Shown here: positions 1 through 64,000 of the stretch, one piece after another
Numbering within the stretch: the stretch's first letter is position 1
Layout: every line of letters begins with the position of its first letter
From: Mycobacterium seoulense
GTDB taxonomy: Bacteria; Actinomycetota; Actinomycetes; Mycobacteriales; Mycobacteriaceae
Length of the DNA: 64,000 nucleotides
Reading direction: 5' to 3'
NCBI RefSeq assembly: GCF_010731595.1
Contig: NZ_AP022582.1
Coordinates: 1,240,001-1,304,000 of the forward strand
Notes under the pieces: generated by a model
Database searches by the model: none
Told to the model about the DNA's origin: nothing
The model's input: only the letters and a program-made list of their open reading frames with translations
Program-made: the position numbers and the translations under genes

Positions 1-524
1 AGGCGCTCCCAGGTTCCGCCCTCCAAGCGGCCGTCGGAGAACCGGTCGATGATCGCCTCGCGCGTGTCGGGCTCGGCGGCGGCGAACGAGTCCTTGCCGT
101 AGCGGCTCGACGCGGTCTCGTCGAGCGCGCGCAGCACCAGCCGCCAGGTGTCGCGGTCGTCGGGCATGTCGGCGTACTGGTAGCCGTCGAGCCGGCCGTC
201 GGCGAGCTTGGAGTCGACGGACTCGGCCACCGGCACGCGCGGCTCGGTGTCCTGGGCCAGCACCGTGTCGCAGAACGCGCGCAGACACGGCTCCTCTTCC
301 GCTGTGAAGAACCGCAGCGGGCCGGGCGGCTCCAGCCGCGCCAACACCACTTTCTTGGTGGCCCGGTCCCAGGTGTCGGTCGTCTCGAGCACGTCGAAAT
401 CCGGGTACCGGCCGATCATTTGGGGGGTGACTCCCCGGCGTTGTCGGGGGAGCCAGGACGGGTGCGGCGGCTTGCGATCGGGTCGCAGGTTCGGCAGGTG
501 GTCGGGGCGTGTGGTGTCGGCCAT
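1..524 (-). CDS. Gluconate 2-dehydrogenase subunit 3 family protein (partial, runs off the left edge)
   Basis: Reading leftward from the ATG at 524-522 gives an open frame of about 174 codons with no stop before the window edge. The N-terminal part is basic and proline-rich. It is followed by a segment ending in FFTAEEEPCLRAFCDTVL, which matches the start of gluconate 2-dehydrogenase subunit 3 family proteins (a phenylalanine pair, then TAEE and an acidic helix). In known members this small subunit partners a FAD-dependent GMC-type oxidoreductase, which would lie off the left edge. The start is 5 bp after the stop of the upstream membrane gene, so the two are probably one operon. Family assignment is from motif resemblance only; the substrate is unknown. 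Confidence 0.7.
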   Translation of the reverse strand, partial: MADTTRPDHLPNLRPDRKPPHPSWLPRQRRGVTPQMIGRYPDFDVLETTDTWDRATKKVVLARLEPPGPLRFFTAEEEPCLRAFCDTVLAQDTEPRVPVAESVDSKLADGRLDGYQYADMPDDRDTWRLVLRALDETASSRYGKDSFAAAEPDTREAIIDRFSDGRLEGGTWER

Positions 525-529
525 CGCGC

Positions 530-1009
530 TCAGCCCCGGAACCGCTCGCGCCGCAGGATGGAGGCCAGCAGCCCCATCCCGCCGACCATGCACATCAGCC
601 CGGGCGCCGCGATCGGTGGGCCCATGGGCACGTTGTAGGACGCGTTCTTCCATCCGCCCGGCTTGCGTGCCACCCCGCGCGCGTGCAGGTACTCGCCCAT
701 GAGGCCGTTGGCCGTGTAGACGCCCGCCGTGATCGGCAGCCACAGCTTGGCCCAGCGTCGCGAGAACACCCCGCCGATTCCCGCGACGACCACGGGCGGG
801 GTGACCACGATCGGGCTCCACATCCATTTGTTGCCGAAACTGGCTTTGTAGTGCTCGAAATAGATTTCGGCCGTGGTGACCAGGGCCGCCATGGCCGTCA
901 GCCCGGACAGCGAGCGTTCGAAGCGCCCGTGCGCGACGTCATACAACGCCCGCTCGCCCAACAGCATGGCCTCGTGCTTGCGCCTTCCACCGTTGCCTAA
1001 CAACAACAT
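530..1009 (-). CDS. Small polytopic membrane protein upstream of the oxidoreductase subunit
   Basis: This 159-residue protein has about four hydrophobic stretches (near residues 34-53, 62-82, 89-108 and 134-153), separated by short basic loops, so it is probably an integral membrane protein. The ATG at 1009 has a strong AGGAAGGG ribosome site a few bases upstream, which fixes the start better than the internal ATG at residue 15. The gene ends 5 bp before the dehydrogenase subunit and is co-oriented with it. A membrane anchoring or assembly role for that oxidoreductase is an inference. I do not recognise a named family. Confidence 0.7.
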   Translation of the reverse strand: MLLLGNGGRRKHEAMLLGERALYDVAHGRFERSLSGLTAMAALVTTAEIYFEHYKASFGNKWMWSPIVVTPPVVVAGIGGVFSRRWAKLWLPITAGVYTANGLMGEYLHARGVARKPGGWKNASYNVPMGPPIAAPGLMCMVGGMGLLASILRRERFRG

Positions 1010-1393
1010 TGGTTTCCCTTCCTGGCTCGTTGGTCCATGTGCGTCAGCCGATCGATTACGCGCACTGATCTACGCGGAGATACGGGATGTATTGCGAGGC
1101 ACGAACTGTCGGGATAGCCTGCCGCTCCGGTGGCCGCGCACCGAGAATGTCGGCCGCCGTCTTACCCATGCGTCACCTCACTCCCGACACGAAACACGCT
1201 CAGGCAGCCAGCGCGAGGACCGCCCAGAGAACTGGCATGCGCCCAGCTGCGTGTTTCAACCGAGGTGGCCCCGACGGCCCGTCGTGACCGAAGCGCATCC
1301 GGTGCGTACCCGATTCCTGCCGGCGTAAACAGTTCGATCGGTGTCGGGTTGGCGATCCTCGCGCCTCTCAGTGATGTTGTCGGTGGGGCGTCC
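1010..1393. other. Intergenic region between divergent genes
   Basis: This stretch of nearly 400 bp separates the leftward membrane-protein operon from the rightward HNH gene. It must hold both promoters. Apart from the ribosome site of the leftward gene and the -10/SOS box at the right end (listed separately), I see no RNA gene, repeat or convincing ORF. Short open frames here lack ribosome sites and are not called. Confidence 0.5.
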
Positions 1394-1414
1394 TACTATC
1401 GAACCTATGTTCGA
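1394..1414 (+). promoter_or_regulatory. Perfect SOS (LexA) box overlapping -10 and start codon of the HNH gene
   Basis: Positions 1399-1414 read TCGAACctatGTTCGA, a perfect inverted repeat identical to the mycobacterial LexA consensus TCGAAC-N4-GTTCGA. A -10-like TACTAT sits at 1394-1399, and the ATG is at 1407, inside the box. The transcript would be leaderless, and LexA bound here would block both RNA polymerase and the start site. DNA-damage induction of REP13E12 genes through LexA is established in M. tuberculosis. Confidence 0.85.
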
Positions 1415-2843
1415 GTATGCCTACGCTTCGCGGTCGACGCCGGAGTCGGCGGCGGTGCTGGCTCGGGTGCGGGAAGCGGGTCGCGCGGAGGCGCGGGCGG
1501 CCGCGGAACGTCTTGTGGCAGTCGGGGACTTGCTGGTGTTGCGCTGCCGCGATACCGGCGAGCGGGCGGACTGGGCGGCCGACGCGTGGGCCGCGGTCGC
1601 CGGGCAAGTCGGCGCGGCGTTGGGCTGCAGTCTGGCGGTCGCGCATACCCACTTGCGCCATGCGATGGCGATGCGCGAGCGGCTGCCGCAGGTCGGCGCG
1701 GCGTTTCAGGCGGGCGACCTGGACTATCGGGCTTTTCAGACGATCGTGTTCCGCACCGACTTGATCACCGACCCCGACGTCATGGCGCGGGTGGATGCCC
1801 GGCTGGCGGCGCTGCTGTCGCGGCGCCCGTCGCTGACCCGGGCGGGCCTGAGCGCGGCGGTGGATCGCGTGGTGGCGCTGGTGGATGCCGACGCGGTGCG
1901 CCGGGCCAGGGAGGCGATCGCGGATCGGTTTGTGGATGTGCAGGCCAACGAGTCGGGGATGGCGTGGCTGACCGGCAGCCTGTTCGGCGCTGACGGGCAT
2001 GCGCTGGATCGGCGCCTGGATGAGTTGGCGCGCAGCGTGTGTGGCGCCGATCCGCGCACCCAGCGGCAGCGCCGCGCGGATGCGCTGGGCGCGCTGGCCG
2101 CCGGTGCGGATCGGTTGAGCTGTCAGTGCGGCACCCCGGCGTGCGCCGGCGCTGGGCGCGCGCCGAGCAGTGTGGTGATCCATGTCGTGGCCGAGCAGGC
2201 CACGGTCGCTGGGCGCGGCGCGGCCCCGGGTGTGCTGCCCGGTTTCGAAGGACTCCTGCCCGCCGAGGTGATCGCCGAGTTGGCGCGCTCGGCCAGGCTG
2301 GTCCCACTCAGCGTCCCCGCCCAGGCTGAACCCCGGTACACGCCGTCGGCCAAGCTGGCCGACTTCGTGCGCTGCCGGGATCTGACCTGTCGGGCGCCCG
2401 GATGTGACCGGCCGGCCCTCGACTGCGACATCGACCATACGATCCCCTACGCCGGGGGCGGACTTACGCATCCGTCGAACCTGAAATGCCTGTGCCGCCA
2501 ACATCATTTGCTGAAGACCTTCTGGGGTTGGCACGATCAGCAACTGCCCGACGGCACCGTCATCTGGCGGCTACCCGACGGGCACACCTACGTCACCACT
2601 GCCGGCAGCGCGCTGCTGTTCCCCACGCTGTGCGCGCCCACCGGCGACCTGCCCGCGCCCCGCACCACACCCGAGCGCTGCACCGAGCGCACCGCGGTGA
2701 TGCCCCTGCGCACCCGCACCCGCGCCCAGAACCGCTCCACCCGTATCGCCGCCGAACGCCATCACAACAGCCGGGCCCGCTCGGCGACCCAAACCGCCCA
2801 AACCGGCCCCGCGCCACCGGACGACGAACCCCCGCCGTTCTGA
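1407..2843 (+). CDS. REP13E12-family DUF222/HNH endonuclease domain protein
   Basis: This 478-residue protein has the two-part layout of mycobacterial 13E12-repeat proteins: an alpha-helical DUF222 region (about residues 20-300) and an HNH nuclease fold near residues 325-370. The HNH part shows paired cysteines (CRAPGC), the DIDH catalytic histidine near residue 344, and the NLKCLCRQHH zinc/HNH end. The tail is proline- and threonine-rich and probably disordered. I chose the ATG at 1407 because a -10 box and a perfect SOS box lie exactly there, implying a leaderless message; longer in-frame starts would lie upstream of the promoter. Family members are damage-inducible, and phage phiRv1 integrates into REP13E12 copies in M. 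tuberculosis. The natural DNA substrate is unknown. Confidence 0.85.
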   Translation: MFEYAYASRSTPESAAVLARVREAGRAEARAAAERLVAVGDLLVLRCRDTGERADWAADAWAAVAGQVGAALGCSLAVAHTHLRHAMAMRERLPQVGAAFQAGDLDYRAFQTIVFRTDLITDPDVMARVDARLAALLSRRPSLTRAGLSAAVDRVVALVDADAVRRAREAIADRFVDVQANESGMAWLTGSLFGADGHALDRRLDELARSVCGADPRTQRQRRADALGALAAGADRLSCQCGTPACAGAGRAPSSVVIHVVAEQATVAGRGAAPGVLPGFEGLLPAEVIAELARSARLVPLSVPAQAEPRYTPSAKLADFVRCRDLTCRAPGCDRPALDCDIDHTIPYAGGGLTHPSNLKCLCRQHHLLKTFWGWHDQQLPDGTVIWRLPDGHTYVTTAGSALLFPTLCAPTGDLPAPRTTPERCTERTAVMPLRTRTRAQNRSTRIAAERHHNSRARSATQTAQTGPAPPDDEPPPF

Positions 2844-3563
2844 TCAGACGGACTTGGTGACGCCGACGTAGGACAGCACCACGTCGGATTCGTCGGTCAT
2901 TTGGGTCAGCGTCGCGTAGGACCGGATGAACGACTGCCCCACGCACCCGTCGATTTTGACGTGGAAGCCGGTGACGATGACCCGGGGATTCGGGCCCTTG
3001 AAGTCTTTCCGTGCCACGGGTACGACGAGTACGACACCGGGCTTGAGGCCGACGGTGACCACGCCGTTCAGCGGTGTAGTAATCAAAGGCACGACTGTCG
3101 GCGCACCGGTCACCAGGCCCGTGAAGCCAAGGCCCGGGCTGACGCCGGCGCTGCCGGCGATGGTGACGCCGTTGGACGTGCTCATGTCGATTCCGCAGCC
3201 GATCTCGTAACCCACCTCGAGGACGCCGCGAGGCTGCTCGAGCCCGCCCAGCGAACCGAAGAACGTTCCGCGGGCGAGGTATTCGCGGGACGAGACGGCG
3301 GTGGTCAACGGCGCTATGGGGACTTGCGACTCGTCCTTGGCCGCGAGGGTCAATGTCCAGCCTTCGGGCGTCGTGAAGGTCACCGGGTCGGACGACGGCA
3401 CCAGCGCGTCGTCCGGTGGCTCCGCAGTGGCCGCGACGTTTTCCGCGTCGGGATCGGCGGGCGCCGGAGGCGCCGAGATCACCGACATGACGACGCACAA
3501 CGCGAGAATCGCGACGCGACGGACGACGACGGCAACCGGCCACACGACCGATACCGTATGCAC
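2844..3563 (-). CDS. MspA-family porin-like secreted protein
   Basis: This 239-residue protein has an N-terminal signal segment (hydrophobic AILALCVVMSVI, then APPAPADPD). Its body resembles slow-grower MspA-family proteins: an EGWTLTL start, LEVGYEIGCGID mid-region, glycine/valine-rich beta segments and a terminal IRSYATL motif before the last strand. MspA proteins form outer-membrane channels for small hydrophilic solutes, but slow-grower members are divergent and pore activity is not assured. The gene converges on the HNH gene with no gap. It lacks an obvious partner and may be monocistronic. Confidence 0.75.
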   Translation of the reverse strand: MHTVSVVWPVAVVVRRVAILALCVVMSVISAPPAPADPDAENVAATAEPPDDALVPSSDPVTFTTPEGWTLTLAAKDESQVPIAPLTTAVSSREYLARGTFFGSLGGLEQPRGVLEVGYEIGCGIDMSTSNGVTIAGSAGVSPGLGFTGLVTGAPTVVPLITTPLNGVVTVGLKPGVVLVVPVARKDFKGPNPRVIVTGFHVKIDGCVGQSFIRSYATLTQMTDESDVVLSYVGVTKSV

Positions 3564-3771
3564 GGCACGATTCCGGTCTCGAAATTTGCTGCTCGCCCAG
3601 CCGAAGTCGTTGTGCGTTCGTGACCGTTATGGGATAAGGGTGCGGAATTCTGAGGTGACGGGTCGCGCAAGTCGGTGTCGGCCACAAGAAGCCGTCCGCA
3701 CTTCGTTTGCCACACCGGTAGAATTGTTGCTTCGGTGGACCGCGTTCCGGCCGACGACAGAAGGGGTGGCG

Positions 3772-4017
3772 ATGAAGACCCATCTGCGCGCCCGCGGACT
3801 GCTGGCCGGTGCCGTGACCGCCCTGGCTCTCACGGGCGGCGCCGGCGTGGCACACGCGGATTCCGACCCTGCGCTGCCGCCAGGGCCGGGCATAATCAAT
3901 CAACTCATCACGTCGACTCCGGCGCTGTCTCCGGATCCGGCCGACGAAGACGGCCCATCCATGGGCTCGAATGCTGTCGGCATGTATTGCGAGAACCGAT
4001 TCGCGCGCTGCCGGTAG
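3772..4017 (+). CDS. Small secreted protein, 81 residues
   Basis: The frame begins at ATG 3772 with an AAGGGG ribosome site. The protein has a clear Sec signal peptide: basic MKTHLRAR, hydrophobic LLAGAVTALALTGGAG, and cleavage probably after AHA. The mature part is only about 50 residues, proline/aspartate-rich, with two cysteines near the C terminus (MYCENRFARCR) that could form a disulphide. I do not recognise a family. Signal peptide, ribosome site and codon use make it a credible gene despite its size. Confidence 0.65.
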   Translation: MKTHLRARGLLAGAVTALALTGGAGVAHADSDPALPPGPGIINQLITSTPALSPDPADEDGPSMGSNAVGMYCENRFARCR

Positions 4018-4174
4018 CGAGACCGGCGGGACGCATGCCGAGCGGCTGAAGCCACCGCCCTCGGGCCTCGGGCCGGTCCTCATCCGATCGCCCGCGGGCA
4101 AATCGCCTGGCCAGAACCATCGGGCCAGCCGGTATGCCATGATGTCGGAGCTGTCAAGACATAGGGGAGCGGCC

Positions 4175-7162
4175 GTGGATCTCAACTTGTCGATCGTCAC
4201 GCGACCGGTGGAGCGCCTGATAGCTACGGCGCAGAACGGGCTGGAGGTCGTCCGGCTGGGGGGCCTGGAGACGGGTAGCGTCCCATCGCCGTCGCAAATC
4301 GTCGAGAGCGTGACGATGTACAAGCTCCGGCGTTATTTCCCGCCCGACAGCCGCCCGGACAAGCCGCCGGTGGGGCCGCCGGTGCTGATGGTGCACCCGA
4401 TGATGATGTCGGCCGACATGTGGGACGTCACCCGCGAGGACGGCGCGGTGGGCATCCTGCACGCCAACGGGCTCGACCCCTGGGTCATCGACTTCGGCGA
4501 ACCCGACAAGGTCGAAGGCGGCATGCGCCGCACCCTGGCCGACCACATCGTCGCGCTCAGCCAGGCCATCGACACCGTCAAGGACGTCACGGGCAGCGAC
4601 ATCCACCTGGTCGGATATTCCCAGGGTGGCATGTGGTGCTACCAGGTCGCCGCCTACCGGCGCTCGAAGAGCCTGGCCAGCATCGTCACCTTCGGGTCGC
4701 CCGTCGACACCCTGGCCGCCTTGCCGATGGGCATCCCGGCAAACTTCGCCGCGCCCGCCGCCAACTTCATGGCCGACCATGTCTTCAGCCGGCTGGCCAT
4801 CCCCAGCTGGATGGCGCGCACCGGATTTCAGATGCTCGACCCGCTCAAGACCGCCAAGGCGCGCGTCGACTTCGTCCGCCAGCTGCACGACCGGGAGGCG
4901 CTGCTCCCGCGCGAACAGCAGCGCCGATTCCTCGAACGCGAAGGCTGGATCGCCTGGTCCGGCCCGGCGATCTCCGAACTGCTCAAGCAGTTCATCGCCC
5001 ACAACCGGATGATGACCGGCGGCTTCGCCGTCAACGGGCAGATGGTCACGCTCACCGACATCACCTGCCCGGTGCTGGCCTTCGTCGGCGAGGTGGACGA
5101 TATCGGGCAGCCGGCGTCGGTGCGCGGCATCCGGCGGGCGGCCCCGGACGCCGAGGTCTACGAAAAGCTCATCCGCACAGGGCATTTCGGTTTGGTTGTC
5201 GGATCCAAAGCGGCGCAGCAGAGCTGGCCGACCGTCGCCGAATGGGTGAAATGGCTCTCCACCGGCGGCGACAAACCGGACGGCATCGACCTGATGGCCG
5301 ACCAGCCCGAGAAGCACACCGACAGCGGCGTCGCGCTCAGTTCCCGGCTCGCGCACGGCATCGGTGAGGTCTCCGAGGCGGCGCTGGGCGTGGTGCGCGG
5401 CGCGGCCAACACGGTGGTCGCGGCCAACAAGTCGGTGCGCACCCTGGCCGTCGAGACGGCCCGCACACTGCCCCGCCTGGTCCGGCTGGGCCAGATCAAC
5501 GACCACACCCGCATCTCGCTGGGCCGCATCATCGACGAACAGGCCCACGACGCCCCGCAGGGCGAATTCCTGCTGTTCGACGGGCGCGTGCACACCTACG
5601 AGGCCGTCAACCGGCGCGTCAACAACGTCGTCCGCGGCCTGATCGAGGTCGGGGTGCGGCAAGGCGACCGGGTCGGCGTCCTGATGGAGACGCGGCCCAG
5701 CGCGCTGGTCGCCATCGCCGCGTTGTCGCGGCTGGGCGCGGTCGCCGTCGTGATGCGACCGGACTCCGACCTGGCGGCGTCGGTCCGGCTCGGGGGAGTG
5801 ACGGAGCTGCTGACCGACCCCACCAACTTGGAGGCGGTGCTGGCGTCGGACCGCCAGGGGCTGTGTCAGGTGCTGGTGCTCGGCGGCGGCGAGGCGCGTG
5901 ACCTGCACCTGCCCGACGACAGCGACGTCATCGACATGGAACAGATCGACCCGGACGCCGTCGAGCTGCCCGGCTGGTATCGGCCCAACCCGGGGCTGGC
6001 CCGGGACCTGGCGTTCGTCGCGTTCAGCGCGGCCGGCGGCGAGCTGGTGGCCAAGCAGATCACCAACTACCGCTGGGCGGTGTCGGCCTTCGGGACCGCA
6101 TCGACCGCCGCCCTGGACCGCCGGGACACCGTGTACTGCCTGACGCCGCTGCACCACGAGTCGGCGCTGTTGGTGAGCCTGGGCGGCGCGGTGGTCGGCG
6201 GCACCCGCATCGCGCTGTCGCGCGGCCTGGACCGCGACCGGTTCGTTCAAGAGGTGCGGCAGTACGGCGTCACGGTCGTCTCCTACACCTGGGCCATGCT
6301 CCGCGAGATCGTCGACGATCCCGCATTCGTGCTGCACGGCAACCACCCGGTGCGGCTGTTCATCGGTTCCGGTATGCCGACGGGCCTGTGGGCCCGGGTC
6401 GTCGACGCGTTCGCGCCCGCTCATGTCGTCGAGTTCTTCGCGACCACCGACGGGCAAGCGGTGCTGGCCAACGTGTCCGGCGCCAAGATCGGCAGCAAGG
6501 GCCGCCCGCTGCCGGGCGCCGGGCGTATCGAGCTGGCCGCCTACGACGTCGAGCAGGACCTGATCCTCGAGAACGACCGCGGCTTCGTCCAGATCGCCGA
6601 GCCCAAACAGGTCGGGGTGCTGCTCGCGGTGTCCAACGGCCCGATCGACCCGACGGCGTCGGTCAAACGCGGCGTCTTCGCCGCCGGCGACACCTGGATC
6701 TCGACCGAGTACCTGTTCTACCGCGACGACGACGGCGACTACTGGCTGGCGGGCAGGCGCGGCTCGGTGGTCCACACCGCGCGCGGTCCCGTGTTCGACG
6801 AGCCGGTCAACAACGTGCTCGGCTGCGTCAACGGCGTCGACCTCGCGGTGACCTACAACGTGCCCGTCGGCGACCGCCAGGTCGCCGTCTCGGCGGTGAC
6901 GCTGCTACCGGGGGCCAGCGTCACCGCGGCCGACCTGACCGACGCCGTGGCCAAGATCCCCATCGGCGTCGGCCCCGACATCGTTCAGGTATGCCCGGAG
7001 ATGACGTTGAGCGCGACCTACCGCCCGACGGTCAGCGCCCTGCGCGCGGCGGGAATTCCCAAACCGGGCCGCCAGGTGTGGTACTTCGACGCCGAGGGCA
7101 ACTTCTTCCGGAAACTGACCCCGAGCGTGCGGGCCGAGCTGAGCGGGCGCGCCGATGGTTGA
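4175..7162 (+). CDS. Bifunctional lipase / long-chain acyl-CoA synthetase (Rv1683 orthologue)
   Basis: This 995-residue fusion has an N-terminal PhaC-like alpha/beta-hydrolase domain, with nucleophile S149 in GYSQGG and probable catalytic His near residue 337 (RTGHFG). It is followed by an adenylate-forming domain from about residue 440 to the end. The M. tuberculosis counterpart is a lipid-droplet-associated enzyme of triacylglycerol turnover with both activities. The usual adenylation phosphate-binding loop is degenerate here (FSAAGGELVAKQI rather than a TSGTTGxPK type). I chose GTG 4175 because AGGGGAG precedes it and the length then matches the family; ATGs at 4139 and 4142 are alternatives. 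It overlaps the next gene by 8 bp. Confidence 0.9.
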   Translation: MDLNLSIVTRPVERLIATAQNGLEVVRLGGLETGSVPSPSQIVESVTMYKLRRYFPPDSRPDKPPVGPPVLMVHPMMMSADMWDVTREDGAVGILHANGLDPWVIDFGEPDKVEGGMRRTLADHIVALSQAIDTVKDVTGSDIHLVGYSQGGMWCYQVAAYRRSKSLASIVTFGSPVDTLAALPMGIPANFAAPAANFMADHVFSRLAIPSWMARTGFQMLDPLKTAKARVDFVRQLHDREALLPREQQRRFLEREGWIAWSGPAISELLKQFIAHNRMMTGGFAVNGQMVTLTDITCPVLAFVGEVDDIGQPASVRGIRRAAPDAEVYEKLIRTGHFGLVVGSKAAQQSWPTVAEWVKWLSTGGDKPDGIDLMADQPEKHTDSGVALSSRLAHGIGEVSEAALGVVRGAANTVVAANKSVRTLAVETARTLPRLVRLGQINDHTRISLGRIIDEQAHDAPQGEFLLFDGRVHTYEAVNRRVNNVVRGLIEVGVRQGDRVGVLMETRPSALVAIAALSRLGAVAVVMRPDSDLAASVRLGGVTELLTDPTNLEAVLASDRQGLCQVLVLGGGEARDLHLPDDSDVIDMEQIDPDAVELPGWYRPNPGLARDLAFVAFSAAGGELVAKQITNYRWAVSAFGTASTAALDRRDTVYCLTPLHHESALLVSLGGAVVGGTRIALSRGLDRDRFVQEVRQYGVTVVSYTWAMLREIVDDPAFVLHGNHPVRLFIGSGMPTGLWARVVDAFAPAHVVEFFATTDGQAVLANVSGAKIGSKGRPLPGAGRIELAAYDVEQDLILENDRGFVQIAEPKQVGVLLAVSNGPIDPTASVKRGVFAAGDTWISTEYLFYRDDDGDYWLAGRRGSVVHTARGPVFDEPVNNVLGCVNGVDLAVTYNVPVGDRQVAVSAVTLLPGASVTAADLTDAVAKIPIGVGPDIVQVCPEMTLSATYRPTVSALRAAGIPKPGRQVWYFDAEGNFFRKLTPSVRAELSGRADG

Positions 7163-7370
7163 CGATGCGCTGCTCGCCATCCTGGTCTGCCCGGCCGACC
7201 GGGGCCCGTTGCTGCTGGTGGATGACGAGCTGCTGTACAACCCGCGGCTGCGGCGCGCCTACCGCATCGAGGACGGCATCCCGGTGCTGCTCGTCGACGA
7301 GGCCCGCGACGTCGACGACGACGAGCACGCCCGGCTCATGGCACGAGCCCGGCCGGCAGATCCCCGGTGA
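7155..7370 (+). CDS. Trm112/UPF0434-like small protein (Rv1684 orthologue)
   Basis: This 71-residue protein begins with a LVCPADRGPL segment and has the YRIEDGIPVLLVDEA signature of Trm112/UPF0434 proteins. Family members are small zinc-ribbon-like adaptors, in some lineages activating methyltransferases. Only the first cysteine position is visible here, so metal binding is doubtful. It is translationally coupled to the lipase/synthetase gene by an 8-bp overlap and runs 35 bp into the convergent TetR gene at its 3' end. Confidence 0.85.
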   Translation: MVDDALLAILVCPADRGPLLLVDDELLYNPRLRRAYRIEDGIPVLLVDEARDVDDDEHARLMARARPADPR

Positions 7371-7959
7371 GGTAGCGCTGCAGGTTCGGCGCTATGGTCT
7401 GCGCGACCTGCTGGGCCGGCAGCGACGCGAACGGCTCCAGCTGCAGGATGTAGCGCGCCATCACCACGCCGACCAACTGCGACGCGACGAACTGGACGCG
7501 GATGACCCCGCTTCCCGGCGGATTGTCAACTCGCGGGCCGACTTCCACCGCGATCACGTCCTCGATGAACGTGCGGAACAGATTGACCTCCGAGCCGGCC
7601 AGGATGGACCGCAGCGTGGCGATGAATCCCGTGCCCAGGTCGGAATCCCACAGCGGCAACAACATCGAAGGCAGCCGGTAGCCGACCTCCTCGATCGGCA
7701 CGTCGCGCAGCGGGCCGATGATGTCCATCGGATCGATCGGGATGTGGACGGCCGCGGCGAACAGTTTCTCCTTGGTGCCGAAGTAGTGATGCACCAGCGC
7801 CGAATCGACGCCCGCGGCCGCCGCCACCGCGCGGATGGACGTATTGCCAATTCCATTGGTGGCGAACAGTTCCCGGGCGCTGGCAAGAATGCGGTTGCGG
7901 GTGTCGGAGCTCCCGGCGGGGCGCCCGGGCCGCCTGCGCCCGGTGTTGGTATCCGTCAC
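7336..7959 (-). CDS. TetR-family repressor of the ABC exporter operon (Rv1685c orthologue)
   Basis: This 207-residue TetR/AcrR protein has its helix-turn-helix at about residues 17-62 (RILASARELFATNG, then the recognition helix in AGVDSALVHHYFGTKE). The C-terminal part is the ligand-binding helical domain. It is the last gene of a leftward set with the ABC permease (18 bp upstream) and ABC ATPase. A large palindrome over the ATPase start is the obvious autoregulatory operator. The inducer is probably an exported hydrophobic compound; that is inference. Confidence 0.88.
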   Translation of the reverse strand: MTDTNTGRRRPGRPAGSSDTRNRILASARELFATNGIGNTSIRAVAAAAGVDSALVHHYFGTKEKLFAAAVHIPIDPMDIIGPLRDVPIEEVGYRLPSMLLPLWDSDLGTGFIATLRSILAGSEVNLFRTFIEDVIAVEVGPRVDNPPGSGVIRVQFVASQLVGVVMARYILQLEPFASLPAQQVAQTIAPNLQRYLTGDLPAGLVP

Positions 7960-7977
7960 GTTAAGCTATCCGCCACG

Positions 7978-8796
7978 TTAAGGCGTCCGTCGCCGCAACG
8001 TCGCGGCGGCCAGGCACAGCGACGCGAGCGCGAAACCCAGCACGACGACGATGTCGCGCACCGCGGTGTAGGTCAGCTGCGAGTGCGCGCCCACCTGCTG
8101 CAGCGCCTCCAGCGCGTAGCTGGCCGGCATCGCGTCGCTGACCCACTGCAGCCAGTGCGCCATCAAGGCCCGGGGCACGATGATGCCGGCCAGCAAGAGC
8201 TGCGGCACCATCACCAGCGGGATGAACTGCACGGCCTGAAACTCGGTGCGGGCGAAGGCACTACACAGCAGGCCCAGGCCCACACCGAGGACGGCGTTGA
8301 CGATCGCGATCACGAACACCCACGCGGGGCTGCCTGCGGTGTCGAAGCCGAGCAGCCAGAACGACACGATGCACGCCAGGGTGGCCTGTGCCGCGGCGGC
8401 CGTCGAGAAGGCCGTGCCGTAGGCCATCAGCAGGTCGAACCGCCGCAGGGGAGTGGTCAGAATGCGCTCCAGCGTGCCGGAGGCCCGTTCCCGCTGCATG
8501 GTGATCGCCGTGATGATGAACATCACGAACAGCGGGAAAAGGCCGAGCAGGATCAGGCAGGCGTTGTTGAACGGCGAGGGCATGCCCGGCCGGTGCGGCT
8601 CGTTGGGGAGCATGTAGTACATCAACGTGATCACCAAGACCGGCACGAACAGGATCATCGCGACGCTGCGGTGGTCGGCCGCCAGTTGGCGCAGGATGCG
8701 CGTCGTGGTGGCGGTATACCCCTTGAGGCCTAACCGGCCTGGCGCATGATGTTGCGCTTGATGATGGACAGAAACGCGTCCTCCAGTGACGTGCAT
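7978..8796 (-). CDS. ABC-2 type exporter permease (Rv1686c orthologue)
   Basis: This 272-residue frame has about six hydrophobic segments: MILFVPVLVITLMYYML, ACLILLGLFPLFVMFIITAI, an AQATLACIVSFWLL helix, VFVIAIVNAVLGVGLGLL, and two near the C terminus (about residues 195-215 and 248-268). The PLRRFDLLMAYGTAF loop is typical of ABC-2 permeases. The start is uncertain: the ATG at 8796 gives a 67-bp overlap with the ATPase gene and a His-rich leader that looks non-native, while the next in-frame ATG is at the first membrane helix. It works with the ATPase encoded just upstream. Confidence 0.8.
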   Translation of the reverse strand: MHVTGGRVSVHHQAQHHAPGRLGLKGYTATTTRILRQLAADHRSVAMILFVPVLVITLMYYMLPNEPHRPGMPSPFNNACLILLGLFPLFVMFIITAITMQRERASGTLERILTTPLRRFDLLMAYGTAFSTAAAAQATLACIVSFWLLGFDTAGSPAWVFVIAIVNAVLGVGLGLLCSAFARTEFQAVQFIPLVMVPQLLLAGIIVPRALMAHWLQWVSDAMPASYALEALQQVGAHSQLTYTAVRDIVVVLGFALASLCLAAATLRRRTP

Positions 8797-9485
8797 CCGG
8801 TGTCCTCTCGTAGTCGGGCCGGGGTGGTGTGCGCGAGCAGGTGACCGTCGCGCATCAGCAGCAGGTCACCGCAGTGGTCGGCCTCGTCCATGACGTGGCT
8901 GGACACCAGCAGGGTGGTTCCGCCGCGGGCGAGATCGGCGAACTGCTCCCACAGGTCCGCGCGCAGGACGGGGTCCAGGCCCACGGTCGGCTCGTCGAGC
9001 ACCAGCAGCGACGGCCGGCAGACCAGCGCACACGCCAGCGACACCCGGGTGCGCTGACCGCCGGAAAGGTTGCCGCAGAAGGCGGTTCGGTGATCAACCA
9101 ACCCGACCCGCTCGATCGCGGCGTCGGCGGCCTGGTGGTCGAAACCGTACAGCGAGGCGAAGTACCGGACGTTGTCGACGACGCGCAGGTCGTTGTAGAT
9201 GGTCGGGTCCTGCGGCAGGTATCCGACCCGGCGGTGCAGCGGCGCCGACCCGGCGGGGTGGCCGAGCACGGTGACGGATCCCGAGTTCACGATCTGAGTG
9301 CCGACGATGCACCGCATCAGGGTGGTCTTGCCGCAGCCGGACGGGCCGAGCAGGCCGGTGATGCTCCCGCGTGCGATCTGCACCGAGAAGTCGTGCAGGG
9401 CGGGCCGCTTGCCGCGGATCACCCGCAGGTGATCGATGCGGACGACGGGTTCGGTGATTAATTCATCACACGATGAAGTCATCAT
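8730..9485 (-). CDS. ABC exporter ATP-binding protein (Rv1687c orthologue)
   Basis: This ATPase of about 251 residues carries Walker A GPSGCGKTT, signature LSGGQRTRVSLA, Walker B LLVLDEPTVGLD and the switch-histidine segment SSHVMDEAD. Its C-terminal extension is typical of DrrA/CcmA-type drug or lipid exporters. I chose the ATG pair at 9485/9482 because it sits inside the operator palindrome and gives the standard length; upstream residues are not ABC-like. It leads the exporter-repressor operon. Confidence 0.9.
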   Translation of the reverse strand: MMTSSCDELITEPVVRIDHLRVIRGKRPALHDFSVQIARGSITGLLGPSGCGKTTLMRCIVGTQIVNSGSVTVLGHPAGSAPLHRRVGYLPQDPTIYNDLRVVDNVRYFASLYGFDHQAADAAIERVGLVDHRTAFCGNLSGGQRTRVSLACALVCRPSLLVLDEPTVGLDPVLRADLWEQFADLARGGTTLLVSSHVMDEADHCGDLLLMRDGHLLAHTTPARLREDTGCTSLEDAFLSIIKRNIMRQAG

Positions 9486-9494
9486 GTGATGAAT
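9461..9494. promoter_or_regulatory. 34-bp palindromic operator for the TetR repressor
   Basis: The outer arms ATTCATCACA (9461-9470) and TGTGATGAAT (9485-9494) are perfect inverted repeats, and the inner arms GATGA and TCATC continue the symmetry about a central AG at 9477-9478. One base pair in the 16-bp arms mismatches. It overlaps the ATPase start codon, as expected for autorepression of the exporter-TetR operon. Confidence 0.75.
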
Positions 9495-9633
9495 AATCGT
9501 CCTCGGAGGGGGGACTGTCAAGAGCGCAGACGTAAAGGTTTTCGGTTGCGCAGGGACCCGGGTCATCACGGCGAGGGGCACTGGCTTAAGGGGATTCGCC
9601 CCTTGTTCGATGCGACGGCGCCGTGGCGGCGTT

Positions 9634-10905
<1,272 letters not shown>

Positions 10906-10976
10906 GACGCGCGCTCCTTCACAGGTCCCAAGACACCGGGATACTGCCATGACGGCGCTGCCGGTACGTTCGGTGG

Positions 10977-11588
10977 GTGGCCGCACGCCAGCTGCTCGTC
11001 GACCCCGTCGCGGCCGCGCAACGGCTCCTCGGCGCCACGCTCACCGGGCGGGGCGTCAGCGCCCTCGTCGTCGAAGTCGAGGCGTACGGCGGCGTACCCG
11101 ACGGCCCCTGGCCGGACGCCGCGGCGCATTCCTATCGCGGCCTCAACGGGCGCAACGCGGTGATGTTCGGGCCTCCCGGCCGGCTCTACACCTATCGCAG
11201 CCACGGAATCCATGTGTGCGCCAACGTGTCCTGCGGCCCGGACGGGACCGCGGCGGCCGTGTTGCTGCGGGCCGCCGCCCTCGAGGAGGGCACCGATACC
11301 GCGCGCGCCCGGCGCGGGGAGCTGGTCCGCGGCGCCGCGCTGGCGCGCGGCCCGGGCAACCTGTGTTCGGCCCTGGGAATCACCATGGACGACAACGGCA
11401 TCGACCTCTTCGACCCCGCCAGCGCGGTGACCCTGGACCTCAACGCGCCGATGGCCGCCGTGTCCGGTCCGCGCGTCGGGGTCAGCCAGGCCGCCGACCG
11501 GCCGTGGCGATTCTGGCTTGCTGGCCGCCCGGAGGTGTCGGCCTACCGGCGCAGCCCGCGCGCGCCGGCGCCCGGCACCAGCGACTAG
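10977..11588 (+). CDS. mpg: 3-methyladenine DNA glycosylase (Rv1688, AAG/Mpg family)
   Basis: This 203-residue AAG-type glycosylase excises alkylated purines in base-excision repair. It shows the catalytic-glutamate region VVEVEAYGG, the substrate-pocket segment [32 protein letters not shown], and the [16 protein letters not shown] segment of the family. The start is GTG 10977, about 70 bp from the divergent amt start. Length agrees with M. tuberculosis Mpg. Confidence 0.93.
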
Positions 11589-11594
11589 GTGCGA

Positions 11595-12479
11595 CTAGGC
11601 GGTGGCTTCCGCGGGGGCGACGGCGCGAAAGGCGGGGTCGACCCGGCGGGCGAGGAAAACGAAGCTGACGGCCAGCAGGGGCGCGACGGCGCTGTATAAC
11701 GCGGCCGGCATGGCCATTTCGGCGCTGTTCAGCAGCTGCGGGCTCAACGCGACGCCCATCGCCACCACGGCATTGTGCATTCCGACCTCCAGGCTGACCG
11801 CCACGGCCTGCCGGGGCGCCAGACGCATCAAGCGCGGCGCGAGATAGCCGACCGTCAAGCTCACGGCGCAGAACGTCACGACGGCTCCGCTGAGCGCGCC
11901 GAAGTGATGCCACAACGTCGTTCGTCCTCCGGCGACGGCGCCGAGCACGGCGACGACCAGCAGCACCAACGCGATGATGCGGACCGGCTTCTGCAGCCGC
12001 CCGGCCAGCTCCGGGAAGCGGTGGCGGAAGGCCACCCCGATCGCGATCGGGATGAGCACCAGGCCGAACACCGTGAAGAACTTGTCCACCTGAAGCGGGA
12101 GGAACCGGCCCCCGCCGAGGAACCAGGTCATCGACACGGCCAGGATCGCGGGCAGCGCGACGATCGACAGCACGGCGTTGATCGCGGTCAGCGTGAGGTT
12201 GAGGGCGAGGTCGCCGTTGAAGAGGTGGCTGAGGATGCTGGACATCGTCCCGCCGGGGGTGGCGGCCATCAGCATGAGCCCGACCGCCAGATGGGGCTCG
12301 AGGTGGAAGGCCTCGGCGATCGCCAGGCACAGGGTGGGCAACAGCAGCGACTGGCAGGCCAGTGCCACCGCCAGGGGTTTCCGCATGGTCGCGGCCCGCT
12401 TGAAGTCGGCGACCGTGAGCGTCAGCCCGAGGGCGAGCATCACCACCACGACGACCAGCGGCCAGTATCGGTTGTCCAT
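11595..12479 (-). CDS. BASS-family (bile acid:Na+ symporter-like) membrane transporter
   Basis: This 294-residue protein has about nine or ten hydrophobic helices. It carries BASS/SBF signatures: [25 protein letters not shown] for one crossover helix and [16 protein letters not shown] for the second. BASS proteins carry organic anions with sodium; the substrate is unknown. It converges on mpg with a 6-bp gap and diverges from tyrS. It is not part of the M. tuberculosis gene order as I know it, so it is probably a lineage-specific insertion, like the neighbouring amt. Confidence 0.85.
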
Positions 12480-12608
12480 AACGCTCCACGTCGTCGGTGC
12501 GCTCAGTGGGGGAAGGCGTTGGCGCGACGATGCGCCGCGCAGTCAGCTTGCCTTATCCCGCAGCGCGTGGGCGAATCGCGGCCGCGCGAGCGACTAAAGT
12601 CGGCGGCG

Positions 12609-13880
12609 ATGTCTTCCGGGATCCTTGACGAGCTGGGCTGGCGCGGGCTGATCGCGCAGTCCACCGACCTCGACGCGCTGGCCGCCGAGGCACAGCGCGG
12701 GCCGATGACCGTGTACGCCGGTTTCGACCCCACCGCGGCCAGCCTGCACGCGGGGCACCTGGTGCCACTGCTGGCGCTGCGCCGGTTCCAGCGCGCCGGC
12801 CACCGCCCGATCGTGCTCGCCGGCGGGGCCACCGGCATGATCGGGGACCCGCGCGACGTGGGGGAGCGCACCCTGAACGAGGCGGACACCGTCGCCGAAT
12901 GGACCGAGCGCATTCGCGGGCAGCTGGAGCGCTTCGTCGACTTCGACACGTCGCCGACCGGGGCCGTCGTCGTCAACAACCTGGACTGGACGGCCCCGTT
13001 GTCGGCCATCGAGTTCCTGCGCGACCTCGGCAAGCACTTCTCGGTCAACGTCATGCTGGATCGCGACACCATCCGGCGGCGGCTCGAGGGCGAGGGCATC
13101 TCCTACACGGAGTTCAGTTACCTGCTGCTGCAGGCCAACGACTACGTCGAACTGCACCGCCGTTACGGCTGCGCGCTGCAGATCGGCGGCTCCGACCAGT
13201 GGGGCAACATCATCGCGGGGGTCCGCCTGGTTCGCCAGAAGCTCGGGGCGGCGGTGCACGCGCTCACGGTGCCACTGGTGACCGCGGCCGACGGCACCAA
13301 GTTCGGCAAGTCCACCGGCGGCGGCAGCCTGTGGCTCGACCCGGCGATGACCACCCCCTACGCGTGGTACCAGTACTTCGTCAACACCGCCGACGCCGAC
13401 GTGATCCGCTACCTGCGGTGGTTCACCTTCCTGTCGGCCGACGAGCTGAGCGAGCTGGAACAGGCGACGGCCGAGCGCCCGCAGCAGCGCGCCGCCCAGC
13501 GACGACTGGCCCGTGAGCTGACCGTGCTGGTGCACGGGGAGGCGGCCACCGAGGCGGTCGAGCATGCCAGCCGGGCGCTGTTCGGCCAGGGCGAACTGGA
13601 CCGCCTCGACGAGGCGACGCTGGCGGCGGCGCTGCGCGAGGCCTCGGTCGCCGAGCTCAAACCCGGCGGCCCGGACGGGATCGTCGACCTGCTGGTGGCC
13701 AGCGGCCTGTCCGAGAGCAGGAAGGCCGCGCGCCGCACCATCGGCGAGGGCGGGGTGTCGGTCAACAACGTCCGGATCGACAGCGAGGAGTGGGCGCCGC
13801 AACCCACGGACTTCCTGCACGGCCGGTGGCTGGTGCTGCGCCGCGGCAAGCGGACGATCGCGGGGATCGAAAAGGTCTAG
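12609..13880 (+). CDS. tyrS: Tyrosyl-tRNA synthetase (Rv1689)
   Basis: This 423-residue class I aminoacyl-tRNA synthetase has its HIGH-type motif in [10 protein letters not shown] (about residue 50), the tyrosine pocket segment [11 protein letters not shown], a KMSKS-type loop KFGKSTGG, and a C-terminal S4 RNA-binding domain ([20 protein letters not shown]). It charges tRNA-Tyr. ATG 12609 gives the usual N terminus [13 protein letters not shown]; the long frame further upstream is antisense to the transporter gene. I see no T-box leader. Confidence 0.96.
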
Positions 13881-13964
13881 GACCGCATCCGCAAAACGCG
13901 TTGGTGCGCAAATCTTTACCGTACGGTGTTGCGGTTGTGACCCGCGTTGGCCAGGGTGGTCACG

Positions 13965-14330
13965 ATGACATCCCTCAGGCGTGTGGAATGGGCCCTGCTG
14001 CGCGTCCTGGGGGTGAGTGCGTGCGTGGCGGGGATGGCCGCGCCACTGGCGGCGCCCGTCCGCGCCGACATGCGGGGGAACGCGTTCCTGATGGCGCTCA
14101 GCAACGCCGGCATCACCTATCCGCACCCGGAGGGCGCCCTGGCGCTGGGCCAGTCGGTGTGCCCGATGCTGGTCATGCCGGGCCAGTCGTTCGACTCGGT
14201 CGCCGACGAAATGGCCAGCCGCAGCGGCCTGGGCTACGAGTCGGCGGGCCTGTTCACCATCGTCGCGGTGGCCAACTACTGCCCGGCGGTGATCGCGCCG
14301 CTGCTGCAGAACCGGCTCACGGCGTACTAG
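13965..14330 (+). CDS. lprJ: LprJ-like DUF732 secreted/lipoprotein (Rv1690 orthologue)
   Basis: This 121-residue protein starts with a hydrophobic signal and a possible lipobox GVSAC (Cys about residue 20), then a second AxA-like site at VRAD. The mature domain has DUF732 features: AFLMALSNAGITYP, GQSVCPML with a conserved cysteine, and a later cysteine in NYCPAVIAP, which probably pair. ATG 13965 follows AGGGTGG. Position after tyrS matches lprJ. Its role is unknown; it is exported and likely cell-envelope associated. Confidence 0.8.
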   Translation: MTSLRRVEWALLRVLGVSACVAGMAAPLAAPVRADMRGNAFLMALSNAGITYPHPEGALALGQSVCPMLVMPGQSFDSVADEMASRSGLGYESAGLFTIVAVANYCPAVIAPLLQNRLTAY

Positions 14331-14357
14331 CGATCCAGCCCCCGTATCCTCGGCTGC

Positions 14358-15146
14358 GTGGTCGACGACAGGCAGCGGCAGCGGGGTGAACGGCGCCCGC
14401 GCCCGTCGGGCAACTGGTCGGGGCCCGGCCGTGCCCGGCCGGTCCAGCCGCAGCAGCCCGACGCCCGCCGCACGCCGGAGCCCGGGCCGCCGATACCGCC
14501 CGGCGTCGAGGCCCGGCAGCTGGCGCCCGAGATCCGTGGCGAACTCAGCACCCTGGACCGCGCCACCGCCGACGCGGTGGCGCGCCACCTGGTCGCCGCC
14601 GGTGAGCTGCTCGACGAAGACCCGGAGGCGGCGCTGAGCCACGCCCGCGCCGCCCGCGCGCGGTCCAGCAGGATCGCCGCGATTCGCGAGGCCGTCGGAA
14701 TCGCCGCCTATCACTGCGGTGACTGGGCGCAGGCGCTGGCCGAATTGCGCGCCGCCCGCAGGATGGGCAGCAAGTCCAACCTGCTCGCCCTGATCGCGGA
14801 TTGCGAACGCGGCCTTGGCCGCCCGGAACGGGCCATCGAGCTCGCGCGCGGTCCGGAGGCGGCCCAGCTCGACGGTGACGACGCCGACGAGCTGCGCATC
14901 GTCGCCGCGGGGGCACGCGCGGACCTCGGGCAGCTGGAGCAGGCGCTGACCGTCTTGTCCACGCCGCAACTCGACCCGGCCCGCAGGGGCTCGACGGCGG
15001 CGCGGTTGTTCTACGCCTATGCCGACACGCTCCTGGCCCTCGGCCGCGATGACGAAGCGCTGCAATGGTTTCTGCGCTCAGCGGCCGCCGACGTCGAAGG
15101 CGTCACCGACGCCGAAGACCGGGTCAGCGAGCTGGGCTCCCGATGA
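14358..15146 (+). CDS. TPR-like protein (Rv1691 orthologue)
   Basis: This 262-residue protein has a basic, proline-rich N terminus (residues 1-50) followed by alanine-rich helical repeats resembling TPR units (AVGIAAYHCGDWAQALAELRAARR, then ADTLLALGRDDEALQWFLRSA). Such repeats are protein-interaction scaffolds. It starts at GTG 14358 and overlaps the HAD phosphatase start by 4 bp (ATGA), so the two are co-translated. No enzymatic motif is visible. Confidence 0.85.
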   Translation: MVDDRQRQRGERRPRPSGNWSGPGRARPVQPQQPDARRTPEPGPPIPPGVEARQLAPEIRGELSTLDRATADAVARHLVAAGELLDEDPEAALSHARAARARSSRIAAIREAVGIAAYHCGDWAQALAELRAARRMGSKSNLLALIADCERGLGRPERAIELARGPEAAQLDGDDADELRIVAAGARADLGQLEQALTVLSTPQLDPARRGSTAARLFYAYADTLLALGRDDEALQWFLRSAAADVEGVTDAEDRVSELGSR

Positions 15147-16144
15147 CAAGCGTTGCGCGCCAATACGATTGCCTGCTACTCGACCTGGATGGGACGTTGT
15201 TCCGCGGCCGCCGGCCCACCGAGGGCGCGGTGCAAGCCCTGGCCGAGGTAAAAAGCCGCGCGTTCTTCATCACCAACAACGCGTCGCGCAGCGCCGCCGA
15301 GGTCGCCGCACACCTGACCGAACTCGGCTTCACCGCCACCGCCGACGATGTCGCCACCAGCGCCCAGAGCGCGGCCCGGCTGCTGGCCGCTCAGCTGCCG
15401 GCCCGGTCGCCGGTGCTGATCGTGGGCACCGACGCGCTGGCCGACGAGGTCGCGGCCGTCGGGCTGCGCCCGGTGCGCCGGTTCGACGACGACCCGGTCG
15501 CCGTCGTCCAGGGTCTGTCGATGAGCATCGGCTGGCCGGACCTGGCCGAGGCCGCGCTGGCCATTCGGTCCGGCGCGCTGTGGGTGGCGGCCAACGTCGA
15601 CCCGACGCTGCCCACCGAGCGGGGCCTGCTGCCGGGGAACGGGTCCATGGTCGCCGCGCTGCGCGCGGCCACCGGCGCCGAGCCCCAGGTCGCGGGCAAA
15701 CCGGCGCCCGGACTGCTCACCGATGCGGCGGCCAGGGGCGATTTCCGCGCGCCCCTGGTGGTCGGCGACCGGCTGGACACCGACATCGAGGGCGCCAACG
15801 CGGCCAAGCTGCCCAGCCTGATGGTGCTCACCGGGGTCAACTCCGCGCGCGACGCCGTGTACGCCGAACCCGTCCACCGGCCCACCTATATCGGCCACGA
15901 CCTGCGGGCGTTGCACCAGGACGGCGAGCGGCTGGCGGTCGGGCCGCAGCCGGGCTGGCGGGTCGACGTCTGCGAGCGGGCGGTGACCGTCAGCGCTGAC
16001 GGGCCCGACGACGGCGACGGGCTGGCGATCGTGCGGGCCGTCGCCGGCGCGGTGTGGGGCGCGCGGCGGGACGGGCGGCCGATCACCGTCGAGGCCGGCG
16101 ACGCGCGCGCCCGCGAGGCGCTGCAGCGGTGGTCTCTGGGCTAG
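15143..16144 (+). CDS. HAD-IIA phosphatase, glycerol-3-phosphate phosphatase type (Rv1692 orthologue)
   Basis: This 333-residue HAD-superfamily enzyme has motif I LLLDLDGTLFRG, motif II FITNNAS, the lysine-containing segment VAGKPAPGLL and motif IV VVGDRLDTDIEGA. The order and NagD-like cap identify subclass IIA. The M. tuberculosis orthologue dephosphorylates glycerol phosphate during phospholipid recycling. ATG 15143 lies in the ATGA overlap with the preceding TPR gene. A C-terminal extension after about residue 260 is typical of the actinobacterial form. Confidence 0.9.
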   Translation: MTSVARQYDCLLLDLDGTLFRGRRPTEGAVQALAEVKSRAFFITNNASRSAAEVAAHLTELGFTATADDVATSAQSAARLLAAQLPARSPVLIVGTDALADEVAAVGLRPVRRFDDDPVAVVQGLSMSIGWPDLAEAALAIRSGALWVAANVDPTLPTERGLLPGNGSMVAALRAATGAEPQVAGKPAPGLLTDAAARGDFRAPLVVGDRLDTDIEGANAAKLPSLMVLTGVNSARDAVYAEPVHRPTYIGHDLRALHQDGERLAVGPQPGWRVDVCERAVTVSADGPDDGDGLAIVRAVAGAVWGARRDGRPITVEAGDARAREALQRWSLG

Positions 16145-16156
16145 CGTTAGAGCGCA

Positions 16157-16342
16157 ATGACTATCGATCCTGAAGAGATTCGCGCGGAAATCGACGCCCT
16201 GCTGGCCCAGCTGCCGGAGCCGGGCGCCCCGGAAAGCCCGGACAGCGGGCCGTCCCTCACCGAGCTCGAAGAGATAGCGCGCCGCCTCTCCGAGGCGCAC
16301 GACGTGCTGCTGGCCGCGCTGGAATCGGCGGAGAAGGGCTGA
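16157..16342 (+). CDS. Small conserved acidic protein (Rv1693 orthologue)
   Basis: This 61-residue protein is highly charged and helical (MTIDPEEIRAEIDALLAQLP, then LTELEEIARRLSEAHDVLLAALESAEKG). It has amphipathic heptads that could form a short coiled coil. It lies 12 bp after the phosphatase and 8 bp before tlyA, in the same operon. Position and size match Rv1693. Function is unknown. Confidence 0.8.
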   Translation: MTIDPEEIRAEIDALLAQLPEPGAPESPDSGPSLTELEEIARRLSEAHDVLLAALESAEKG

Positions 16343-16350
16343 GTGCCCGC

Positions 16351-17160
16351 ATGTCTCGCCGCGCCCGCGTCGACGCCGAGCTGGTCCGGCGCGGCCTCGC
16401 GCGATCGCGTCAGCAGGCCGCGGAGTTGATCGGCGCCGGGCGGGTCAGCATCGACGGGCTGCCGGCCCGCAAGCCGGGCACCGCCGTCGCCCTCACCGCG
16501 GCGCTGACGGTGACCGACGACGGCGAACGGGACTGGGTGTCGCGCGGCGCGCACAAGCTCATCGGCGCGCTGGACACCTTCGGGATCGACGTGGCGGGCC
16601 GCCGCTGCCTGGACGCCGGGGCCTCGACGGGCGGCTTCACCGAGGTCCTGCTGGACCGGGGCGCCGCGGAAGTGGTCGCCGTGGACGTCGGCTACGGCCA
16701 GCTGGCGTGGTCGCTGCGCTGCGACCCGCGGGTGGTCGTCGTCGAGCGGACGAACGCCCGTGACCTGTCCCGGGAGGCGATCGGCGGGCCGGTCGACCTG
16801 GTGGTGGCCGACCTGTCGTTCATCTCGCTGGCCACCGTGTTGCCCGCGCTGGCTGGATGTGCTTCCCCCGCTGCGGATATCGTTCCCATGGTGAAGCCGC
16901 AGTTCGAGGTGGGCCGGGGCCAGGTCGGCGCCGGCGGCGTCGTGCACGACCCCGCCCTGCGCGCCGACGCCGTGCTGGGCGTGGCGCGGCGCGCCGGCGA
17001 GCTGGGCTGGCACACCGTCGGCGTCACCGCGAGCCCGCTGCCGGGCCCGTCGGGCAACGTCGAATACTTCCTGTGGCTGCGCGCCCGGACCGATCGGGGA
17101 TTGGCGGATGAGGAGTTGGTGACGGCGGTGCGGAACGCCGTGAGCGAGGGCCCGCAATGA
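16351..17160 (+). CDS. tlyA: TlyA 2'-O-methyltransferase (Rv1694)
   Basis: This 269-residue protein has an N-terminal S4 domain (residues 1-60, [26 protein letters not shown]) and an FtsJ-like Rossmann methyltransferase domain with the SAM-binding motif [15 protein letters not shown] and catalytic-region segment [13 protein letters not shown]. TlyA methylates 16S and 23S rRNA riboses and its loss causes capreomycin resistance in M. tuberculosis. It overlaps nadK by 4 bp (ATGA). Confidence 0.95.
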
Positions 17161-18089
17161 CCGCTTCGACCGAGCACCGCACCGTGCTGATGGTGGTGCA
17201 CACCGGCCGCGAGGAAGCCACCGAGACGGCGGCCCGCGTGCAGAAAGTGCTGAGCGACAACGACATTGCCCTCCGTGTGCTGTCCGCCGAGGCGGTCGAC
17301 CGCGGCTCGTTGCAGGTGGCTCCCGACGACATCCGGGCGATGGGCGTCGAAATCCAGGTCGTCGACGCGGATCCGCATGCCGCCGACGGCTGCGAACTGG
17401 TGCTGGTACTCGGCGGGGACGGCACGTTCCTGCGCGCGGCCGAACTGGCACGCAACGCAGGGATTCCGGTGCTGGGCGTCAACCTGGGCCGGATCGGGTT
17501 TCTGGCCGAGGCCGAGGCGGAGGCCATCGACAAAGTGCTGGACCACGTGGTCGCCCGCGACTACCGGGTGGAGGACCGGTTGACGCTCGACGTGGTCGTG
17601 CGCGCCGGCGGTCGCGAGATCGAACGCGGGTGGGCGCTCAACGAGGTCAGCCTGGAGAAGGGCCCGCGGCTGGGCGTGCTGGGGGTGGTGGTCGAGATCG
17701 ACGGGCGGCCCGTATCGGCGTTCGGATGCGACGGGGTGCTGGTGTCGACGCCCACCGGGTCGACCGCCTACGCGTTCTCCGCGGGCGGCCCGGTGCTGTG
17801 GCCGGACCTCGAGGCAATCCTGGTGGTGCCCAACAACGCTCACGCACTGTTCGGCCGGCCGATGGTCACCAGCCCCGCCGCCACCATCGCCATCGAGGTC
17901 GAGGCGGACGGCCACGACGCCCTGGTGTTCTGCGACGGTCGCCGCGAAATGCTGATCCCGGCCGGCAGCCGGATCGAGGTGAGGCGCTGCGACACGCCGG
18001 TGAAATGGGCACGGCTGGACAGCGCCCCGTTCACCGACCGGTTGGTGCGCAAGTTCCGGTTGCCGGTCACCGGGTGGCGTGGGAAGTAA
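17157..18089 (+). CDS. nadK: NAD kinase (Rv1695)
   Basis: This 310-residue polyphosphate/ATP-NAD kinase has the [12 protein letters not shown] motif, the second conserved NE segment [10 protein letters not shown], and the glycine-rich [17 protein letters not shown] motif. It makes NADP from NAD. It is translationally coupled to tlyA by ATGA and is followed 23 bp later by recN, as in M. tuberculosis. Confidence 0.96.
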
Positions 18090-18112
18090 CGGCGCGGCTC
18101 GGAGCTGACTGA

Positions 18113-19870
18113 ATGCTGACCGAAATCCGCATCGAGTCGCTCGGTGCCATCAGCGCGGCGGTCGGGGAGTTCGACCGCGGCCTGACCGTGCTGACCGGCG
18201 AGACCGGCACTGGCAAGACCATGGTGGTGACCGGGCTGCACCTGCTCGGCGGTGCCCGCGCCGACGCCACCCGGGTCCGGTCGGGTGCCGACCGCGCGGT
18301 CGTCGAAGGCCGTTTCACCACAACCGATCTCGAGGACGCCGTGGTGGCGCAGCTGGACGAGATGCTGGAGGCGTCGGGCGCTGAACGCGACGAGGACGGC
18401 AGCGTGATCGCGCTGCGCTCGGTCAGCCGCGACGGGCCGTCGCGGGCTTATCTGGGCGGTCGCAGCGTGCCCGCCAAGTCGCTGGGCGACTTCACCACCG
18501 AGCTGCTCACGCTGCATGGGCAAAACGACCAGCTGCGGCTGATGCGGCCCGAGGAGCAACGCGCCGCCCTGGACCGGTTCGCCAAGGCCGGAACCGCGCT
18601 CGAGCGCTACCGCAAACTGCGCGACGCGTGGCTCACCGCGCGCCACGACCTCGCCGACCGCCGGAACCGCATGCGCGAACTCGCGCTGGAGTCCGACCGG
18701 CTGACCTTCGCGCTCAACGAGATTGACGCCGTCGACCCACAGCCGGGCGAGGACGACGCGCTGGTCGCCGATATCGTGCGGCTCTCCGAATTGGACACGC
18801 TGCGCGAGGCCGCGACCACCGCGCACGCGGCGCTGTCCGGGGCTCCCGACGACGTGGAGGCCTCCGGACACAGCGCCGCCGACGGCCTGGGCCGCGCGAA
18901 GGCGGCCTTGGAGTCGACGGACGACGCGAAGCTGCGGGCGCTGGCCGGGCAGGTGCGCGAGGCGCTGACGGTGGTCGCCGACGCGGCCGGCGAACTGAGC
19001 GGATTCCTGGACGAGCTGCCGGTCGACGCCAGCGCGCTGGAGGCCAAGCTGGCCCGGCAGGCCGAACTGCGCACGCTGACCCGCAAGTACGCCGCGGACG
19101 TCGACGGGGTGCTGCGCTGGGCCCAGGAGTCGCGGCAGCGGCTGGCCCAACTCGACGTCTCCGAGGAGGGTTTGACGGCGCTGGCGGCCCGGGTCGACGA
19201 GCTCGCGCGTGAATTGGCCCAGGCCGCAGTCGATCTGAGCGGAATCCGGCGTAAGGCGGCCAAGCGGCTGGCCAAGGAGGTCACCGCCGAGCTGTCCGGG
19301 CTGGCGATGGCCGACGCGCAATTCAGTATCGACGTGAGCGACGACGTCGTCGCCGACAAGGACGATCCGGCCGCGCTCGCGCTCCCGTCCGGCGGGCTGG
19401 CCCGCGCCGGCATCGACGGCGTCGACCAGGTCGAGTTCGGTTTCGCGGCGCACCGCGGGATGGACCAGCTGCCGCTGGCCAAGAGCGCGTCCGGCGGCGA
19501 GCTGTCCCGGGTGATGCTGGCGCTGGAGGTGGTGCTGGCGGCCTCGGCGGCGGGCACCACCATGGTGTTCGACGAGGTCGACGCCGGCGTCGGCGGCCGC
19601 GCCGCGGTGCAGATCGGGCGGCGGTTGGCGCGGTTGGCGCGCACCCACCAGGTGATCGTGGTGACGCATCTGCCGCAGGTCGCGGCGTACGCCGACGTGC
19701 ACCTGGTGGTGCACAGCGCCGGGCCCAAGGGCACCAGCGTGGTACGGCGGGTCACCGGCGACGAGCGGGTCGCCGAACTGGCGCGGATGCTGGCGGGGCT
19801 GGGCGAATCCGACAGCGGGCGCGCGCACGCCCGGGAACTGCTCGACGCCGCCCAGCGGGACGAGATCTGA
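18113..19870 (+). CDS. recN: DNA repair ATPase RecN (Rv1696)
   Basis: This 585-residue SMC-like protein has N-terminal Walker A GETGTGKT (about residues 29-36), a long charged coiled-coil middle (about 170-400), and C-terminal signature SASGGELSRVMLALE followed by Walker B TMVFDEVDAGVGG. RecN acts in double-strand-break repair. I found no perfect SOS box directly upstream, so LexA control is not evident here. Confidence 0.95.
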   Translation: MLTEIRIESLGAISAAVGEFDRGLTVLTGETGTGKTMVVTGLHLLGGARADATRVRSGADRAVVEGRFTTTDLEDAVVAQLDEMLEASGAERDEDGSVIALRSVSRDGPSRAYLGGRSVPAKSLGDFTTELLTLHGQNDQLRLMRPEEQRAALDRFAKAGTALERYRKLRDAWLTARHDLADRRNRMRELALESDRLTFALNEIDAVDPQPGEDDALVADIVRLSELDTLREAATTAHAALSGAPDDVEASGHSAADGLGRAKAALESTDDAKLRALAGQVREALTVVADAAGELSGFLDELPVDASALEAKLARQAELRTLTRKYAADVDGVLRWAQESRQRLAQLDVSEEGLTALAARVDELARELAQAAVDLSGIRRKAAKRLAKEVTAELSGLAMADAQFSIDVSDDVVADKDDPAALALPSGGLARAGIDGVDQVEFGFAAHRGMDQLPLAKSASGGELSRVMLALEVVLAASAAGTTMVFDEVDAGVGGRAAVQIGRRLARLARTHQVIVVTHLPQVAAYADVHLVVHSAGPKGTSVVRRVTGDERVAELARMLAGLGESDSGRAHARELLDAAQRDEI

Positions 19871-20060
19871 GCCGCCGCCCCGCCCTGCGGCGAGGGTGCG
19901 TGTTTGTCCGAGGACACGCCGCGCAAGCCGCGCAACTGCGCACCGTGGCGCGACCAACCCGTTAGGAGCTTGTGACTAATGGGACTCTAGATAACTTCTG
20001 AGGCTGGTGTTACGGCGCGCCTCCACGCCTGATCCGGGCATCACCGACAGAATCGCCCCC

Positions 20061-21242
20061 ATGAAGATGTCAGGGCTGCTTACTCGTAACACCGCCCGGC
20101 CGGGCCTCGTCGGCACCGCACGGGTGGACCGGAACATCGACCGACTGCTGCGCAGGGTGTGCCCCGGCGACATCGTGGTGCTCGACGTCCTGGACTTGGA
20201 CCGCATCACGGCGGACGCCCTGGTGGAAGCCGACATCGCCGCGGTCGTCAACGCCTCGCCCTCGGTGTCGGGCCGCTATCCCAACATGGGTCCCGAGGTG
20301 CTGGTCAACAACGGGGTCACCCTGATCGACGAGACCGGACCCGACATCTTCAAGAAGGTCAAGGACGGCGCCAAGATCCGGTTGTACGAGGGCGGGGTGT
20401 ACTCGGGCGACCGCAGGCTGGTGCGCGGCACCGAGCGCACCGACCACGACATCGCCGACCTGATGCGCGAGGCCAAGAGCGGCCTGTCCGCGCACCTGGA
20501 GGCGTTCGCCGGCAACACGATTGAGTTCATCAAGAGCGAGAGCCCGTTGTTGATCGACGGCATCGGCATCCCCGACATCGACGTCGACCTGCGCCGCCGG
20601 CACGTGGTCATCGTCGGCGACGAGCCCAGCGCCGAGGAGGACCTCAAGTCGCTCAAGCCGTTCATCAAGGAGTACCAGCCGGTGCTCTTCGGCGTGGGCA
20701 GCGGCGCGGACGTATTGCGCAAGCAGGGTTATCGTCCGCAGGTCATCGTGGGCGACCCCGACCACATCAGCGCCGACGCCCTCAAGTGCGGCGCCCAGGT
20801 CGTCCTGCCCGCCGACGCCGACGGCCACGCACCCGGGCTGGAGCGCATCCAGGACCTGGGTGTGGGGGCGATGACGTTCCCGGCGGCGGGTTCGGCGATC
20901 GACCTGGCCCTGCTGCTGGCCGATCACCACGGCGCCGCGCTGCTGGTGACCGCGGGCCACACCGCCAACATCGAGACGTTCTTCGACCGGACGCGCGCGC
21001 ACAGCAACCCGTCGACGTTCCTGACCCGGCTTCGGGTGGGGGAGAAGGTGGTGGACGCCAAGGCGGTGGCCACCCTGTACCGCAATCACATCTCGGCGGG
21101 CGCCATCGCGTTGCTGGCGCTGACCATGTTGATCGCCGTCATCGTCGCACTGTGGGTGTCCCGCACCGACGGCGTGGTGATGCACTGGATCACCGAGTAC
21201 TGGAACCACTTTTCCCTGTGGGTTCAGCACCTGGTGACCTAG
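20061..21242 (+). CDS. steA: SteA-type septation protein (Rv1697 orthologue)
   Basis: This 393-residue protein has a thiamine-pyrophosphokinase-like domain (VLFGVGSGADVLRKQGYRPQVIVGDPDHIS at about 215-245), a preceding conserved region (RLYEGGVYSGDRRLVRGTERT), and one C-terminal membrane helix (AGAIALLALTMLIAVIVALWV). SteA, with its partner SteB, is linked to septal cell-wall hydrolysis in Corynebacterium. The ATG at 20061 gives MKMSGLLTRN and the length of Rv1697. The partner-like gene follows after 7 bp. Confidence 0.88.
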   Translation: MKMSGLLTRNTARPGLVGTARVDRNIDRLLRRVCPGDIVVLDVLDLDRITADALVEADIAAVVNASPSVSGRYPNMGPEVLVNNGVTLIDETGPDIFKKVKDGAKIRLYEGGVYSGDRRLVRGTERTDHDIADLMREAKSGLSAHLEAFAGNTIEFIKSESPLLIDGIGIPDIDVDLRRRHVVIVGDEPSAEEDLKSLKPFIKEYQPVLFGVGSGADVLRKQGYRPQVIVGDPDHISADALKCGAQVVLPADADGHAPGLERIQDLGVGAMTFPAAGSAIDLALLLADHHGAALLVTAGHTANIETFFDRTRAHSNPSTFLTRLRVGEKVVDAKAVATLYRNHISAGAIALLALTMLIAVIVALWVSRTDGVVMHWITEYWNHFSLWVQHLVT

Positions 21243-21249
21243 GTTTCTG

Positions 21250-22194
21250 ATGATCTCGCTGCGCCAACACGCGTTATCGCTGGCCGCCGTCTTCCTGGCG
21301 CTGGCCGTGGGAGTCGTGCTCGGATCCGGCTTCCTGTCCGACACCCTGCTGTCCAGCCTGCGTGACGAGAAGCGGGATCTGCACTCGCAGATCGACGGGC
21401 TCAACGACCAGAAGAACGTGCTCAACGAAAAGCTCAGCGCGGCAAACAACTTCGATACCCAGCTGGCCGGCCGGATCGTGCACGACACGCTCGGCGGCAA
21501 GTCGGTCGTGCTGTTCCGCACCCCGGACGCCAAGGACGACGACGTGGCCGCGGTGTCGAAGTTCATCGGCCAGGCCGGGGGCGCGGTGACCGGAACCGTG
21601 TCGTTGACGAGTGAGTTCGTCGAGGCCAATTCCGCGGAGAAGCTGCAGACCGTGGTGAACTCGTCGATCCTGCCGGCCGGACAGCAGCTGAGCACCAAGC
21701 TCGTCGACCAGGGCTCGCAGGCCGGCGACCTGATGGGCATCGCCTTGCTGATCAACGCCAATCCCGCGATCCCGCCCGTCGACGAGGCCCAGCGGGGCAC
21801 CGTGCTGGCGGCGCTGCGCGACACCGGGTTCATCACCTATCAGCCCGCCGAGCACATGGGCGCGGCGAACGCCGCGCTGGTCGTCACCGGCGGTGCGCTA
21901 CCCCAGGACGCCGGCAACCAGGGCGTCAGCGTCGCCCGGTTCGCCGCCGCGCTGGCGCCGCACGGGTCGGGCGCCCTGCTCGCCGGGCGCGACGGCTCGG
22001 CGACCGGCGGGGCGGCCGTCGCCGTGGCCCGCGCCGACGCCGGGATGAACTCCGTGGTGAGCACCGTGGACGACGTCGACACCGCGCCCGGCCGGATCAC
22101 CGCGGTGCTCGGCCTGCACGACCTGATCAACGGCGGGCACGCGGGGCAGTACGGCACCGGTCACGGCGCGACTTCGATCACGGTGCCCCAGTAG
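21250..22194 (+). CDS. mctB: MctB/SteB-type envelope protein (Rv1698 orthologue)
   Basis: This 314-residue protein has an N-terminal membrane helix (LSLAAVFLALAVGVVLGSGFL), a coiled coil at about residues 35-65 (LRDEKRDLHSQIDGLNDQKN), and a glycine/alanine-rich C-terminal domain. The M. tuberculosis orthologue was described as MctB, needed for copper homeostasis. Corynebacterial counterparts (SteB) act with SteA in cell separation. Its position right after steA supports functional pairing, so the copper and septation descriptions remain alternatives. Confidence 0.88.
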   Translation: MISLRQHALSLAAVFLALAVGVVLGSGFLSDTLLSSLRDEKRDLHSQIDGLNDQKNVLNEKLSAANNFDTQLAGRIVHDTLGGKSVVLFRTPDAKDDDVAAVSKFIGQAGGAVTGTVSLTSEFVEANSAEKLQTVVNSSILPAGQQLSTKLVDQGSQAGDLMGIALLINANPAIPPVDEAQRGTVLAALRDTGFITYQPAEHMGAANAALVVTGGALPQDAGNQGVSVARFAAALAPHGSGALLAGRDGSATGGAAVAVARADAGMNSVVSTVDDVDTAPGRITAVLGLHDLINGGHAGQYGTGHGATSITVPQ

Positions 22195-22277
22195 CGGGCG
22201 TGTTCCCCACGCCACCGCGGTGGTGGATGTTAGGGTGGGTTTCCGTGGGTCGGCAGGCCCTACTAGTTATTCGCTAG

Positions 22278-24680
<2,403 letters not shown>

Positions 24681-24684
<4 letters not shown>

Positions 24685-25622
24685 CGACGGCGGCCCTGGA
24701 CACCCAACTGCAGGGCTATCTGGACCACCTCACCATCGAGCGGGGTGTCGCCGCGAACACGCTCAGCTCCTATCGCCGCGACCTGCGCCGCTACACCAAG
24801 CACCTGGCGGACCGGGGAATCCACGATCTGGCCAAGGTCGGCGAGGACGACGTCAGCGAGTTCCTGGTCGCGCTGCGCCGCGGCGACCCCGACTCGGGGA
24901 CCGCGGCGCTGTCCGCGGTGTCGGCGGCGCGCGCCCTGATCGCGGTTCGGGGCCTGCACCGGTTCGCCGCCGCCGAGGGGCTCGCCGAGCTGGACGTGGC
25001 GCGCGCGGTCCGCCCGCCGACGCCGGGCCGCCGGCTCCCCAAGAGCCTGACGATCGACCAGGTGCTGGCGCTGCTGGAAGGCGCTGGCGGCGACAGTGCG
25101 TCCGACGGCCCGCTCACGCTGCGAAACCGCGCGCTGCTGGAGCTCCTGTACTCCACGGGGGCGCGCATCTCGGAGGCCGTCGGCCTCGACGTCGACGACA
25201 TCGACACCCGCGCCAGGTCGGTGCTGCTGCGCGGCAAGGGCGGCAAGCAGCGGCTGGTGCCCATCGGGCGGCCGGCCGTGCAGGCACTCGACGCTTACCT
25301 GGTCCGCGGCCGCCCGGACCTCGCCCGCCGCGGCCGCGGGACGCCGGCCATCTTGCTCAATGTGCGCGGCGGGCGGTTGTCGCGGCAAAGCGCGTGGCAA
25401 GTGCTGCAGGACGCCGCCGAGCGCGCCGGGATCACGTCGGGGGTGTCGCCGCACATGCTGCGGCACTCGTTCGCGACCCACCTGCTCGAGGGCGGCGCCG
25501 ACGTGCGGGTGGTGCAGGAGTTGCTGGGGCACGCCTCGGTGACGACGACGCAGATCTACACGATGGTCACCGTGCACGCGCTGCGTGAGGTGTGGGCCGG
25601 CGCCCACCCCCGCGCGCAGTAA
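24681..25622 (+). CDS. xerD: Chromosome dimer resolution recombinase XerD (Rv1701)
   Basis: This 313-residue tyrosine recombinase has an N-terminal SAM-like core-binding domain ([21 protein letters not shown]) and catalytic residues Arg in TGARISE, Lys in GKGGKQR, HMLRHS, GHA and the tyrosine in TTTQIYT. It resolves chromosome dimers at dif with XerC. Its place between the NUDIX gene and the scp/par region is the conserved mycobacterial order, so it is housekeeping, unrelated to the tRNA-Pro island. Confidence 0.95.
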
Positions 25623-25635
25623 TCGGGATCGGTAT

Positions 25636-26388
25636 CTAACCCAGGTACTCGGATTCCAGGACCAGGTCGGACACCAGCGACTGGTATTCCAGGTGCGTCT
25701 TGTGTTCGACGGTGTTCCATTGCTTGCCCTGCTGCCGGCGCATGTACTCGCGGTACTTCGGCGCGCCCGGAATCCTGACGTTGTCGGCGACCACGACGGC
25801 GCCCGGGCGCAGCCAGCCGCGCGCCGCGATGCTGTGCAGGTCGTCCAGGTAGGCGTCCTTGTCGTGGTCGAGGAAGACGAAGTCGAGCCCGCCGGGCGTG
25901 AACCCGTGCTCGTCGGCCAGGGCGTCCAGGGTGCGTCCGCCGTCGCCGATGGTGCCGACCACGCAGGTCACCCGGTCGGCGACGCCGGCATGGGCCCACA
26001 TCCGCCGGGCGTTGGCGGCGTTGGCCTCGGCGAGTTCGACGGAATACACCTTGGCGGTCGGGGCGGCCCGGGCGATGCGCAGCGCGCCGTATCCGACGTA
26101 GGTGCCCAGTTCGAGTGCCACGGCGGGATCGGCCCGGCGCACCGCGGCGTCGAGGATCCGCCCCTTCTCGTCGCCGACGTTGATCAGCATCGACTTCTCG
26201 TAGGCGAATTTGTCGATGGTGGCCAGCACGTCGTCGATGTCGCCGGCCTTGGCGTTGCGCAGGACGTAGTCCACCGCGGCGGCCTCGCGTCCGTCGCCGA
26301 TCTGACCCGTCGTGGTGATGTTGCGCGCCCCGGTCGCCATCCGCCAGACCGACCAGCGCAGCAGGGGGATCCGTCGCTTGAGGTCCAT
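25636..26388 (-). CDS. Catechol-type O-methyltransferase (Rv1703c orthologue)
   Basis: This 250-residue class I SAM methyltransferase has motif I ALELGTYVGYGALRIA, an acidic ribose-binding segment VYSVELAEANA, the metal-site segment FVFLDHDKDAYLDDL and GAVVVADNV, all as in catechol O-methyltransferase relatives. The substrate is unknown. It is convergent with xerD (13-bp gap) and divergent from parA. Its start at 26388 overlaps nothing upstream. Confidence 0.88.
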   Translation of the reverse strand: MDLKRRIPLLRWSVWRMATGARNITTTGQIGDGREAAAVDYVLRNAKAGDIDDVLATIDKFAYEKSMLINVGDEKGRILDAAVRRADPAVALELGTYVGYGALRIARAAPTAKVYSVELAEANAANARRMWAHAGVADRVTCVVGTIGDGGRTLDALADEHGFTPGGLDFVFLDHDKDAYLDDLHSIAARGWLRPGAVVVADNVRIPGAPKYREYMRRQQGKQWNTVEHKTHLEYQSLVSDLVLESEYLG

Positions 26389-26582
26389 AGGAATCCACCT
26401 TAGGCCGGGGACGGGCGCGCCCCGATGGTGCGGATGTGGCTGGTGTGACAGGGCGTGCGAAAACTGGCTGCGACAAGCGATTTCCGCGCATATTGGCTGG
26501 TAAATTGCCTGCGGGTCGCCCGGCTTCCGCGCGCGAACCGGTTAGACTTTCGGTCGATGTTCACCTCGCGAACACCCCCGCC

Positions 26583-27446
26583 ATGACCGAGCAGCCGGAT
26601 AGCGGCGTCGAGCTCGGCCTGACCGGGCGGCCGCCGCGGGCGATCCCGGAACCGCAGCCGCGCACCTCGCACGGCCCGGCCAAGGTCGTCGCGATGTGCA
26701 ACCAGAAGGGCGGCGTCGGCAAGACCACGTCGACCATCAACCTGGGCGCCGCCCTCGCCGAATACGGCCGGCGGGTGCTGCTGGTGGACATGGACCCGCA
26801 GGGCGCGCTGTCCGCCGGGCTCGGCGTCCCGCACTACGAGCTGGAGAAGACCATCCACAACGTGCTGGTCGAGCCGCGGGTGTCCATCGACGACGTGCTG
26901 CTGCAGACCCGGGTCAAGTACATGGACCTGGTGCCCAGCAACATCGACCTGTCCGCCGCCGAGATCCAGCTGGTCAACGAGGTGGGCCGCGAACAGACCC
27001 TGGGCCGGGCGTTGCATCCGGTGCTGGATCGCTACGACTACGTCCTGATCGACTGCCAGCCGTCGCTGGGGCTGCTCACCGTGAACGGGCTGGCCTGCGC
27101 GGACGGCGTGGTGATCCCCACCGAATGCGAATTCTTCTCGCTGCGTGGCCTGGCGCTGCTGACGGACACCGTCGACAAGGTCCGCGACCGGCTCAACCCG
27201 AAGCTGGAGATCAGCGGCATCCTGCTCACGCGGTACGACCCGCGCACGGTCAACTCCCGCGAGGTGATGGCCCGGGTGGTGGAACGGTTCGGCGACCTGG
27301 TGTTCGACACCGTCATCACCCGAACCGTCCGATTCCCCGAGACCAGTGTGGCCGGTGAACCCATCACCACCTGGGCCCCGCGCTCCACGGGCGCCATCGC
27401 CTACCGCAACCTGGCCCGCGAGTTCATCGACCGATTCGGCGCGTGA
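26583..27446 (+). CDS. ParA-family ATPase adjacent to scpAB (Rv1708 orthologue)
   Basis: This 287-residue ParA/Soj-type ATPase has deviant Walker A NQKGGVGKTTSTINLG (about residues 40-55), the DMDPQGALSAGLG A' motif and the IDCQPSLGLLT Walker B region. It likely assists chromosome segregation together with the ScpA/ScpB kleisin genes that follow. It is a chromosomal paralogue, not a plasmid gene: its stop overlaps the scpA GTG start. ATG 26583 is chosen, but an N-terminal extension of about 30 residues is possible since the M. tuberculosis protein is longer. Confidence 0.9.
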   Translation: MTEQPDSGVELGLTGRPPRAIPEPQPRTSHGPAKVVAMCNQKGGVGKTTSTINLGAALAEYGRRVLLVDMDPQGALSAGLGVPHYELEKTIHNVLVEPRVSIDDVLLQTRVKYMDLVPSNIDLSAAEIQLVNEVGREQTLGRALHPVLDRYDYVLIDCQPSLGLLTVNGLACADGVVIPTECEFFSLRGLALLTDTVDKVRDRLNPKLEISGILLTRYDPRTVNSREVMARVVERFGDLVFDTVITRTVRFPETSVAGEPITTWAPRSTGAIAYRNLAREFIDRFGA

Positions 27447-28258
27447 CGGCCAGCGCAAACGGTGAGGCGCCAGCCAAGAACGGTTTTCAAGTCCGCCTGA
27501 CCAACTTCGAGGGTCCGTTCGATCTGCTGTTGCAGCTGATCTTCGCCCACCGGCTCGACGTCACCGAGGTGGCGCTGCACCAGGTCACCGACGACTTCAT
27601 CGCCTACACCCGTGAGATCGGCTCGCAGCTGGATCTGGAGGAGACCACCGCCTTCCTGGTGGTCGCCGCGACGCTGCTCGATCTCAAGGCCGCCCGGCTG
27701 CTGCCGGCCGGGCAGATCGACGACGAAGAGGACCTGGCGCTGCTCGAGGTGCGCGACCTGCTGTTCGCCCGGCTGCTGCAGTACCGCGCGTTCAAGCACG
27801 TCGCGGAGATGTTCGCCGAGCTGGAGGCGACCGCGCTGCGCAGCTACCCGCGCGCCGTGTCGCTGGAGGACCGGTTCACCGAACTGCTGCCGGAGGTGAT
27901 GCTGGGCGTCGACGCCGAACGCTTCGCCCAGATCGCCGCGATCGCGTTCAGCCCGCGGCCGGTGCCGATTGTGTCCATCGGGCACCTGCACGACGTGGCG
28001 GTCTCGGTGCCCGAGCAGGCCAAGAAGCTGCTGGCGATCCTCGAGTCCCGCGGCAGCGGCCAATGGGCCACGTTCTCCGAGCTGGTCTCCGACTGCGAGG
28101 CGCCGATGGAGGTCGTCGGGCGCTTCCTGGCGCTGCTCGAGCTCTATCGGAGCCGGGCGGTAGCATTCGACCAGTCGGAGCCGCTTGGCGTGCTCCAGAT
28201 TTCATGGACCGGGGAACGTCCGGCCAACGAAGCCTTGCTAGAAGTGCGGGACGAATAG
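27443..28258 (+). CDS. scpA: Segregation and condensation protein A (Rv1709)
   Basis: This 271-residue kleisin contains the N-terminal ScpA signature (FQVRLTNFEGPFDLLLQLI) and a C-terminal winged-helix portion (FSELVSDCEAPMEVVGRFLALLEL). It bridges SMC heads in the condensin complex. It starts with GTG 27443 overlapping the parA stop, and scpB follows directly. Confidence 0.95.
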   Translation: MTASANGEAPAKNGFQVRLTNFEGPFDLLLQLIFAHRLDVTEVALHQVTDDFIAYTREIGSQLDLEETTAFLVVAATLLDLKAARLLPAGQIDDEEDLALLEVRDLLFARLLQYRAFKHVAEMFAELEATALRSYPRAVSLEDRFTELLPEVMLGVDAERFAQIAAIAFSPRPVPIVSIGHLHDVAVSVPEQAKKLLAILESRGSGQWATFSELVSDCEAPMEVVGRFLALLELYRSRAVAFDQSEPLGVLQISWTGERPANEALLEVRDE

Positions 28259-28954
28259 ATGAGTGAATCGGAGCCCGACGTCGATCTGGACGTCGGCATC
28301 CCGGACATCGCCGAGGCGGCACCCATGGACGCCGAGGAACTCGGCTCCGTCCTGGAGGCGCTGCTGCTGGTGGTCGACACCCCGGTCACCGCCGAGGCGC
28401 TGGGCGCGGCCACGCAGCAACCCGTCTACCGGGTCGCCGCCCGGCTGCAGCAGATGGCCGACGAGCTCACCGAACGCGACAGCGGCATCGACCTGCGCCA
28501 GACCAGCGAGGGCTGGCGGATGTACACCCGGGCGCGGTTCGCGCCGTATGTGGAGAAGCTGCTGCTGGACGGCGCGCGGTCCAAGCTGACCCGCGCCGCT
28601 CTGGAGACCCTGGCCGTGGTGGCCTACCGCCAGCCGGTGACCCGCGCGCGGGTCAGCGCGGTCCGCGGTGTCAACGTCGATGCCGTCATGCGCACGCTGC
28701 TCGCGCGCGGCCTGATCACCGAGGCCGGGGTGGACGACGACACGGGCGCAGTGACTTTCGCGACCACCGACCTGTTCCTGGAACGGTTGGGGCTGACGTC
28801 GCTGGCCGACCTGCCCGACATCGCCCCGCTGCTTCCCGACGTCGACACCATCGAGGACTTGAGCGAATCCCTGGACAGCGAGCCGCGTTTCATCAAACTC
28901 CGGGGCGGGCAGCCGTCCGAGCAGGCGCTGACGTTCGACGTGGACCACGATTGA
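28259..28954 (+). CDS. scpB: Segregation and condensation protein B (Rv1710)
   Basis: This 231-residue protein has tandem winged helices ([48 protein letters not shown]) characteristic of ScpB, and acidic ends. It regulates SMC-ScpA. The ATG at 28259 is adjacent to the scpA stop. Its own stop overlaps the next ATG by one base (TGATG). Confidence 0.95.
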
Positions 28955-29697
28955 TGGTCGAGACCGAAGGAATCCGGCTGCAAAAGGTGTTGTCCCAGGC
29001 CGGGATTGCGTCGCGGCGCGCCGCCGAGAAGTTGATCATCGACGGCCGTGTCGAGGTCGACGGGCAGGTGGTGAGGGAGTTGGGCACCCGGGTGGACCCC
29101 GATGCGTCGGTGATCCGGGTGGACGGCGCCCGGGTGGTCCTCGACGAGTCGCTGGTGTACCTGGCGCTGAACAAGCCGCGGGGCATGCACTCCACCATGT
29201 CGGACGACCGGGGCCGCCCGTGCATCGGCGACCTGGTGGAACGCAAGGTGCGCGGCAACAAGAACCTCTTTCACGTCGGGCGGCTGGACGCCGACACCGA
29301 GGGGCTGATCCTGCTGACCAACGACGGCGAGCTGGCGCACCGGTTGATGCATCCCTCCCACGAGGTGCCCAAGACGTACCTGGCCACGGTGACGGGGTCC
29401 GTGCCGCGGGGGCTGGGCAAAAGGCTGAAGGCGGGCATCGAATTGGACGACGGCCCGGCCCGCGTCGACGAATTCGCCGTGGTGGACGCGATTCCGGGCA
29501 AGACGCTGGTGCGGGTCGTGTTGCACGAAGGGCGCAACCGCATCGTGCGCCGGCTGCTGGGCGCGGCCGGCTTCCCGGTAGAGTCGTTGGTGCGCACCGA
29601 CATCGGTCCCGTGTCGCTGGGCAAGCAGCGGCCGGGCACCTTTCGGGCTCTGAGCCACGGCGAGGTCGGGCAGCTGTACCAGGCGGTCGGCCTGTGA
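28954..29697 (+). CDS. RluB/RsuA-family rRNA pseudouridine synthase (Rv1711)
   Basis: This 247-residue protein has an N-terminal S4 domain ([22 protein letters not shown]) and the pseudouridine synthase core, with the catalytic Asp in [19 protein letters not shown]. The C-terminal [23 protein letters not shown] is family-typical. It modifies 23S rRNA (RluB type, by family). A TTG at 28951 would also be in frame, but ATG 28954 is the natural coupled start after scpB. Confidence 0.92.
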
Positions 29698-30377
29698 ATC
29701 GTGTGGTGGTGGCCATCGACGGGCCCGCCGGGACCGGAAAGTCTTCGGTGTCACGGGGATTGGCGCGCGCGCTGGGCGCCCGCTACCTGGACACCGGGGC
29801 GATGTACCGGATGGTGACGCTGGCGGTGCTGCGCGCGGGCGTCGACCCGACCGACGAGGCGGCCGTCGGGCGCATCGGGTCCACGGTGCGGCTGTCGGTG
29901 GAGTACGACGCCGACGGCGACCGCTATTTCCTTGCCGGAGAAGATGTTTCAACCGAGATCCGCGGCGATGAGGTGACCCGCGCCGTCTCGGCCGTGTCGT
30001 CGGTGCCCGCCGTGCGCGCCCGCCTGGTCGGGCTGCAGCGCGAGATGGCAGAGGGGCCCGGCAGCGTCGTCGTCGAGGGCCGCGACATCGGCACCGTCGT
30101 CCTGCCCGACGCCCCGGTGAAGATCTTCCTCACCGCGTCGGCCGAAACCCGCGCGCGGCGCCGCAACGACCAGAACGTCGCGACCGGCCTGGCCGACGAC
30201 TACGACGCGGTGCTGGCCGACGTCCGGCGCCGCGATCACCTGGACTCCACCCGCGCCGTGTCGCCGCTGCGCGCCGCCGCCGACGCGGTGGTCGTCGACA
30301 CCAGCGAGATGACCGAGGGGCAGGTGATCGACCACCTGCTGGAACTGGTCGAGCAGCGAAGCGGGGCGGTGCGGTGA
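29694..30377 (+). CDS. cmk: Cytidylate kinase (Rv1712)
   Basis: This 227-residue P-loop nucleoside monophosphate kinase has Walker [16 protein letters not shown], the CMP-binding [14 protein letters not shown] segment and [15 protein letters not shown]. It phosphorylates CMP and dCMP. The start is GTG 29694, overlapping the synthase stop by 4 bp (GTGA); its own end overlaps the der start in the same way. Confidence 0.95.
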
Positions 30378-31774
30378 CTTCCGACGGCACCTGGACCGAC
30401 GAAAGCGACTGGGAATCCGTCGAATCCGGGCTCGACGAGCAGGCCGAGGCCGGCCCCGCGCCCGTCGTCGCGATCGTCGGACGGCCCAACGTCGGCAAGT
30501 CGACCCTGGTCAACCGGATCCTGGGGCGGCGCGAGGCGGTCGTGCAGGACATTCCCGGCGTGACCCGCGACCGGGTGTCCTACGACGCGCTGTGGACCGG
30601 CCGCCGGTTCGTCGTGCAGGACACCGGGGGATGGGAGCCCGACGCCAAGGGGCTGCAGCAACTGGTGGCCGAGCAGGCGTCGGTCGCCATGCGGACCGCC
30701 GACGCGGTGATCCTGGTGGTCGACGCCACCGTCGGCGCCACCGCGGCCGACGAGGCCGCCGCCCGGATCCTGCTGCGGTCGGGCAAGCCGATCTTTTTGG
30801 CCGCCAACAAGGTTGACAGCGAAAAGGGCGAAGCGGACGCCGCGGCGTTGTGGTCGCTCGGGCTCGGCGAGCCGCACGCCGTCAGCGCGATCCACGGCCG
30901 CGGGGTCGCCGACCTGCTCGACGAGGTGCTGGCCGCGCTGCCGGAGGTGTCCGAAGCCGCACCCGCGCCGGGCGGCCCGCGACGGGTGGCGCTGGTCGGC
31001 AAGCCGAATGTGGGCAAGAGCTCGCTGCTGAACAAGCTGGCCGGGGACGAGCGCTCGGTGGTGCACGACGTCGCCGGGACGACCGTGGACCCGGTGGACT
31101 CACTCATCGAACTCGGCGGCAAGGTATGGCGATTCGTCGACACCGCGGGCCTGCGGCGCAAGGTCGGCCAGGCCAGCGGGCACGAGTTCTACGCGTCGGT
31201 GCGCACCCACTCGGCGATCGACTCGGCCGAGGTGGTGGTCGTGCTGATCGACGCCTCGCAGCCGCTGACCGAACAGGACCAGCGGGTGCTGTCCATGGTC
31301 ATCGAGGCCGGCCGGGCGCTGGTGCTGGCCTTCAACAAGTGGGACCTGGTCGACGAGGACCGGCGCGAGCTGCTCGAGCGTGAAATCGACCGCGAGCTGG
31401 TGCAACTGCGGTGGGCCCAACGGGTCAACATCTCCGCCCGGACGGGCCGGGCGGTGCAGAAGCTGGTGCCGGCGATGGAGACGGCGTTGGCGTCCTGGGA
31501 CATGCGCATCCCGACGGGCCCGCTGAACGCGTGGCTGAAAGAGGTGGTGGCCGCGACGCCCCCGCCGGTGCGCGGGGGCAAGCAGCCGCGCATCCTGTTC
31601 GCCACCCAGGCCGCCGCCCGCCCGCCGACGTTCGTGCTGTTCACCACCGGTTTCCTGGAAGCCGGCTACCGGCGTTTTCTGGAGCGGCGGCTGCGGGAGA
31701 CCTTCGGCTTCGAGGGCAGCCCGATCCGGATCAACGTGCGCGTGCGCGAAAAGCGGGCCGCCAAGCGGCGCTGA
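30374..31774 (+). CDS. der: Ribosome-assembly GTPase Der/EngA (Rv1713)
   Basis: This 466-residue protein has two tandem GTPase domains: G1 motifs [14 protein letters not shown] (about residue 37) and [14 protein letters not shown] (about 213), DTGG and DTAG G3 motifs, and NKVD and NKWD G4 motifs, then a KH-like C-terminal domain. It acts in 50S subunit assembly. It starts at GTG 30374 (GTGA overlap with cmk) and ends the conserved backbone before the tRNA-Pro island. Confidence 0.96.
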
Positions 31775-31940
31775 GGGCTTCGGCTTCGGGCTCTCCCGAA
31801 CCAATCGGCGACTCTCGAACTTGATAGCACCGGCGATATCGCGTCGGCGAATCGCCAAGTGGTCCGCGGCGTTGCCTTTCCGACCCACGATGGGGAATGT
31901 GGAAGCTGGATCGCAGGAATTTGTGTCGGTTTTTGCAGCG

Positions 31941-32156
31941 GTGACGGACATACGGTTCTCGACCTTCGTCAACAGGTGGTGTCGCCGCACGGTGCGGGGA
32001 ATCGGCGCGTTGGGGGCGTTGCACCAGGGCGTCTACGGGCACGCGGTGGCCGCCAGCGTGCCCGTGCCGGCCGTGCTACGGTCGCGACGCCGAACTCGCG
32101 GGGCCCTGCTGAGCTGGGTCGACAGGGCCGGCGCCGCGTTGGGGAAGGTCGATTAG
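31941..32156 (+). CDS. Possible small basic protein, 71 residues (doubtful)
   Basis: In the 440-bp gap between der and tRNA-Pro, one frame from GTG 31941 to TAG 32156 has strongly G/C-biased third codon positions, as expected of coding DNA in this genome. The product would be basic and alanine/valine-rich (RGIGALGALHQGVYGHAVAA). I recognise no family, and the ribosome site is weak. The rest of 31775-32215 shows nothing but a GC-rich stretch after der. Confidence 0.3.
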   Translation: MTDIRFSTFVNRWCRRTVRGIGALGALHQGVYGHAVAASVPVPAVLRSRRRTRGALLSWVDRAGAALGKVD

Positions 32157-32215
32157 CAAGTTGTCCGGTCGTCTGCGGTAGGCTTTCGACCTGCTGCCGC
32201 CGATTCGGGCGGCAC

Positions 32216-32292
32216 CGGGCTGTGGCGCAGTTTGGTAGCGCACTTGACTGGGGGTCAAGTGGTCGCAGGTTCAAATCCTGTCAGCCCGACCA
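32216..32292 (+). tRNA. tRNA-Pro (anticodon GGG)
   Basis: A full cloverleaf is readable. The acceptor stem CGGGCTG (32216-32222) pairs with CAGCCCG (32282-32288), the discriminator is A, and CCA is encoded at 32290-32292. The D-arm GCGC...GCGC, the anticodon stem CTTGA/TCAAG around loop CTGGGGG, and the T-arm GCAGG-TTCAAAT-CCTGT are all present. The anticodon is GGG, reading CCC/CCU proline codons. It is the integration target of the island: its 3' half plus 6 downstream bases is duplicated at 48779-48829. Confidence 0.95.
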
Positions 32293-32298
32293 GACAAG
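32248..32298 (+). repeat. attL: 51-bp direct repeat within tRNA-Pro
   Basis: From the CT of the anticodon loop through the tRNA 3' end and the following GACAAG, 51 bp are identical to 48779-48829 in the same orientation. This is the classic footprint of tyrosine-integrase insertion into a tRNA 3' half: integration restored an intact tRNA at one end and left a partial copy at the other. Confidence 0.93.
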
Positions 32299-32310
32299 TA
32301 GCAGTTCAGA

Positions 32311-32344
32311 GGCGGTTTTCGAGAAATCGGGAGCCGCCTTTCTC
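32311..32344 (+). terminator. Candidate intrinsic terminator after tRNA-Pro
   Basis: GGCGGTT at 32311-32317 can pair with AGCCGCC at 32332-32338 (one G-U pair) across a 14-base loop, followed by a short T-rich run (TTTCT). It lies just inside the island boundary, 19 bp after the tRNA, and could terminate tRNA transcription. Confidence 0.5.
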
Positions 32345-32361
32345 ATACTCAAAGGGAGGAT

Positions 32362-32412
32362 GGATGGCAACGCGGATGGCAACCCGGCGGCAGAATGGGG
32401 CCGGATGGCAAT
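32362..32412 (+). repeat. Iterated 10-bp repeats just inside the left att site (possible integrase arm sites)
   Basis: GGATGGCAAC occurs at 32362-32371 and again at 32374-32383 (12-bp spacing), with a third near-copy GGATGGCAAT at 32403-32412. The same double repeat with the same 12-bp spacing is found near the right end at 48652-48673. Short direct repeats on both sides of an att core are typical of arm-type binding sites for tyrosine integrases. Confidence 0.5.
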
Positions 32413-32474
32413 GAAGGCAAACTGCAGTCTGCAGTTCTGGCCGACCCCGGCCCGGTGTCTGTAGTTCGTAGATC

Positions 32475-33662
32475 TCAGAGACCGAGTGAGGCGCTGAGCC
32501 CGTCAACCGCTGCCCGCGCCGAATCGTCGGACGTGTGCCCGTAGATGTCGCCAGTGATCGCGATTGACAATTGCCCGAGCAGATCGGCGACCGCCTTGAT
32601 GTGGACGCCAGCCTCCAGCCAAGCCACCGGGGCGCTCTGCCTCAGCGTGTGAACGTCGGCCTCAACCCCGGCGGCCTTCGCGGCGACCTCGATGGTGCGC
32701 AGGAGGTTGCGCGGATCGACCGGCTTACCCAATTCGGTGGTGAACACCAAGCCGCTGTTTCCCGCTGATTCGCCGCCCGCAGCCGCTCAGCCGCCTGGAC
32801 CGCCTTGTTGCTTGTGGAGCCTCGCAACAACCGCGGGGGAGACCGGCACCGTTCGCCGCGACCGCACTGTCTTGGGGGTGTGATGACCAGCTGGCCGTCC
32901 ACCCTGCCGACCGTGGCAAGCACCTTCAACACGCCGTAGTCCAGATCGACCCGATCCCACCGCAGCGCCAAGACTTAACCCCGACGCAACCCGCTTGCAG
33001 CAGCGCATCTTGGTACCGCGACCCCTCGGCGGCGGCGAGCACCTTCGTCACCGCGTTGCGATCCAGATGCTTCGCCTCGGTGCGCTCCACGCCGGGCCAC
33101 TTGACGACGACTGCAGGATTCTTCGCTAGCAGGCCGTCGCGCACCGCGCCGTCGAGGCCCGTCCGCAGCACCGTGTACACCTGCCGGATCGTCGAGTCGG
33201 ACAACGCCCGCACCGGATCACTAGGATCGCCGTCGGCCTCGTTCTGGCCCGGCGCGCATCGACAACACCAGCTTCTCAATATCTGACGGCTTATCTGACG
33301 GCCTCAACTTATCCAGTCGGATCGCGCCGAACGGATCGGGTTCGAGATGCCGCCGGGACAAGTTGGAGTACAGCTCGCGGGTGGCCGGCTTGCGGGCGCT
33401 GGTCCCGAGCGTGGTGGCACGCCAGTGCGCCGGCCACGCCCCGACGGGCATTGTCGCGTCGCGAGCCGGCGCTCCGGACTCGATGCGCTCGCGAGCCTTC
33501 TTGAGCTTGTCGCGGGTGTCGGCGCGTGTCGGCCCAGACACCCGCACCCGCTTCGTTACGTCGTCGGGATCGGTGTAGGTGAACGCGCCGGCGTACCCGG
33601 CGGGGCGACCGTCGCGGGTACGCTTTGTAGATCGAGCCTTCGCCGTTCGCGTTCTTCGCCAT
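32475..33662 (-). pseudogene. Decayed phage-type tyrosine integrase
   Basis: Pieces of one integrase of about 390 residues lie in order but in changing frames. The N terminus MAKNANGEGSIYK starts at ATG 33662 (good GGGGCGGGCG site), then KRTRDGRPAGYAGAFTYTDP, the core-binding ALSDSTIRQVYTVLRTGLDGA, LALRWDRVDLDYG, and the catalytic end HTLRQS ... LLGQLSIAIT ... IYGHT. About six frame changes are needed (near 33620, 33255, 32975, 32875, 32810 and 32760). The box-III GH histidine is also Gln, while the tyrosine (codon near 32543) remains. No intact product is possible, so the island has probably lost self-mobility. Clustered sequencing errors are the alternative. Confidence 0.85.
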
Positions 33663-33964
33663 ACGCCCGCCCCTGATGTAATTTGCGTTACTGAGATCAA
33701 GTGGTCGCCCTTGGCGGAATGGACATGAACGAGATGGAACTCTCACGAGGCGAGATCCGCGCCGGCCTTCTCGGCATCGTCGGGTTCCTGCGGCTCGGCG
33801 CACTGGTAGCTAAACAATCCCCGACTCCGTGAAGGACCTGCGTCCGCAAACGTTTTTCAGGAAGTGGAGGTCTCACCAACTTCCGAGGTGCTAAAGAATG
33901 CCCCGCGCACGAATATCGATTGGCGAGGGCTGGTGCTCTGGAGTGCCCCGCTGCAGCGGATGCG
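33663..33964. other. Gap between integrase remnant and defence operon, with a possible tiny ORF
   Basis: The gap contains one plausible rightward short frame, ATG 33719 to TGA 33832 (37 residues, start MDMNEMELSRGEIRAGLLG), which could be a remnant of a small regulatory or excision gene, but I recognise no family. The integrase promoter should lie at 33665-33720 on the minus strand. Downstream of the large ATPase stop (33965) I see no clear hairpin terminator. Confidence 0.3.
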
Positions 33965-36900
33965 CTATTGAAACATCGCCGTCTTGCGCGCCTGCGGTAC
34001 ATCAGCTGTTGCGACGTAGGCTTGCCCGACTCCGAGTTTTTCGACTTCGACGCTGAGATCCTGCCCGGCGCGGCCGCGAAGGTATCTGGCGACCGACTTA
34101 CTTTCTGGGTGGTTCGTCCGGAAAACGATCTTCATTCCGGCGTTGCCCAGCACGTCGCGGTGGAAATCGGACAGACCCTGGCTTGCCACGACGACGACGA
34201 CACCGTACTTGCGGCCTTCTTTCATCAGCTTGGGCAGCGTGACGTCCTTAGCGACGCGATGTGCCTCATCGAGGACGATCGCCAGCTTGAGCGTGCCGTC
34301 CTGCGGCCAAGAAAACATGTCTCGGTAAACCTTACGCAACAAGAACGAAGTGGCTGCGATCTGAACTTCCTCCAACACCAGCTTGCTCAGATCCACAACC
34401 ATCCCGGCTTGGCGCGGGTTGAAACCGCCTGACGCGCTTTCGTCGAACAGCCCAAAGTCAGTGAGCGGCCGTACGCGTTCCCGTGCGTTTTGCGCACCGC
34501 GCGCACGTCGCTCAATGTCCTCCAAAGCGGTAGCGAACTCCGTGAGAGTCGGCACTCGCATTTCGCCGATAGCTAGCTTGTAGACCTCTTGGAGGGCCTT
34601 GTAGACATTGCTGCGTTGAATCTCGCCCATGGATCCGACGAACTGGATGACCTCGGCGAGCTCCCAGGCTGCTTGATTAATCTTCGCAGATTCATCGGAG
34701 GTGAGAGCGTCGAAAGGTGTGAACGGCAGCCCGGTCTCGGCGCGTAGCACTTGCGCATTGGCCGGGGGATTGGCGGCCATATCCCCGTGAAAGTCCATGA
34801 CGAGCGAAGGCAATCCCTGCCGCGCCAGCTCCCGGATGATCAGCCGTGTCGTTACCGACTTGCCTTGGCCAGGGATGCCAACGATGAACGCGTGAGGGCT
34901 GCCCTTAATGCTCGGCTCCCAGGTGACAACGGTACCTGCAGTGTCCTTGCCAATCGATACCTCGACGTTGCGAACTCCCGTCCCCTCCTCCGGCGCTTCG
35001 GTATGCGATTCGGCAGCCTGGTCGCCGGCACCCCCAGTAGACGCCTCCGCCTTGCTTGGTGGCCCCACCGGCTTCACCTCGGGGCGTTGCTCCGCGGCGC
35101 CGGCATCATTCTCCCGATTCAGCTCGTCGTTTACCTGGTCACTTTCAGGCTCGTGCTTGTCGTCGGGCTCAGAGCTAGGCACAGACTCGTAATCATCTGA
35201 CTTCGAGTACCTTTCATCTTCACCGATGCCTGATTCCGCACTTTGGCCGTCGTTGGATTCTGCCGTTTCGGCGGTCGGTGATATCGTAAAGCCCAGTCGG
35301 CCAAGGTCGGAGGCAGTAAGCACGGAGATGGGAATGCCGCGATGTTTGGCTGGGATACCCTCGGCCCCAGTCAAACTGATGACGTAGCCGTGCATCAGTA
35401 TTTCGACGTCCACGCCTCCTTCTACGAGGCTGTCGATGTGCTTGTGGGTTTCTGCAACTTTGTCGGAAGCGATGAGCCCATTCGTCACGGCGCGGTCGGC
35501 ATAGTAGTGCAGCAGTCCTGCGAGTTGGGCGCGTTGGAGTCTAGCGTCGATACGTGGCGGGTCGGTGGCGAAATAGCGTTGCTCTAGTAGGTCTCGGGTA
35601 TTTTCGAGCTGGTCAGCGATGCCATCGGCGAGCTCGGCGGGAAGGGCCGCGTAGCGTCTGGATTTGACTTCGACGCATTCAATGCTGAACTTGCGTGGGC
35701 TGACGCGCACGATGAGCATGTCGCAGCGGCGGCCCGTTTCGTTGCCCGGCGCGTTTCGGCCGAAGATTTCCTGATGTGAGTCGACCGGCACAATGATTGC
35801 GCCGTCTAGCTTGTTCTGACCGCGCAGGTGTGCCACCAGCGCTGCCAGACTTACGGATTCGCGAGCGAAACCTTCACTACTTTGCAGGCGCAGTATCAGT
35901 CGCCCTGAGACGGTCATCAGGTCATCAAGCACCTGGGTTGAGCTAGCCTCGAGGGCATCAAGTCCGAGGTCGGTCATCGCGTTCTTCAGGATTGAGGTCA
36001 CCTCTGCACGATGCGATGTGGTGACTGTCAGCCGATGGCTCATCCCGTCGATGAAATCCGGCGCGTAATCAAGGATGTAATTGGTGGTGCCTTGGCGGAA
36101 GTGTCCACTTTCGTAGAAGTTGAGGCCAACGAAGCGGTCGAGGGTAAGAACCCAGTCTGATCGTTCGTGCAACACCCTGATGTCGTCGAGGGTGTCACCG
36201 GTGACCTCAACACGCAGCGCGGGGGGCCCGTCGAGGCCAAGGGTCGCGCCTGCCGCACTCTGATGAGAGTGGTGACTGGCGACGAGGTAGGAATTGTCAC
36301 CAGTGGTGCGCGGGTTCAGCGCTGGAGACACCGTCCATCCGCGTTCGCCGTCCGGCATATTGGTGGTGACCAGAGGGGACAGCAGGTCGTCGAGGGAAGC
36401 GAATCTCTTCAGAGCCGCCGGCGGTGTTGGCGCCTTCTGCAGATTGCTGATCCCGGTGGCAAGCGCGACGTGAATTGACTCTGGGTCGCTGACGATTCTG
36501 TCCAGCGGGCGCAGTGACGCTCCAATGGGTGGAAAAAGCGGACTCTGTTTGGCTTTTCGGCCGCCCGTCTCGGCGGTGTCGCCGGTCTGATCGGCCGATC
36601 CCGCCCCTGTCGTTTGTCCGTCGCGCGCAACTTGCAGACGGGTGAGCGGCGCCAGCGGCTCGGCGTAGCGGTCACGCTGTCCGTAGGCAACGACCTCGAG
36701 CCGCAGACTGTCGTCTTGGGTCCGTTTGTAGAAGGCGGCGAGGGCATCTGCGAGAACGGCGCCATCTCCAGGATGCATAGCTGCCAAACGGATTGCTCTT
36801 GGGTCGAGATGCGCTTTGCGGTACTCGATGAGTCGATCGGCGATCATCGTCGCATCCGAGGACATCGACGCAGACTGACGGATAAGGCCGAACACGCTGC

Positions 36901-38962
36901 TCATCGTTGCCGCGAGGACCTCCGGCGCCGGGTGACCAACGGGAAGTAAAAGCCCTAAGCCAAAAGTCAATTCGTCGAAGTAGACGTTTAACTCGCGATG
37001 GGCGGTCGCCACCGTGAAAGGAATATTGATCGGCGCTATTCGGGTTAATCCATCGAAGTCGATCAGGTTTTTGCGCTCAGCGGCAGTGGCTGCCCGCTGG
37101 ATGAGATCCTCGCCCCAGTTGCGGCTGAGCTCGTCGTAAGCGGCTAACCAGGCTAGACGAATCGGGTGCAGTGGTAACACCACAGTGGCTCGTACCGAGC
37201 CGGCTGCGGCGCTTCCCACCGCGAGCTCAATGGTGTCCAGGCGCTGAAGTACTTCCAGCGCATGGCCTTCCGCCGCGTCAAGAGCACGTTTGTAGGACTG
37301 CAGATACTCCTGGACGGTCGCTCGGCCGTGATCACTCCACGGAAACACTTCCGGAACGTCGCGGGGTGCCGCAGTGACCAGCAACTCCATCACTTGTTGG
37401 CGTTTCTTGGCCAATGCCGGCGGCAACTCGCCGCGCAGCGGCTCGAAGGCTTCGGCTTGCAGCGCCAGCCCATAGGGGGACTCGGCACTGTAGCCAGTAA
37501 TTGTTGGATCATTCGTGATCTGTCTTTGCAGCGCGACCGTCGTCGCATTTGCGGGGACCTGTACGCTTCGCGATCCGCCGATTCGCAGACAGAACACCTG
37601 GCGATTCCACTCCCAGACGGGATGGGTTTCCTCGAGGGTGTTGGCGCCGTTGGATACTGCGCGCAGGCGCGCCACGGCCAGACTGTGGGCGGTTGCAGAC
37701 GAACGGGTTAGTTCCAGTGGTTGAGGATCCTCGATGATTACGAGTTCGAATGCTTCTGACTCGGTCAGTGCCGACTCAGGAAGCTCGACGGGCTGACCGT
37801 CGGCGTCGAGGGGGAGCACCTCCACGACAAATAGGCGGCCGCCGGTGATGTCGTCGCTTGCAAGGTCTAGTTTCAGTGTCGCGCTACGTTTCGTGCCTGC
37901 GACCCGTGTCTCGACCAGAGCGGCCTCGCCCTCTTCACGGAGATCGTCTGGGTGTACGAGGCGCAACAGCCACCGGTGCACGCGTTTGGTCTTGGTGGGC
38001 GTGGTGCGCCACTTGATCAACACCTTGCCCGTTGAATCCTCTGGGATCTCACAGACCAGGTTGTCGTCGACCAGAACCAGCCCGGTGGACTTGGCTACCG
38101 TTCCTGTCGGGGAGCGAAAGGGCAGCACTTCGAGATCGTCGAGATCGGAGTCGCTCTCCGCCTCAACGAGTTTGAACTGGTCGAACTTTACGCCGATATG
38201 CTCGGCAATCGCCTTCGTCCACTCTCGTGCGTCGTCGAGGTGATCTTCCCGGTCGGTCAACACCCGAAGGATTTGGTCAAACTGGCGACCGGGGGCCAGG
38301 CGAGTCTGGCGCAAGCGATCGTCGATGGCATGCCCAGCCGCAGCCGGGTCGATAACCTTGCGGACAAATGCGTCGTTATCGCGCAGACGCCCCTTGGCTG
38401 CGTCGTCGTCTCCACCGTCAGGCACCAACCCGACGTACCAGAGGTACTGACCGAAGGGTTGGAGGGGGTTGCGGTCGATAGATTCGAGGAATTCCAACCA
38501 GTACTCGATCGGAGTTCGGCCGCGGGTCAGGCGAAGTAGTTCGTTGGCCGGAAAGTCGGGTCGTGTGGCGCGAATGCGATCGATTGCACGGTCGGCCGCA
38601 GCCTCAAGGAGATCCGCGTAGGGCAAACGTTGAAAGGCATTGTCGAGTGAACTTGCTTCGCGCGCCAGAGTCGGGGGTACCAGGAGAATCAAGATGGCTC
38701 CGTGCTGATCGCTAAGAGCGACGTCGTTGCGTAGCCCGACAGCCTCCTCAATGGTGACACGTCCTTCACCACCGACCTGATCCAGGACACGAACCTTCAC
38801 CGGTGTCTGAAACTTGCGCTCACTCAGCACGTCGGTGACGGCAGCCTGCAGCTCCATAGCCTCGTCGGCGGTGAGATCGTCAACGCGCAGACAGTGGCCG
38901 GGTTTGGCCGTCGTGATAGCCGAGAGAAGAAGCTCAGATAGCGTCTCAGTGCGTGGTGTCAT
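33965..38962 (-). CDS. Large PD-(D/E)XK plus HerA/FtsK-type ATPase, MAD8/DptH-like (1665 residues)
   Basis: This is the last gene of the operon. The C-terminal third is a HerA-like motor: Walker A GIPGQGKSVTT (about residue 1360), Walker B LAIVLDEAHRVAKD (about 1564), then ASQGLSDF and RTNHPESKSVARYLRG. Around residues 1075-1100 a nuclease-like pattern RCDMLIV ... ECVEVKSRR fits PD-(D/E)XK (Asp, then E-x-K). A low-complexity acidic/Pro-rich linker (about 1240-1330) joins them. The first 1000 residues are unassigned. Size and layout resemble MADS protein MAD8 and DptH of phosphorothioate-dependent restriction. It overlaps the preceding gene by 4 bp. The likely role is DNA translocation and cleavage during phage restriction; that is inference. 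Confidence 0.8.
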   Translation of the reverse strand: MTPRTETLSELLLSAITTAKPGHCLRVDDLTADEAMELQAAVTDVLSERKFQTPVKVRVLDQVGGEGRVTIEEAVGLRNDVALSDQHGAILILLVPPTLAREASSLDNAFQRLPYADLLEAAADRAIDRIRATRPDFPANELLRLTRGRTPIEYWLEFLESIDRNPLQPFGQYLWYVGLVPDGGDDDAAKGRLRDNDAFVRKVIDPAAAGHAIDDRLRQTRLAPGRQFDQILRVLTDREDHLDDAREWTKAIAEHIGVKFDQFKLVEAESDSDLDDLEVLPFRSPTGTVAKSTGLVLVDDNLVCEIPEDSTGKVLIKWRTTPTKTKRVHRWLLRLVHPDDLREEGEAALVETRVAGTKRSATLKLDLASDDITGGRLFVVEVLPLDADGQPVELPESALTESEAFELVIIEDPQPLELTRSSATAHSLAVARLRAVSNGANTLEETHPVWEWNRQVFCLRIGGSRSVQVPANATTVALQRQITNDPTITGYSAESPYGLALQAEAFEPLRGELPPALAKKRQQVMELLVTAAPRDVPEVFPWSDHGRATVQEYLQSYKRALDAAEGHALEVLQRLDTIELAVGSAAAGSVRATVVLPLHPIRLAWLAAYDELSRNWGEDLIQRAATAAERKNLIDFDGLTRIAPINIPFTVATAHRELNVYFDELTFGLGLLLPVGHPAPEVLAATMSSVFGLIRQSASMSSDATMIADRLIEYRKAHLDPRAIRLAAMHPGDGAVLADALAAFYKRTQDDSLRLEVVAYGQRDRYAEPLAPLTRLQVARDGQTTGAGSADQTGDTAETGGRKAKQSPLFPPIGASLRPLDRIVSDPESIHVALATGISNLQKAPTPPAALKRFASLDDLLSPLVTTNMPDGERGWTVSPALNPRTTGDNSYLVASHHSHQSAAGATLGLDGPPALRVEVTGDTLDDIRVLHERSDWVLTLDRFVGLNFYESGHFRQGTTNYILDYAPDFIDGMSHRLTVTTSHRAEVTSILKNAMTDLGLDALEASSTQVLDDLMTVSGRLILRLQSSEGFARESVSLAALVAHLRGQNKLDGAIIVPVDSHQEIFGRNAPGNETGRRCDMLIVRVSPRKFSIECVEVKSRRYAALPAELADGIADQLENTRDLLEQRYFATDPPRIDARLQRAQLAGLLHYYADRAVTNGLIASDKVAETHKHIDSLVEGGVDVEILMHGYVISLTGAEGIPAKHRGIPISVLTASDLGRLGFTISPTAETAESNDGQSAESGIGEDERYSKSDDYESVPSSEPDDKHEPESDQVNDELNRENDAGAAEQRPEVKPVGPPSKAEASTGGAGDQAAESHTEAPEEGTGVRNVEVSIGKDTAGTVVTWEPSIKGSPHAFIVGIPGQGKSVTTRLIIRELARQGLPSLVMDFHGDMAANPPANAQVLRAETGLPFTPFDALTSDESAKINQAAWELAEVIQFVGSMGEIQRSNVYKALQEVYKLAIGEMRVPTLTEFATALEDIERRARGAQNARERVRPLTDFGLFDESASGGFNPRQAGMVVDLSKLVLEEVQIAATSFLLRKVYRDMFSWPQDGTLKLAIVLDEAHRVAKDVTLPKLMKEGRKYGVVVVVASQGLSDFHRDVLGNAGMKIVFRTNHPESKSVARYLRGRAGQDLSVEVEKLGVGQAYVATADVPQARKTAMFQ

Positions 38963-40662
38963 TGTGTCTCTCCAATGAGCAGCGGGTTGAGGACAACCTG
39001 AGCACTGAAGTCGTCACTGAGGCCGTCGAAGACGCCCAGCAGCTTGAGCCGGCGCTTGAAGGCGTCAAAGTTATCGCTCGCTGCGGACCGCGCGGCCACC
39101 GTATCTAATTCCGGTGGTGGCTGGTCGATGAGAAGCCCGAATCGGTCGGCGAGTTGGACCAAGACATCGCTGAGCATCATCTCGCGGCGGGCCCTCCCAT
39201 GATCGTCGGTGAACACAATGCCCAAAAGTGCCGTCAACAGGTCGTTTCCAGGCGCATAGGCCCAGGTCTCGCGGCGCCGCGAGTCTCCGACCAGCATCCC
39301 GTTAGATCGGTTGAGCCCCCCGGTGTCGCGGAACCAGCTCAGCGCGGCATGCCTAGCGCGAGCTTTGGTGGCTTCGAAAAGCGCGGTCGTCAGACGTTCG
39401 AGGGCTGGGCGCGTGGGATCGGCAAGTCCGGCCAAGAACGCGACTGTCTCCTCGTCCTCGGCGCCGTCGTTGGCTCTGCGAACTGCCTGCAGGTCCTGTT
39501 TGAAATATGGTTCGAGATCGGCGTTGTCTCGCAGCTCAGCCAGATACTGGAATCGCTGCGGCCCAGACCATTCTTCGTAGTCTTTGGCCAGCACTTCGCT
39601 GGTCTCGGCAGCTCGCCGTACCGTCTTGAGCACCAACCGATCCCGCAGACCGGTGTGGATGAGCCGCAGATCGCGCTGGACGCAGGCGCGTGCGAGTTCA
39701 CGCGAGTCCGAGGTGGCGTCACCAGAGAAGTCAATGTACTCGTCGAGTGAATTGGCGGCCACACTGTTCTCCATGTCAGGCGGCAGCTCATGGTGCTCAA
39801 GGAGGTGATGGATCGCCCTCGAGGTCCGCAACGGCAGCTGGAAAAGGCGGAACCCCAAGATCGCGGTGAGGTGTTGGGCCGTCTGCAGCGGGGTGGAGTG
39901 ACGATAGGTCACCAGGTACGTCACCACATCGCGACCCAGGGGGGAGGCCGCCGCCGGTACCGCGGGATCGGTCCGGTAGCGCGCATCGCGGCTTTTAGCT
40001 CCCTTTTTGACGGTCTCATCCCGCGCCGAGACGGCCTCGAACCCCTCTAAGAACAGCAGAGTCAACAGAGTGGAAATGTCGACCTCGGTGTGGCCGTCGT
40101 ATTCGGGCGCCCACTGCGGTGGGTCGGTGATTTTGACGCCATCCCCGACGGACTCTCGAACCATTTCGCGAAGGACTTGCATGGCAGTGCCGTTGCCAGC
40201 GAGGAGGCCCTGCTCTTTGCGTCGCTCGACCTCTTGAAGCATCTGGGCGTATGTGACGCTGTCGGCCTGTCGGCTGCGGCGCCGATCCGGGAAACCCGCA
40301 CGATATGCCGCGAGGGTGCGTGCCCGAATAAAGTCCATCTTGTCAACACGTTGGGAGAGGCCGGACCTGCCGAAGGCCACCACCGAGGAGCGGAGCCAGG
40401 CGTCGATGACGTCTTTGCCCATCGAAGTATCAAAGCCGATGATATTCTCCTCACGCCCCAGCAGCCTGGGTAGGTAGATGTCCTCGTAGGCTTTCGCCGA
40501 GAAGTCCTTTAGCGCCGGGGCGTGTCGGCCGCCCTTGATTGCGGACTCGTATATGTGTGGCAGCAGCCGATCAACCTCGATTGAGTTCAGCTCGACCAGG
40601 TTCAGCTCGGTGAATACGAAGCTTCTCAGCTCCTTGGGCTCTTTGGGCAGGCTGATTTTCAT
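38959..40662 (-). CDS. 567-residue defence-operon protein, MAD7-like
   Basis: I see no catalytic motif, signal peptide or membrane helix. The protein looks soluble and largely helical. Its C-terminal 110 residues (YAPGNDLLTALLGIVFTD, MMLSDVLVQLADRFGLLID, FKRRLKLLGVFDGLSDDFS) look like winged-helix-type modules that could bind DNA or bridge partners. It overlaps its upstream and downstream neighbours by 4 bp each (ATGA), so the three products are probably made in stoichiometric amounts. Gene order kinase, this protein, then HerA ATPase, and the size, match MAD7 of MADS; DptG of the phosphorothioate system is an analogous middle subunit. The name rests on position and size more than on motifs. 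Confidence 0.7.
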   Translation of the reverse strand: MKISLPKEPKELRSFVFTELNLVELNSIEVDRLLPHIYESAIKGGRHAPALKDFSAKAYEDIYLPRLLGREENIIGFDTSMGKDVIDAWLRSSVVAFGRSGLSQRVDKMDFIRARTLAAYRAGFPDRRRSRQADSVTYAQMLQEVERRKEQGLLAGNGTAMQVLREMVRESVGDGVKITDPPQWAPEYDGHTEVDISTLLTLLFLEGFEAVSARDETVKKGAKSRDARYRTDPAVPAAASPLGRDVVTYLVTYRHSTPLQTAQHLTAILGFRLFQLPLRTSRAIHHLLEHHELPPDMENSVAANSLDEYIDFSGDATSDSRELARACVQRDLRLIHTGLRDRLVLKTVRRAAETSEVLAKDYEEWSGPQRFQYLAELRDNADLEPYFKQDLQAVRRANDGAEDEETVAFLAGLADPTRPALERLTTALFEATKARARHAALSWFRDTGGLNRSNGMLVGDSRRRETWAYAPGNDLLTALLGIVFTDDHGRARREMMLSDVLVQLADRFGLLIDQPPPELDTVAARSAASDNFDAFKRRLKLLGVFDGLSDDFSAQVVLNPLLIGETQ

Positions 40663-43600
40663 ACGTGATTCTCCAGAACGATTGCGCCGCTTCGTGCCGC
40701 CACTGCCTGCGGGACGCCGGCGGGGTTAACGACAATTGCTGACGAGGCGGGCTGCAACATCAGCTTGCCGGCCAACAAGGACAACTCGAGCTTGATCGCG
40801 CTAGCCGCAGCGTCGTTAATGAGTTCTCCGTCGCTAGCTCGCAAGATCAGCTCAACGGAATCTAACGTCAACGTCAGATGTGCGCGGGGATGGATGAGGA
40901 CCAGTTCATCGGCTTGCTGCTCGACGTAGGGTGACGGGGCGGGACGGCGCTCAAGGCGGAAGTCCGCGGCCGGAATTTCCCGAAGGACCGCCCAGCCATT
41001 GTTCTCTCCGTCCTGAAGGGCGAGTTTGGATCCCTCATAGCCGAAGGCGCCCAATAGACGGCTGAGCCCCTGCAGGATTCGGCTTAACAGCTGCCCGGCG
41101 GCCTCGTCACTGCCCAACGCCAATTGGAAGTCCTCTAGGTAACGATATGGCGTTGCCTCACGCTGGTGGACGGCATCACGGACAAGGTCGCCGAAGAACG
41201 CTCGTCGGTTCAGCGACTCTCGGCGATGCCACGGCTCGTGGCCGTCCGAGGCGCGATCGTCGCGCTCGAGTGCTGCTACGGGGAGCCGGGTCGGGTCCAG
41301 ATCCGCCCATTCACGAATCAGGTAGTCCGTTGACCGTGGGTCGAAGGCTAAGTCGAAGTGCAAGGCGTCGTCGCCCAAGCGCAAGTCAATCTGATTGTCG
41401 ACCGCCGCGTGCACATCGCCGCAGCCTCGATCGCCAGTGATTATCCATCCTGCGGCGGAACGGAAATCGCGGAAGGTAGCTCGGCGTTGGCGACGCAAGT
41501 GGGAGATTGTCACCAAGTCCAGCAGACGTGCCCGGCCGGTGCCAAGCAGTTGGTTTCGGTTCCTCAGGATTGGACATACTTCACGGGCATTACAGCCTTT
41601 GCATTCTGTCCACCGCGCATCGTGAGTGAAGGTGTCGAGCGTGCGTCCGGCGATGCCATCGGCGTCAGCCGCTGTCGGGGCTAGCGAGCGGCGTTTCAGA
41701 TCGACGTAGGCGACTCGACTTGCCTCGTCTGGGTTTTCGCCGTGCAAGCCTTTGCGTATCGCCTTGTGGTAGGCGGCGTATTGGTCGGAGTAGTCCTGAA
41801 TGAAGAACTGGCGCAAACGGCCGTCGTTGATCGCCAGGAGCGCGGTATGTCCGATTTGCGGCTTGGGGGCGGTCAAGGCTTCGATCACCAGCTCGTCGGA
41901 GGTCTTCCCGTCGCGTGCTTCGCTGGCGTCGTAGACCGCCGAGAAGGTACGCGTGGAGGTTTCACAGGTCCAGCCGCCAAGTCCGTCGTTGAGCATTTTG
42001 GCGCCACCGTCGACGAGGTAGCCGCGCAGCTTCTTCAGATATGAGGTTTTTCCGTCACCGGGGTTGCCGGTGAGGATCACCAGATCAAGTTGTCCGTGAA
42101 CGATTTTGGGAGTCAGCTCGGTGTCGAGCATGGTGTCGACGTAGGTGGTCTCGGCGAAGTCGGTGTCGAGCCCGCGGTTGCCGGCATTGCCCAGTGCGCT
42201 GCCGCGGTAGAGCTGGCGCAGCAAGTCGACTGTCGGATTGACTTTGGGCCTGCCGGGTTCGGCGGCAATGGGGGCGGCGCGGCGCAGGTCGTCGGCGAAT
42301 TGCCGCGCTGACTCCGGCCGTTGAGTCGCCTCTGGCGCGATAAGTCGGAAAAACTGCTCGGCGACAGCAACTCCCAGCGGACCTAGCGTCGTCATTTCCT
42401 CTTCGCTGAGCGGTCTAAGCGCCGTCTTGTCATAGTCGCCGTCGACCTCCTGATAGGGGAAGCGCCCCAGCATGCAACGAAGAAATGTCGCGCCTAGCCC
42501 GTAGAGGTCGCAGGAGGTGCTGCGTTTAGTGTGACCGGCCAACTCCGGCGCAGCGAATAGCGGTGTCAAGCCAAGTTGGGTTTCGGATTCTCTCCACCGA
42601 GCCAGACCAAAGTCGATTAGGCGAGCGCGCCCATCGGGTTCGATGATGATGTTGCCGGGGGTGATGTCGTTGTGCAGGAAATCGTGGTCGTGCATATACG
42701 TCAGGGCCTCAAGGATGTCGAGCGCGTAGCGGCGATAGTCCTCAGCTGAGATCGGCGACTTGCAGGCATTGTGGAGGCTCTCGCCGTCGACGTAATCCGT
42801 CACCAGGAACGCTGGGTCAAAGTAGATGTCCCACACCCTGGCGCAGCGATCGTGAACGATGCTGGAGGCCGCCTTAAACTCCTTCTTGGCAGTATCGCTG
42901 GGCACCGAATCCGAATACTGCTTGAGAACTCGCTTCTGGGTGGTCTTTTGGTCAGTTGCCAGCCAGGATTTCGCGAAGCCGCCCTCTCCTAAGGGGCGCT
43001 CAATAAGGTATCTGCCGGCGACGAGCTCACCCGGAGCGAAGTTTTCGCTAATAGTCATGGGCACCAATTCCGTTAGCTCAGCGATGATCGCATCGATAGA
43101 GGGCCGCTTCGCTGGATCGGGCGCGGTGCACTGACGAAGCGTGGTAGCGGCCGCTGCGAGCTCTGGTTCTTTCGGGCTCGCGTCGACGCTGGGGGCGGCG
43201 TTGGGATCGGCATGTAGCCACCACAGCAGGCACAGCCCCAACGAGTAGACATCCGACGCGGCTGTTGCAGCGCCGATGCAGTCTCTACATTCAGGTGCGC
43301 GGAAAGGCACGCCAAGGTCGGCTAGCTCGTTGAGTGAAGCTGCCACGGTCACTTCGCCGCTGAGTTGGGCCAGATACAAGTCGGTGAATTTCACCGTCCC
43401 CTCGCCGTCGATCACCACCCTGGACGGTGCAACACCTCGGTGGACAACGCCTTCGGAGTGAATATCCTGCAAACCGCGGAACGCATCGATGAGTAAATGG
43501 ATGACATCGGCGGCATCGCTGGTGGCCGGACTGACCGGCGATGTCGGCATGGTCAGAAGCTGTACAAGGTTCTTCATTGGTTCCATTACAATGGGAACCA

Positions 43601-44411
43601 CGATCCAACGGTGCAAATCTTCAGCGAAGACAGGCTGGCTTTGAAGGGTGCGCCCGCTACGGGAGAGTTTCTCAATTGCCTTGCGCTCGCGACGAATGAC
43701 GTTGCTGGGGTCGACGTTTGGGCCCCACCCGTCCATCGGATAGCAGCGCAGGAAGACGAGGTTGTTGACATCGTCGTGGGCGGCGAATACCCGTGCGCGC
43801 CCGAGGGGTGCGACTTCTTGGACGACCCGGTAGGCGCCGATTTCCGTCGGGACCTCGCTTCGTCCCTTCCACCCGTCGAGGTAGGCGATCGTCGACTCGC
43901 GGGCACCCTGCAGCGCAGAGACTGCCGCGGCATCCTCGGCTTCAAGCGCTTGGGCCGCCTCAGCCAGTAGCACCACCATGTCGGACTCTGGGCCGGCCTC
44001 CGACCAGTCGACTTGCACGCCGGGATAGGACAGCACGACGTGGCTTGTGACCAAGCGGCCCCTCTTCGGATACCCGGACACCTTGTTCCGCAGCAGCCCG
44101 GCGAGTTTGCGTGCCAAGAAGGACACACGATCGGTAGGGTTCTGACGGGATTGCTTCTTGACGATCCATGCGCCGGGAGTGACCTTGATCGACGGGCCCC
44201 AGTGTTTGTCCTCTAGGACGAAGATAAGATTGCTTCCGATGACGGTGAGATCGAGGTCATCGTGTTCTTGGGTCGGCAAGGATCGGTTCGCGATCACCAC
44301 CCAGTCGCCGGGGAGCTGATCCGCCAGCGTTTCGGCGGTCAATTGCTCACCAGGACCACGGTATTCCCCTACGACACGCAGCTCAGCCACTGGCAGCCTC
44401 CTCGTAGTCAT
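40659..44411 (-). CDS. NERD-pseudokinase-Ser/Thr kinase-P-loop ATPase fusion, MAD6/PglW-like (1250 residues)
   Basis: Domains run in this order. A NERD nuclease-like domain spans residues 10-130, with D-x-D at 52-54 and E-x-K (EDK) at 67-69. A degenerate kinase fold follows at 190-450 (HRG instead of HRD at 324-326; TDL instead of DFG at 343-345). An intact-looking kinase lies at 465-715: G-loop GEGGFAKS 475-482, lysine 497, HND 580-582, DFG 600-602, APE 621-623. Then comes a P-loop ATPase with GNPGDGKT 782-789 and a CxxC...C zinc-like knuckle at 937-946. PglW of BREX type 2 and MAD6 share the NERD plus kinase theme; the C-terminal ATPase recalls DptF. It overlaps the helicase gene by 29 bp and the next gene by 4 bp. 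Confidence 0.85.
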   Translation of the reverse strand: MTTRRLPVAELRVVGEYRGPGEQLTAETLADQLPGDWVVIANRSLPTQEHDDLDLTVIGSNLIFVLEDKHWGPSIKVTPGAWIVKKQSRQNPTDRVSFLARKLAGLLRNKVSGYPKRGRLVTSHVVLSYPGVQVDWSEAGPESDMVVLLAEAAQALEAEDAAAVSALQGARESTIAYLDGWKGRSEVPTEIGAYRVVQEVAPLGRARVFAAHDDVNNLVFLRCYPMDGWGPNVDPSNVIRRERKAIEKLSRSGRTLQSQPVFAEDLHRWIVVPIVMEPMKNLVQLLTMPTSPVSPATSDAADVIHLLIDAFRGLQDIHSEGVVHRGVAPSRVVIDGEGTVKFTDLYLAQLSGEVTVAASLNELADLGVPFRAPECRDCIGAATAASDVYSLGLCLLWWLHADPNAAPSVDASPKEPELAAAATTLRQCTAPDPAKRPSIDAIIAELTELVPMTISENFAPGELVAGRYLIERPLGEGGFAKSWLATDQKTTQKRVLKQYSDSVPSDTAKKEFKAASSIVHDRCARVWDIYFDPAFLVTDYVDGESLHNACKSPISAEDYRRYALDILEALTYMHDHDFLHNDITPGNIIIEPDGRARLIDFGLARWRESETQLGLTPLFAAPELAGHTKRSTSCDLYGLGATFLRCMLGRFPYQEVDGDYDKTALRPLSEEEMTTLGPLGVAVAEQFFRLIAPEATQRPESARQFADDLRRAAPIAAEPGRPKVNPTVDLLRQLYRGSALGNAGNRGLDTDFAETTYVDTMLDTELTPKIVHGQLDLVILTGNPGDGKTSYLKKLRGYLVDGGAKMLNDGLGGWTCETSTRTFSAVYDASEARDGKTSDELVIEALTAPKPQIGHTALLAINDGRLRQFFIQDYSDQYAAYHKAIRKGLHGENPDEASRVAYVDLKRRSLAPTAADADGIAGRTLDTFTHDARWTECKGCNAREVCPILRNRNQLLGTGRARLLDLVTISHLRRQRRATFRDFRSAAGWIITGDRGCGDVHAAVDNQIDLRLGDDALHFDLAFDPRSTDYLIREWADLDPTRLPVAALERDDRASDGHEPWHRRESLNRRAFFGDLVRDAVHQREATPYRYLEDFQLALGSDEAAGQLLSRILQGLSRLLGAFGYEGSKLALQDGENNGWAVLREIPAADFRLERRPAPSPYVEQQADELVLIHPRAHLTLTLDSVELILRASDGELINDAAASAIKLELSLLAGKLMLQPASSAIVVNPAGVPQAVAARSGAIVLENHV

Positions 44412-45999
44412 CGGGCCAGCTGTATCGCGCCACGTCCTTCTCGTCGGAACTGAGCCGTGTAAGGAACTTGTTGTCGCGCGTGTAGGTGATGATCAAGTTG
44501 TCCATTGCGCGTGTCGCCCCGACGAAGGCCACCCGAGCACGCCGCAAAGTTTCTGGATCGGAGGCGTCGGGGTCTGGGAGTGCCTCCAGGCCGAATAGAA
44601 TGACCACCTTGAACTCGTAGCCTTTAGCCGAATGCACTGTGAGCAGCTTCACCGTGTTGGAGAAGAGGTCGAAGTCGCTCTTGTCCTTGGGGTCCATTGC
44701 GCTGTAAGGGATCTCGTACTCGTCGAGTGCGCGTTTTAGGCGCCCGTAGGCGCCGCGGTACTGGGTGACCAGGATGCCGATGTCGCGGGGCTCTAGACCA
44801 CGATTGGCTAGCATGGTGGCGGTTTCGCAGGCAACGCAATTGGCTTGTTCGTCCCAACTTGCGGCCCACACCAAATCCACTGGGGGACCCTCGGGCGCGT
44901 CGTCAAGACCGACGATGGCGAACGCGGGGTCTAGGTTCTGCACCGCAGAGAGGATTTGTCTCGTACTGCGGTACGGTCGACGCAGCTCCAGGTGCTCGGG
45001 GTGGATCTTCCGCAGGTACTTCTCGGGGTCGCCTTCCGTGTAGAGGGCCTGGGCATGGTCCCCCGCCAGTAACATGCCGCCGCGGCCGGGCCGCAGGAGG
45101 GCATGCGCTAGCTCGATCCAGGCTGTCCGGAAATCTTGGACCTCGTCGATTAGCACTGCATCAAAGGACTGAGGCAATCCCGCGTGTTTGGCGGCTTTGA
45201 GTCCCGCGGAGACCACGTTGTCGTCGGAGTAGGAGAACCGGATGCCGAACTCGTGGGCGATTTCCCAAACGCGGCTCACCTTAACGTTGGGCAAGCCGGC
45301 AACCAAGCGCCGAAAGTAGGGCACGAGTGTCTTGTTGTAGCAGAGCATCTGAATGCGCCAGTCGGGATGCTCGGTGGCGAGTCGGCGGGCCCGCGCCGCC
45401 AGCACCAGCGTCTTGCCACTGCCGGGCGGCCCCGTCAGCAGAAGCGCGTCGGCAATTTCTCGCTCGGCGATTTGGGCTTGTTGCTGGTCGAGCACGACCC
45501 GCAGGGCGGCGCGATCGTCGGCACCCTCCTGAGAGATGCCGCGCCGCAACTTGGCCGTGAATACGATGCTGGGGAAAAGCGTCGCTCGGACTTCTTCGAG
45601 AGCGTGTGGATCCGGTGTCTTTGTCGGGATGAGGTCGAGCCAACGCCAGTCACTGATTTGCGCGACGGGAACGAGTACCCGGCCAGCCACCGATCGGGCT
45701 GTCGTTGACAGGCCGTTGCCGACCGCAAGCACGCGCGCAATCGGCAAGTCCTCATCGGGCTGGGTATCCGCGCGGAACGCTTCGATGCGGCGGTTGAGCT
45801 CGACAAATTCCGCGCGAGCCTCGTCATCCACTGAGCGGTGAACATCGACCGCAATAAGGCCGCGGGTGGAGTCGACAAAGACGAGATCGGGATACGCCGG
45901 CGACGTGGGTGGAGCGATCTCAACAGGGCAGTGTTGATGGCCAAGGGAGGCCCGTAGGTCGGCAACAAGGGTTTCGGCCGTGTCGCTGTTATGCCTCAT
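44383..45999 (-). CDS. UvrD/PcrA-like SF1 helicase with N-terminal nuclease-fold region (538 residues)
   Basis: This first gene of the defence operon has SF1 motifs: Walker A GPPGSGKT (190-197), DEVQD (285-289), LLAGDHAQALY (310-320), YRST (343-346), TVHSAKGYEF (454-463) and VAFVGATRAMDNLI (490-503). The N-terminal region contains PDLVFVDSTRGLIAVDVHR (37-55), which has the spacing of a NERD/PD-(D/E)XK core, but the usual E-x-K is D-V-H, so cleavage is doubtful. ATG 45999 has a near-perfect GGGGGGAGGAG ribosome site. The start of the kinase gene lies inside its end (29-bp overlap), showing one transcription unit. It probably unwinds or remodels invading DNA. Confidence 0.88.
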   Translation of the reverse strand: MRHNSDTAETLVADLRASLGHQHCPVEIAPPTSPAYPDLVFVDSTRGLIAVDVHRSVDDEARAEFVELNRRIEAFRADTQPDEDLPIARVLAVGNGLSTTARSVAGRVLVPVAQISDWRWLDLIPTKTPDPHALEEVRATLFPSIVFTAKLRRGISQEGADDRAALRVVLDQQQAQIAEREIADALLLTGPPGSGKTLVLAARARRLATEHPDWRIQMLCYNKTLVPYFRRLVAGLPNVKVSRVWEIAHEFGIRFSYSDDNVVSAGLKAAKHAGLPQSFDAVLIDEVQDFRTAWIELAHALLRPGRGGMLLAGDHAQALYTEGDPEKYLRKIHPEHLELRRPYRSTRQILSAVQNLDPAFAIVGLDDAPEGPPVDLVWAASWDEQANCVACETATMLANRGLEPRDIGILVTQYRGAYGRLKRALDEYEIPYSAMDPKDKSDFDLFSNTVKLLTVHSAKGYEFKVVILFGLEALPDPDASDPETLRRARVAFVGATRAMDNLIITYTRDNKFLTRLSSDEKDVARYSWPDDYEEAASG

Positions 46000-46547
46000 T
46001 CACTCCTCCCCCCGGGAACAATACTGTGAGTGGTTCTGGTACACCGGCGAAACAATTAGGTGACATCGAAACCAAGTGGCGCGCTAGACGGCTGACCTGG
46101 TCGAGCGTCGCCAGGTGTCACGGTAACCAACCGCGCTGACATCAGCGGCCAACGCGGACCGCGCCGCGGTTCATGAAGTGCCGTGCACGCCGGGGCCTAG
46201 CAAACTTGGTGTGGTCGATGAAGCGAGGGTGTCGCACGCCGAGATCCGTCGCGCCGTCCGGTCGTCGCCGCCCTAGTGAACGGTTGCGATGTGACATTGC
46301 CTCACGGACTGTGGCCGAGGCCGGAAGTTTCACGACACGCAATGCCTTCGGAACTGTCGTTAAATGACTGTGTCCTAGCTAGTTGTAGCCGGGCGCTGGA
46401 AAAAAACCCCGGGGGTATATGTCGCCTATGCCCGCGAGAGGTGGGCGACCAAACCGGGGGTCACCCCCCAGGGCGCGCAGTCGCTGGAGGCCCTCGAGAG
46501 GTCTGTTTGTGCTTCGACAGGCGCCTGCCGTACATAGGATCCGGTGC
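46000..46547. other. Divergent regulatory region between the defence operon and the GIY-YIG gene
   Basis: This 550-bp region must carry the promoter of the 12-kb operon (ribosome site at about 46001-46012) and that of the rightward nuclease gene. Short frames on both strands (for example about 46142-46342 minus) are arginine-rich, lack ribosome sites and resemble nothing I know, so I leave them uncalled. A run of A followed by CCCCGGGGG near 46400-46416 is noticeable but forms no clear terminator. No methyltransferase or HTH-regulator gene is present here. Confidence 0.4.
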
Positions 46548-47069
46548 GTGGAAATGCCGCCCAAGAATCTTGATGAGGATCCGCCGGATCCTGATGCGGA
46601 TGCGCTTGAAGGTCTCAAGAACGGACCTCGTTACCCGTTTACGGAGTCGCCCAGGCGTCACATCAAGATGGACGTGCGCGCTGGGGTCTACACGATCTGG
46701 CGTGGCGACGAGTTGATTTATGCGGGCTACTCGGGGCGTGACGGCACGAAGAGCGGTCCGGCCGGCCGACTCTCCGCGCATAGGAGCGGGCAGCGGTCGG
46801 GGGACAAGTTCTGTGTTTATGTTTTCGACCGCTTCATCCTGCCGAAGTTGACTGCAGACGAGATTAGGCGTGCGGCGGCAGGGGATCTGAACTTGGACGA
46901 GATCATCCGGGCTTTCATTGCCGAGGAGTTGGAGTACCGATATGTGCCGCGTGACAGTCAAATGGCGGCTGAAGCTCTTGAGCGGCGGGTCATTCGTGGG
47001 GAGCTTGGATCTAGGCCGCTGCTGAACTCGATCCGGGACGATGAGGGGGACACGGGCGACGCTGGCTGA
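46548..47069 (+). CDS. GIY-YIG nuclease family protein, Eco29kI-like
   Basis: The protein is about 173 residues. The core has GVYTIWRGDELIYAGYSGR (the GIY and YIG elements appear as GVY and YAG), the following arginine/histidine segment GRLSAHRSGQRSGDKFCVYV, and a C-terminal EELEYRYV, LERRVIRGELG, PLLN series typical of Eco29kI-like GIY-YIG endonucleases. GTG 46548 or ATG 46554 fits; the longer frame from 46419 adds an Arg/Pro-rich stretch that looks non-coding. It is divergent from the defence operon, and no cognate methylase gene is nearby. It may be an accessory nuclease of the island or an orphan restriction enzyme. Confidence 0.75.
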   Translation: MEMPPKNLDEDPPDPDADALEGLKNGPRYPFTESPRRHIKMDVRAGVYTIWRGDELIYAGYSGRDGTKSGPAGRLSAHRSGQRSGDKFCVYVFDRFILPKLTADEIRRAAAGDLNLDEIIRAFIAEELEYRYVPRDSQMAAEALERRVIRGELGSRPLLNSIRDDEGDTGDAG

Positions 47070-47155
47070 CCTCTAGAGGCCGGTTTTCGGCAGTCCCGAG
47101 TGGGTAACCGCCGCTCAGCGGGCTTGAGGGGCCGCGCAGGGTGTGAGGGGTCGCC

Positions 47156-47434
47156 ATGGATGTGTCTATCGGTGGCTCATCCACCGATTCAACTGCCAAA
47201 CCCAGGTGCGTGATACTGGATCGAGCCATGCGGCGCGCACTGGGTACCCGACCGCTGCCTCTACTTATGTCGGTGCTGGGTCTTGGCACACCCGATGCCG
47301 TCGTTCTTGAGAGATTCATCGCCGGCGGGATCACGGCGAACCAACTCAGCCCATTCTTCGCAGGAGGGACTACAGTAGTTCTGTGGGAACCAGCCAGCCA
47401 CTTGCCGAATTCGCCGGGCTTCAAGTGCGGATAG
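47156..47434 (+). CDS. Hypothetical protein, 92 residues (uncertain)
   Basis: The frame starts at ATG 47156 with an AGGGG sequence a few bases upstream and ends at 47434, overlapping the DUF2283 frame by about 50 bp. The product has LLMSVLGLGTPDAVVLERFIAGGITANQLSPFFAGG, which could be helical. I recognise no family, and codon bias is only moderately coding. The overlap suggests it may be translationally linked to the DUF2283 gene, or be spurious. Confidence 0.35.
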   Translation: MDVSIGGSSTDSTAKPRCVILDRAMRRALGTRPLPLLMSVLGLGTPDAVVLERFIAGGITANQLSPFFAGGTTVVLWEPASHLPNSPGFKCG

Positions 47435-47736
47435 ACATGGACGCCAACGCGGCGTACGTCAGGTTTCGGTGTGCTCCAGTAGCTCAGACCAAACGGTTTG
47501 CGGATTCCGAGAACGTTCTGGTTGACGTTGATGCGCAAGATCATTTAATTGGCATTGAGATCATCGGCTTGCAGACAGACATCCCGATCGAAAAACTCTC
47601 TCAGGCCTTCGGCTTCTCCGAGAACACTATCTACGCGCTCAAGGAGATTCAGTATTCGCTGCACCAGGGGACAGTCATTTCCGTTGGTTCAGACGGAGGA
47701 CTTAGTACTGGGACGCTGCCCTGGAGTAAACGGTAA
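47383..47736 (+). CDS. DUF2283-family protein
   Basis: This protein of about 117 residues has the DUF2283 core DMDANAAYVRF ... VLVDVDAQDHLIGIEIIGL, then a helical HTH-like tail (IEKLSQAFGFSENTIYALKEI) that could bind DNA. GTG 47383 has AGGAGGG 14 bases upstream; a GTG or ATG slightly downstream is possible. DUF2283 proteins often sit beside DUF4258 proteins in toxin-antitoxin-like pairs. Here the DUF4258 gene is the convergent neighbour, with stops 8 bp apart. Confidence 0.7.
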   Translation: MGTSQPLAEFAGLQVRIDMDANAAYVRFRCAPVAQTKRFADSENVLVDVDAQDHLIGIEIIGLQTDIPIEKLSQAFGFSENTIYALKEIQYSLHQGTVISVGSDGGLSTGTLPWSKR

Positions 47737-47744
47737 CCCCGGTT

Positions 47745-47978
47745 TCATTCCCAGTAGGCAGTCACAATTTTTACTGGGTCAAGAGCGACGCCTGGACGTT
47801 CCGCAATGACGTTTAGAATTCTCGTCCCAACCCCTACATAGCCGATGTAACGGACGGTGGTGTCTGTACCGCCGGGCTGCGAGTCATGGAAGTGCTCTAG
47901 CACGGACCGAACGTCGTCCTCCGTAATATCGCGACAGGCCATTTGTTCACGTGCATGAACCGTGAACCTCGGTATCAC
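47745..47978 (-). CDS. DUF4258-family small protein, toxin-like
   Basis: This 77-residue protein matches the DUF4258 pattern: FTVHAREQMACRDITEDDVRSVLEH at the N terminus, VRYIGYVGVGTRILNVIAE in the strand region and the final KIVTAYWE. The fold is RelE/BrnT-like by family, often toxin-like, usually paired with DUF2283 or HTH antitoxins. Its ATG overlaps the stop of the DUF6941-like gene by 4 bp, so those two are an operon. The DUF2283 gene converges on it. Confidence 0.72.
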   Translation of the reverse strand: MIPRFTVHAREQMACRDITEDDVRSVLEHFHDSQPGGTDTTVRYIGYVGVGTRILNVIAERPGVALDPVKIVTAYWE

Positions 47979-48367
47979 GGTGAGACGGCCTCGAAAGCGA
48001 GTGTCCTCGCGTGCTCTCCGTCTATCGAGATCTCAATCCGGAAGAGTCCGTGGGTTGATAAGGGCACCCCCGTCCGGAGAGCGAACAGAATGCCAACTTT
48101 GCCGTCATATACCTGGTGGCCATCTGTTCGAAGCTCGCTTTGCCAGGTGATCTTCGTGCTGTCATCTGGAGCGACAATCTGGATCGCGAGGTCGACAATT
48201 CCGGCTTCTACAGGTGCGCGGACCCTGCCGGCGACGGCGAATTGGAACACGGCTGGAACTGGGGTGGTGACCGCGATGAAGCTAGCGTTTACTGCCGTGA
48301 GCTTGCCATCTATGACCTGCGCAAACTCGGCAAGATAGGCATAATCAAGTTCGGCCACGGAGCGCAA
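47975..48367 (-). CDS. DUF6941-like hypothetical protein
   Basis: This 130-residue protein of beta-rich composition has a family-like start (ELDYAYLAEFAQVIDGKLTAVNASF) and a C-terminal THGLFRIEISIDGE strand. This resembles DUF6941 proteins, which have no known function. It is co-transcribed with the DUF4258 gene through a 4-bp overlap. Its start lies about 410 bp from the right att site. Confidence 0.6.
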   Translation of the reverse strand: MRSVAELDYAYLAEFAQVIDGKLTAVNASFIAVTTPVPAVFQFAVAGRVRAPVEAGIVDLAIQIVAPDDSTKITWQSELRTDGHQVYDGKVGILFALRTGVPLSTHGLFRIEISIDGEHARTLAFEAVSP

Positions 48368-48778
48368 CGATACCTGGCTTGTTGGTTCTCGCCGGGTGCT
48401 ACTGAGATCGACCGCTACAAGAGGCGTGCCGATCTATCTGTGTAGCGGGTTGCGGAGCTACGCGGGTATACCGCAACCGGTGCAGCAACAACCTGCCGGA
48501 TTTCGGGCTTTCCCTATCTGAACGTCATGGACCTCAGTACGTCTTTTCAGCATTCCCGGGCGACAACCTGCACAAGCAACCTCGACTGGTCGCATCACAT
48601 CATGGACATCTGCGATGTTAGGCCCGCGAGCGGACTAACGACGCACCCGTTGGGTGGCAACGCGGATGGCAACGTGGGGCATTTTGCGTGTTTTCGGCGG
48701 TCTTCGCCCGCCATCGCGAAATCCTTGTAGCTGCGAAGACAGGTCGCCGGCGAAGGCGGGCGAAGGCCACTCCGCAAT
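48368..48778. other. Right end of the island: non-coding with arm-type repeats
   Basis: I see no gene here. At 48652-48673 the sequence GGGTGGCAAC, two bases, then GGATGGCAAC repeats the paired motif at 32362-32383 with the same 12-bp spacing, giving an exact 18-bp match (GGCAACGCGGATGGCAAC) across the pairs. It lies 105 bp from the right att core, a suitable place for integrase arm sites. Confidence 0.5.
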
Positions 48779-48829
48779 CTGGGGGTCAAGTGGTCGCAGG
48801 TTCAAATCCTGTCAGCCCGACCAGACAAG
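48779..48829 (+). repeat. attR: partial tRNA-Pro copy, 51-bp direct repeat
   Basis: These 51 bp are identical to 32248-32298: the 3' half of tRNA-Pro from the anticodon loop, CCA and GACAAG. No 5' half precedes it (the upstream bases are GCAAT), so this copy cannot be a functional tRNA. It marks the distal end of the integrated island. The chromosomal sequence resumes at about 48830. Confidence 0.93.
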
Positions 48830-48931
48830 ACACCCGCCGGCGACAGCCGAGCGGGTTCCGCTCCGGGCGGGGTACATGATGCTGGGGCCGAGCGCGGGGA
48901 AAATACGACCGTCGGCTACCGCACGAGCGTC

Positions 48932-49609
48932 CTAAGCACCCGATCGTGATCGTGGCCGACGCCCCGTCGAGCGCTTAATGACTTTGCGCGGAGATGACGG
49001 CCGGACGCCGTCGGCGAAGATTCGCGCCCCGACTTTTATCTGGGTGCGGACGTCGGCCTCGGCGGTACCGAACCAGCGGGGCCCGACAGTTGCCGTGAAG
49101 ATCGTGAAGTTGGCGAGCAGTTCGGCCACGGTGGCAGGGTCAACGTCGGGCGTGACTTGGCCTAGATCTTGATAGTGGGCGACGCCCTCGGCGATCACCG
49201 ACACTCGGTGTTCGTGATTGGGTCGCATGACTCGCATGGAGAACGAGGGGTCAGATAGGGCCCGTCCCGCGATGTCCCAGCCCGGCACAGTGCCGTGACC
49301 CCGGTGCAGTCGCGTCTCGAATAGCTGCTCGACGAATTCGACGAACTCGTTCGGCAGCGCCTCCATGACTTTGTCTTCTGATTCGGTTACCGCCTCCGCG
49401 ATCTGGCGCGATACCACCTGTTCGAAGATTCCTTGCTTGTCGCCGAAGTAGTGGAAGAGCATCGCCTCCGAGCAGCCGGCGCGTCGAGCTATCTCCTTGG
49501 TCGCTGCGGCATCAAACCCCTGTTCCGCGAAAACCTCAGTCGCCGCCTCCATCAACGCGCGTTGCTTCCCGTCCTTGTCTCGGACCCGCTTCACCCCGCT
49601 CCCGCTCAT
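48932..49609 (-). CDS. TetR-family regulator of the catabolic cluster
   Basis: This protein of about 225 residues has an N-terminal HTH (QRALMEAATEVFAEQGFDAAATKEIARRAGCSEAMLFHYFGDKQGIFE) and a helical ligand domain with WFGTAEADVRTQIKVGARIF near the end. ATG 49609 (MSGSGVKRVRDKDG) gives a normal TetR N terminus; the open frame extends to 49786 but that extension looks unrelated. It is divergent from the alcohol dehydrogenase gene and is the best candidate to bind the TCAAGTG-N-CACTTGA sites at the three cluster promoters. Confidence 0.85.
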   Translation of the reverse strand: MSGSGVKRVRDKDGKQRALMEAATEVFAEQGFDAAATKEIARRAGCSEAMLFHYFGDKQGIFEQVVSRQIAEAVTESEDKVMEALPNEFVEFVEQLFETRLHRGHGTVPGWDIAGRALSDPSFSMRVMRPNHEHRVSVIAEGVAHYQDLGQVTPDVDPATVAELLANFTIFTATVGPRWFGTAEADVRTQIKVGARIFADGVRPSSPRKVIKRSTGRRPRSRSGA

Positions 49610-49775
49610 TCGGACACAGTAACGCGGGGCACCGTTGCGCGAACCGGCCATGATTGCAGAGTCATACCGCCCCGAATCGGGCCACGAGCCGTGTAGGTTT
49701 CTGGCAGCCCATCCGGAGAGCCTTTCGCATAGGGGGCCCAGCTGGGCTGAGCCGGTCACCTCTATGCAACCACTA

Positions 49776-49815
49776 TCGAGCAACACTTGACAGCATCACC
49801 GCGACGTCGTTAAAT
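49776..49815 (+). promoter_or_regulatory. Promoter and operator of the alcohol dehydrogenase gene
   Basis: TTGACA at 49787-49792 and TTAAAT at 49810-49815 are separated by exactly 17 bp. The ATG at 49825 lies 9 bases after the -10, so the mRNA is probably leaderless. TCGAGCAACACTTGA (49776-49790) overlaps the -35 and matches elements at 52334-52348 and 52367-52381. Confidence 0.7.
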
Positions 49816-49824
49816 GCGTCGACA

Positions 49825-50946
49825 ATGAAGATGAATGCAGCGGTGCTATGGGACCTGCACCAGAAGTGGAGCGTCGAGGAGGTCGAGCTCGACGGCCCCC
49901 AAGAAGGCGAAGTGCTCGTTTCCTACGAGGCGACCGGGCTGTGCCATTCCGACCATCACGTCCGCGAGGGCGACCTTCCCCTGACACTTCCGCTGGTCGG
50001 GGGGCACGAGGGGGCCGGCATCGTCCAAGAGGTCGGACCGGGCGTGCGGAACCTGAACGTCGGCGATCATGTCGTGGGCCTGTTCTTGCCGTCGTGCGGC
50101 CGATGCCGATGGTGTTCGAGCGGCCACCAAAATCTGTGCGACCTCGGTGCCCAGATGGCGACCGGCGAGCAGGTCGGCGGCGGCTTCCGCCGTCACGCCA
50201 AGGGCCGGGACATCGGCGCGCTGGCCTGGCTCGGCGCATTCGCGCAATACGGCACTGTGCCGGAGGCATCGGTGGTCAAGATCGACGAGGACCTGCCGCT
50301 GAACCGGGCCTGTCTCGTCGGCTGTGGGGTGACGACCGGCTGGGGATCGGCAGTGAATACCGCGCAAGTAAAACCTGGCGACACCGTCGTGGTGATCGGA
50401 TGCGGCGGTATCGGCAGTGGCGCGATTCAGGGCGCGCGGTTGGCGGGTGCCGAGAAGATCATCGCCGTGGACATCGTTGAGGCCAAGCGCGACATGGTTT
50501 CTCAGTTCGGTGCCACCCACTTCGTGACATCGATGCCCGAGGCAACCGCCTTGGTCGCGGAACTGACCCGCGGCGTGATGGCCGACTCGGCCATCGTGAC
50601 GGTCGGACTGGTCGAGGCTCCGATGATCGTCGACGCACTCAACATCGTCAGCAAGAACGGGGCGGTCGTGGTCACTGCACTGGGGTCGATGCTCGACACG
50701 ACAACGACCCTGCCGATGTCGATGGTCGCGATGGTGACTCTTTTTCAAAAGCGCTTGCTGGGAAGCCTTTACGGCCAGGCCAACCCGCGCTCCGATATTC
50801 CGCGCCTACTCAGCCTGTACCGCGAGGGCAAGCTTCTCCTGGATGAAACGGTCACCACGGAGTACAAGCTTGCCGACATCAACGACGCCTACGACGACAT
50901 GCTCGCCGGCCGCAACATCCGGGGTGTGATCGTCCACGACCACTGA
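49825..50946 (+). CDS. NDMA-dependent zinc alcohol dehydrogenase
   Basis: This 373-residue medium-chain dehydrogenase has the catalytic zinc site in GLCHSDHH and GGHEGAG, structural-zinc cysteines in CGRCRWCSSGHQNLC, and the NAD Rossmann motif VIGCGGIGSGAIQGA. The overall sequence (MNAAVLWDLHQKWSVEEVEL start, LVGCGVTTGWGSAVNTA) matches the actinobacterial family that keeps its cofactor bound and recycles it with NDMA in vitro, via mycofactocin in vivo. It oxidises a primary alcohol to an aldehyde, which the downstream aldehyde dehydrogenase could use. No mycofactocin genes are in the window. ATG 49825 fits the promoter spacing. Confidence 0.9.
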   Translation: MKMNAAVLWDLHQKWSVEEVELDGPQEGEVLVSYEATGLCHSDHHVREGDLPLTLPLVGGHEGAGIVQEVGPGVRNLNVGDHVVGLFLPSCGRCRWCSSGHQNLCDLGAQMATGEQVGGGFRRHAKGRDIGALAWLGAFAQYGTVPEASVVKIDEDLPLNRACLVGCGVTTGWGSAVNTAQVKPGDTVVVIGCGGIGSGAIQGARLAGAEKIIAVDIVEAKRDMVSQFGATHFVTSMPEATALVAELTRGVMADSAIVTVGLVEAPMIVDALNIVSKNGAVVVTALGSMLDTTTTLPMSMVAMVTLFQKRLLGSLYGQANPRSDIPRLLSLYREGKLLLDETVTTEYKLADINDAYDDMLAGRNIRGVIVHDH

Positions 50947-50966
50947 CGGCCGAACGGCACGAAACG

Positions 50967-52190
50967 TCAGTCGAGTGCAACGCGGGACCCCGGTGTGAAT
51001 ACGACTGGGACTTCCCGATATCCACGCGTCACCGAATTGCCGTGGAAGATCGACTCAGCATCGGTCGCCACGGTGAAGTCGGGCATTCTGGCCAGCACCC
51101 GCTCGACGCCGGTACGGAACTCCAACCGTGCGAGGTTCGACCCCAGACAGCGGTGAACGCCGGCGCCGAACCCGAGATGACGGTTGGTTTCGCGGTCGAG
51201 GATGCACCGGTCCGCATCGGGGAACTCGCGGTCGTCGCGATTGGCCGACGCGTAGTTGACGATGACCTGCTGTCCAGGGCACAGCTTCTGCCCACCGAAT
51301 TCGACGTCTTTGGTCACTGTTCGCGGAATGCCGTGGATCGACCCGGCGAAGCGGATCAGTTCTTCGACCGCGGTCGACATGAGCTCGGGTTCGCGGATCA
51401 ACCGGTCCCGTTCGTCGGGATGGCTGCCCAGGTAGTGGAAGGCGCATGACATTGCGCTTGCAGTCGTCTCCAAACCCGCCTGCACCAAGAGCATCGCATT
51501 TGACACCACGTCATCGAACTTCAGCTTGACGCCGTCGATCTCGGCCGATAGCAGGACGTCGATCATGTCGTCCTGAGGTTCGCCCTCCATTCGAGTGGTG
51601 ACGGCGTTGGTGATGTGCTGATAAAGGCCTACCCAGGCTGTTAGCCGGATCGCCTCAGTTTCCCCGTTCAGTGCGGTATCGGTGAGTTCGATGCACAACG
51701 GCACATCGCCAACCGGCATGCCAAGCAGATACTTGAAGAACACGATCCCGGGCTGCTGCCAGGCGACAGTCGCCAGATCGCCGCGACCCTCTTCGATGAA
51801 ATTGTTGATGAGGGCGTCGGTCTCGGCGCGGATCTGCGGTTGCAGCAACTTCATCCGACCGGGGGAGAAATACGGGTTGAGCACCTTGTGGAGCTTCTGT
51901 TGGCGTGGCGGATCCAAGATGATGACGACGTCACCCGACATCTGGATCGCATCGTTGGGACCGGGCGTGCTCGAGAAGGTTTCCCAGTCTCGAAGGATTT
52001 CGTAGCACTCGTCGTAGGCCATCGCGAGCCAGGCGCCGTCTTCCCGCGGGGTCAGAAACGGGAAGTCGGTATGCGCGATCGCTGCCTTTTCACGCATATG
52101 CGAGTAGACCTCGTACAGATACTCCGGGTCGTTGAAATCCTCGTGGCGAAGATCCAGATTTTCGGCGTGGTCCTCGAGCGACTTGGGCAC
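50967..52190 (-). CDS. Cytochrome P450
   Basis: This P450 of about 407 residues has I-helix motif LVQAGLETTAS, ExxR in VEELIR, and the haem-binding loop HLGFGAGVHRCLGSNLAR. Membrane segments are absent, as in bacterial CYPs. The open frame reaches 52337, but that start lies in its own -35 box, so I prefer GTG 52190 (VPKSLEDHAENLDLRHEDF), preceded by AAGAAGGA; other GTG/TTG starts between are possible. It is convergent with the alcohol dehydrogenase and divergent from the amidohydrolase. The CxxHxxC ferredoxin at 58869 is the likely electron donor. The substrate is unknown. Confidence 0.92.
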   Translation of the reverse strand: MPKSLEDHAENLDLRHEDFNDPEYLYEVYSHMREKAAIAHTDFPFLTPREDGAWLAMAYDECYEILRDWETFSSTPGPNDAIQMSGDVVIILDPPRQQKLHKVLNPYFSPGRMKLLQPQIRAETDALINNFIEEGRGDLATVAWQQPGIVFFKYLLGMPVGDVPLCIELTDTALNGETEAIRLTAWVGLYQHITNAVTTRMEGEPQDDMIDVLLSAEIDGVKLKFDDVVSNAMLLVQAGLETTASAMSCAFHYLGSHPDERDRLIREPELMSTAVEELIRFAGSIHGIPRTVTKDVEFGGQKLCPGQQVIVNYASANRDDREFPDADRCILDRETNRHLGFGAGVHRCLGSNLARLEFRTGVERVLARMPDFTVATDAESIFHGNSVTRGYREVPVVFTPGSRVALD

Positions 52191-52308
52191 TGGGGCGAAG
52201 TCCTTCTTCTCTTGATGCAACCGAGACTGAGTTGTCGCGGCCGCACCGGGCGGTCGTCCAGCAGCGGTCAGCCTCGGGCCGACGTGCGTCCGAAAGCCGT
52301 GTTTTCGC

Positions 52309-52348
52309 ACGATAGATCGCGGATATCTGCTAGTCAAGTGACACTTGA
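52309..52348 (-). promoter_or_regulatory. P450 promoter with perfect palindromic operator
   Basis: On the minus strand TTGACT (52337-52332) and TATCGT (52314-52309) are spaced 17 bp. TCAAGTGACACTTGA at 52334-52348 is a perfect 15-bp palindrome about one central base and overlaps the -35. It is the most symmetric of three related sites in the cluster. Confidence 0.7.
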
Positions 52349-52366
52349 TAGCTGACCGAAAGATTA

Positions 52367-52406
52367 TCGAGTAGCACTTGACAAGTCCGGTGCTCGCTCA
52401 TACTGT
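52367..52406 (+). promoter_or_regulatory. Promoter and operator of the amidohydrolase-ALDH-CoA transferase operon
   Basis: TTGACA (52378-52383) and TACTGT (52401-52406) are 17 bp apart, about 98 bp before the amidohydrolase start. TCGAGTAGCACTTGA at 52367-52381 overlaps the -35 and resembles the elements upstream of the P450 and alcohol dehydrogenase genes. Confidence 0.68.
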
Positions 52407-52503
52407 CCGAACTGGTTGGGCCTAGTGGCGATCGAACGAGCCCCTCTGCTCGACCAGCCCGACGCGCATTCCGCGGACGGTCACAACGGCCCAGGGAGTA
52501 TCG

Positions 52504-53706
52504 GTGGAAGAAGATCTGCACTGGCTCATCTCCGTTGACGATCACATCATCGAACCGCCGAACGTCTGGGTGGACCGGGCATCTGCCGCAGATCGCGACC
52601 GCGTGCCCCACGTCGAACGCATCGACGGTGTCGACACCTGGGTCTACGAGATGCACCGCGCCACAGTCATGGGCATCTTGGTGGCTGCCCATCAGCAGCC
52701 CGATGACTACTCTCCATTGTCGGTGAACTACGACGAATTGCCGGAGGTCTACTACGACCCCGCGGCAAGAATCCCCGACATGGATGAGGATCACGTCATC
52801 GCGGGATTGAACTTCCCGTTCTTTCCGCGCTTTTGCGGACAAGTATTTTCGCAAGTTCGGGACCGCGAACTTGGTCTGAAATGCCTTGCCGCATACAACG
52901 ACTACATCATCGATGAGTGGTGCGGGACGGCGCCGGGTCGCTACATTCCAATGATCATCGTGCCCCTGTGGGACGAAGCACTGGCCGTCGCCGAGGTGCA
53001 CCGGTGTGCAGACAAGGGCGCGAAAGCGATCGCGTTTTCAGAAAACGTTCATGCGCTTGGCTTCCCGTCGATCCACTCGGGGGAGTGGGATCGGTTCTTC
53101 GCGGCCGCGAACGAAACGCAGATGCCGCTCTGCACGCACATCGGGTCCTCGTCGGTCAGCCCGAACACCTCACCGGACGCACCGTTCGGGGTGCAATCGG
53201 TGAACATCGGCCTCAACCTCGCCCACTCGACAACAGATTGGCTGTTCTCGGGCAAGTTGCAGAAGTTCCCCGACCTCAAGATCGTGTTGGCCGAAGGGGG
53301 CATCGGGTGGATTCCGTATCTGCTCGAGCGTGCGGAGCACGTCGCCTCCGAATATCGCTATCTGCGCGCCAACAACTGGACCGTCGATCCGGCAACCATG
53401 CGGATGAGCGCAATCGAAACGGACCCGGCCATCTTCCCGGAGTCGCCCCGGCAGTTGTTCCGCGATCACATATACGGCTGTTTCATCGAGGATGAGTTCG
53501 GCGCTGCGAACCTCGATTACATCGGTGTCGAGAACGTGATGATCGAAACCGACTACCCGCATACTGACAGCCTGTGGCCGCGTTCTCTGCAAGCCGCGCT
53601 CAAGAGCCTCGAGGGCAGGTCGGACGCGGACAAGTACAAGGTGCTGCAAGGCAATGCCCGGCGCGTCTTCAATTTCGAGCCCGCTCCGTACCCGGTCGCG
53701 AAGTAG
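52504..53706 (+). CDS. Amidohydrolase-2 family metal-dependent hydrolase/decarboxylase
   Basis: This 400-residue TIM-barrel protein has the N-terminal metal-site variant SVDDHIIEPP, an HIGSSS strand segment, and the C-terminal METDYPH-type motif (VMIETDYPHTDSLWP), all typical of actinobacterial amidohydrolase-2 proteins. Family members hydrolyse or decarboxylate carboxylated intermediates. The start is GTG 52504 with AGGGAG upstream. It leads an operon with ALDH (4-bp gap) and the CoA transferases. The exact reaction is unknown. Confidence 0.85.
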   Translation: MEEDLHWLISVDDHIIEPPNVWVDRASAADRDRVPHVERIDGVDTWVYEMHRATVMGILVAAHQQPDDYSPLSVNYDELPEVYYDPAARIPDMDEDHVIAGLNFPFFPRFCGQVFSQVRDRELGLKCLAAYNDYIIDEWCGTAPGRYIPMIIVPLWDEALAVAEVHRCADKGAKAIAFSENVHALGFPSIHSGEWDRFFAAANETQMPLCTHIGSSSVSPNTSPDAPFGVQSVNIGLNLAHSTTDWLFSGKLQKFPDLKIVLAEGGIGWIPYLLERAEHVASEYRYLRANNWTVDPATMRMSAIETDPAIFPESPRQLFRDHIYGCFIEDEFGAANLDYIGVENVMIETDYPHTDSLWPRSLQAALKSLEGRSDADKYKVLQGNARRVFNFEPAPYPVAK

Positions 53707-53710
53707 CGGC

Positions 53711-55243
53711 GTGGCGATCCGCCAGTACGAGAACTTCATCGACGGGCGATGGACCAGTGACAACGCGGGCCCGTCAATCGATGTGATCGATCCAGCCACC
53801 GAAGAGGTGGTCGGCCGGGTTCTTGATGGCGGCCTCAAGCAAGCGGTCATGGCTATCGAAGCGGCGCGCCGGGCGTTCGACGAGGGTCCGTGGCCGTGGA
53901 TGTCCGTGCGAGACCGCGCGAGAATCTTGAAGCGCTTCAGCGAAATCATGGAGTCGCGGCACGACGAGCTCCGCGAGCTCATTGTTTCCGAGATCGGTTC
54001 GACGAGCTTTCTCACCGATTTTCTTCAGGTGGGCGGAGCGATCGAAGCATCGCACTACTACAGCGATTTCGCCGAGCACGACGTCACATGGGTGGAAGCC
54101 CCCGGCGGCCCGACGGTGTCGCCGACCGGACTCGGCGGCACGGTTGTCGTTCGCGAACCGGTCGGGGTGGTCGGCGTCATCACACCGTTCAACTTCCCCT
54201 TCTCGATCAACCTGCAAAAGTGTTTGCCCGCGCTGGCGGTCGGTTGCACGGTCGTATTGAAGCCACATCCGTGGACACCGATGAACGCGCTGGAACTCGC
54301 CGGCATAGGCGAGGAAGCCGGTCTACCGGCCGGTGTCTTCAACGTCGTGGTGGGCGGCGGTGACGTCGGGGAGGAGTTGTCGACGAATCCCCTGGTGGAC
54401 ATGATCGCCTTCACCGGGTCGACGGCGACCGGAAAGCGCATCCGGGAGGTATCGGCGCGGACGATGAAGCGGGCCCAGCTGGAACTCGGCGGCAAGAGCG
54501 CGCACATCGTTCTCGACGACGTGACCGAGTCCGAAGTCGCCGGCATCGGTTTCGGACAAGTGCTCATGCATTCGGGGCAGGCGTGTGTTGCCGCGTCCCG
54601 CCTGTTGCTACCAGAGCACCTGCTCGATGCCTACATCGACGGCGTGAAAGCCATGGCGCCGAACCTCACGATCGGTGATCCCCGCGACCCGGCCACGGTG
54701 GTGGGTCCGCTGATCCGTGAGCAGCAGCGGCAGCGAGTCGAGAGCTATGTGGAATCGGCGCTCGACGAGGGAGCCACGCTGGTTGCCGGCGGCAGGCGGC
54801 CGCCGCATCTGGGCAAGGGCTTCTTCTACGAGCCGACGGCATTCATCAACTGTCGCAACGACATGCGGATCTGCCAGGAAGAAGTCTTCGGCCCCGTTCT
54901 GACCGTCCTGACATACCAGAGCCAGCAGGAGGCGGTACGGATTGCCAACGACTCCGACTTCGGACTCGCGGGCGTCGTGATGACGCGCAACGCCGCACGG
55001 GGTTTCAACGTGGCACGCCAAATCCGCACCGGCACAATCATTGTGCAGACCACCGGTGGTGGGGCGGCTGATCCTGGGCCCAATCCGGGGAACGGCTCGG
55101 GTCCGGGCTGGTCCGTGCCCGGGCGTGGGCTGTTCAACGGCGGGGGCCCGTTCGGTGGTTTCAAGCACAGCGGCATTGGCCGCGAGCAAGGGCGGTGGGG
55201 CTTCGAGGAGTTCACCGAGATCAAGTCGATCTCCTGGATGTGA
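53711..55243 (+). CDS. Aldehyde dehydrogenase
   Basis: This 510-residue NAD(P)-dependent ALDH has FNFPFSINLQK, FTGSTATGKRI (cofactor region), the catalytic Glu in LELGGKSAH, the nucleophilic Cys in SGQACVAASR and the EEVFGPVLTV C-terminal region. A glycine/proline-rich insertion sits near residues 450-475. The start is GTG 53711 (VAIRQYENFIDGRW), just after the amidohydrolase stop; the longer frame overlaps that gene. It would oxidise the aldehyde from the alcohol dehydrogenase to an acid for CoA activation. Confidence 0.92.
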   Translation: MAIRQYENFIDGRWTSDNAGPSIDVIDPATEEVVGRVLDGGLKQAVMAIEAARRAFDEGPWPWMSVRDRARILKRFSEIMESRHDELRELIVSEIGSTSFLTDFLQVGGAIEASHYYSDFAEHDVTWVEAPGGPTVSPTGLGGTVVVREPVGVVGVITPFNFPFSINLQKCLPALAVGCTVVLKPHPWTPMNALELAGIGEEAGLPAGVFNVVVGGGDVGEELSTNPLVDMIAFTGSTATGKRIREVSARTMKRAQLELGGKSAHIVLDDVTESEVAGIGFGQVLMHSGQACVAASRLLLPEHLLDAYIDGVKAMAPNLTIGDPRDPATVVGPLIREQQRQRVESYVESALDEGATLVAGGRRPPHLGKGFFYEPTAFINCRNDMRICQEEVFGPVLTVLTYQSQQEAVRIANDSDFGLAGVVMTRNAARGFNVARQIRTGTIIVQTTGGGAADPGPNPGNGSGPGWSVPGRGLFNGGGPFGGFKHSGIGREQGRWGFEEFTEIKSISWM

Positions 55244-55288
55244 GGCGAAGGTGCACAAGGGCTTCGGATATCTGAGAGGTTAGCGGCT

Positions 55289-56455
55289 GTGCTTCACGAT
55301 GTCCGTGTCCTCGAGCTGTCTCTGTTCTCGCCTGACGCCCTCGGTGGGCACCTCGCCGACCTGGGCGCTGAGGTGATCAAGGTCGAACAACCTGGGGGAG
55401 GCGGATTCCGCGGCGACCTCTTCCCGCCGGACAACGTGCAAAACCTCCAGTGGAACCGCGGCAAGAAGAGCGTCACGCTCAACTTGAAATCGGAGAAGGG
55501 CGTTGGGATCTTTCGCCGCCTCGCCGCCGAGGCCACGGTGGTGATCGACGGCTTGAGGGCGGGAGCCGCCGAGCGACTCGGCCTCGGCTATGACGACGTC
55601 GTCGCAATCAACCCCACGATCGTCTATTGCAGCCTCAACGGAATGGGCAGCTACGGCCCATACGCGAAGCTTCCCACGCACGGATTGTCCTTCGATTGTT
55701 TCGCCGGCCTGAACCCGCCGGTGATTCAAGCCGACGGAACCCCGCGCCTGTCGGCCGGCGCCACCGGCACCACGGGAGTGTTGGCAGGTCCTCTCTATGC
55801 CGCGATGGCCGTTCTCGCGGCACTTCACAGCGCTCACCGCGACGCGAAACCGCAATACGTCGAGGTCTCCCAGGTCGACGCCGCGATCGCGTGGAACTTC
55901 CAAAAACTGACGGCGCTCGCGAACGGGCTGTTCGGCTACTCAGACGGTATGCAGGCGTCGTTGCGGTATCAGTATTACCGGACCAGCGACGGCCACTACG
56001 TGGTGTTCAACGCGTTGGAAGACAAGTTCTGGCGTCGATTCTGCGACGCAGTGGACCGGGCGGATCTCTATGAATCCGGACAAGCCCCCCTGGGCGCCGA
56101 CCCGCAAGCAGACGAACACCTGCGCGGTGAACTCACCACCATCTTCAAGAGCCGTACCCGCCGTGAGTGGACCGAGTTCTTCATCGCCACCGATATCGCC
56201 GGAGCGCCGGCCTTCGAGAGCACCGATCTTCTCGACGACGAACACGTCAAAGCACGCGGCATGGTGTACGAGCCGCCTGACCACGGCCGACCGCCCTTGC
56301 GACTCATCGGAATTCCTGTCAAGACGAGGCCGGACCGTCCGTTCGCCGCGGACCTCCCGCCGGCTGTCGGCGCACACACCGACGAGGTGCTCAGGACGCT
56401 GGCCGGCTGCGATGAATCAGAACTCGCTCAACTCCGCCGAGACGGAGTGATCTGA
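55289..56455 (+). CDS. CaiB/BaiF (family III) CoA transferase
   Basis: This 388-residue protein has the family N terminus (VRVLELSLFSPDALGGHLADLGAEVIKVEQPGGGG) and motif NPTIVYCSLNGMGSYGPY, then EVSQVDAAIAW. Family III enzymes move CoA between carboxylic acids and acyl-CoAs without ATP. The start is GTG 55289 with GAGAGG upstream. It is directly followed by a second, double-length CoA transferase (stop and start adjacent), so the two may act together. Confidence 0.9.
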   Translation: MLHDVRVLELSLFSPDALGGHLADLGAEVIKVEQPGGGGFRGDLFPPDNVQNLQWNRGKKSVTLNLKSEKGVGIFRRLAAEATVVIDGLRAGAAERLGLGYDDVVAINPTIVYCSLNGMGSYGPYAKLPTHGLSFDCFAGLNPPVIQADGTPRLSAGATGTTGVLAGPLYAAMAVLAALHSAHRDAKPQYVEVSQVDAAIAWNFQKLTALANGLFGYSDGMQASLRYQYYRTSDGHYVVFNALEDKFWRRFCDAVDRADLYESGQAPLGADPQADEHLRGELTTIFKSRTRREWTEFFIATDIAGAPAFESTDLLDDEHVKARGMVYEPPDHGRPPLRLIGIPVKTRPDRPFAADLPPAVGAHTDEVLRTLAGCDESELAQLRRDGVI

Positions 56456-58819
56456 ATGAACATCCTCCAGGGTGTGCGGATCGTCGAGATCGCCGACGAG
56501 ATTGCCGGACCGTACTGCGGCAAGCTGTTCGCAGACGTTGGCGCCGAAGTGATCAAGGTCGAGTCAGCACAGGGCGATCGGCTTCGCCGCAGGGGGACGG
56601 GGCGGCGCGCGGGCGACGACGGGGCCCTGTTCACGTTTCTGAACGCCGGAAAGCGCTCGGCCGTGGGGGTTTACGGTGAACCGCACATCGACGATTTGAT
56701 CGCCGGAGCCGACATCGTGATCGATGCCGGAGTCTGCGGACGGATCGACCACGACGAATTGCTTCGTCGATTGCCGCATCTGGTAATCGCAGCGATGTCA
56801 CCGTTCGGCTTGACCGGGCCGTATCGCGACAAGCCTGCGACAGAGTTCACGCTGCAGGCCGAAAGCGGGACCATGGGCTTGCGAGCTCGACCGGATCAGC
56901 CTCCGCTCCAAGCCGGGGGCCGGGTGTTCGAATGGGTTCTCGGAAGCTACGCGGCGGTCGGTGCTTTGGCTGCATACCTCAGCGCCCGAGACGGACGCGG
57001 CGGCGAGATCATCGACTGTTCGCTGATGGAGGCATGCCACCTCAGTGCCAGCGGCTTCATCGACATGTACTACGCCCTCGCGGGCAGTCCGCCGATTTCG
57101 GCTCCGCCGCGAATGACTGAACTGCCCTCAATCGAGCCGACAGCCGACGGCTGGATTGGGTTCAATACCAACACCCGTCAGCAATTCGAATCCTTCTTGC
57201 TCATGATCGAGCGCTACGACCTTCTCGAAGAGGACCCGGCCTGGGCCCTCGCGCCGACTCGATACGAGCGAATGGAGGAATGGAACAAGATCGTCCGTGA
57301 CTGGACCACCCGGCACACTACCGAAGAGATCGTCGACCTCGCCTCGGCACTTCGCATTCCCGTCGCACAGGTCAACAACGGCCAGACCGTTCTCGACCAC
57401 CCCCACTTCAACGCCCGCGGCGTCTGGAGCGTCAGCGCCGACGGCTCATTCACCCATCCGCTTCCGCCCTACCGCATCGACGGCACGAGACCGGGCAGCA
57501 GACCCAAGCCCGCGCCGCGACTCGGAGAGCTCAATGTCGTTGAGCTTCCTGCGAAGCCGAGGCAACCGGACACCGCCCGATCAGCCGGGAGCCTTCCCTT
57601 GGCGGGCATCCGCATCATCGACGCGACGGCGTGGTGGGCCGGGCCTTCGTCCACCCACATCCTCGCCGCGCTGGGCGCCGACGTGATGCACCTCGAGTCG
57701 ATTCAGCATCCGGACGGCGCGCGGATGACAGCCGCAGCGTTCATTGACCAACCCAGCTGGTGGGAACGTTCGGCCATGTTCTTGGCCACCAACACCAACA
57801 AGCAGGGCCTGACCCTCGACCTTTCCTCCGCGCGAGGCCGAGAGGTGTTCTTCCGGCTTGTCGAACAAGTCGACGTTGTGGTCGAGAATTTCTCGCCGCG
57901 CGTCTTTGAGAATTTCGGTATCACGTGGAAAGCATTGAGTGCCGTCAACCCACGGCTGATCATGACCCGCATGCCTGCCTTCGGTCTGGACGGACCGTGG
58001 CGGAATAATGTCGGTTTCGCGCAGACCATGGAGCAGATGACCGGCATGGCGTGGGTGACCGGCCACGAATATGACCAACCCCGGATCCCACGTGGCCCAT
58101 GTGACCCGCTGGCAGGCATGCATTCCGCCTTTGCGATGCTTGCCGCCCTGAGGCGGCGTGAGCAGACCGGTCGTGGCTCTTTCGTCGAAGTTTCGATGGT
58201 GGAGGCGGCCCTCAACGCTGCCGCTGAGCAGCCGATTGAGTACACCGCTTACGGCGCCATACTGTCGCGGTTAGGCAACCGGAGCAGGGACGCAGCCCCG
58301 CAGGGCCTGTACCCATGCCGCGGTGACGAACGATGGTTGGCTATTTCCGTCGCCTCCGATGAGCAGTGGACTGCGCTGAAGACTGTGCTCGGTCAGCCCG
58401 ACTGGGCAGATGACCCCTCGCTCGACACGCACGACGGACGTTGGCGTGCACATGATTTGATCGACAAGCACCTCGAAAAGTGGGCCGGCGGCCAAGACTG
58501 CGTCGATGCGGCGGCCGCGCTGTCGGCTTCCGGAGTTCCTGCCGCACAGCTCTACGATGCGCGCCTCAGTCCTCAACACCCGCAGCTGGCCGCGCGTGGC
58601 TATTTCGAACAAGTGGATCACCCAATTGTCGGTAAGCACCACGTGCCGACCATTCCGTTCCGATTCCGCAGTGTCGGTCAATGGTGTCGGTCCTCAGCAC
58701 CCACCGTGGGAGAGCACAACGAGTCGATCCTGAAAGAACTGCTCGGATTGGACGAGGCCGCAGTCGAGGCGCTTGCCGCAGAATCTGTGGTTGGCTCGCG
58801 ACTCAAGGGCGTCGAATAA
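56456..58819 (+). CDS. Tandem two-domain CaiB/BaiF CoA transferase (787 residues)
   Basis: Two complete family III CoA-transferase units are fused. The N-terminal unit covers residues 1-370 (start ILQGVRIVEIADEIAGPYCGKLFADVGAEVIK; FGLTGPYRDKP). The C-terminal unit covers about 380-787 (LAGIRIIDATAWWAGPSSTHILAALGADVMHLE; RMPAFGLDGPWRNN; FVEVSMVEAALNAAAEQ). Single units are usually about 400 residues and dimerise, so the fusion could be an internal pseudo-dimer. The N-half is less conserved and may be structural. It follows the single-domain gene with no gap. Confidence 0.9.
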   Translation: MNILQGVRIVEIADEIAGPYCGKLFADVGAEVIKVESAQGDRLRRRGTGRRAGDDGALFTFLNAGKRSAVGVYGEPHIDDLIAGADIVIDAGVCGRIDHDELLRRLPHLVIAAMSPFGLTGPYRDKPATEFTLQAESGTMGLRARPDQPPLQAGGRVFEWVLGSYAAVGALAAYLSARDGRGGEIIDCSLMEACHLSASGFIDMYYALAGSPPISAPPRMTELPSIEPTADGWIGFNTNTRQQFESFLLMIERYDLLEEDPAWALAPTRYERMEEWNKIVRDWTTRHTTEEIVDLASALRIPVAQVNNGQTVLDHPHFNARGVWSVSADGSFTHPLPPYRIDGTRPGSRPKPAPRLGELNVVELPAKPRQPDTARSAGSLPLAGIRIIDATAWWAGPSSTHILAALGADVMHLESIQHPDGARMTAAAFIDQPSWWERSAMFLATNTNKQGLTLDLSSARGREVFFRLVEQVDVVVENFSPRVFENFGITWKALSAVNPRLIMTRMPAFGLDGPWRNNVGFAQTMEQMTGMAWVTGHEYDQPRIPRGPCDPLAGMHSAFAMLAALRRREQTGRGSFVEVSMVEAALNAAAEQPIEYTAYGAILSRLGNRSRDAAPQGLYPCRGDERWLAISVASDEQWTALKTVLGQPDWADDPSLDTHDGRWRAHDLIDKHLEKWAGGQDCVDAAAALSASGVPAAQLYDARLSPQHPQLAARGYFEQVDHPIVGKHHVPTIPFRFRSVGQWCRSSAPTVGEHNESILKELLGLDEAAVEALAAESVVGSRLKGVE

Positions 58820-58868
58820 CCGCATGTCGGAATTTCGATTGACTTCGGATGCAGGGGAGAGGGCAACG

Positions 58869-59060
58869 ATGCGTTTACGGATAGACCTCGATGCCTGCCA
58901 GGGTCACAGTCGCTGTGCCTTGGCCTATCCCGAGATTTTCGACGTCGACGACGACGCAAAGGCATTCGTTCATGTCGACAGCGTTCCCCCGGAATGGGAA
59001 GACAAAGCGCTGATCGCGATTGCGAACTGCCCTGAGCGCGCCATCAGCATGGACGAATGA
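58869..59060 (+). CDS. Ferredoxin with CxxHxxC...CP motif (P450 partner type)
   Basis: This 63-residue ferredoxin has CQGHSRC near residues 9-15 and a distal CP (NCPERAI). The third ligand position of the cluster motif is histidine, a form known from mycobacterial ferredoxins that serve P450s. ATG 58869 has GGAGAGGG upstream; ATG 58824 is an alternative. It closes the catabolic operon, so it probably transfers electrons to the P450 at 50967-52190. Confidence 0.85.
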   Translation: MRLRIDLDACQGHSRCALAYPEIFDVDDDAKAFVHVDSVPPEWEDKALIAIANCPERAISMDE

Positions 59061-59143
59061 CGACGCCAGTGATCCCGCAGAGGGGCGATACATAAAAAAC
59101 GGACGATTTGGGCAGCGCAAGGCGACAGCGCGCCACGGCCTCG

Positions 59144-59572
59144 CTACTGTGTGGCCACGAACGAGAAGTTCCTGGCAGAGGAGACCAGATCCGGGTCGAC
59201 GACGCAGCGAGTGCCGTCGACGTTTGCCTGCCCCGACACCACCCTGGCCGCCGCCGCGGCGCCGGCGGCATTGCGGGTGGGGCCCCAGCCGCCGACCAGG
59301 CCGTGGCCGTTATCCGACAGGGCCACACAGCCACCCCGGCCCTCGGCAAGAACGTGGCAATCGGTTGCGCCATGCCGCTCGGCGCAATGACTCATCGCGT
59401 ACGCCTCAACGTCGCCGAGGCTGGCCGTGTTGCTGCCAACCGTGACTTCGACAGCGTGGGTGGAATCCGAGCCCGCGATCACGATGTACCCACCACCCTG
59501 GGCCTGTGCCGGTGCGGCCAGCTCGACAGCACAGACAGCAAGAACAACGGCGGACGCAAGAGGCTTGAACAC
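59144..59572 (-). CDS. DUF4189-type secreted protein
   Basis: This 142-residue protein has a Sec signal peptide (MFKPLASAVVLAVCAVELAAPAQA). The mature domain has DUF4189 features: YIVIAGSDSTHAVEV, YAMSHCAERHGATDC, GCVALSDN and paired cysteines that probably form disulphides. DUF4189 proteins are small exported proteins of unknown function. The gene converges toward the end of the catabolic operon and marks the return to unrelated genes. Confidence 0.82.
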   Translation of the reverse strand: MFKPLASAVVLAVCAVELAAPAQAQGGGYIVIAGSDSTHAVEVTVGSNTASLGDVEAYAMSHCAERHGATDCHVLAEGRGGCVALSDNGHGLVGGWGPTRNAAGAAAAARVVSGQANVDGTRCVVDPDLVSSARNFSFVATQ

Positions 59573-59817
59573 GTGCTTCCTTTCGCGGCGCCCGGGCAGT
59601 AAGGAGCGCCGTAGTAATACGGTGCTCGCTCACCGGGGGATGTGCCCCGTCATTAACAAGGCCTTGACACGCGCGTAGCAAATCTTCACAGGGGGTGCCC
59701 CCGTGCGAGGCGGATTGTGACGAGCCTCAACCAGCTAAAGTGACGCACCTCATAGCCTGACCAGCGTCAATTAGGTCATCCTAACCATCGTTCGTGTATC
59801 TGATGGCTGGGAGCGCG

Positions 59818-60048
59818 ATGGCCGACCTGAACTTTGCCTATGACCTGACCCTCGACGAGGCGCGTCGACGCAGCGCGGTGCTCGAGGCGATGGGGGACGA
59901 CTGGGACCCGGTCGCCGTCCTCGCGGAGGAAGAGACGGCCTACGACATGCTCTACTCGAACTTGGACGCCGAGCAGCAGCGGGTCTACGACGAGCTGGTC
60001 CGCGCCGGCGTCCTGCCCTCACGGACGGCTGATCGTGTTACCGATTGA
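59818..60048 (+). CDS. DUF6400-like small protein
   Basis: This 76-residue acidic helical protein has the pattern FAYDLTLDEARRRSAVLEAMGDDWDPVAVLAEEE followed by AEQQRVYDELVRAGVLP, as in short actinobacterial DUF6400 proteins of unknown function. ATG 59818 has GGGAG upstream; ATG 59794 is in frame too. It overlaps the next gene by 14 bp, so the two are translationally coupled. The 245 bp upstream show only T/G-rich spacer. Confidence 0.7.
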   Translation: MADLNFAYDLTLDEARRRSAVLEAMGDDWDPVAVLAEEETAYDMLYSNLDAEQQRVYDELVRAGVLPSRTADRVTD

Positions 60049-60250
60049 TCCGACGGCCGACCGTAGCCGCCGCGCCTGGCTGCCCTGTCCGCGCTGCGAC
60101 CACCGCGCACACTGTGGTGAATGCCGCGACCGGCGGAACTGCGATACGCACTGGCAGTACCTGCTGAGCAACAGGGGGACGCTGGTGCACTTGCAGTGCT
60201 CGGATTGCGGTCATCTCTGGTCGACGGACACGCATCGCCGCACCGCCTGA
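60035..60250 (+). CDS. Small zinc-ribbon protein
   Basis: This protein of about 71 residues has CPRCDHRAHCGEC, a middle cysteine (NCDTHW) and a C-terminal CSDCGHLW, so two CxxC pairs could bind zinc. It starts at GTG 60035 inside the end of the DUF6400-like gene. It is possibly a nucleic-acid or protein-interaction module; the role is unknown. Confidence 0.65.
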   Translation: MLPIDPTADRSRRAWLPCPRCDHRAHCGECRDRRNCDTHWQYLLSNRGTLVHLQCSDCGHLWSTDTHRRTA

Positions 60251-60303
60251 CCCGCCGGGCACGATGTGACCAGGACAGTCGATGCTGTGTGCTCGCCAAC
60301 CGG

Positions 60304-61497
60304 TCATCGCGCGCTGAAGGCTAAAACCGTTGTCGAGTCGTAGGTCTGGTCCGGGTTGAGCGTGGTGCTCGGAAAGGTCGGGTGATTCGGAGAATCGGGG
60401 TAGTGCTGGGTTTCCATCGTGAATCCCGCACCCTGCCGGTAGGTATGCCCGCTGGTGCCCGTGAACGTCCCATCGATGAAGTTGGACGTGTAGAACTGCA
60501 GACCTGGCTCGGTCGTGGAGACAGTCAATGTGCGCCCAGACTTCGGGTCCTCGGCCCTGGCCGCCACCACCGGCCCGCTGTTGTTGCCGCGGTTGATCAC
60601 CCAGTTGTGGTCGTAACCCCGGGCCAGCAACAGCTGCGGGTCATCAGCGCTGATATGCGCGCCGATAGCGGTCGGTGATGTGAAATCAAACGGTGTGCCC
60701 TTCACCGGGGCGATCTGACCGGTCGGGATCTGTGTGGGGTCGGTTGGAAGGTAGTTGTCGGCATAGATGGTGACCTTCTGGTCGTAGACGTCGAGCGTGT
60801 CCTCACCTGCCAGGTTGAAGTAGCTGTGATTGGTCAGGTTGATCACGGTCGGCGCATCGGTGGTCGCGTGGTAGTCGATGCGCAGTTCGTTGTTCTGGCC
60901 CAGGGTGTAGGTGACGGTAGTCGTCAGCATTCCGGGATAGCCCATTTCACCTGCGGGACTGACATATTGGAGCTTGAGGCTCACGCTGTCGCCACCGTTT
61001 TGTTGAGTGGCCTGCCACACCTTCGTATCGAATCCCGCGGTGCCGCCATGCAGGCTGTTGCCATTATTGTTGGTCGGCAAGTGATACTCGTTGCCGTTCA
61101 ACGGGAAAGATCCCTTGGCGATCCGGTTGCCATAGCGGCCGATGATCGCGCCGAAATAGGTCTTGGCGGGCCCCGTGTTGTTCAGGTATCCGACCAGGGT
61201 CGGAAAGCCCAGCACCACATTGTCGACGCGTCCGGTGCGATCGGGGACCTCGATCGACTGAATGATGCCGCCGTAGGTCAGGATTCGGACGCGCACGCCG
61301 TGCCCGCTGGTGAGCGTGTAGCGGATCACCGGGGTCCCACCGACTTGACCGAACGGCTCGCTGGTGATTGATGGCGGACCTGCGGGCATCGATCTATTGC
61401 CACTGTCCGCGGTGGAGTTCGTCGTCGTGTTGCCACATGCCGCCAGCCCCGTCGCACCGGCGAGTGCGATCAGTTGAAGTAGCCGTTTCCCGCGCAT
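60304..61497 (-). CDS. Aldose 1-epimerase (galactose mutarotase) lipoprotein
   Basis: This 397-residue protein has a lipobox (GATGLAACGN) after a short basic start. The mutarotase domain follows, with TYGGIIQSIEVPDR, GRYGNRIAKGSF, the catalytic-histidine segment NLTNHSYFNLAGE and a C-terminal Glu region (GAGFTMETQHYPD). It interconverts sugar anomers, here outside the cytoplasmic membrane. ATG 61497 has a GAGGAG site; the longer frame upstream is Arg-rich and not lipoprotein-like. It is probably monocistronic. Confidence 0.9.
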   Translation of the reverse strand: MRGKRLLQLIALAGATGLAACGNTTTNSTADSGNRSMPAGPPSITSEPFGQVGGTPVIRYTLTSGHGVRVRILTYGGIIQSIEVPDRTGRVDNVVLGFPTLVGYLNNTGPAKTYFGAIIGRYGNRIAKGSFPLNGNEYHLPTNNNGNSLHGGTAGFDTKVWQATQQNGGDSVSLKLQYVSPAGEMGYPGMLTTTVTYTLGQNNELRIDYHATTDAPTVINLTNHSYFNLAGEDTLDVYDQKVTIYADNYLPTDPTQIPTGQIAPVKGTPFDFTSPTAIGAHISADDPQLLLARGYDHNWVINRGNNSGPVVAARAEDPKSGRTLTVSTTEPGLQFYTSNFIDGTFTGTSGHTYRQGAGFTMETQHYPDSPNHPTFPSTTLNPDQTYDSTTVLAFSAR

Positions 61498-61709
61498 CGC
61501 GCTCCTCGCATTGGTACCGAAACCACCCCGGCAGCTCGTGATGAGGAAGGATATGGCCGTCGGCGTGATCACCGCGCCAGACCCTGGTCGAGGATAGCGC
61601 TGGCGTCGCGCGGATCGGCTTGATCGGAACACCGAGTTCACGGCGCATTCCCGGTGGTGATCGAGCAGTTTGCGCGGTGACCGCTCGCGCGAACCCCGAT
61701 GGCCGAAGG

Positions 61710-62624
61710 ATGATGGCTGTCATGGACGCTGAACTCAAACGCTGGCTGGACTCCGGGGAGTACTTCGACTACCTCGGGTTCGACATCTTCTACCGAGTGG
61801 AGGGCAGCGGACCGCCATTGCTGCTGATTCACGGATATCCGTTCAATTCCTTTGACTGGGCCCGCATTTGGCCTACGCTGTCCCAACGGTTCACCGTGAT
61901 CGCCCCGGACATGATCGGCATGGGGTTCTCCGCCAAGCCCGTGGCCTACGAGTACTCGGTGACGGACCACGCCGACATGCACGAAGCTTTGCTGGCGCAC
62001 CTCGGCATCGGCAGCGCGCACATTCTGGCCCACGACATCGGCGACTCCGTGGGCCAGGAGTTGTTGGCCCGTCACGAGTTCGGCCAACAAACGTACGGCG
62101 AGTGGCACATCGACTCGATCACCTGGCTCAACGGGGGGATGTTCATCGAGGCCTACACGCCCAGGGCGGCGCAGAAGCTGATGTCGGGCACCCCGTTGGG
62201 CGACATCTTCAGTCATGTGCAGAACAGCCCGGTGTCCCGGCGGCTGTTAGAGCCGACGCTGCGCGAGATGTTCGGCCCGAACACCAAGCCGACCCGGCAC
62301 ATGATGGACGTGTTCAACCAGATCTTGGATTACCACGACGGTCGCCGCGTGCTCCACAAGGTCGGCCGGTTCATCAACGATCGCTACACGCACCGCAATC
62401 GGTGGGTGCGTGCCATGCGCCAGACCGCGGTGCCGATGCGGTTGATCGACGGGCCGGTCGACCCCAACTCCGGTGCCCACATGGCGCGCCGCTACGCCGA
62501 AGTGATTCCCGAACCCAATGTCGTGATGCTGGCCCACGACATCGGGCACTGGCCCCAAATCGAGGCGCCCGACGCGGTGCTGACGCACTTCCTCGCCCAC
62601 ATCGACCGCGTCGCCGCCGACTGA
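61710..62624 (+). CDS. Alpha/beta hydrolase, epoxide-hydrolase/haloalkane-dehalogenase-like
   Basis: This protein of about 304 residues has oxyanion-region LIHGYPFNSFDW, a nucleophile elbow HDIGDSVGQ, in which Asp rather than Ser occupies the nucleophile position, and a terminal histidine in LAHDIGHWPQIEAP. An Asp nucleophile points to epoxide hydrolase or dehalogenase chemistry. Possible starts are ATG 61710, 61713 and 61722; GAAGG sits close before the first. It is divergent from the epimerase gene. The substrate is unknown. Confidence 0.82.
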   Translation: MMAVMDAELKRWLDSGEYFDYLGFDIFYRVEGSGPPLLLIHGYPFNSFDWARIWPTLSQRFTVIAPDMIGMGFSAKPVAYEYSVTDHADMHEALLAHLGIGSAHILAHDIGDSVGQELLARHEFGQQTYGEWHIDSITWLNGGMFIEAYTPRAAQKLMSGTPLGDIFSHVQNSPVSRRLLEPTLREMFGPNTKPTRHMMDVFNQILDYHDGRRVLHKVGRFINDRYTHRNRWVRAMRQTAVPMRLIDGPVDPNSGAHMARRYAEVIPEPNVVMLAHDIGHWPQIEAPDAVLTHFLAHIDRVAAD

Positions 62625-62646
62625 ACCACTCGTCGTCTGGGATCGG

Positions 62647-62805
62647 CTAGCCGTGATGCGGCGGTCGCTCGTCGCGCAGGCGGCCCTCGTCCGACGCCGC
62701 GCGCATCTGCTCCTCGTCACCGAACCTCTCCAGGTCCTCGGGCGTGACGCGCGGAGTCGGCGGCTTGGGCGCGGCCGGAGTGGGGCGTGGGGGTTCGGCG
62801 GGCAC
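62647..62805 (-). CDS. Small proline-rich/acidic conserved-type protein (52 residues)
   Basis: This is a leftward frame from GTG 62805: a proline-rich start (VPAEPPRPTPAAPKPPTPR), then a charged helix (TPEDLERFGDEEQMRAASDEGRL). It begins 15 bp after the DUF2510 stop and is co-oriented with it, so they are probably an operon. Codon bias is coding-like. Function is unknown. Confidence 0.5.
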   Translation of the reverse strand: MPAEPPRPTPAAPKPPTPRVTPEDLERFGDEEQMRAASDEGRLRDERPPHHG

Positions 62806-62819
62806 GACGCGATTATCGC

Positions 62820-63494
62820 CTACGGCTGAAACGCCGGGAGGATCGTGCCGGAATCGCGAATCTCCCAGATGCTGGCTTTGGTGATGCCGTCGAAGTTGAT
62901 CTTGTTCAACGTTGCTCGCGAATACGTCAGATCGATGGCGACCTGGGTCGAGGTGTTGCCGTACGGGTCGGTCATCGGGAAGGTGCCCTGCACGTTCACG
63001 GCGGACGCGTCGGGATACGTGGCTCTCGCGTACTTGAGAATGTCGATGGTGTCCATCCGGGCGCCGTCCTTGATCATCTGCTCGGTGTAGTTGTCTCGAA
63101 TGGCGAATCGCGCGTCGACCACGTCGCCGTTCGGGCCCGGCGCAACGGTGAAGGTGACGCCGTCCGGCTTCTTGGGACCGGCCGGCGTCGACGGCGCCGC
63201 CTCGGTCGGTGCGGGCGGTGCGGCCGTGGCCGAGCTGCTCGACGGGATGTCCTTCTTCTCGTCGAAAACCCAGTTCCTGCCGATGACGACCAGGAGGACG
63301 AGGGCGCCCAGTGCCGCCAGGGCCAGGGCCGCCTTTCCGGAGTCGCCCTTCTTCGACGGCTCCGTGGCGAAAGCCCAATCGCTGGTCCAGTTGGTGCCGT
63401 CGAAGTACCGTTGTAGCCCGTGGCCTACCCCCGCGGGATCGGGGTACCAGCCCGGCGCCGATTGCGGCGGGGGCGGGGCCTGTTCAGACGGCAT
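62820..63494 (-). CDS. DUF2510-containing membrane protein
   Basis: This 224-residue protein has an N-terminal DUF2510 motif (PGWYPDPAG ... LQRYFDGTNWTSDWA), one membrane helix (AALALAALGALVLLVVIGRNW, about residues 55-75), a Ser/Pro/Ala-rich linker, and a C-terminal extracytoplasmic domain. DUF2510 proteins are common mycobacterial envelope proteins. The C-terminal half includes TVAPGPNGDVVDARFAIRDNYTEQ, which might be a binding domain. No enzyme motif is visible. Confidence 0.82.
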   Translation of the reverse strand: MPSEQAPPPPQSAPGWYPDPAGVGHGLQRYFDGTNWTSDWAFATEPSKKGDSGKAALALAALGALVLLVVIGRNWVFDEKKDIPSSSSATAAPPAPTEAAPSTPAGPKKPDGVTFTVAPGPNGDVVDARFAIRDNYTEQMIKDGARMDTIDILKYARATYPDASAVNVQGTFPMTDPYGNTSTQVAIDLTYSRATLNKINFDGITKASIWEIRDSGTILPAFQP

Positions 63495-63642
63495 GTATCC
63501 ATTTTCGTCGCGACGGAGACATCCCGGCTACCCGTTGCGCCGGCCGCCCGAAACGGGACGGAAGCAAGACGCCTGGCCATGTGAACCCGAGATGGCCCTG
63601 GCGTGACGGTTCGGCGCGAGGCCGGGCATTCGATGCGCCCGG

Positions 63643-63969
63643 GTGGCCGGTAACCGCTATGACATTACGGTGAGCAACCGCCAGGTGAACCTGACCCAGC
63701 AGGAAAGTTCGTTGATCGGCGAGAGTCATCCCGAGGCTCTCACGCGTATGGACGAGCAGTCGCTGAAGGAATTGCAGAGCCGCCTCAGGCACGCGCGCGA
63801 CAAGAACTTCAGCCTCTTGCGGCGTCAGGGTGCGGCCCGGGTGGAGGCCGAAGGTGCCCGCGGCGCGGTCCAGCCGGCCAACGAAAAGCGCGGCGAGAAG
63901 GTCGAGATCTTCGACGCGGCGCTGGCTCGGGTGAGCGAGCGCCTTGACGACCTCCGCGGCACCGAGTAG
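63643..63969 (+). CDS. Small charged coiled-coil-like protein
   Basis: This 108-residue protein starts at GTG 63643. The sequence is rich in Lys/Glu/Arg with helical stretches (LKELQSRLRHARDKNFSLLRRQGAARVEA and KVEIFDAALARVSERLDDLRG) that could coil. I do not recognise a family. The window ends 31 bp after its stop. Confidence 0.6.
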   Translation: MAGNRYDITVSNRQVNLTQQESSLIGESHPEALTRMDEQSLKELQSRLRHARDKNFSLLRRQGAARVEAEGARGAVQPANEKRGEKVEIFDAALARVSERLDDLRGTE

Positions 63970-64000
63970 CGGCTCACGTATCGAGCTCGTGGTGTACGAA

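What the first reader, a model, noticed from the sequence alone, without database searches (positions are those of the whole stretch)
33965..45999. Four-gene nuclease-kinase-helicase-translocase operon without a methylase: candidate new defence system
Seen: four leftward genes overlap by 29, 4 and 4 bp. They encode an SF1 helicase with a nuclease-like N terminus, a NERD-pseudokinase-kinase-ATPase, a 567-residue protein, and a 1665-residue PD-(D/E)XK/HerA ATPase. Known: MADS has a kinase (MAD6), MAD7 and an ATP-binding MAD8 in this order, plus MAD1-MAD5 including a DNA methyltransferase and an S subunit; PglW (BREX type 2) and DptFGH share parts. Inference: here the effector half of a MADS/Dpt-like system stands alone with a helicase, so self/non-self discrimination must work without island-encoded DNA modification, or through a modification made elsewhere in the genome.
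Basis: partly seen in the sequence, partly recalled or inferred. Interest (0 to 1): 0.9.

Follow-up and report, generated by a model that had tools for sequence, protein, structure and literature searches.

The report
Helicase-armed standalone DndFGH defence operon
A bacterial genomic island carries a four-gene machine that looks like a DNA-cutting anti-virus complex known from systems that chemically mark their own DNA, but here no marking genes sit with it and a helicase gene has joined instead, so how it spares its own chromosome is an open and testable question.

The parts
32248..32298 (+). attL: 51-bp perfect direct repeat covering the 3' part of tRNA-Pro(GGG) (tRNA 32216-32292)
   Evidence: exact repeat, 2 copies in the window; ARAGORN; Rfam
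32480..33700 (-). remnant of an integrase-like gene (reads by eye as a tyrosine recombinase) whose frame is broken in several places; the island is probably fixed in place
   Evidence: pieces spread over frames with stops; the 159-aa piece 33221-33700 has no Pfam match; the family name is by eye
33965..38962 (-). dndH-like gene, 1665 aa: PD-(D/E)XK-type residues D1081, E1098, K1100; HerA/FtsK ATPase (Walker A 1362-1369, DEAH 1565-1568)
   Evidence: DndH 77.7 bits, mad8 73.6; residues invariant in 12 of 12; profile hits DptH 7es4, E 2e-12
38959..40662 (-). dndG-like gene (MAD7 family), 567 aa, predicted DNA-binding/target subunit
40659..44411 (-). dndF-like gene, 1250 aa: NERD (D54, E67, K69), pseudokinase (~300-450), Ser/Thr kinase with intact residues (K497, E511, D582, N587, D600), DndF/SspF core 720-1250 (Walker A K788/T789, N862/D863, C937, C940, C946, C997, H1001)
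   Evidence: Pfam; residues 720-1250 hit SspF, 63.8 bits; residue counts in 28 sequences
44383..45999 (-). SF1 (UvrD/GajB-like) helicase gene, 538 aa, with intact helicase motifs and an unassigned N-terminal domain (~1-165); first gene of the operon
   Evidence: conserved motifs; directly upstream of dndF in the 9 loci that have it
46419..47069 (+). divergent cargo ORF, 216 aa, unknown (GIY-YIG-like by eye only)
   Evidence: no Pfam match
47380..47736 (+). cargo reading frame with DUF2283 (start codon not fixed)
   Evidence: 37.5 bits, cut-off 23
47975..48367 (-). cargo ORF with DUF6941
   Evidence: 41.1 bits, cut-off 27
48779..48829 (+). attR: second copy of the 51-bp repeat, right end of a 16.5-kb island
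   Evidence: island GC 61% against 70% (left flank) and 63% (right flank)

Best explanation
A standalone, island-borne FGH restriction complex (DndFGH of the NERD-kinase subtype) with a clade-specific SF1 helicase as fourth subunit, which attacks invading DNA without a cognate modification. Shown here by sequence or structure: the F, G and H relationships, the conserved catalytic sites, the linkage and co-diversification of the helicase, and the absence of modification genes from the operon. Inferred: the complex is held inactive in uninfected cells. An infection signal (a nucleotide bound by the DndF P-loop domain, relayed by the Ser/Thr kinase, and/or a DNA end, gap or fork engaged by the helicase) switches it on. 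DndG then binds target DNA, the HerA/FtsK motor of DndH moves along it, and the DndH PD-(D/E)XK domain nicks or cuts it; the NERD nuclease is a second, possibly suicidal, effector. Discrimination would then rest on DNA state and on an infection signal, not on a mark on self DNA.
For: Identity. Catalytic residues of NERD, kinase and DndF Walker A kept in 28 sequences and of the DndH nuclease and HerA in 12. No methylase in the operon; of 31 loci whose upstream side could be read, 2 have a Mad2-like and a Mad5-like gene directly upstream and 29 do not. Helicase directly upstream of dndF in 9 of 31, Mantel r 0.91, p 0.0001, 9 loci, 4 of 4 close matches among 394 class genomes beside FGH, and 24 of the 27 closest helicases on contigs of 8 kb or more share the exact contig length of a listed F or G relative (six shifted controls gave 0 or 1). 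Neighbours of relatives include defence genes: Zac genes, ThsA, pPIWI, type III R-M, MADS genes, BREX and DISARM genes; no background rate was measured. Unrestrained SspFGH damages DNA that lacks its mark (PMC8092258, passages).
Against: No experiment shows defence by this subtype. SspFGH without its modification genes is toxic to its host, and the same paper likens this to unrestrained DndFGH (PMC8092258, passages), so a default-off state is an assumption. The F core matched SspF models only, no DndF model, and that paper finds no significant identity between SspFGH and DndFGH; calling F a 'DndF' rests on residue pattern, gene order and the wide definition in PMC10853773. The genome holds at least four DNA methylase genes elsewhere, so protection in trans is not excluded. 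The helicase is missing from the Pseudonocardia members of the clade, and contig matching found no partner for 77 of 120 listed helicases, 12 of 29 DndG and 4 of 31 DndF relatives (short contigs and capped lists account for some). The closest relatives (61-85% identical DndG) were seen only as proteins.
Confidence: 0.55

Rival explanations
1. Modification in trans: the FGH complex reads a mark made by a host methylase encoded elsewhere (for example the orphan HsdM-like gene) and cuts DNA that lacks it, like an ordinary R-M system split over the genome.
For: The genome encodes an HsdM-like N6-methylase with no HsdS or HsdR among the neighbouring ORFs scanned, a type IIG-like gene, a 928-aa type II-like methylase and a DruM-like C5 methylase. 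SspFGH uses marks (PMC8092258, passages). All nine helicase-bearing genomes hold at least one PF02384 match.
Against: No PF02384 group is shared by the nine genomes: at 30% identity the widest group covers 4 of 9, at a loose 25% cut one group links 7 of 9. Other methylase families were not searched in the relatives. DndC gave no match. An island cannot count on a given host methylase (inference).
Confidence: 0.2
2. Remnant of MADS: mad6-8 left behind after loss of mad1-5, with a helicase added.
For: MAD7 model passed (422.6 of 410 bits); MAD6 and MAD8 models match below cut-off. G895 lies on the MADS branch without a Mad2-like gene in its 19.9-kb piece, so the methylase can be missing on that side too.
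Against: The standalone loci and the MADS branch are joined by a branch of 1.77 substitutions per site. In Actinomadura xylanilytica MADS-like genes with a MAD6 of their own lie downstream of the helicase-FGH operon.
Confidence: 0.07
3. The helicase is an independent neighbour, such as a Gabija-like or NERD-UvrD defence gene, that happens to precede dndF.
For: Its best PADLOC match is a 'NERD+UvrD' model, followed by GajB models. Pseudonocardia FGH do without it. 440 relatives exist in the protein database, 120 were listed, and 77 of those 120 had no contig match to F or G.
Against: Overlapping or within 2 bp of dndF in the 9 loci by ORF calls, co-diversification, 4 of 4 beside FGH in the genome sample.
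Confidence: 0.12
4. The operon is not a phage defence but controls plasmids, conjugation or DNA repair.
For: HerA/FtsK motors and UvrD helicases serve segregation, conjugation and repair (general knowledge); PMC10853773 (section 25) suggests DndFGH may target plasmids or conjugative DNA.
Against: Patchy distribution (1 of 401 family genomes; 11 of 394 class genomes, both counting the window), tRNA-island location, defence genes among the neighbours.
Confidence: 0.1

Closest known systems
Standalone DndFGH with NERD + inactive kinase + active kinase fused to DndF (PMC10853773; abstract and sections 11, 19-22, 24 and 25 read)
   Same: Three proteins in the same order; a DndF with the same fused domains, Walker A, a conserved N-D pair and a cysteine set like the Zn insert; DndG fold; DndH nuclease and HerA.
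   Different: Those sections, and term searches of the paper, name no SF1/UvrD helicase partner; here the helicase is the first gene and marks one actinobacterial clade.
MADS (mad1-mad8)
   Same: MAD6-MAD7-MAD8 correspond to the kinase-DndF, DndG and DndH proteins.
   Different: MADS loci G152 and G728 have a Mad2-like methylase and a Mad5-like specificity subunit upstream; none here, a separate branch, and a helicase instead.
SspFGH and PT-dependent DndFGH
   Same: F, G and H relatives.
   Different: Those work with sspBCD or dndBCDE; DndC gave no match in this genome, and NERD and kinase domains are fused to F.
PglW of BREX type 2
   Same: NERD + pseudokinase + kinase N-terminal half.
   Different: The C-terminal half is a DndF/SspF core, not that of PglW; 72.6 bits against a cut-off of 990.
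Gabija GajB and NERD-UvrD helicases
   Same: UvrD-like SF1 core.
   Different: No GajA in the operon; the N-terminal domain is unassigned; operon partners differ.

Membership tests
DndFGH | F, G and H encoded together as three consecutive genes | tested here: met
   window; relatives
DndFGH | DndF core: P-loop kinase-like domain with Walker A, N in place of the Walker-B acid, ND motif, Zn insert in some | tested here: met
   SspF models (not DndF models) match residues 720-1250; K788/T789, N862, C937/C940/C946/C997/H1001 invariant in 28, D863 in 25 of 28. Whether N862-D863 is the Walker-B N or the ND motif is not settled; lid and fold not tested
DndFGH | DndG fold | tested here: met
DndFGH | DndH with REase then HerA/FtsK ATPase at the C terminus | tested here: met
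   (7es4 DptH E 2e-12); the REase is judged by residues only
DndFGH | DndH N-terminal SWI2/SNF2-like, beta-sandwich, TRD and inactive DAM domains | not tested
   colinear DndH/SspH matches at 920-1067 and 990-1322 and absence of [SDN]PP[FYW] (read from the translation) are only suggestive
DndFGH | Restricts invasive DNA | not testable with these tools
   needs phage or plasmid challenge
MADS | MAD7 family model | tested here: met
   NF047733 422.6 bits, cut-off 410
MADS | MAD6 and MAD8 equivalog cut-offs | tested here: not met
   387.2 of 460 and 28.9 of 175 bits
MADS | DNA methyltransferase (Mad2) and specificity subunit (Mad5) in the operon | tested here: not met
   the four proteins are none of these; the genome's three PF02384 places all lie outside the window, and in blastp at E 1e-20 only the Actinomadura gene matched Mad2
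PT-dependent Dnd system | DndC (PT modification) | tested here: not met
   TIGR03183: 0 matches in the genome; no control genome passed the cut-off either
BREX type 2 (PglW) | full-length PglW | tested here: not met
   NF033442 72.6 bits, cut-off 990
Gabija | GajA partner of GajB | tested here: not met
   the three operon partners are FGH proteins; ORFs listed elsewhere in the island are 216 aa or shorter

The most novel reading that the evidence does not exclude
A default-off restriction complex that tells self from non-self by DNA state and an infection signal rather than by a chemical mark: the SF1 helicase engages ends, gaps or forks typical of invading or replicating foreign DNA and licenses DndFGH, with the fused kinase and DndF nucleotide domain as the switch. 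This would be a mark-free branch of a family whose tested members, in the papers seen, depend on marks.
Probability: 0.3. Interest if true: 0.75.

Novelty: new variant of a known kind. Interest (0 to 1): 0.5.

Why it matters
SspFGH, and by the same paper's account DndFGH, harm the host when their modification genes are missing (PMC8092258, passages). Lineages that keep the catalytic residues of FGH but carry no modification genes beside them must solve autoimmunity another way. The helicase-FGH operon is compact and present in named actinobacteria (Nocardioides kribbensis DSM 16314, Kineosporia sp. R_H_3, Actinotalea sp. K2), and in Actinomadura xylanilytica it stands near MADS genes, a natural pair for comparing mark-free and mark-dependent versions. 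The MAD7 model NF047733 also passes the window's DndG, and Georgenia's relative bears a MADS name although DndF and helicase genes are its neighbours by locus tag, so MADS may be over-annotated.

Tried and rejected
Rejected: (1) MADS remnant: tree and coexistence. (2) dnd system in trans: DndC 0 matches; other dnd and all ssp genes were not searched. (3) 'Nuclease-like' helicase N terminus: no Pfam, profile or residue support, fold not predicted.

Led nowhere: single-sequence scan of genome contigs found no relative; the alignment-based one found 22. Viral contigs: none. Plasmids: none. The phage collection was not searched. PDB by sequence: none for the DndG profile, nothing below E 0.01 for the DndF core; 7es4 appeared with the DndH profile, not with the single sequence. 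Promoter scan: 1 site, 2.6 expected. Empty site: the right flank gave a strong match in two same-genus genomes, but no tRNA lay in those two loci, so none was shown. Foldseek search of the DndG model and prediction of the helicase were never accepted. Eight literature searches (open-licence PMC only): DndFGH + UvrD gave 0 papers; phrases for standalone, solo or orphan DndFGH or MAD6 gave 100 papers, of which the 15 listed were unrelated. The original MADS paper was not in any listing; its gene list is recalled and taken from PADLOC/NCBIfam names. PMC12839542 and PMC12926258: passages only.

Limits of the counts: 31 testable loci = 19 of 22 (L017, L023, L026 are fragments; L014 and L015 are near-identical) + the 11 neighbourhoods of other genomes fetched (the twelfth stretch, L050, is the window genome's HsdM region) + the window. 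The motif scans missed methylases that PADLOC found: a type III R-M beside L025, and one PglX-type and one type IIG-type match among 87 flanking ORFs, possibly the same ORF (25 of 45 families shown, 25 of 260). The Mad2-like gene of Actinomadura starts about 5 kb downstream. One search covered 41 of the 44 flanking ORFs of the eight helicase-bearing relatives; searches covered 92 and 87 of the other 129 listed. The tree used 26 of 34 loci; L011, L012, L015, L017, L023, L024, L026 and L047 were left out (split or fused ORFs, a duplicate, or a subunit missing). The state count on it is by eye: one gain and one loss of the helicase, or two gains. One search scored only the 3 best candidates in each genome, as did.
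Full report
Observation. The four ORFs, their strand and their 29-, 4- and 4-bp overlaps are as described. They lie in a 16.5-kb island bounded by a 51-bp perfect repeat of the tRNA-Pro 3' end (32248-32298 and 48779-48829), with 61% GC against 70% on the left and 63% on the right. Just inside the left end is an integrase-like gene (by eye) whose frame is broken, so the cargo is probably fixed in place. No empty site was shown.

Relatives. An alignment-based scan of genome contigs found 22 loci, 19 of them with F, G and H in the same order; by their record titles they are actinobacteria and Chloroflexota-type bacteria (phyla recalled). Whole-genome searches found DndG relatives in 2 of 198 relatives (the window and G152), 1 of 401 family genomes (the window) and 11 of 394 class genomes (the window among them). 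Of 31 loci whose upstream side could be read, 2 (G152, G728) have a Mad2-like methylase and a Mad5-like specificity subunit directly upstream; phmmer with those four proteins found no further Mad2- or Mad5-like gene in the other loci, save the start of one downstream of the Actinomadura operon. Other methylases near relatives are a type III R-M and a PglX-type and a type IIG-type match. A tree of joined F, G and H columns (26 of 34 loci, FastTree) separates G152, G728 and G895 from all others by a branch of 1.77 substitutions per site. G895 shows no Mad2-like gene in its piece, so the methylase can be absent on the MADS side too.

The helicase. It is present directly upstream of dndF in 9 loci (window, L006, L007, L008, L009, L025, L040, L041, L042), all in one actinobacterial part of the tree; its absence from the Pseudonocardia members needs one loss, or else a second gain (by eye). 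Helicase and FGH distances agree (Pearson 0.91, Mantel p 0.0001, 9 loci). At E <= 1e-70 it occurs in 4 of 394 class genomes, in each beside FGH (3 best candidates scored in each genome). In the protein database, 24 of the 27 closest helicases (48% identity or more) on contigs of at least 8 kb share the exact contig length of a listed DndF or DndG relative; over all 120 listed it is 43; from the other side 27 of the 31 closest DndF and 17 of 29 DndG relatives match a listed helicase; shifted controls give 0 or 1. Georgenia sp. 311 has consecutive locus tags 14615, 14620 and 14625 for DndG, DndF and helicase.

Self and non-self. The genome gave no DndC match and no PF01555 match, but has an HsdM-like gene with no HsdS or HsdR among the neighbouring ORFs scanned, a type IIG-like gene, a 928-aa type II-like methylase and a Druantia-type cluster with a C5 methylase. 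Across nine helicase-bearing genomes the PF02384 genes fall into many groups and none is common to all nine; other methylase families were not searched there. In Actinomadura a Mad2-like gene, Mad3- and Mad5-like genes and, about 8 kb further on behind other ORFs, a second MAD6-like gene lie downstream of the helicase-FGH operon, beyond a 1468-residue gene; the piece ends before any MAD7 or MAD8 could be read in full.

Literature. PMC10853773 (abstract and sections 11, 19-22, 24 and 25 read) reports that DndFGH is commonly decoupled from DndABCDE, that all eight genes occur in 316 taxa, that DndF may carry NERD plus inactive and active kinases, and proposes DndFGH as a standalone counter-invader system. 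PMC12839542 (passages) repeats the DndF-PglW parallel. PMC8092258 (passages) shows SspFGH without modification genes harming its host. Term searches of the first two papers found no SF1/UvrD helicase partner, and no paper in this library holds both DndFGH and UvrD.

Mechanism. Shown: gene order, relationships, conserved active-site residues, helicase linkage. Inferred: default-off complex, activation by a nucleotide or kinase signal or by DNA structures met by the helicase, DndG targeting, HerA translocation, DndH cutting, NERD as backup. The main rival is a mark made in trans.

Verdict. A real, conserved operon; a helicase-bearing variant of the known standalone DndFGH kind; not a MADS half. 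Interest lies in the testable autoimmunity question and the helicase subunit.

Noticed in passing
G000:C1:2148260-2156000 (L089): Druantia-type cluster (DruM-like C5 methylase, DruF, DruE) elsewhere in the same genome.
   Followed up: partly
G000:C1:3513928-3517167 (L088) and 5465257-5468043 (L090): A type IIG-like restriction-methylase gene and a 928-aa type II-like methylase gene in the same genome.
   Followed up: partly
L086:1619-19237 (Actinomadura xylanilytica): Mad2-, Mad3-, Mad5- and MAD6-like genes downstream of a helicase-FGH operon, with a 1468-residue gene that looks CHAT/NACHT-like by eye between them and the operon.
   Followed up: partly
L006:1605-4109, L025:2257-4656, L011:3713-6133, L016:16852-19119: Larger SF1 helicases (755-834 aa) of other subfamilies beside FGH operons; the L006 and L025 copies are 42% identical, and the one in L011 ends about 35 bp before dndF.
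   Followed up: partly
L007:4285-4359; L006:1403-1476: tRNA genes near the operon in Nocardioides and Kineosporia (tRNA-Met 220 bp from the helicase gene), hinting at tRNA islands there too.
   Followed up: no
L042:16646-19637: ZacA/ZacB-like gene pair next to the operon.
   Followed up: no
window 46419-47069: Divergent 216-aa ORF in the island, GIY-YIG-like by eye, no Pfam match; DUF2283 and DUF6941 frames next to it.
   Followed up: partly
L049 (G895): A MAD6-8-like trio on the MADS branch with an NsnC-like (Menshen) gene beside it and no Mad2-like gene in the piece.
   Followed up: partly
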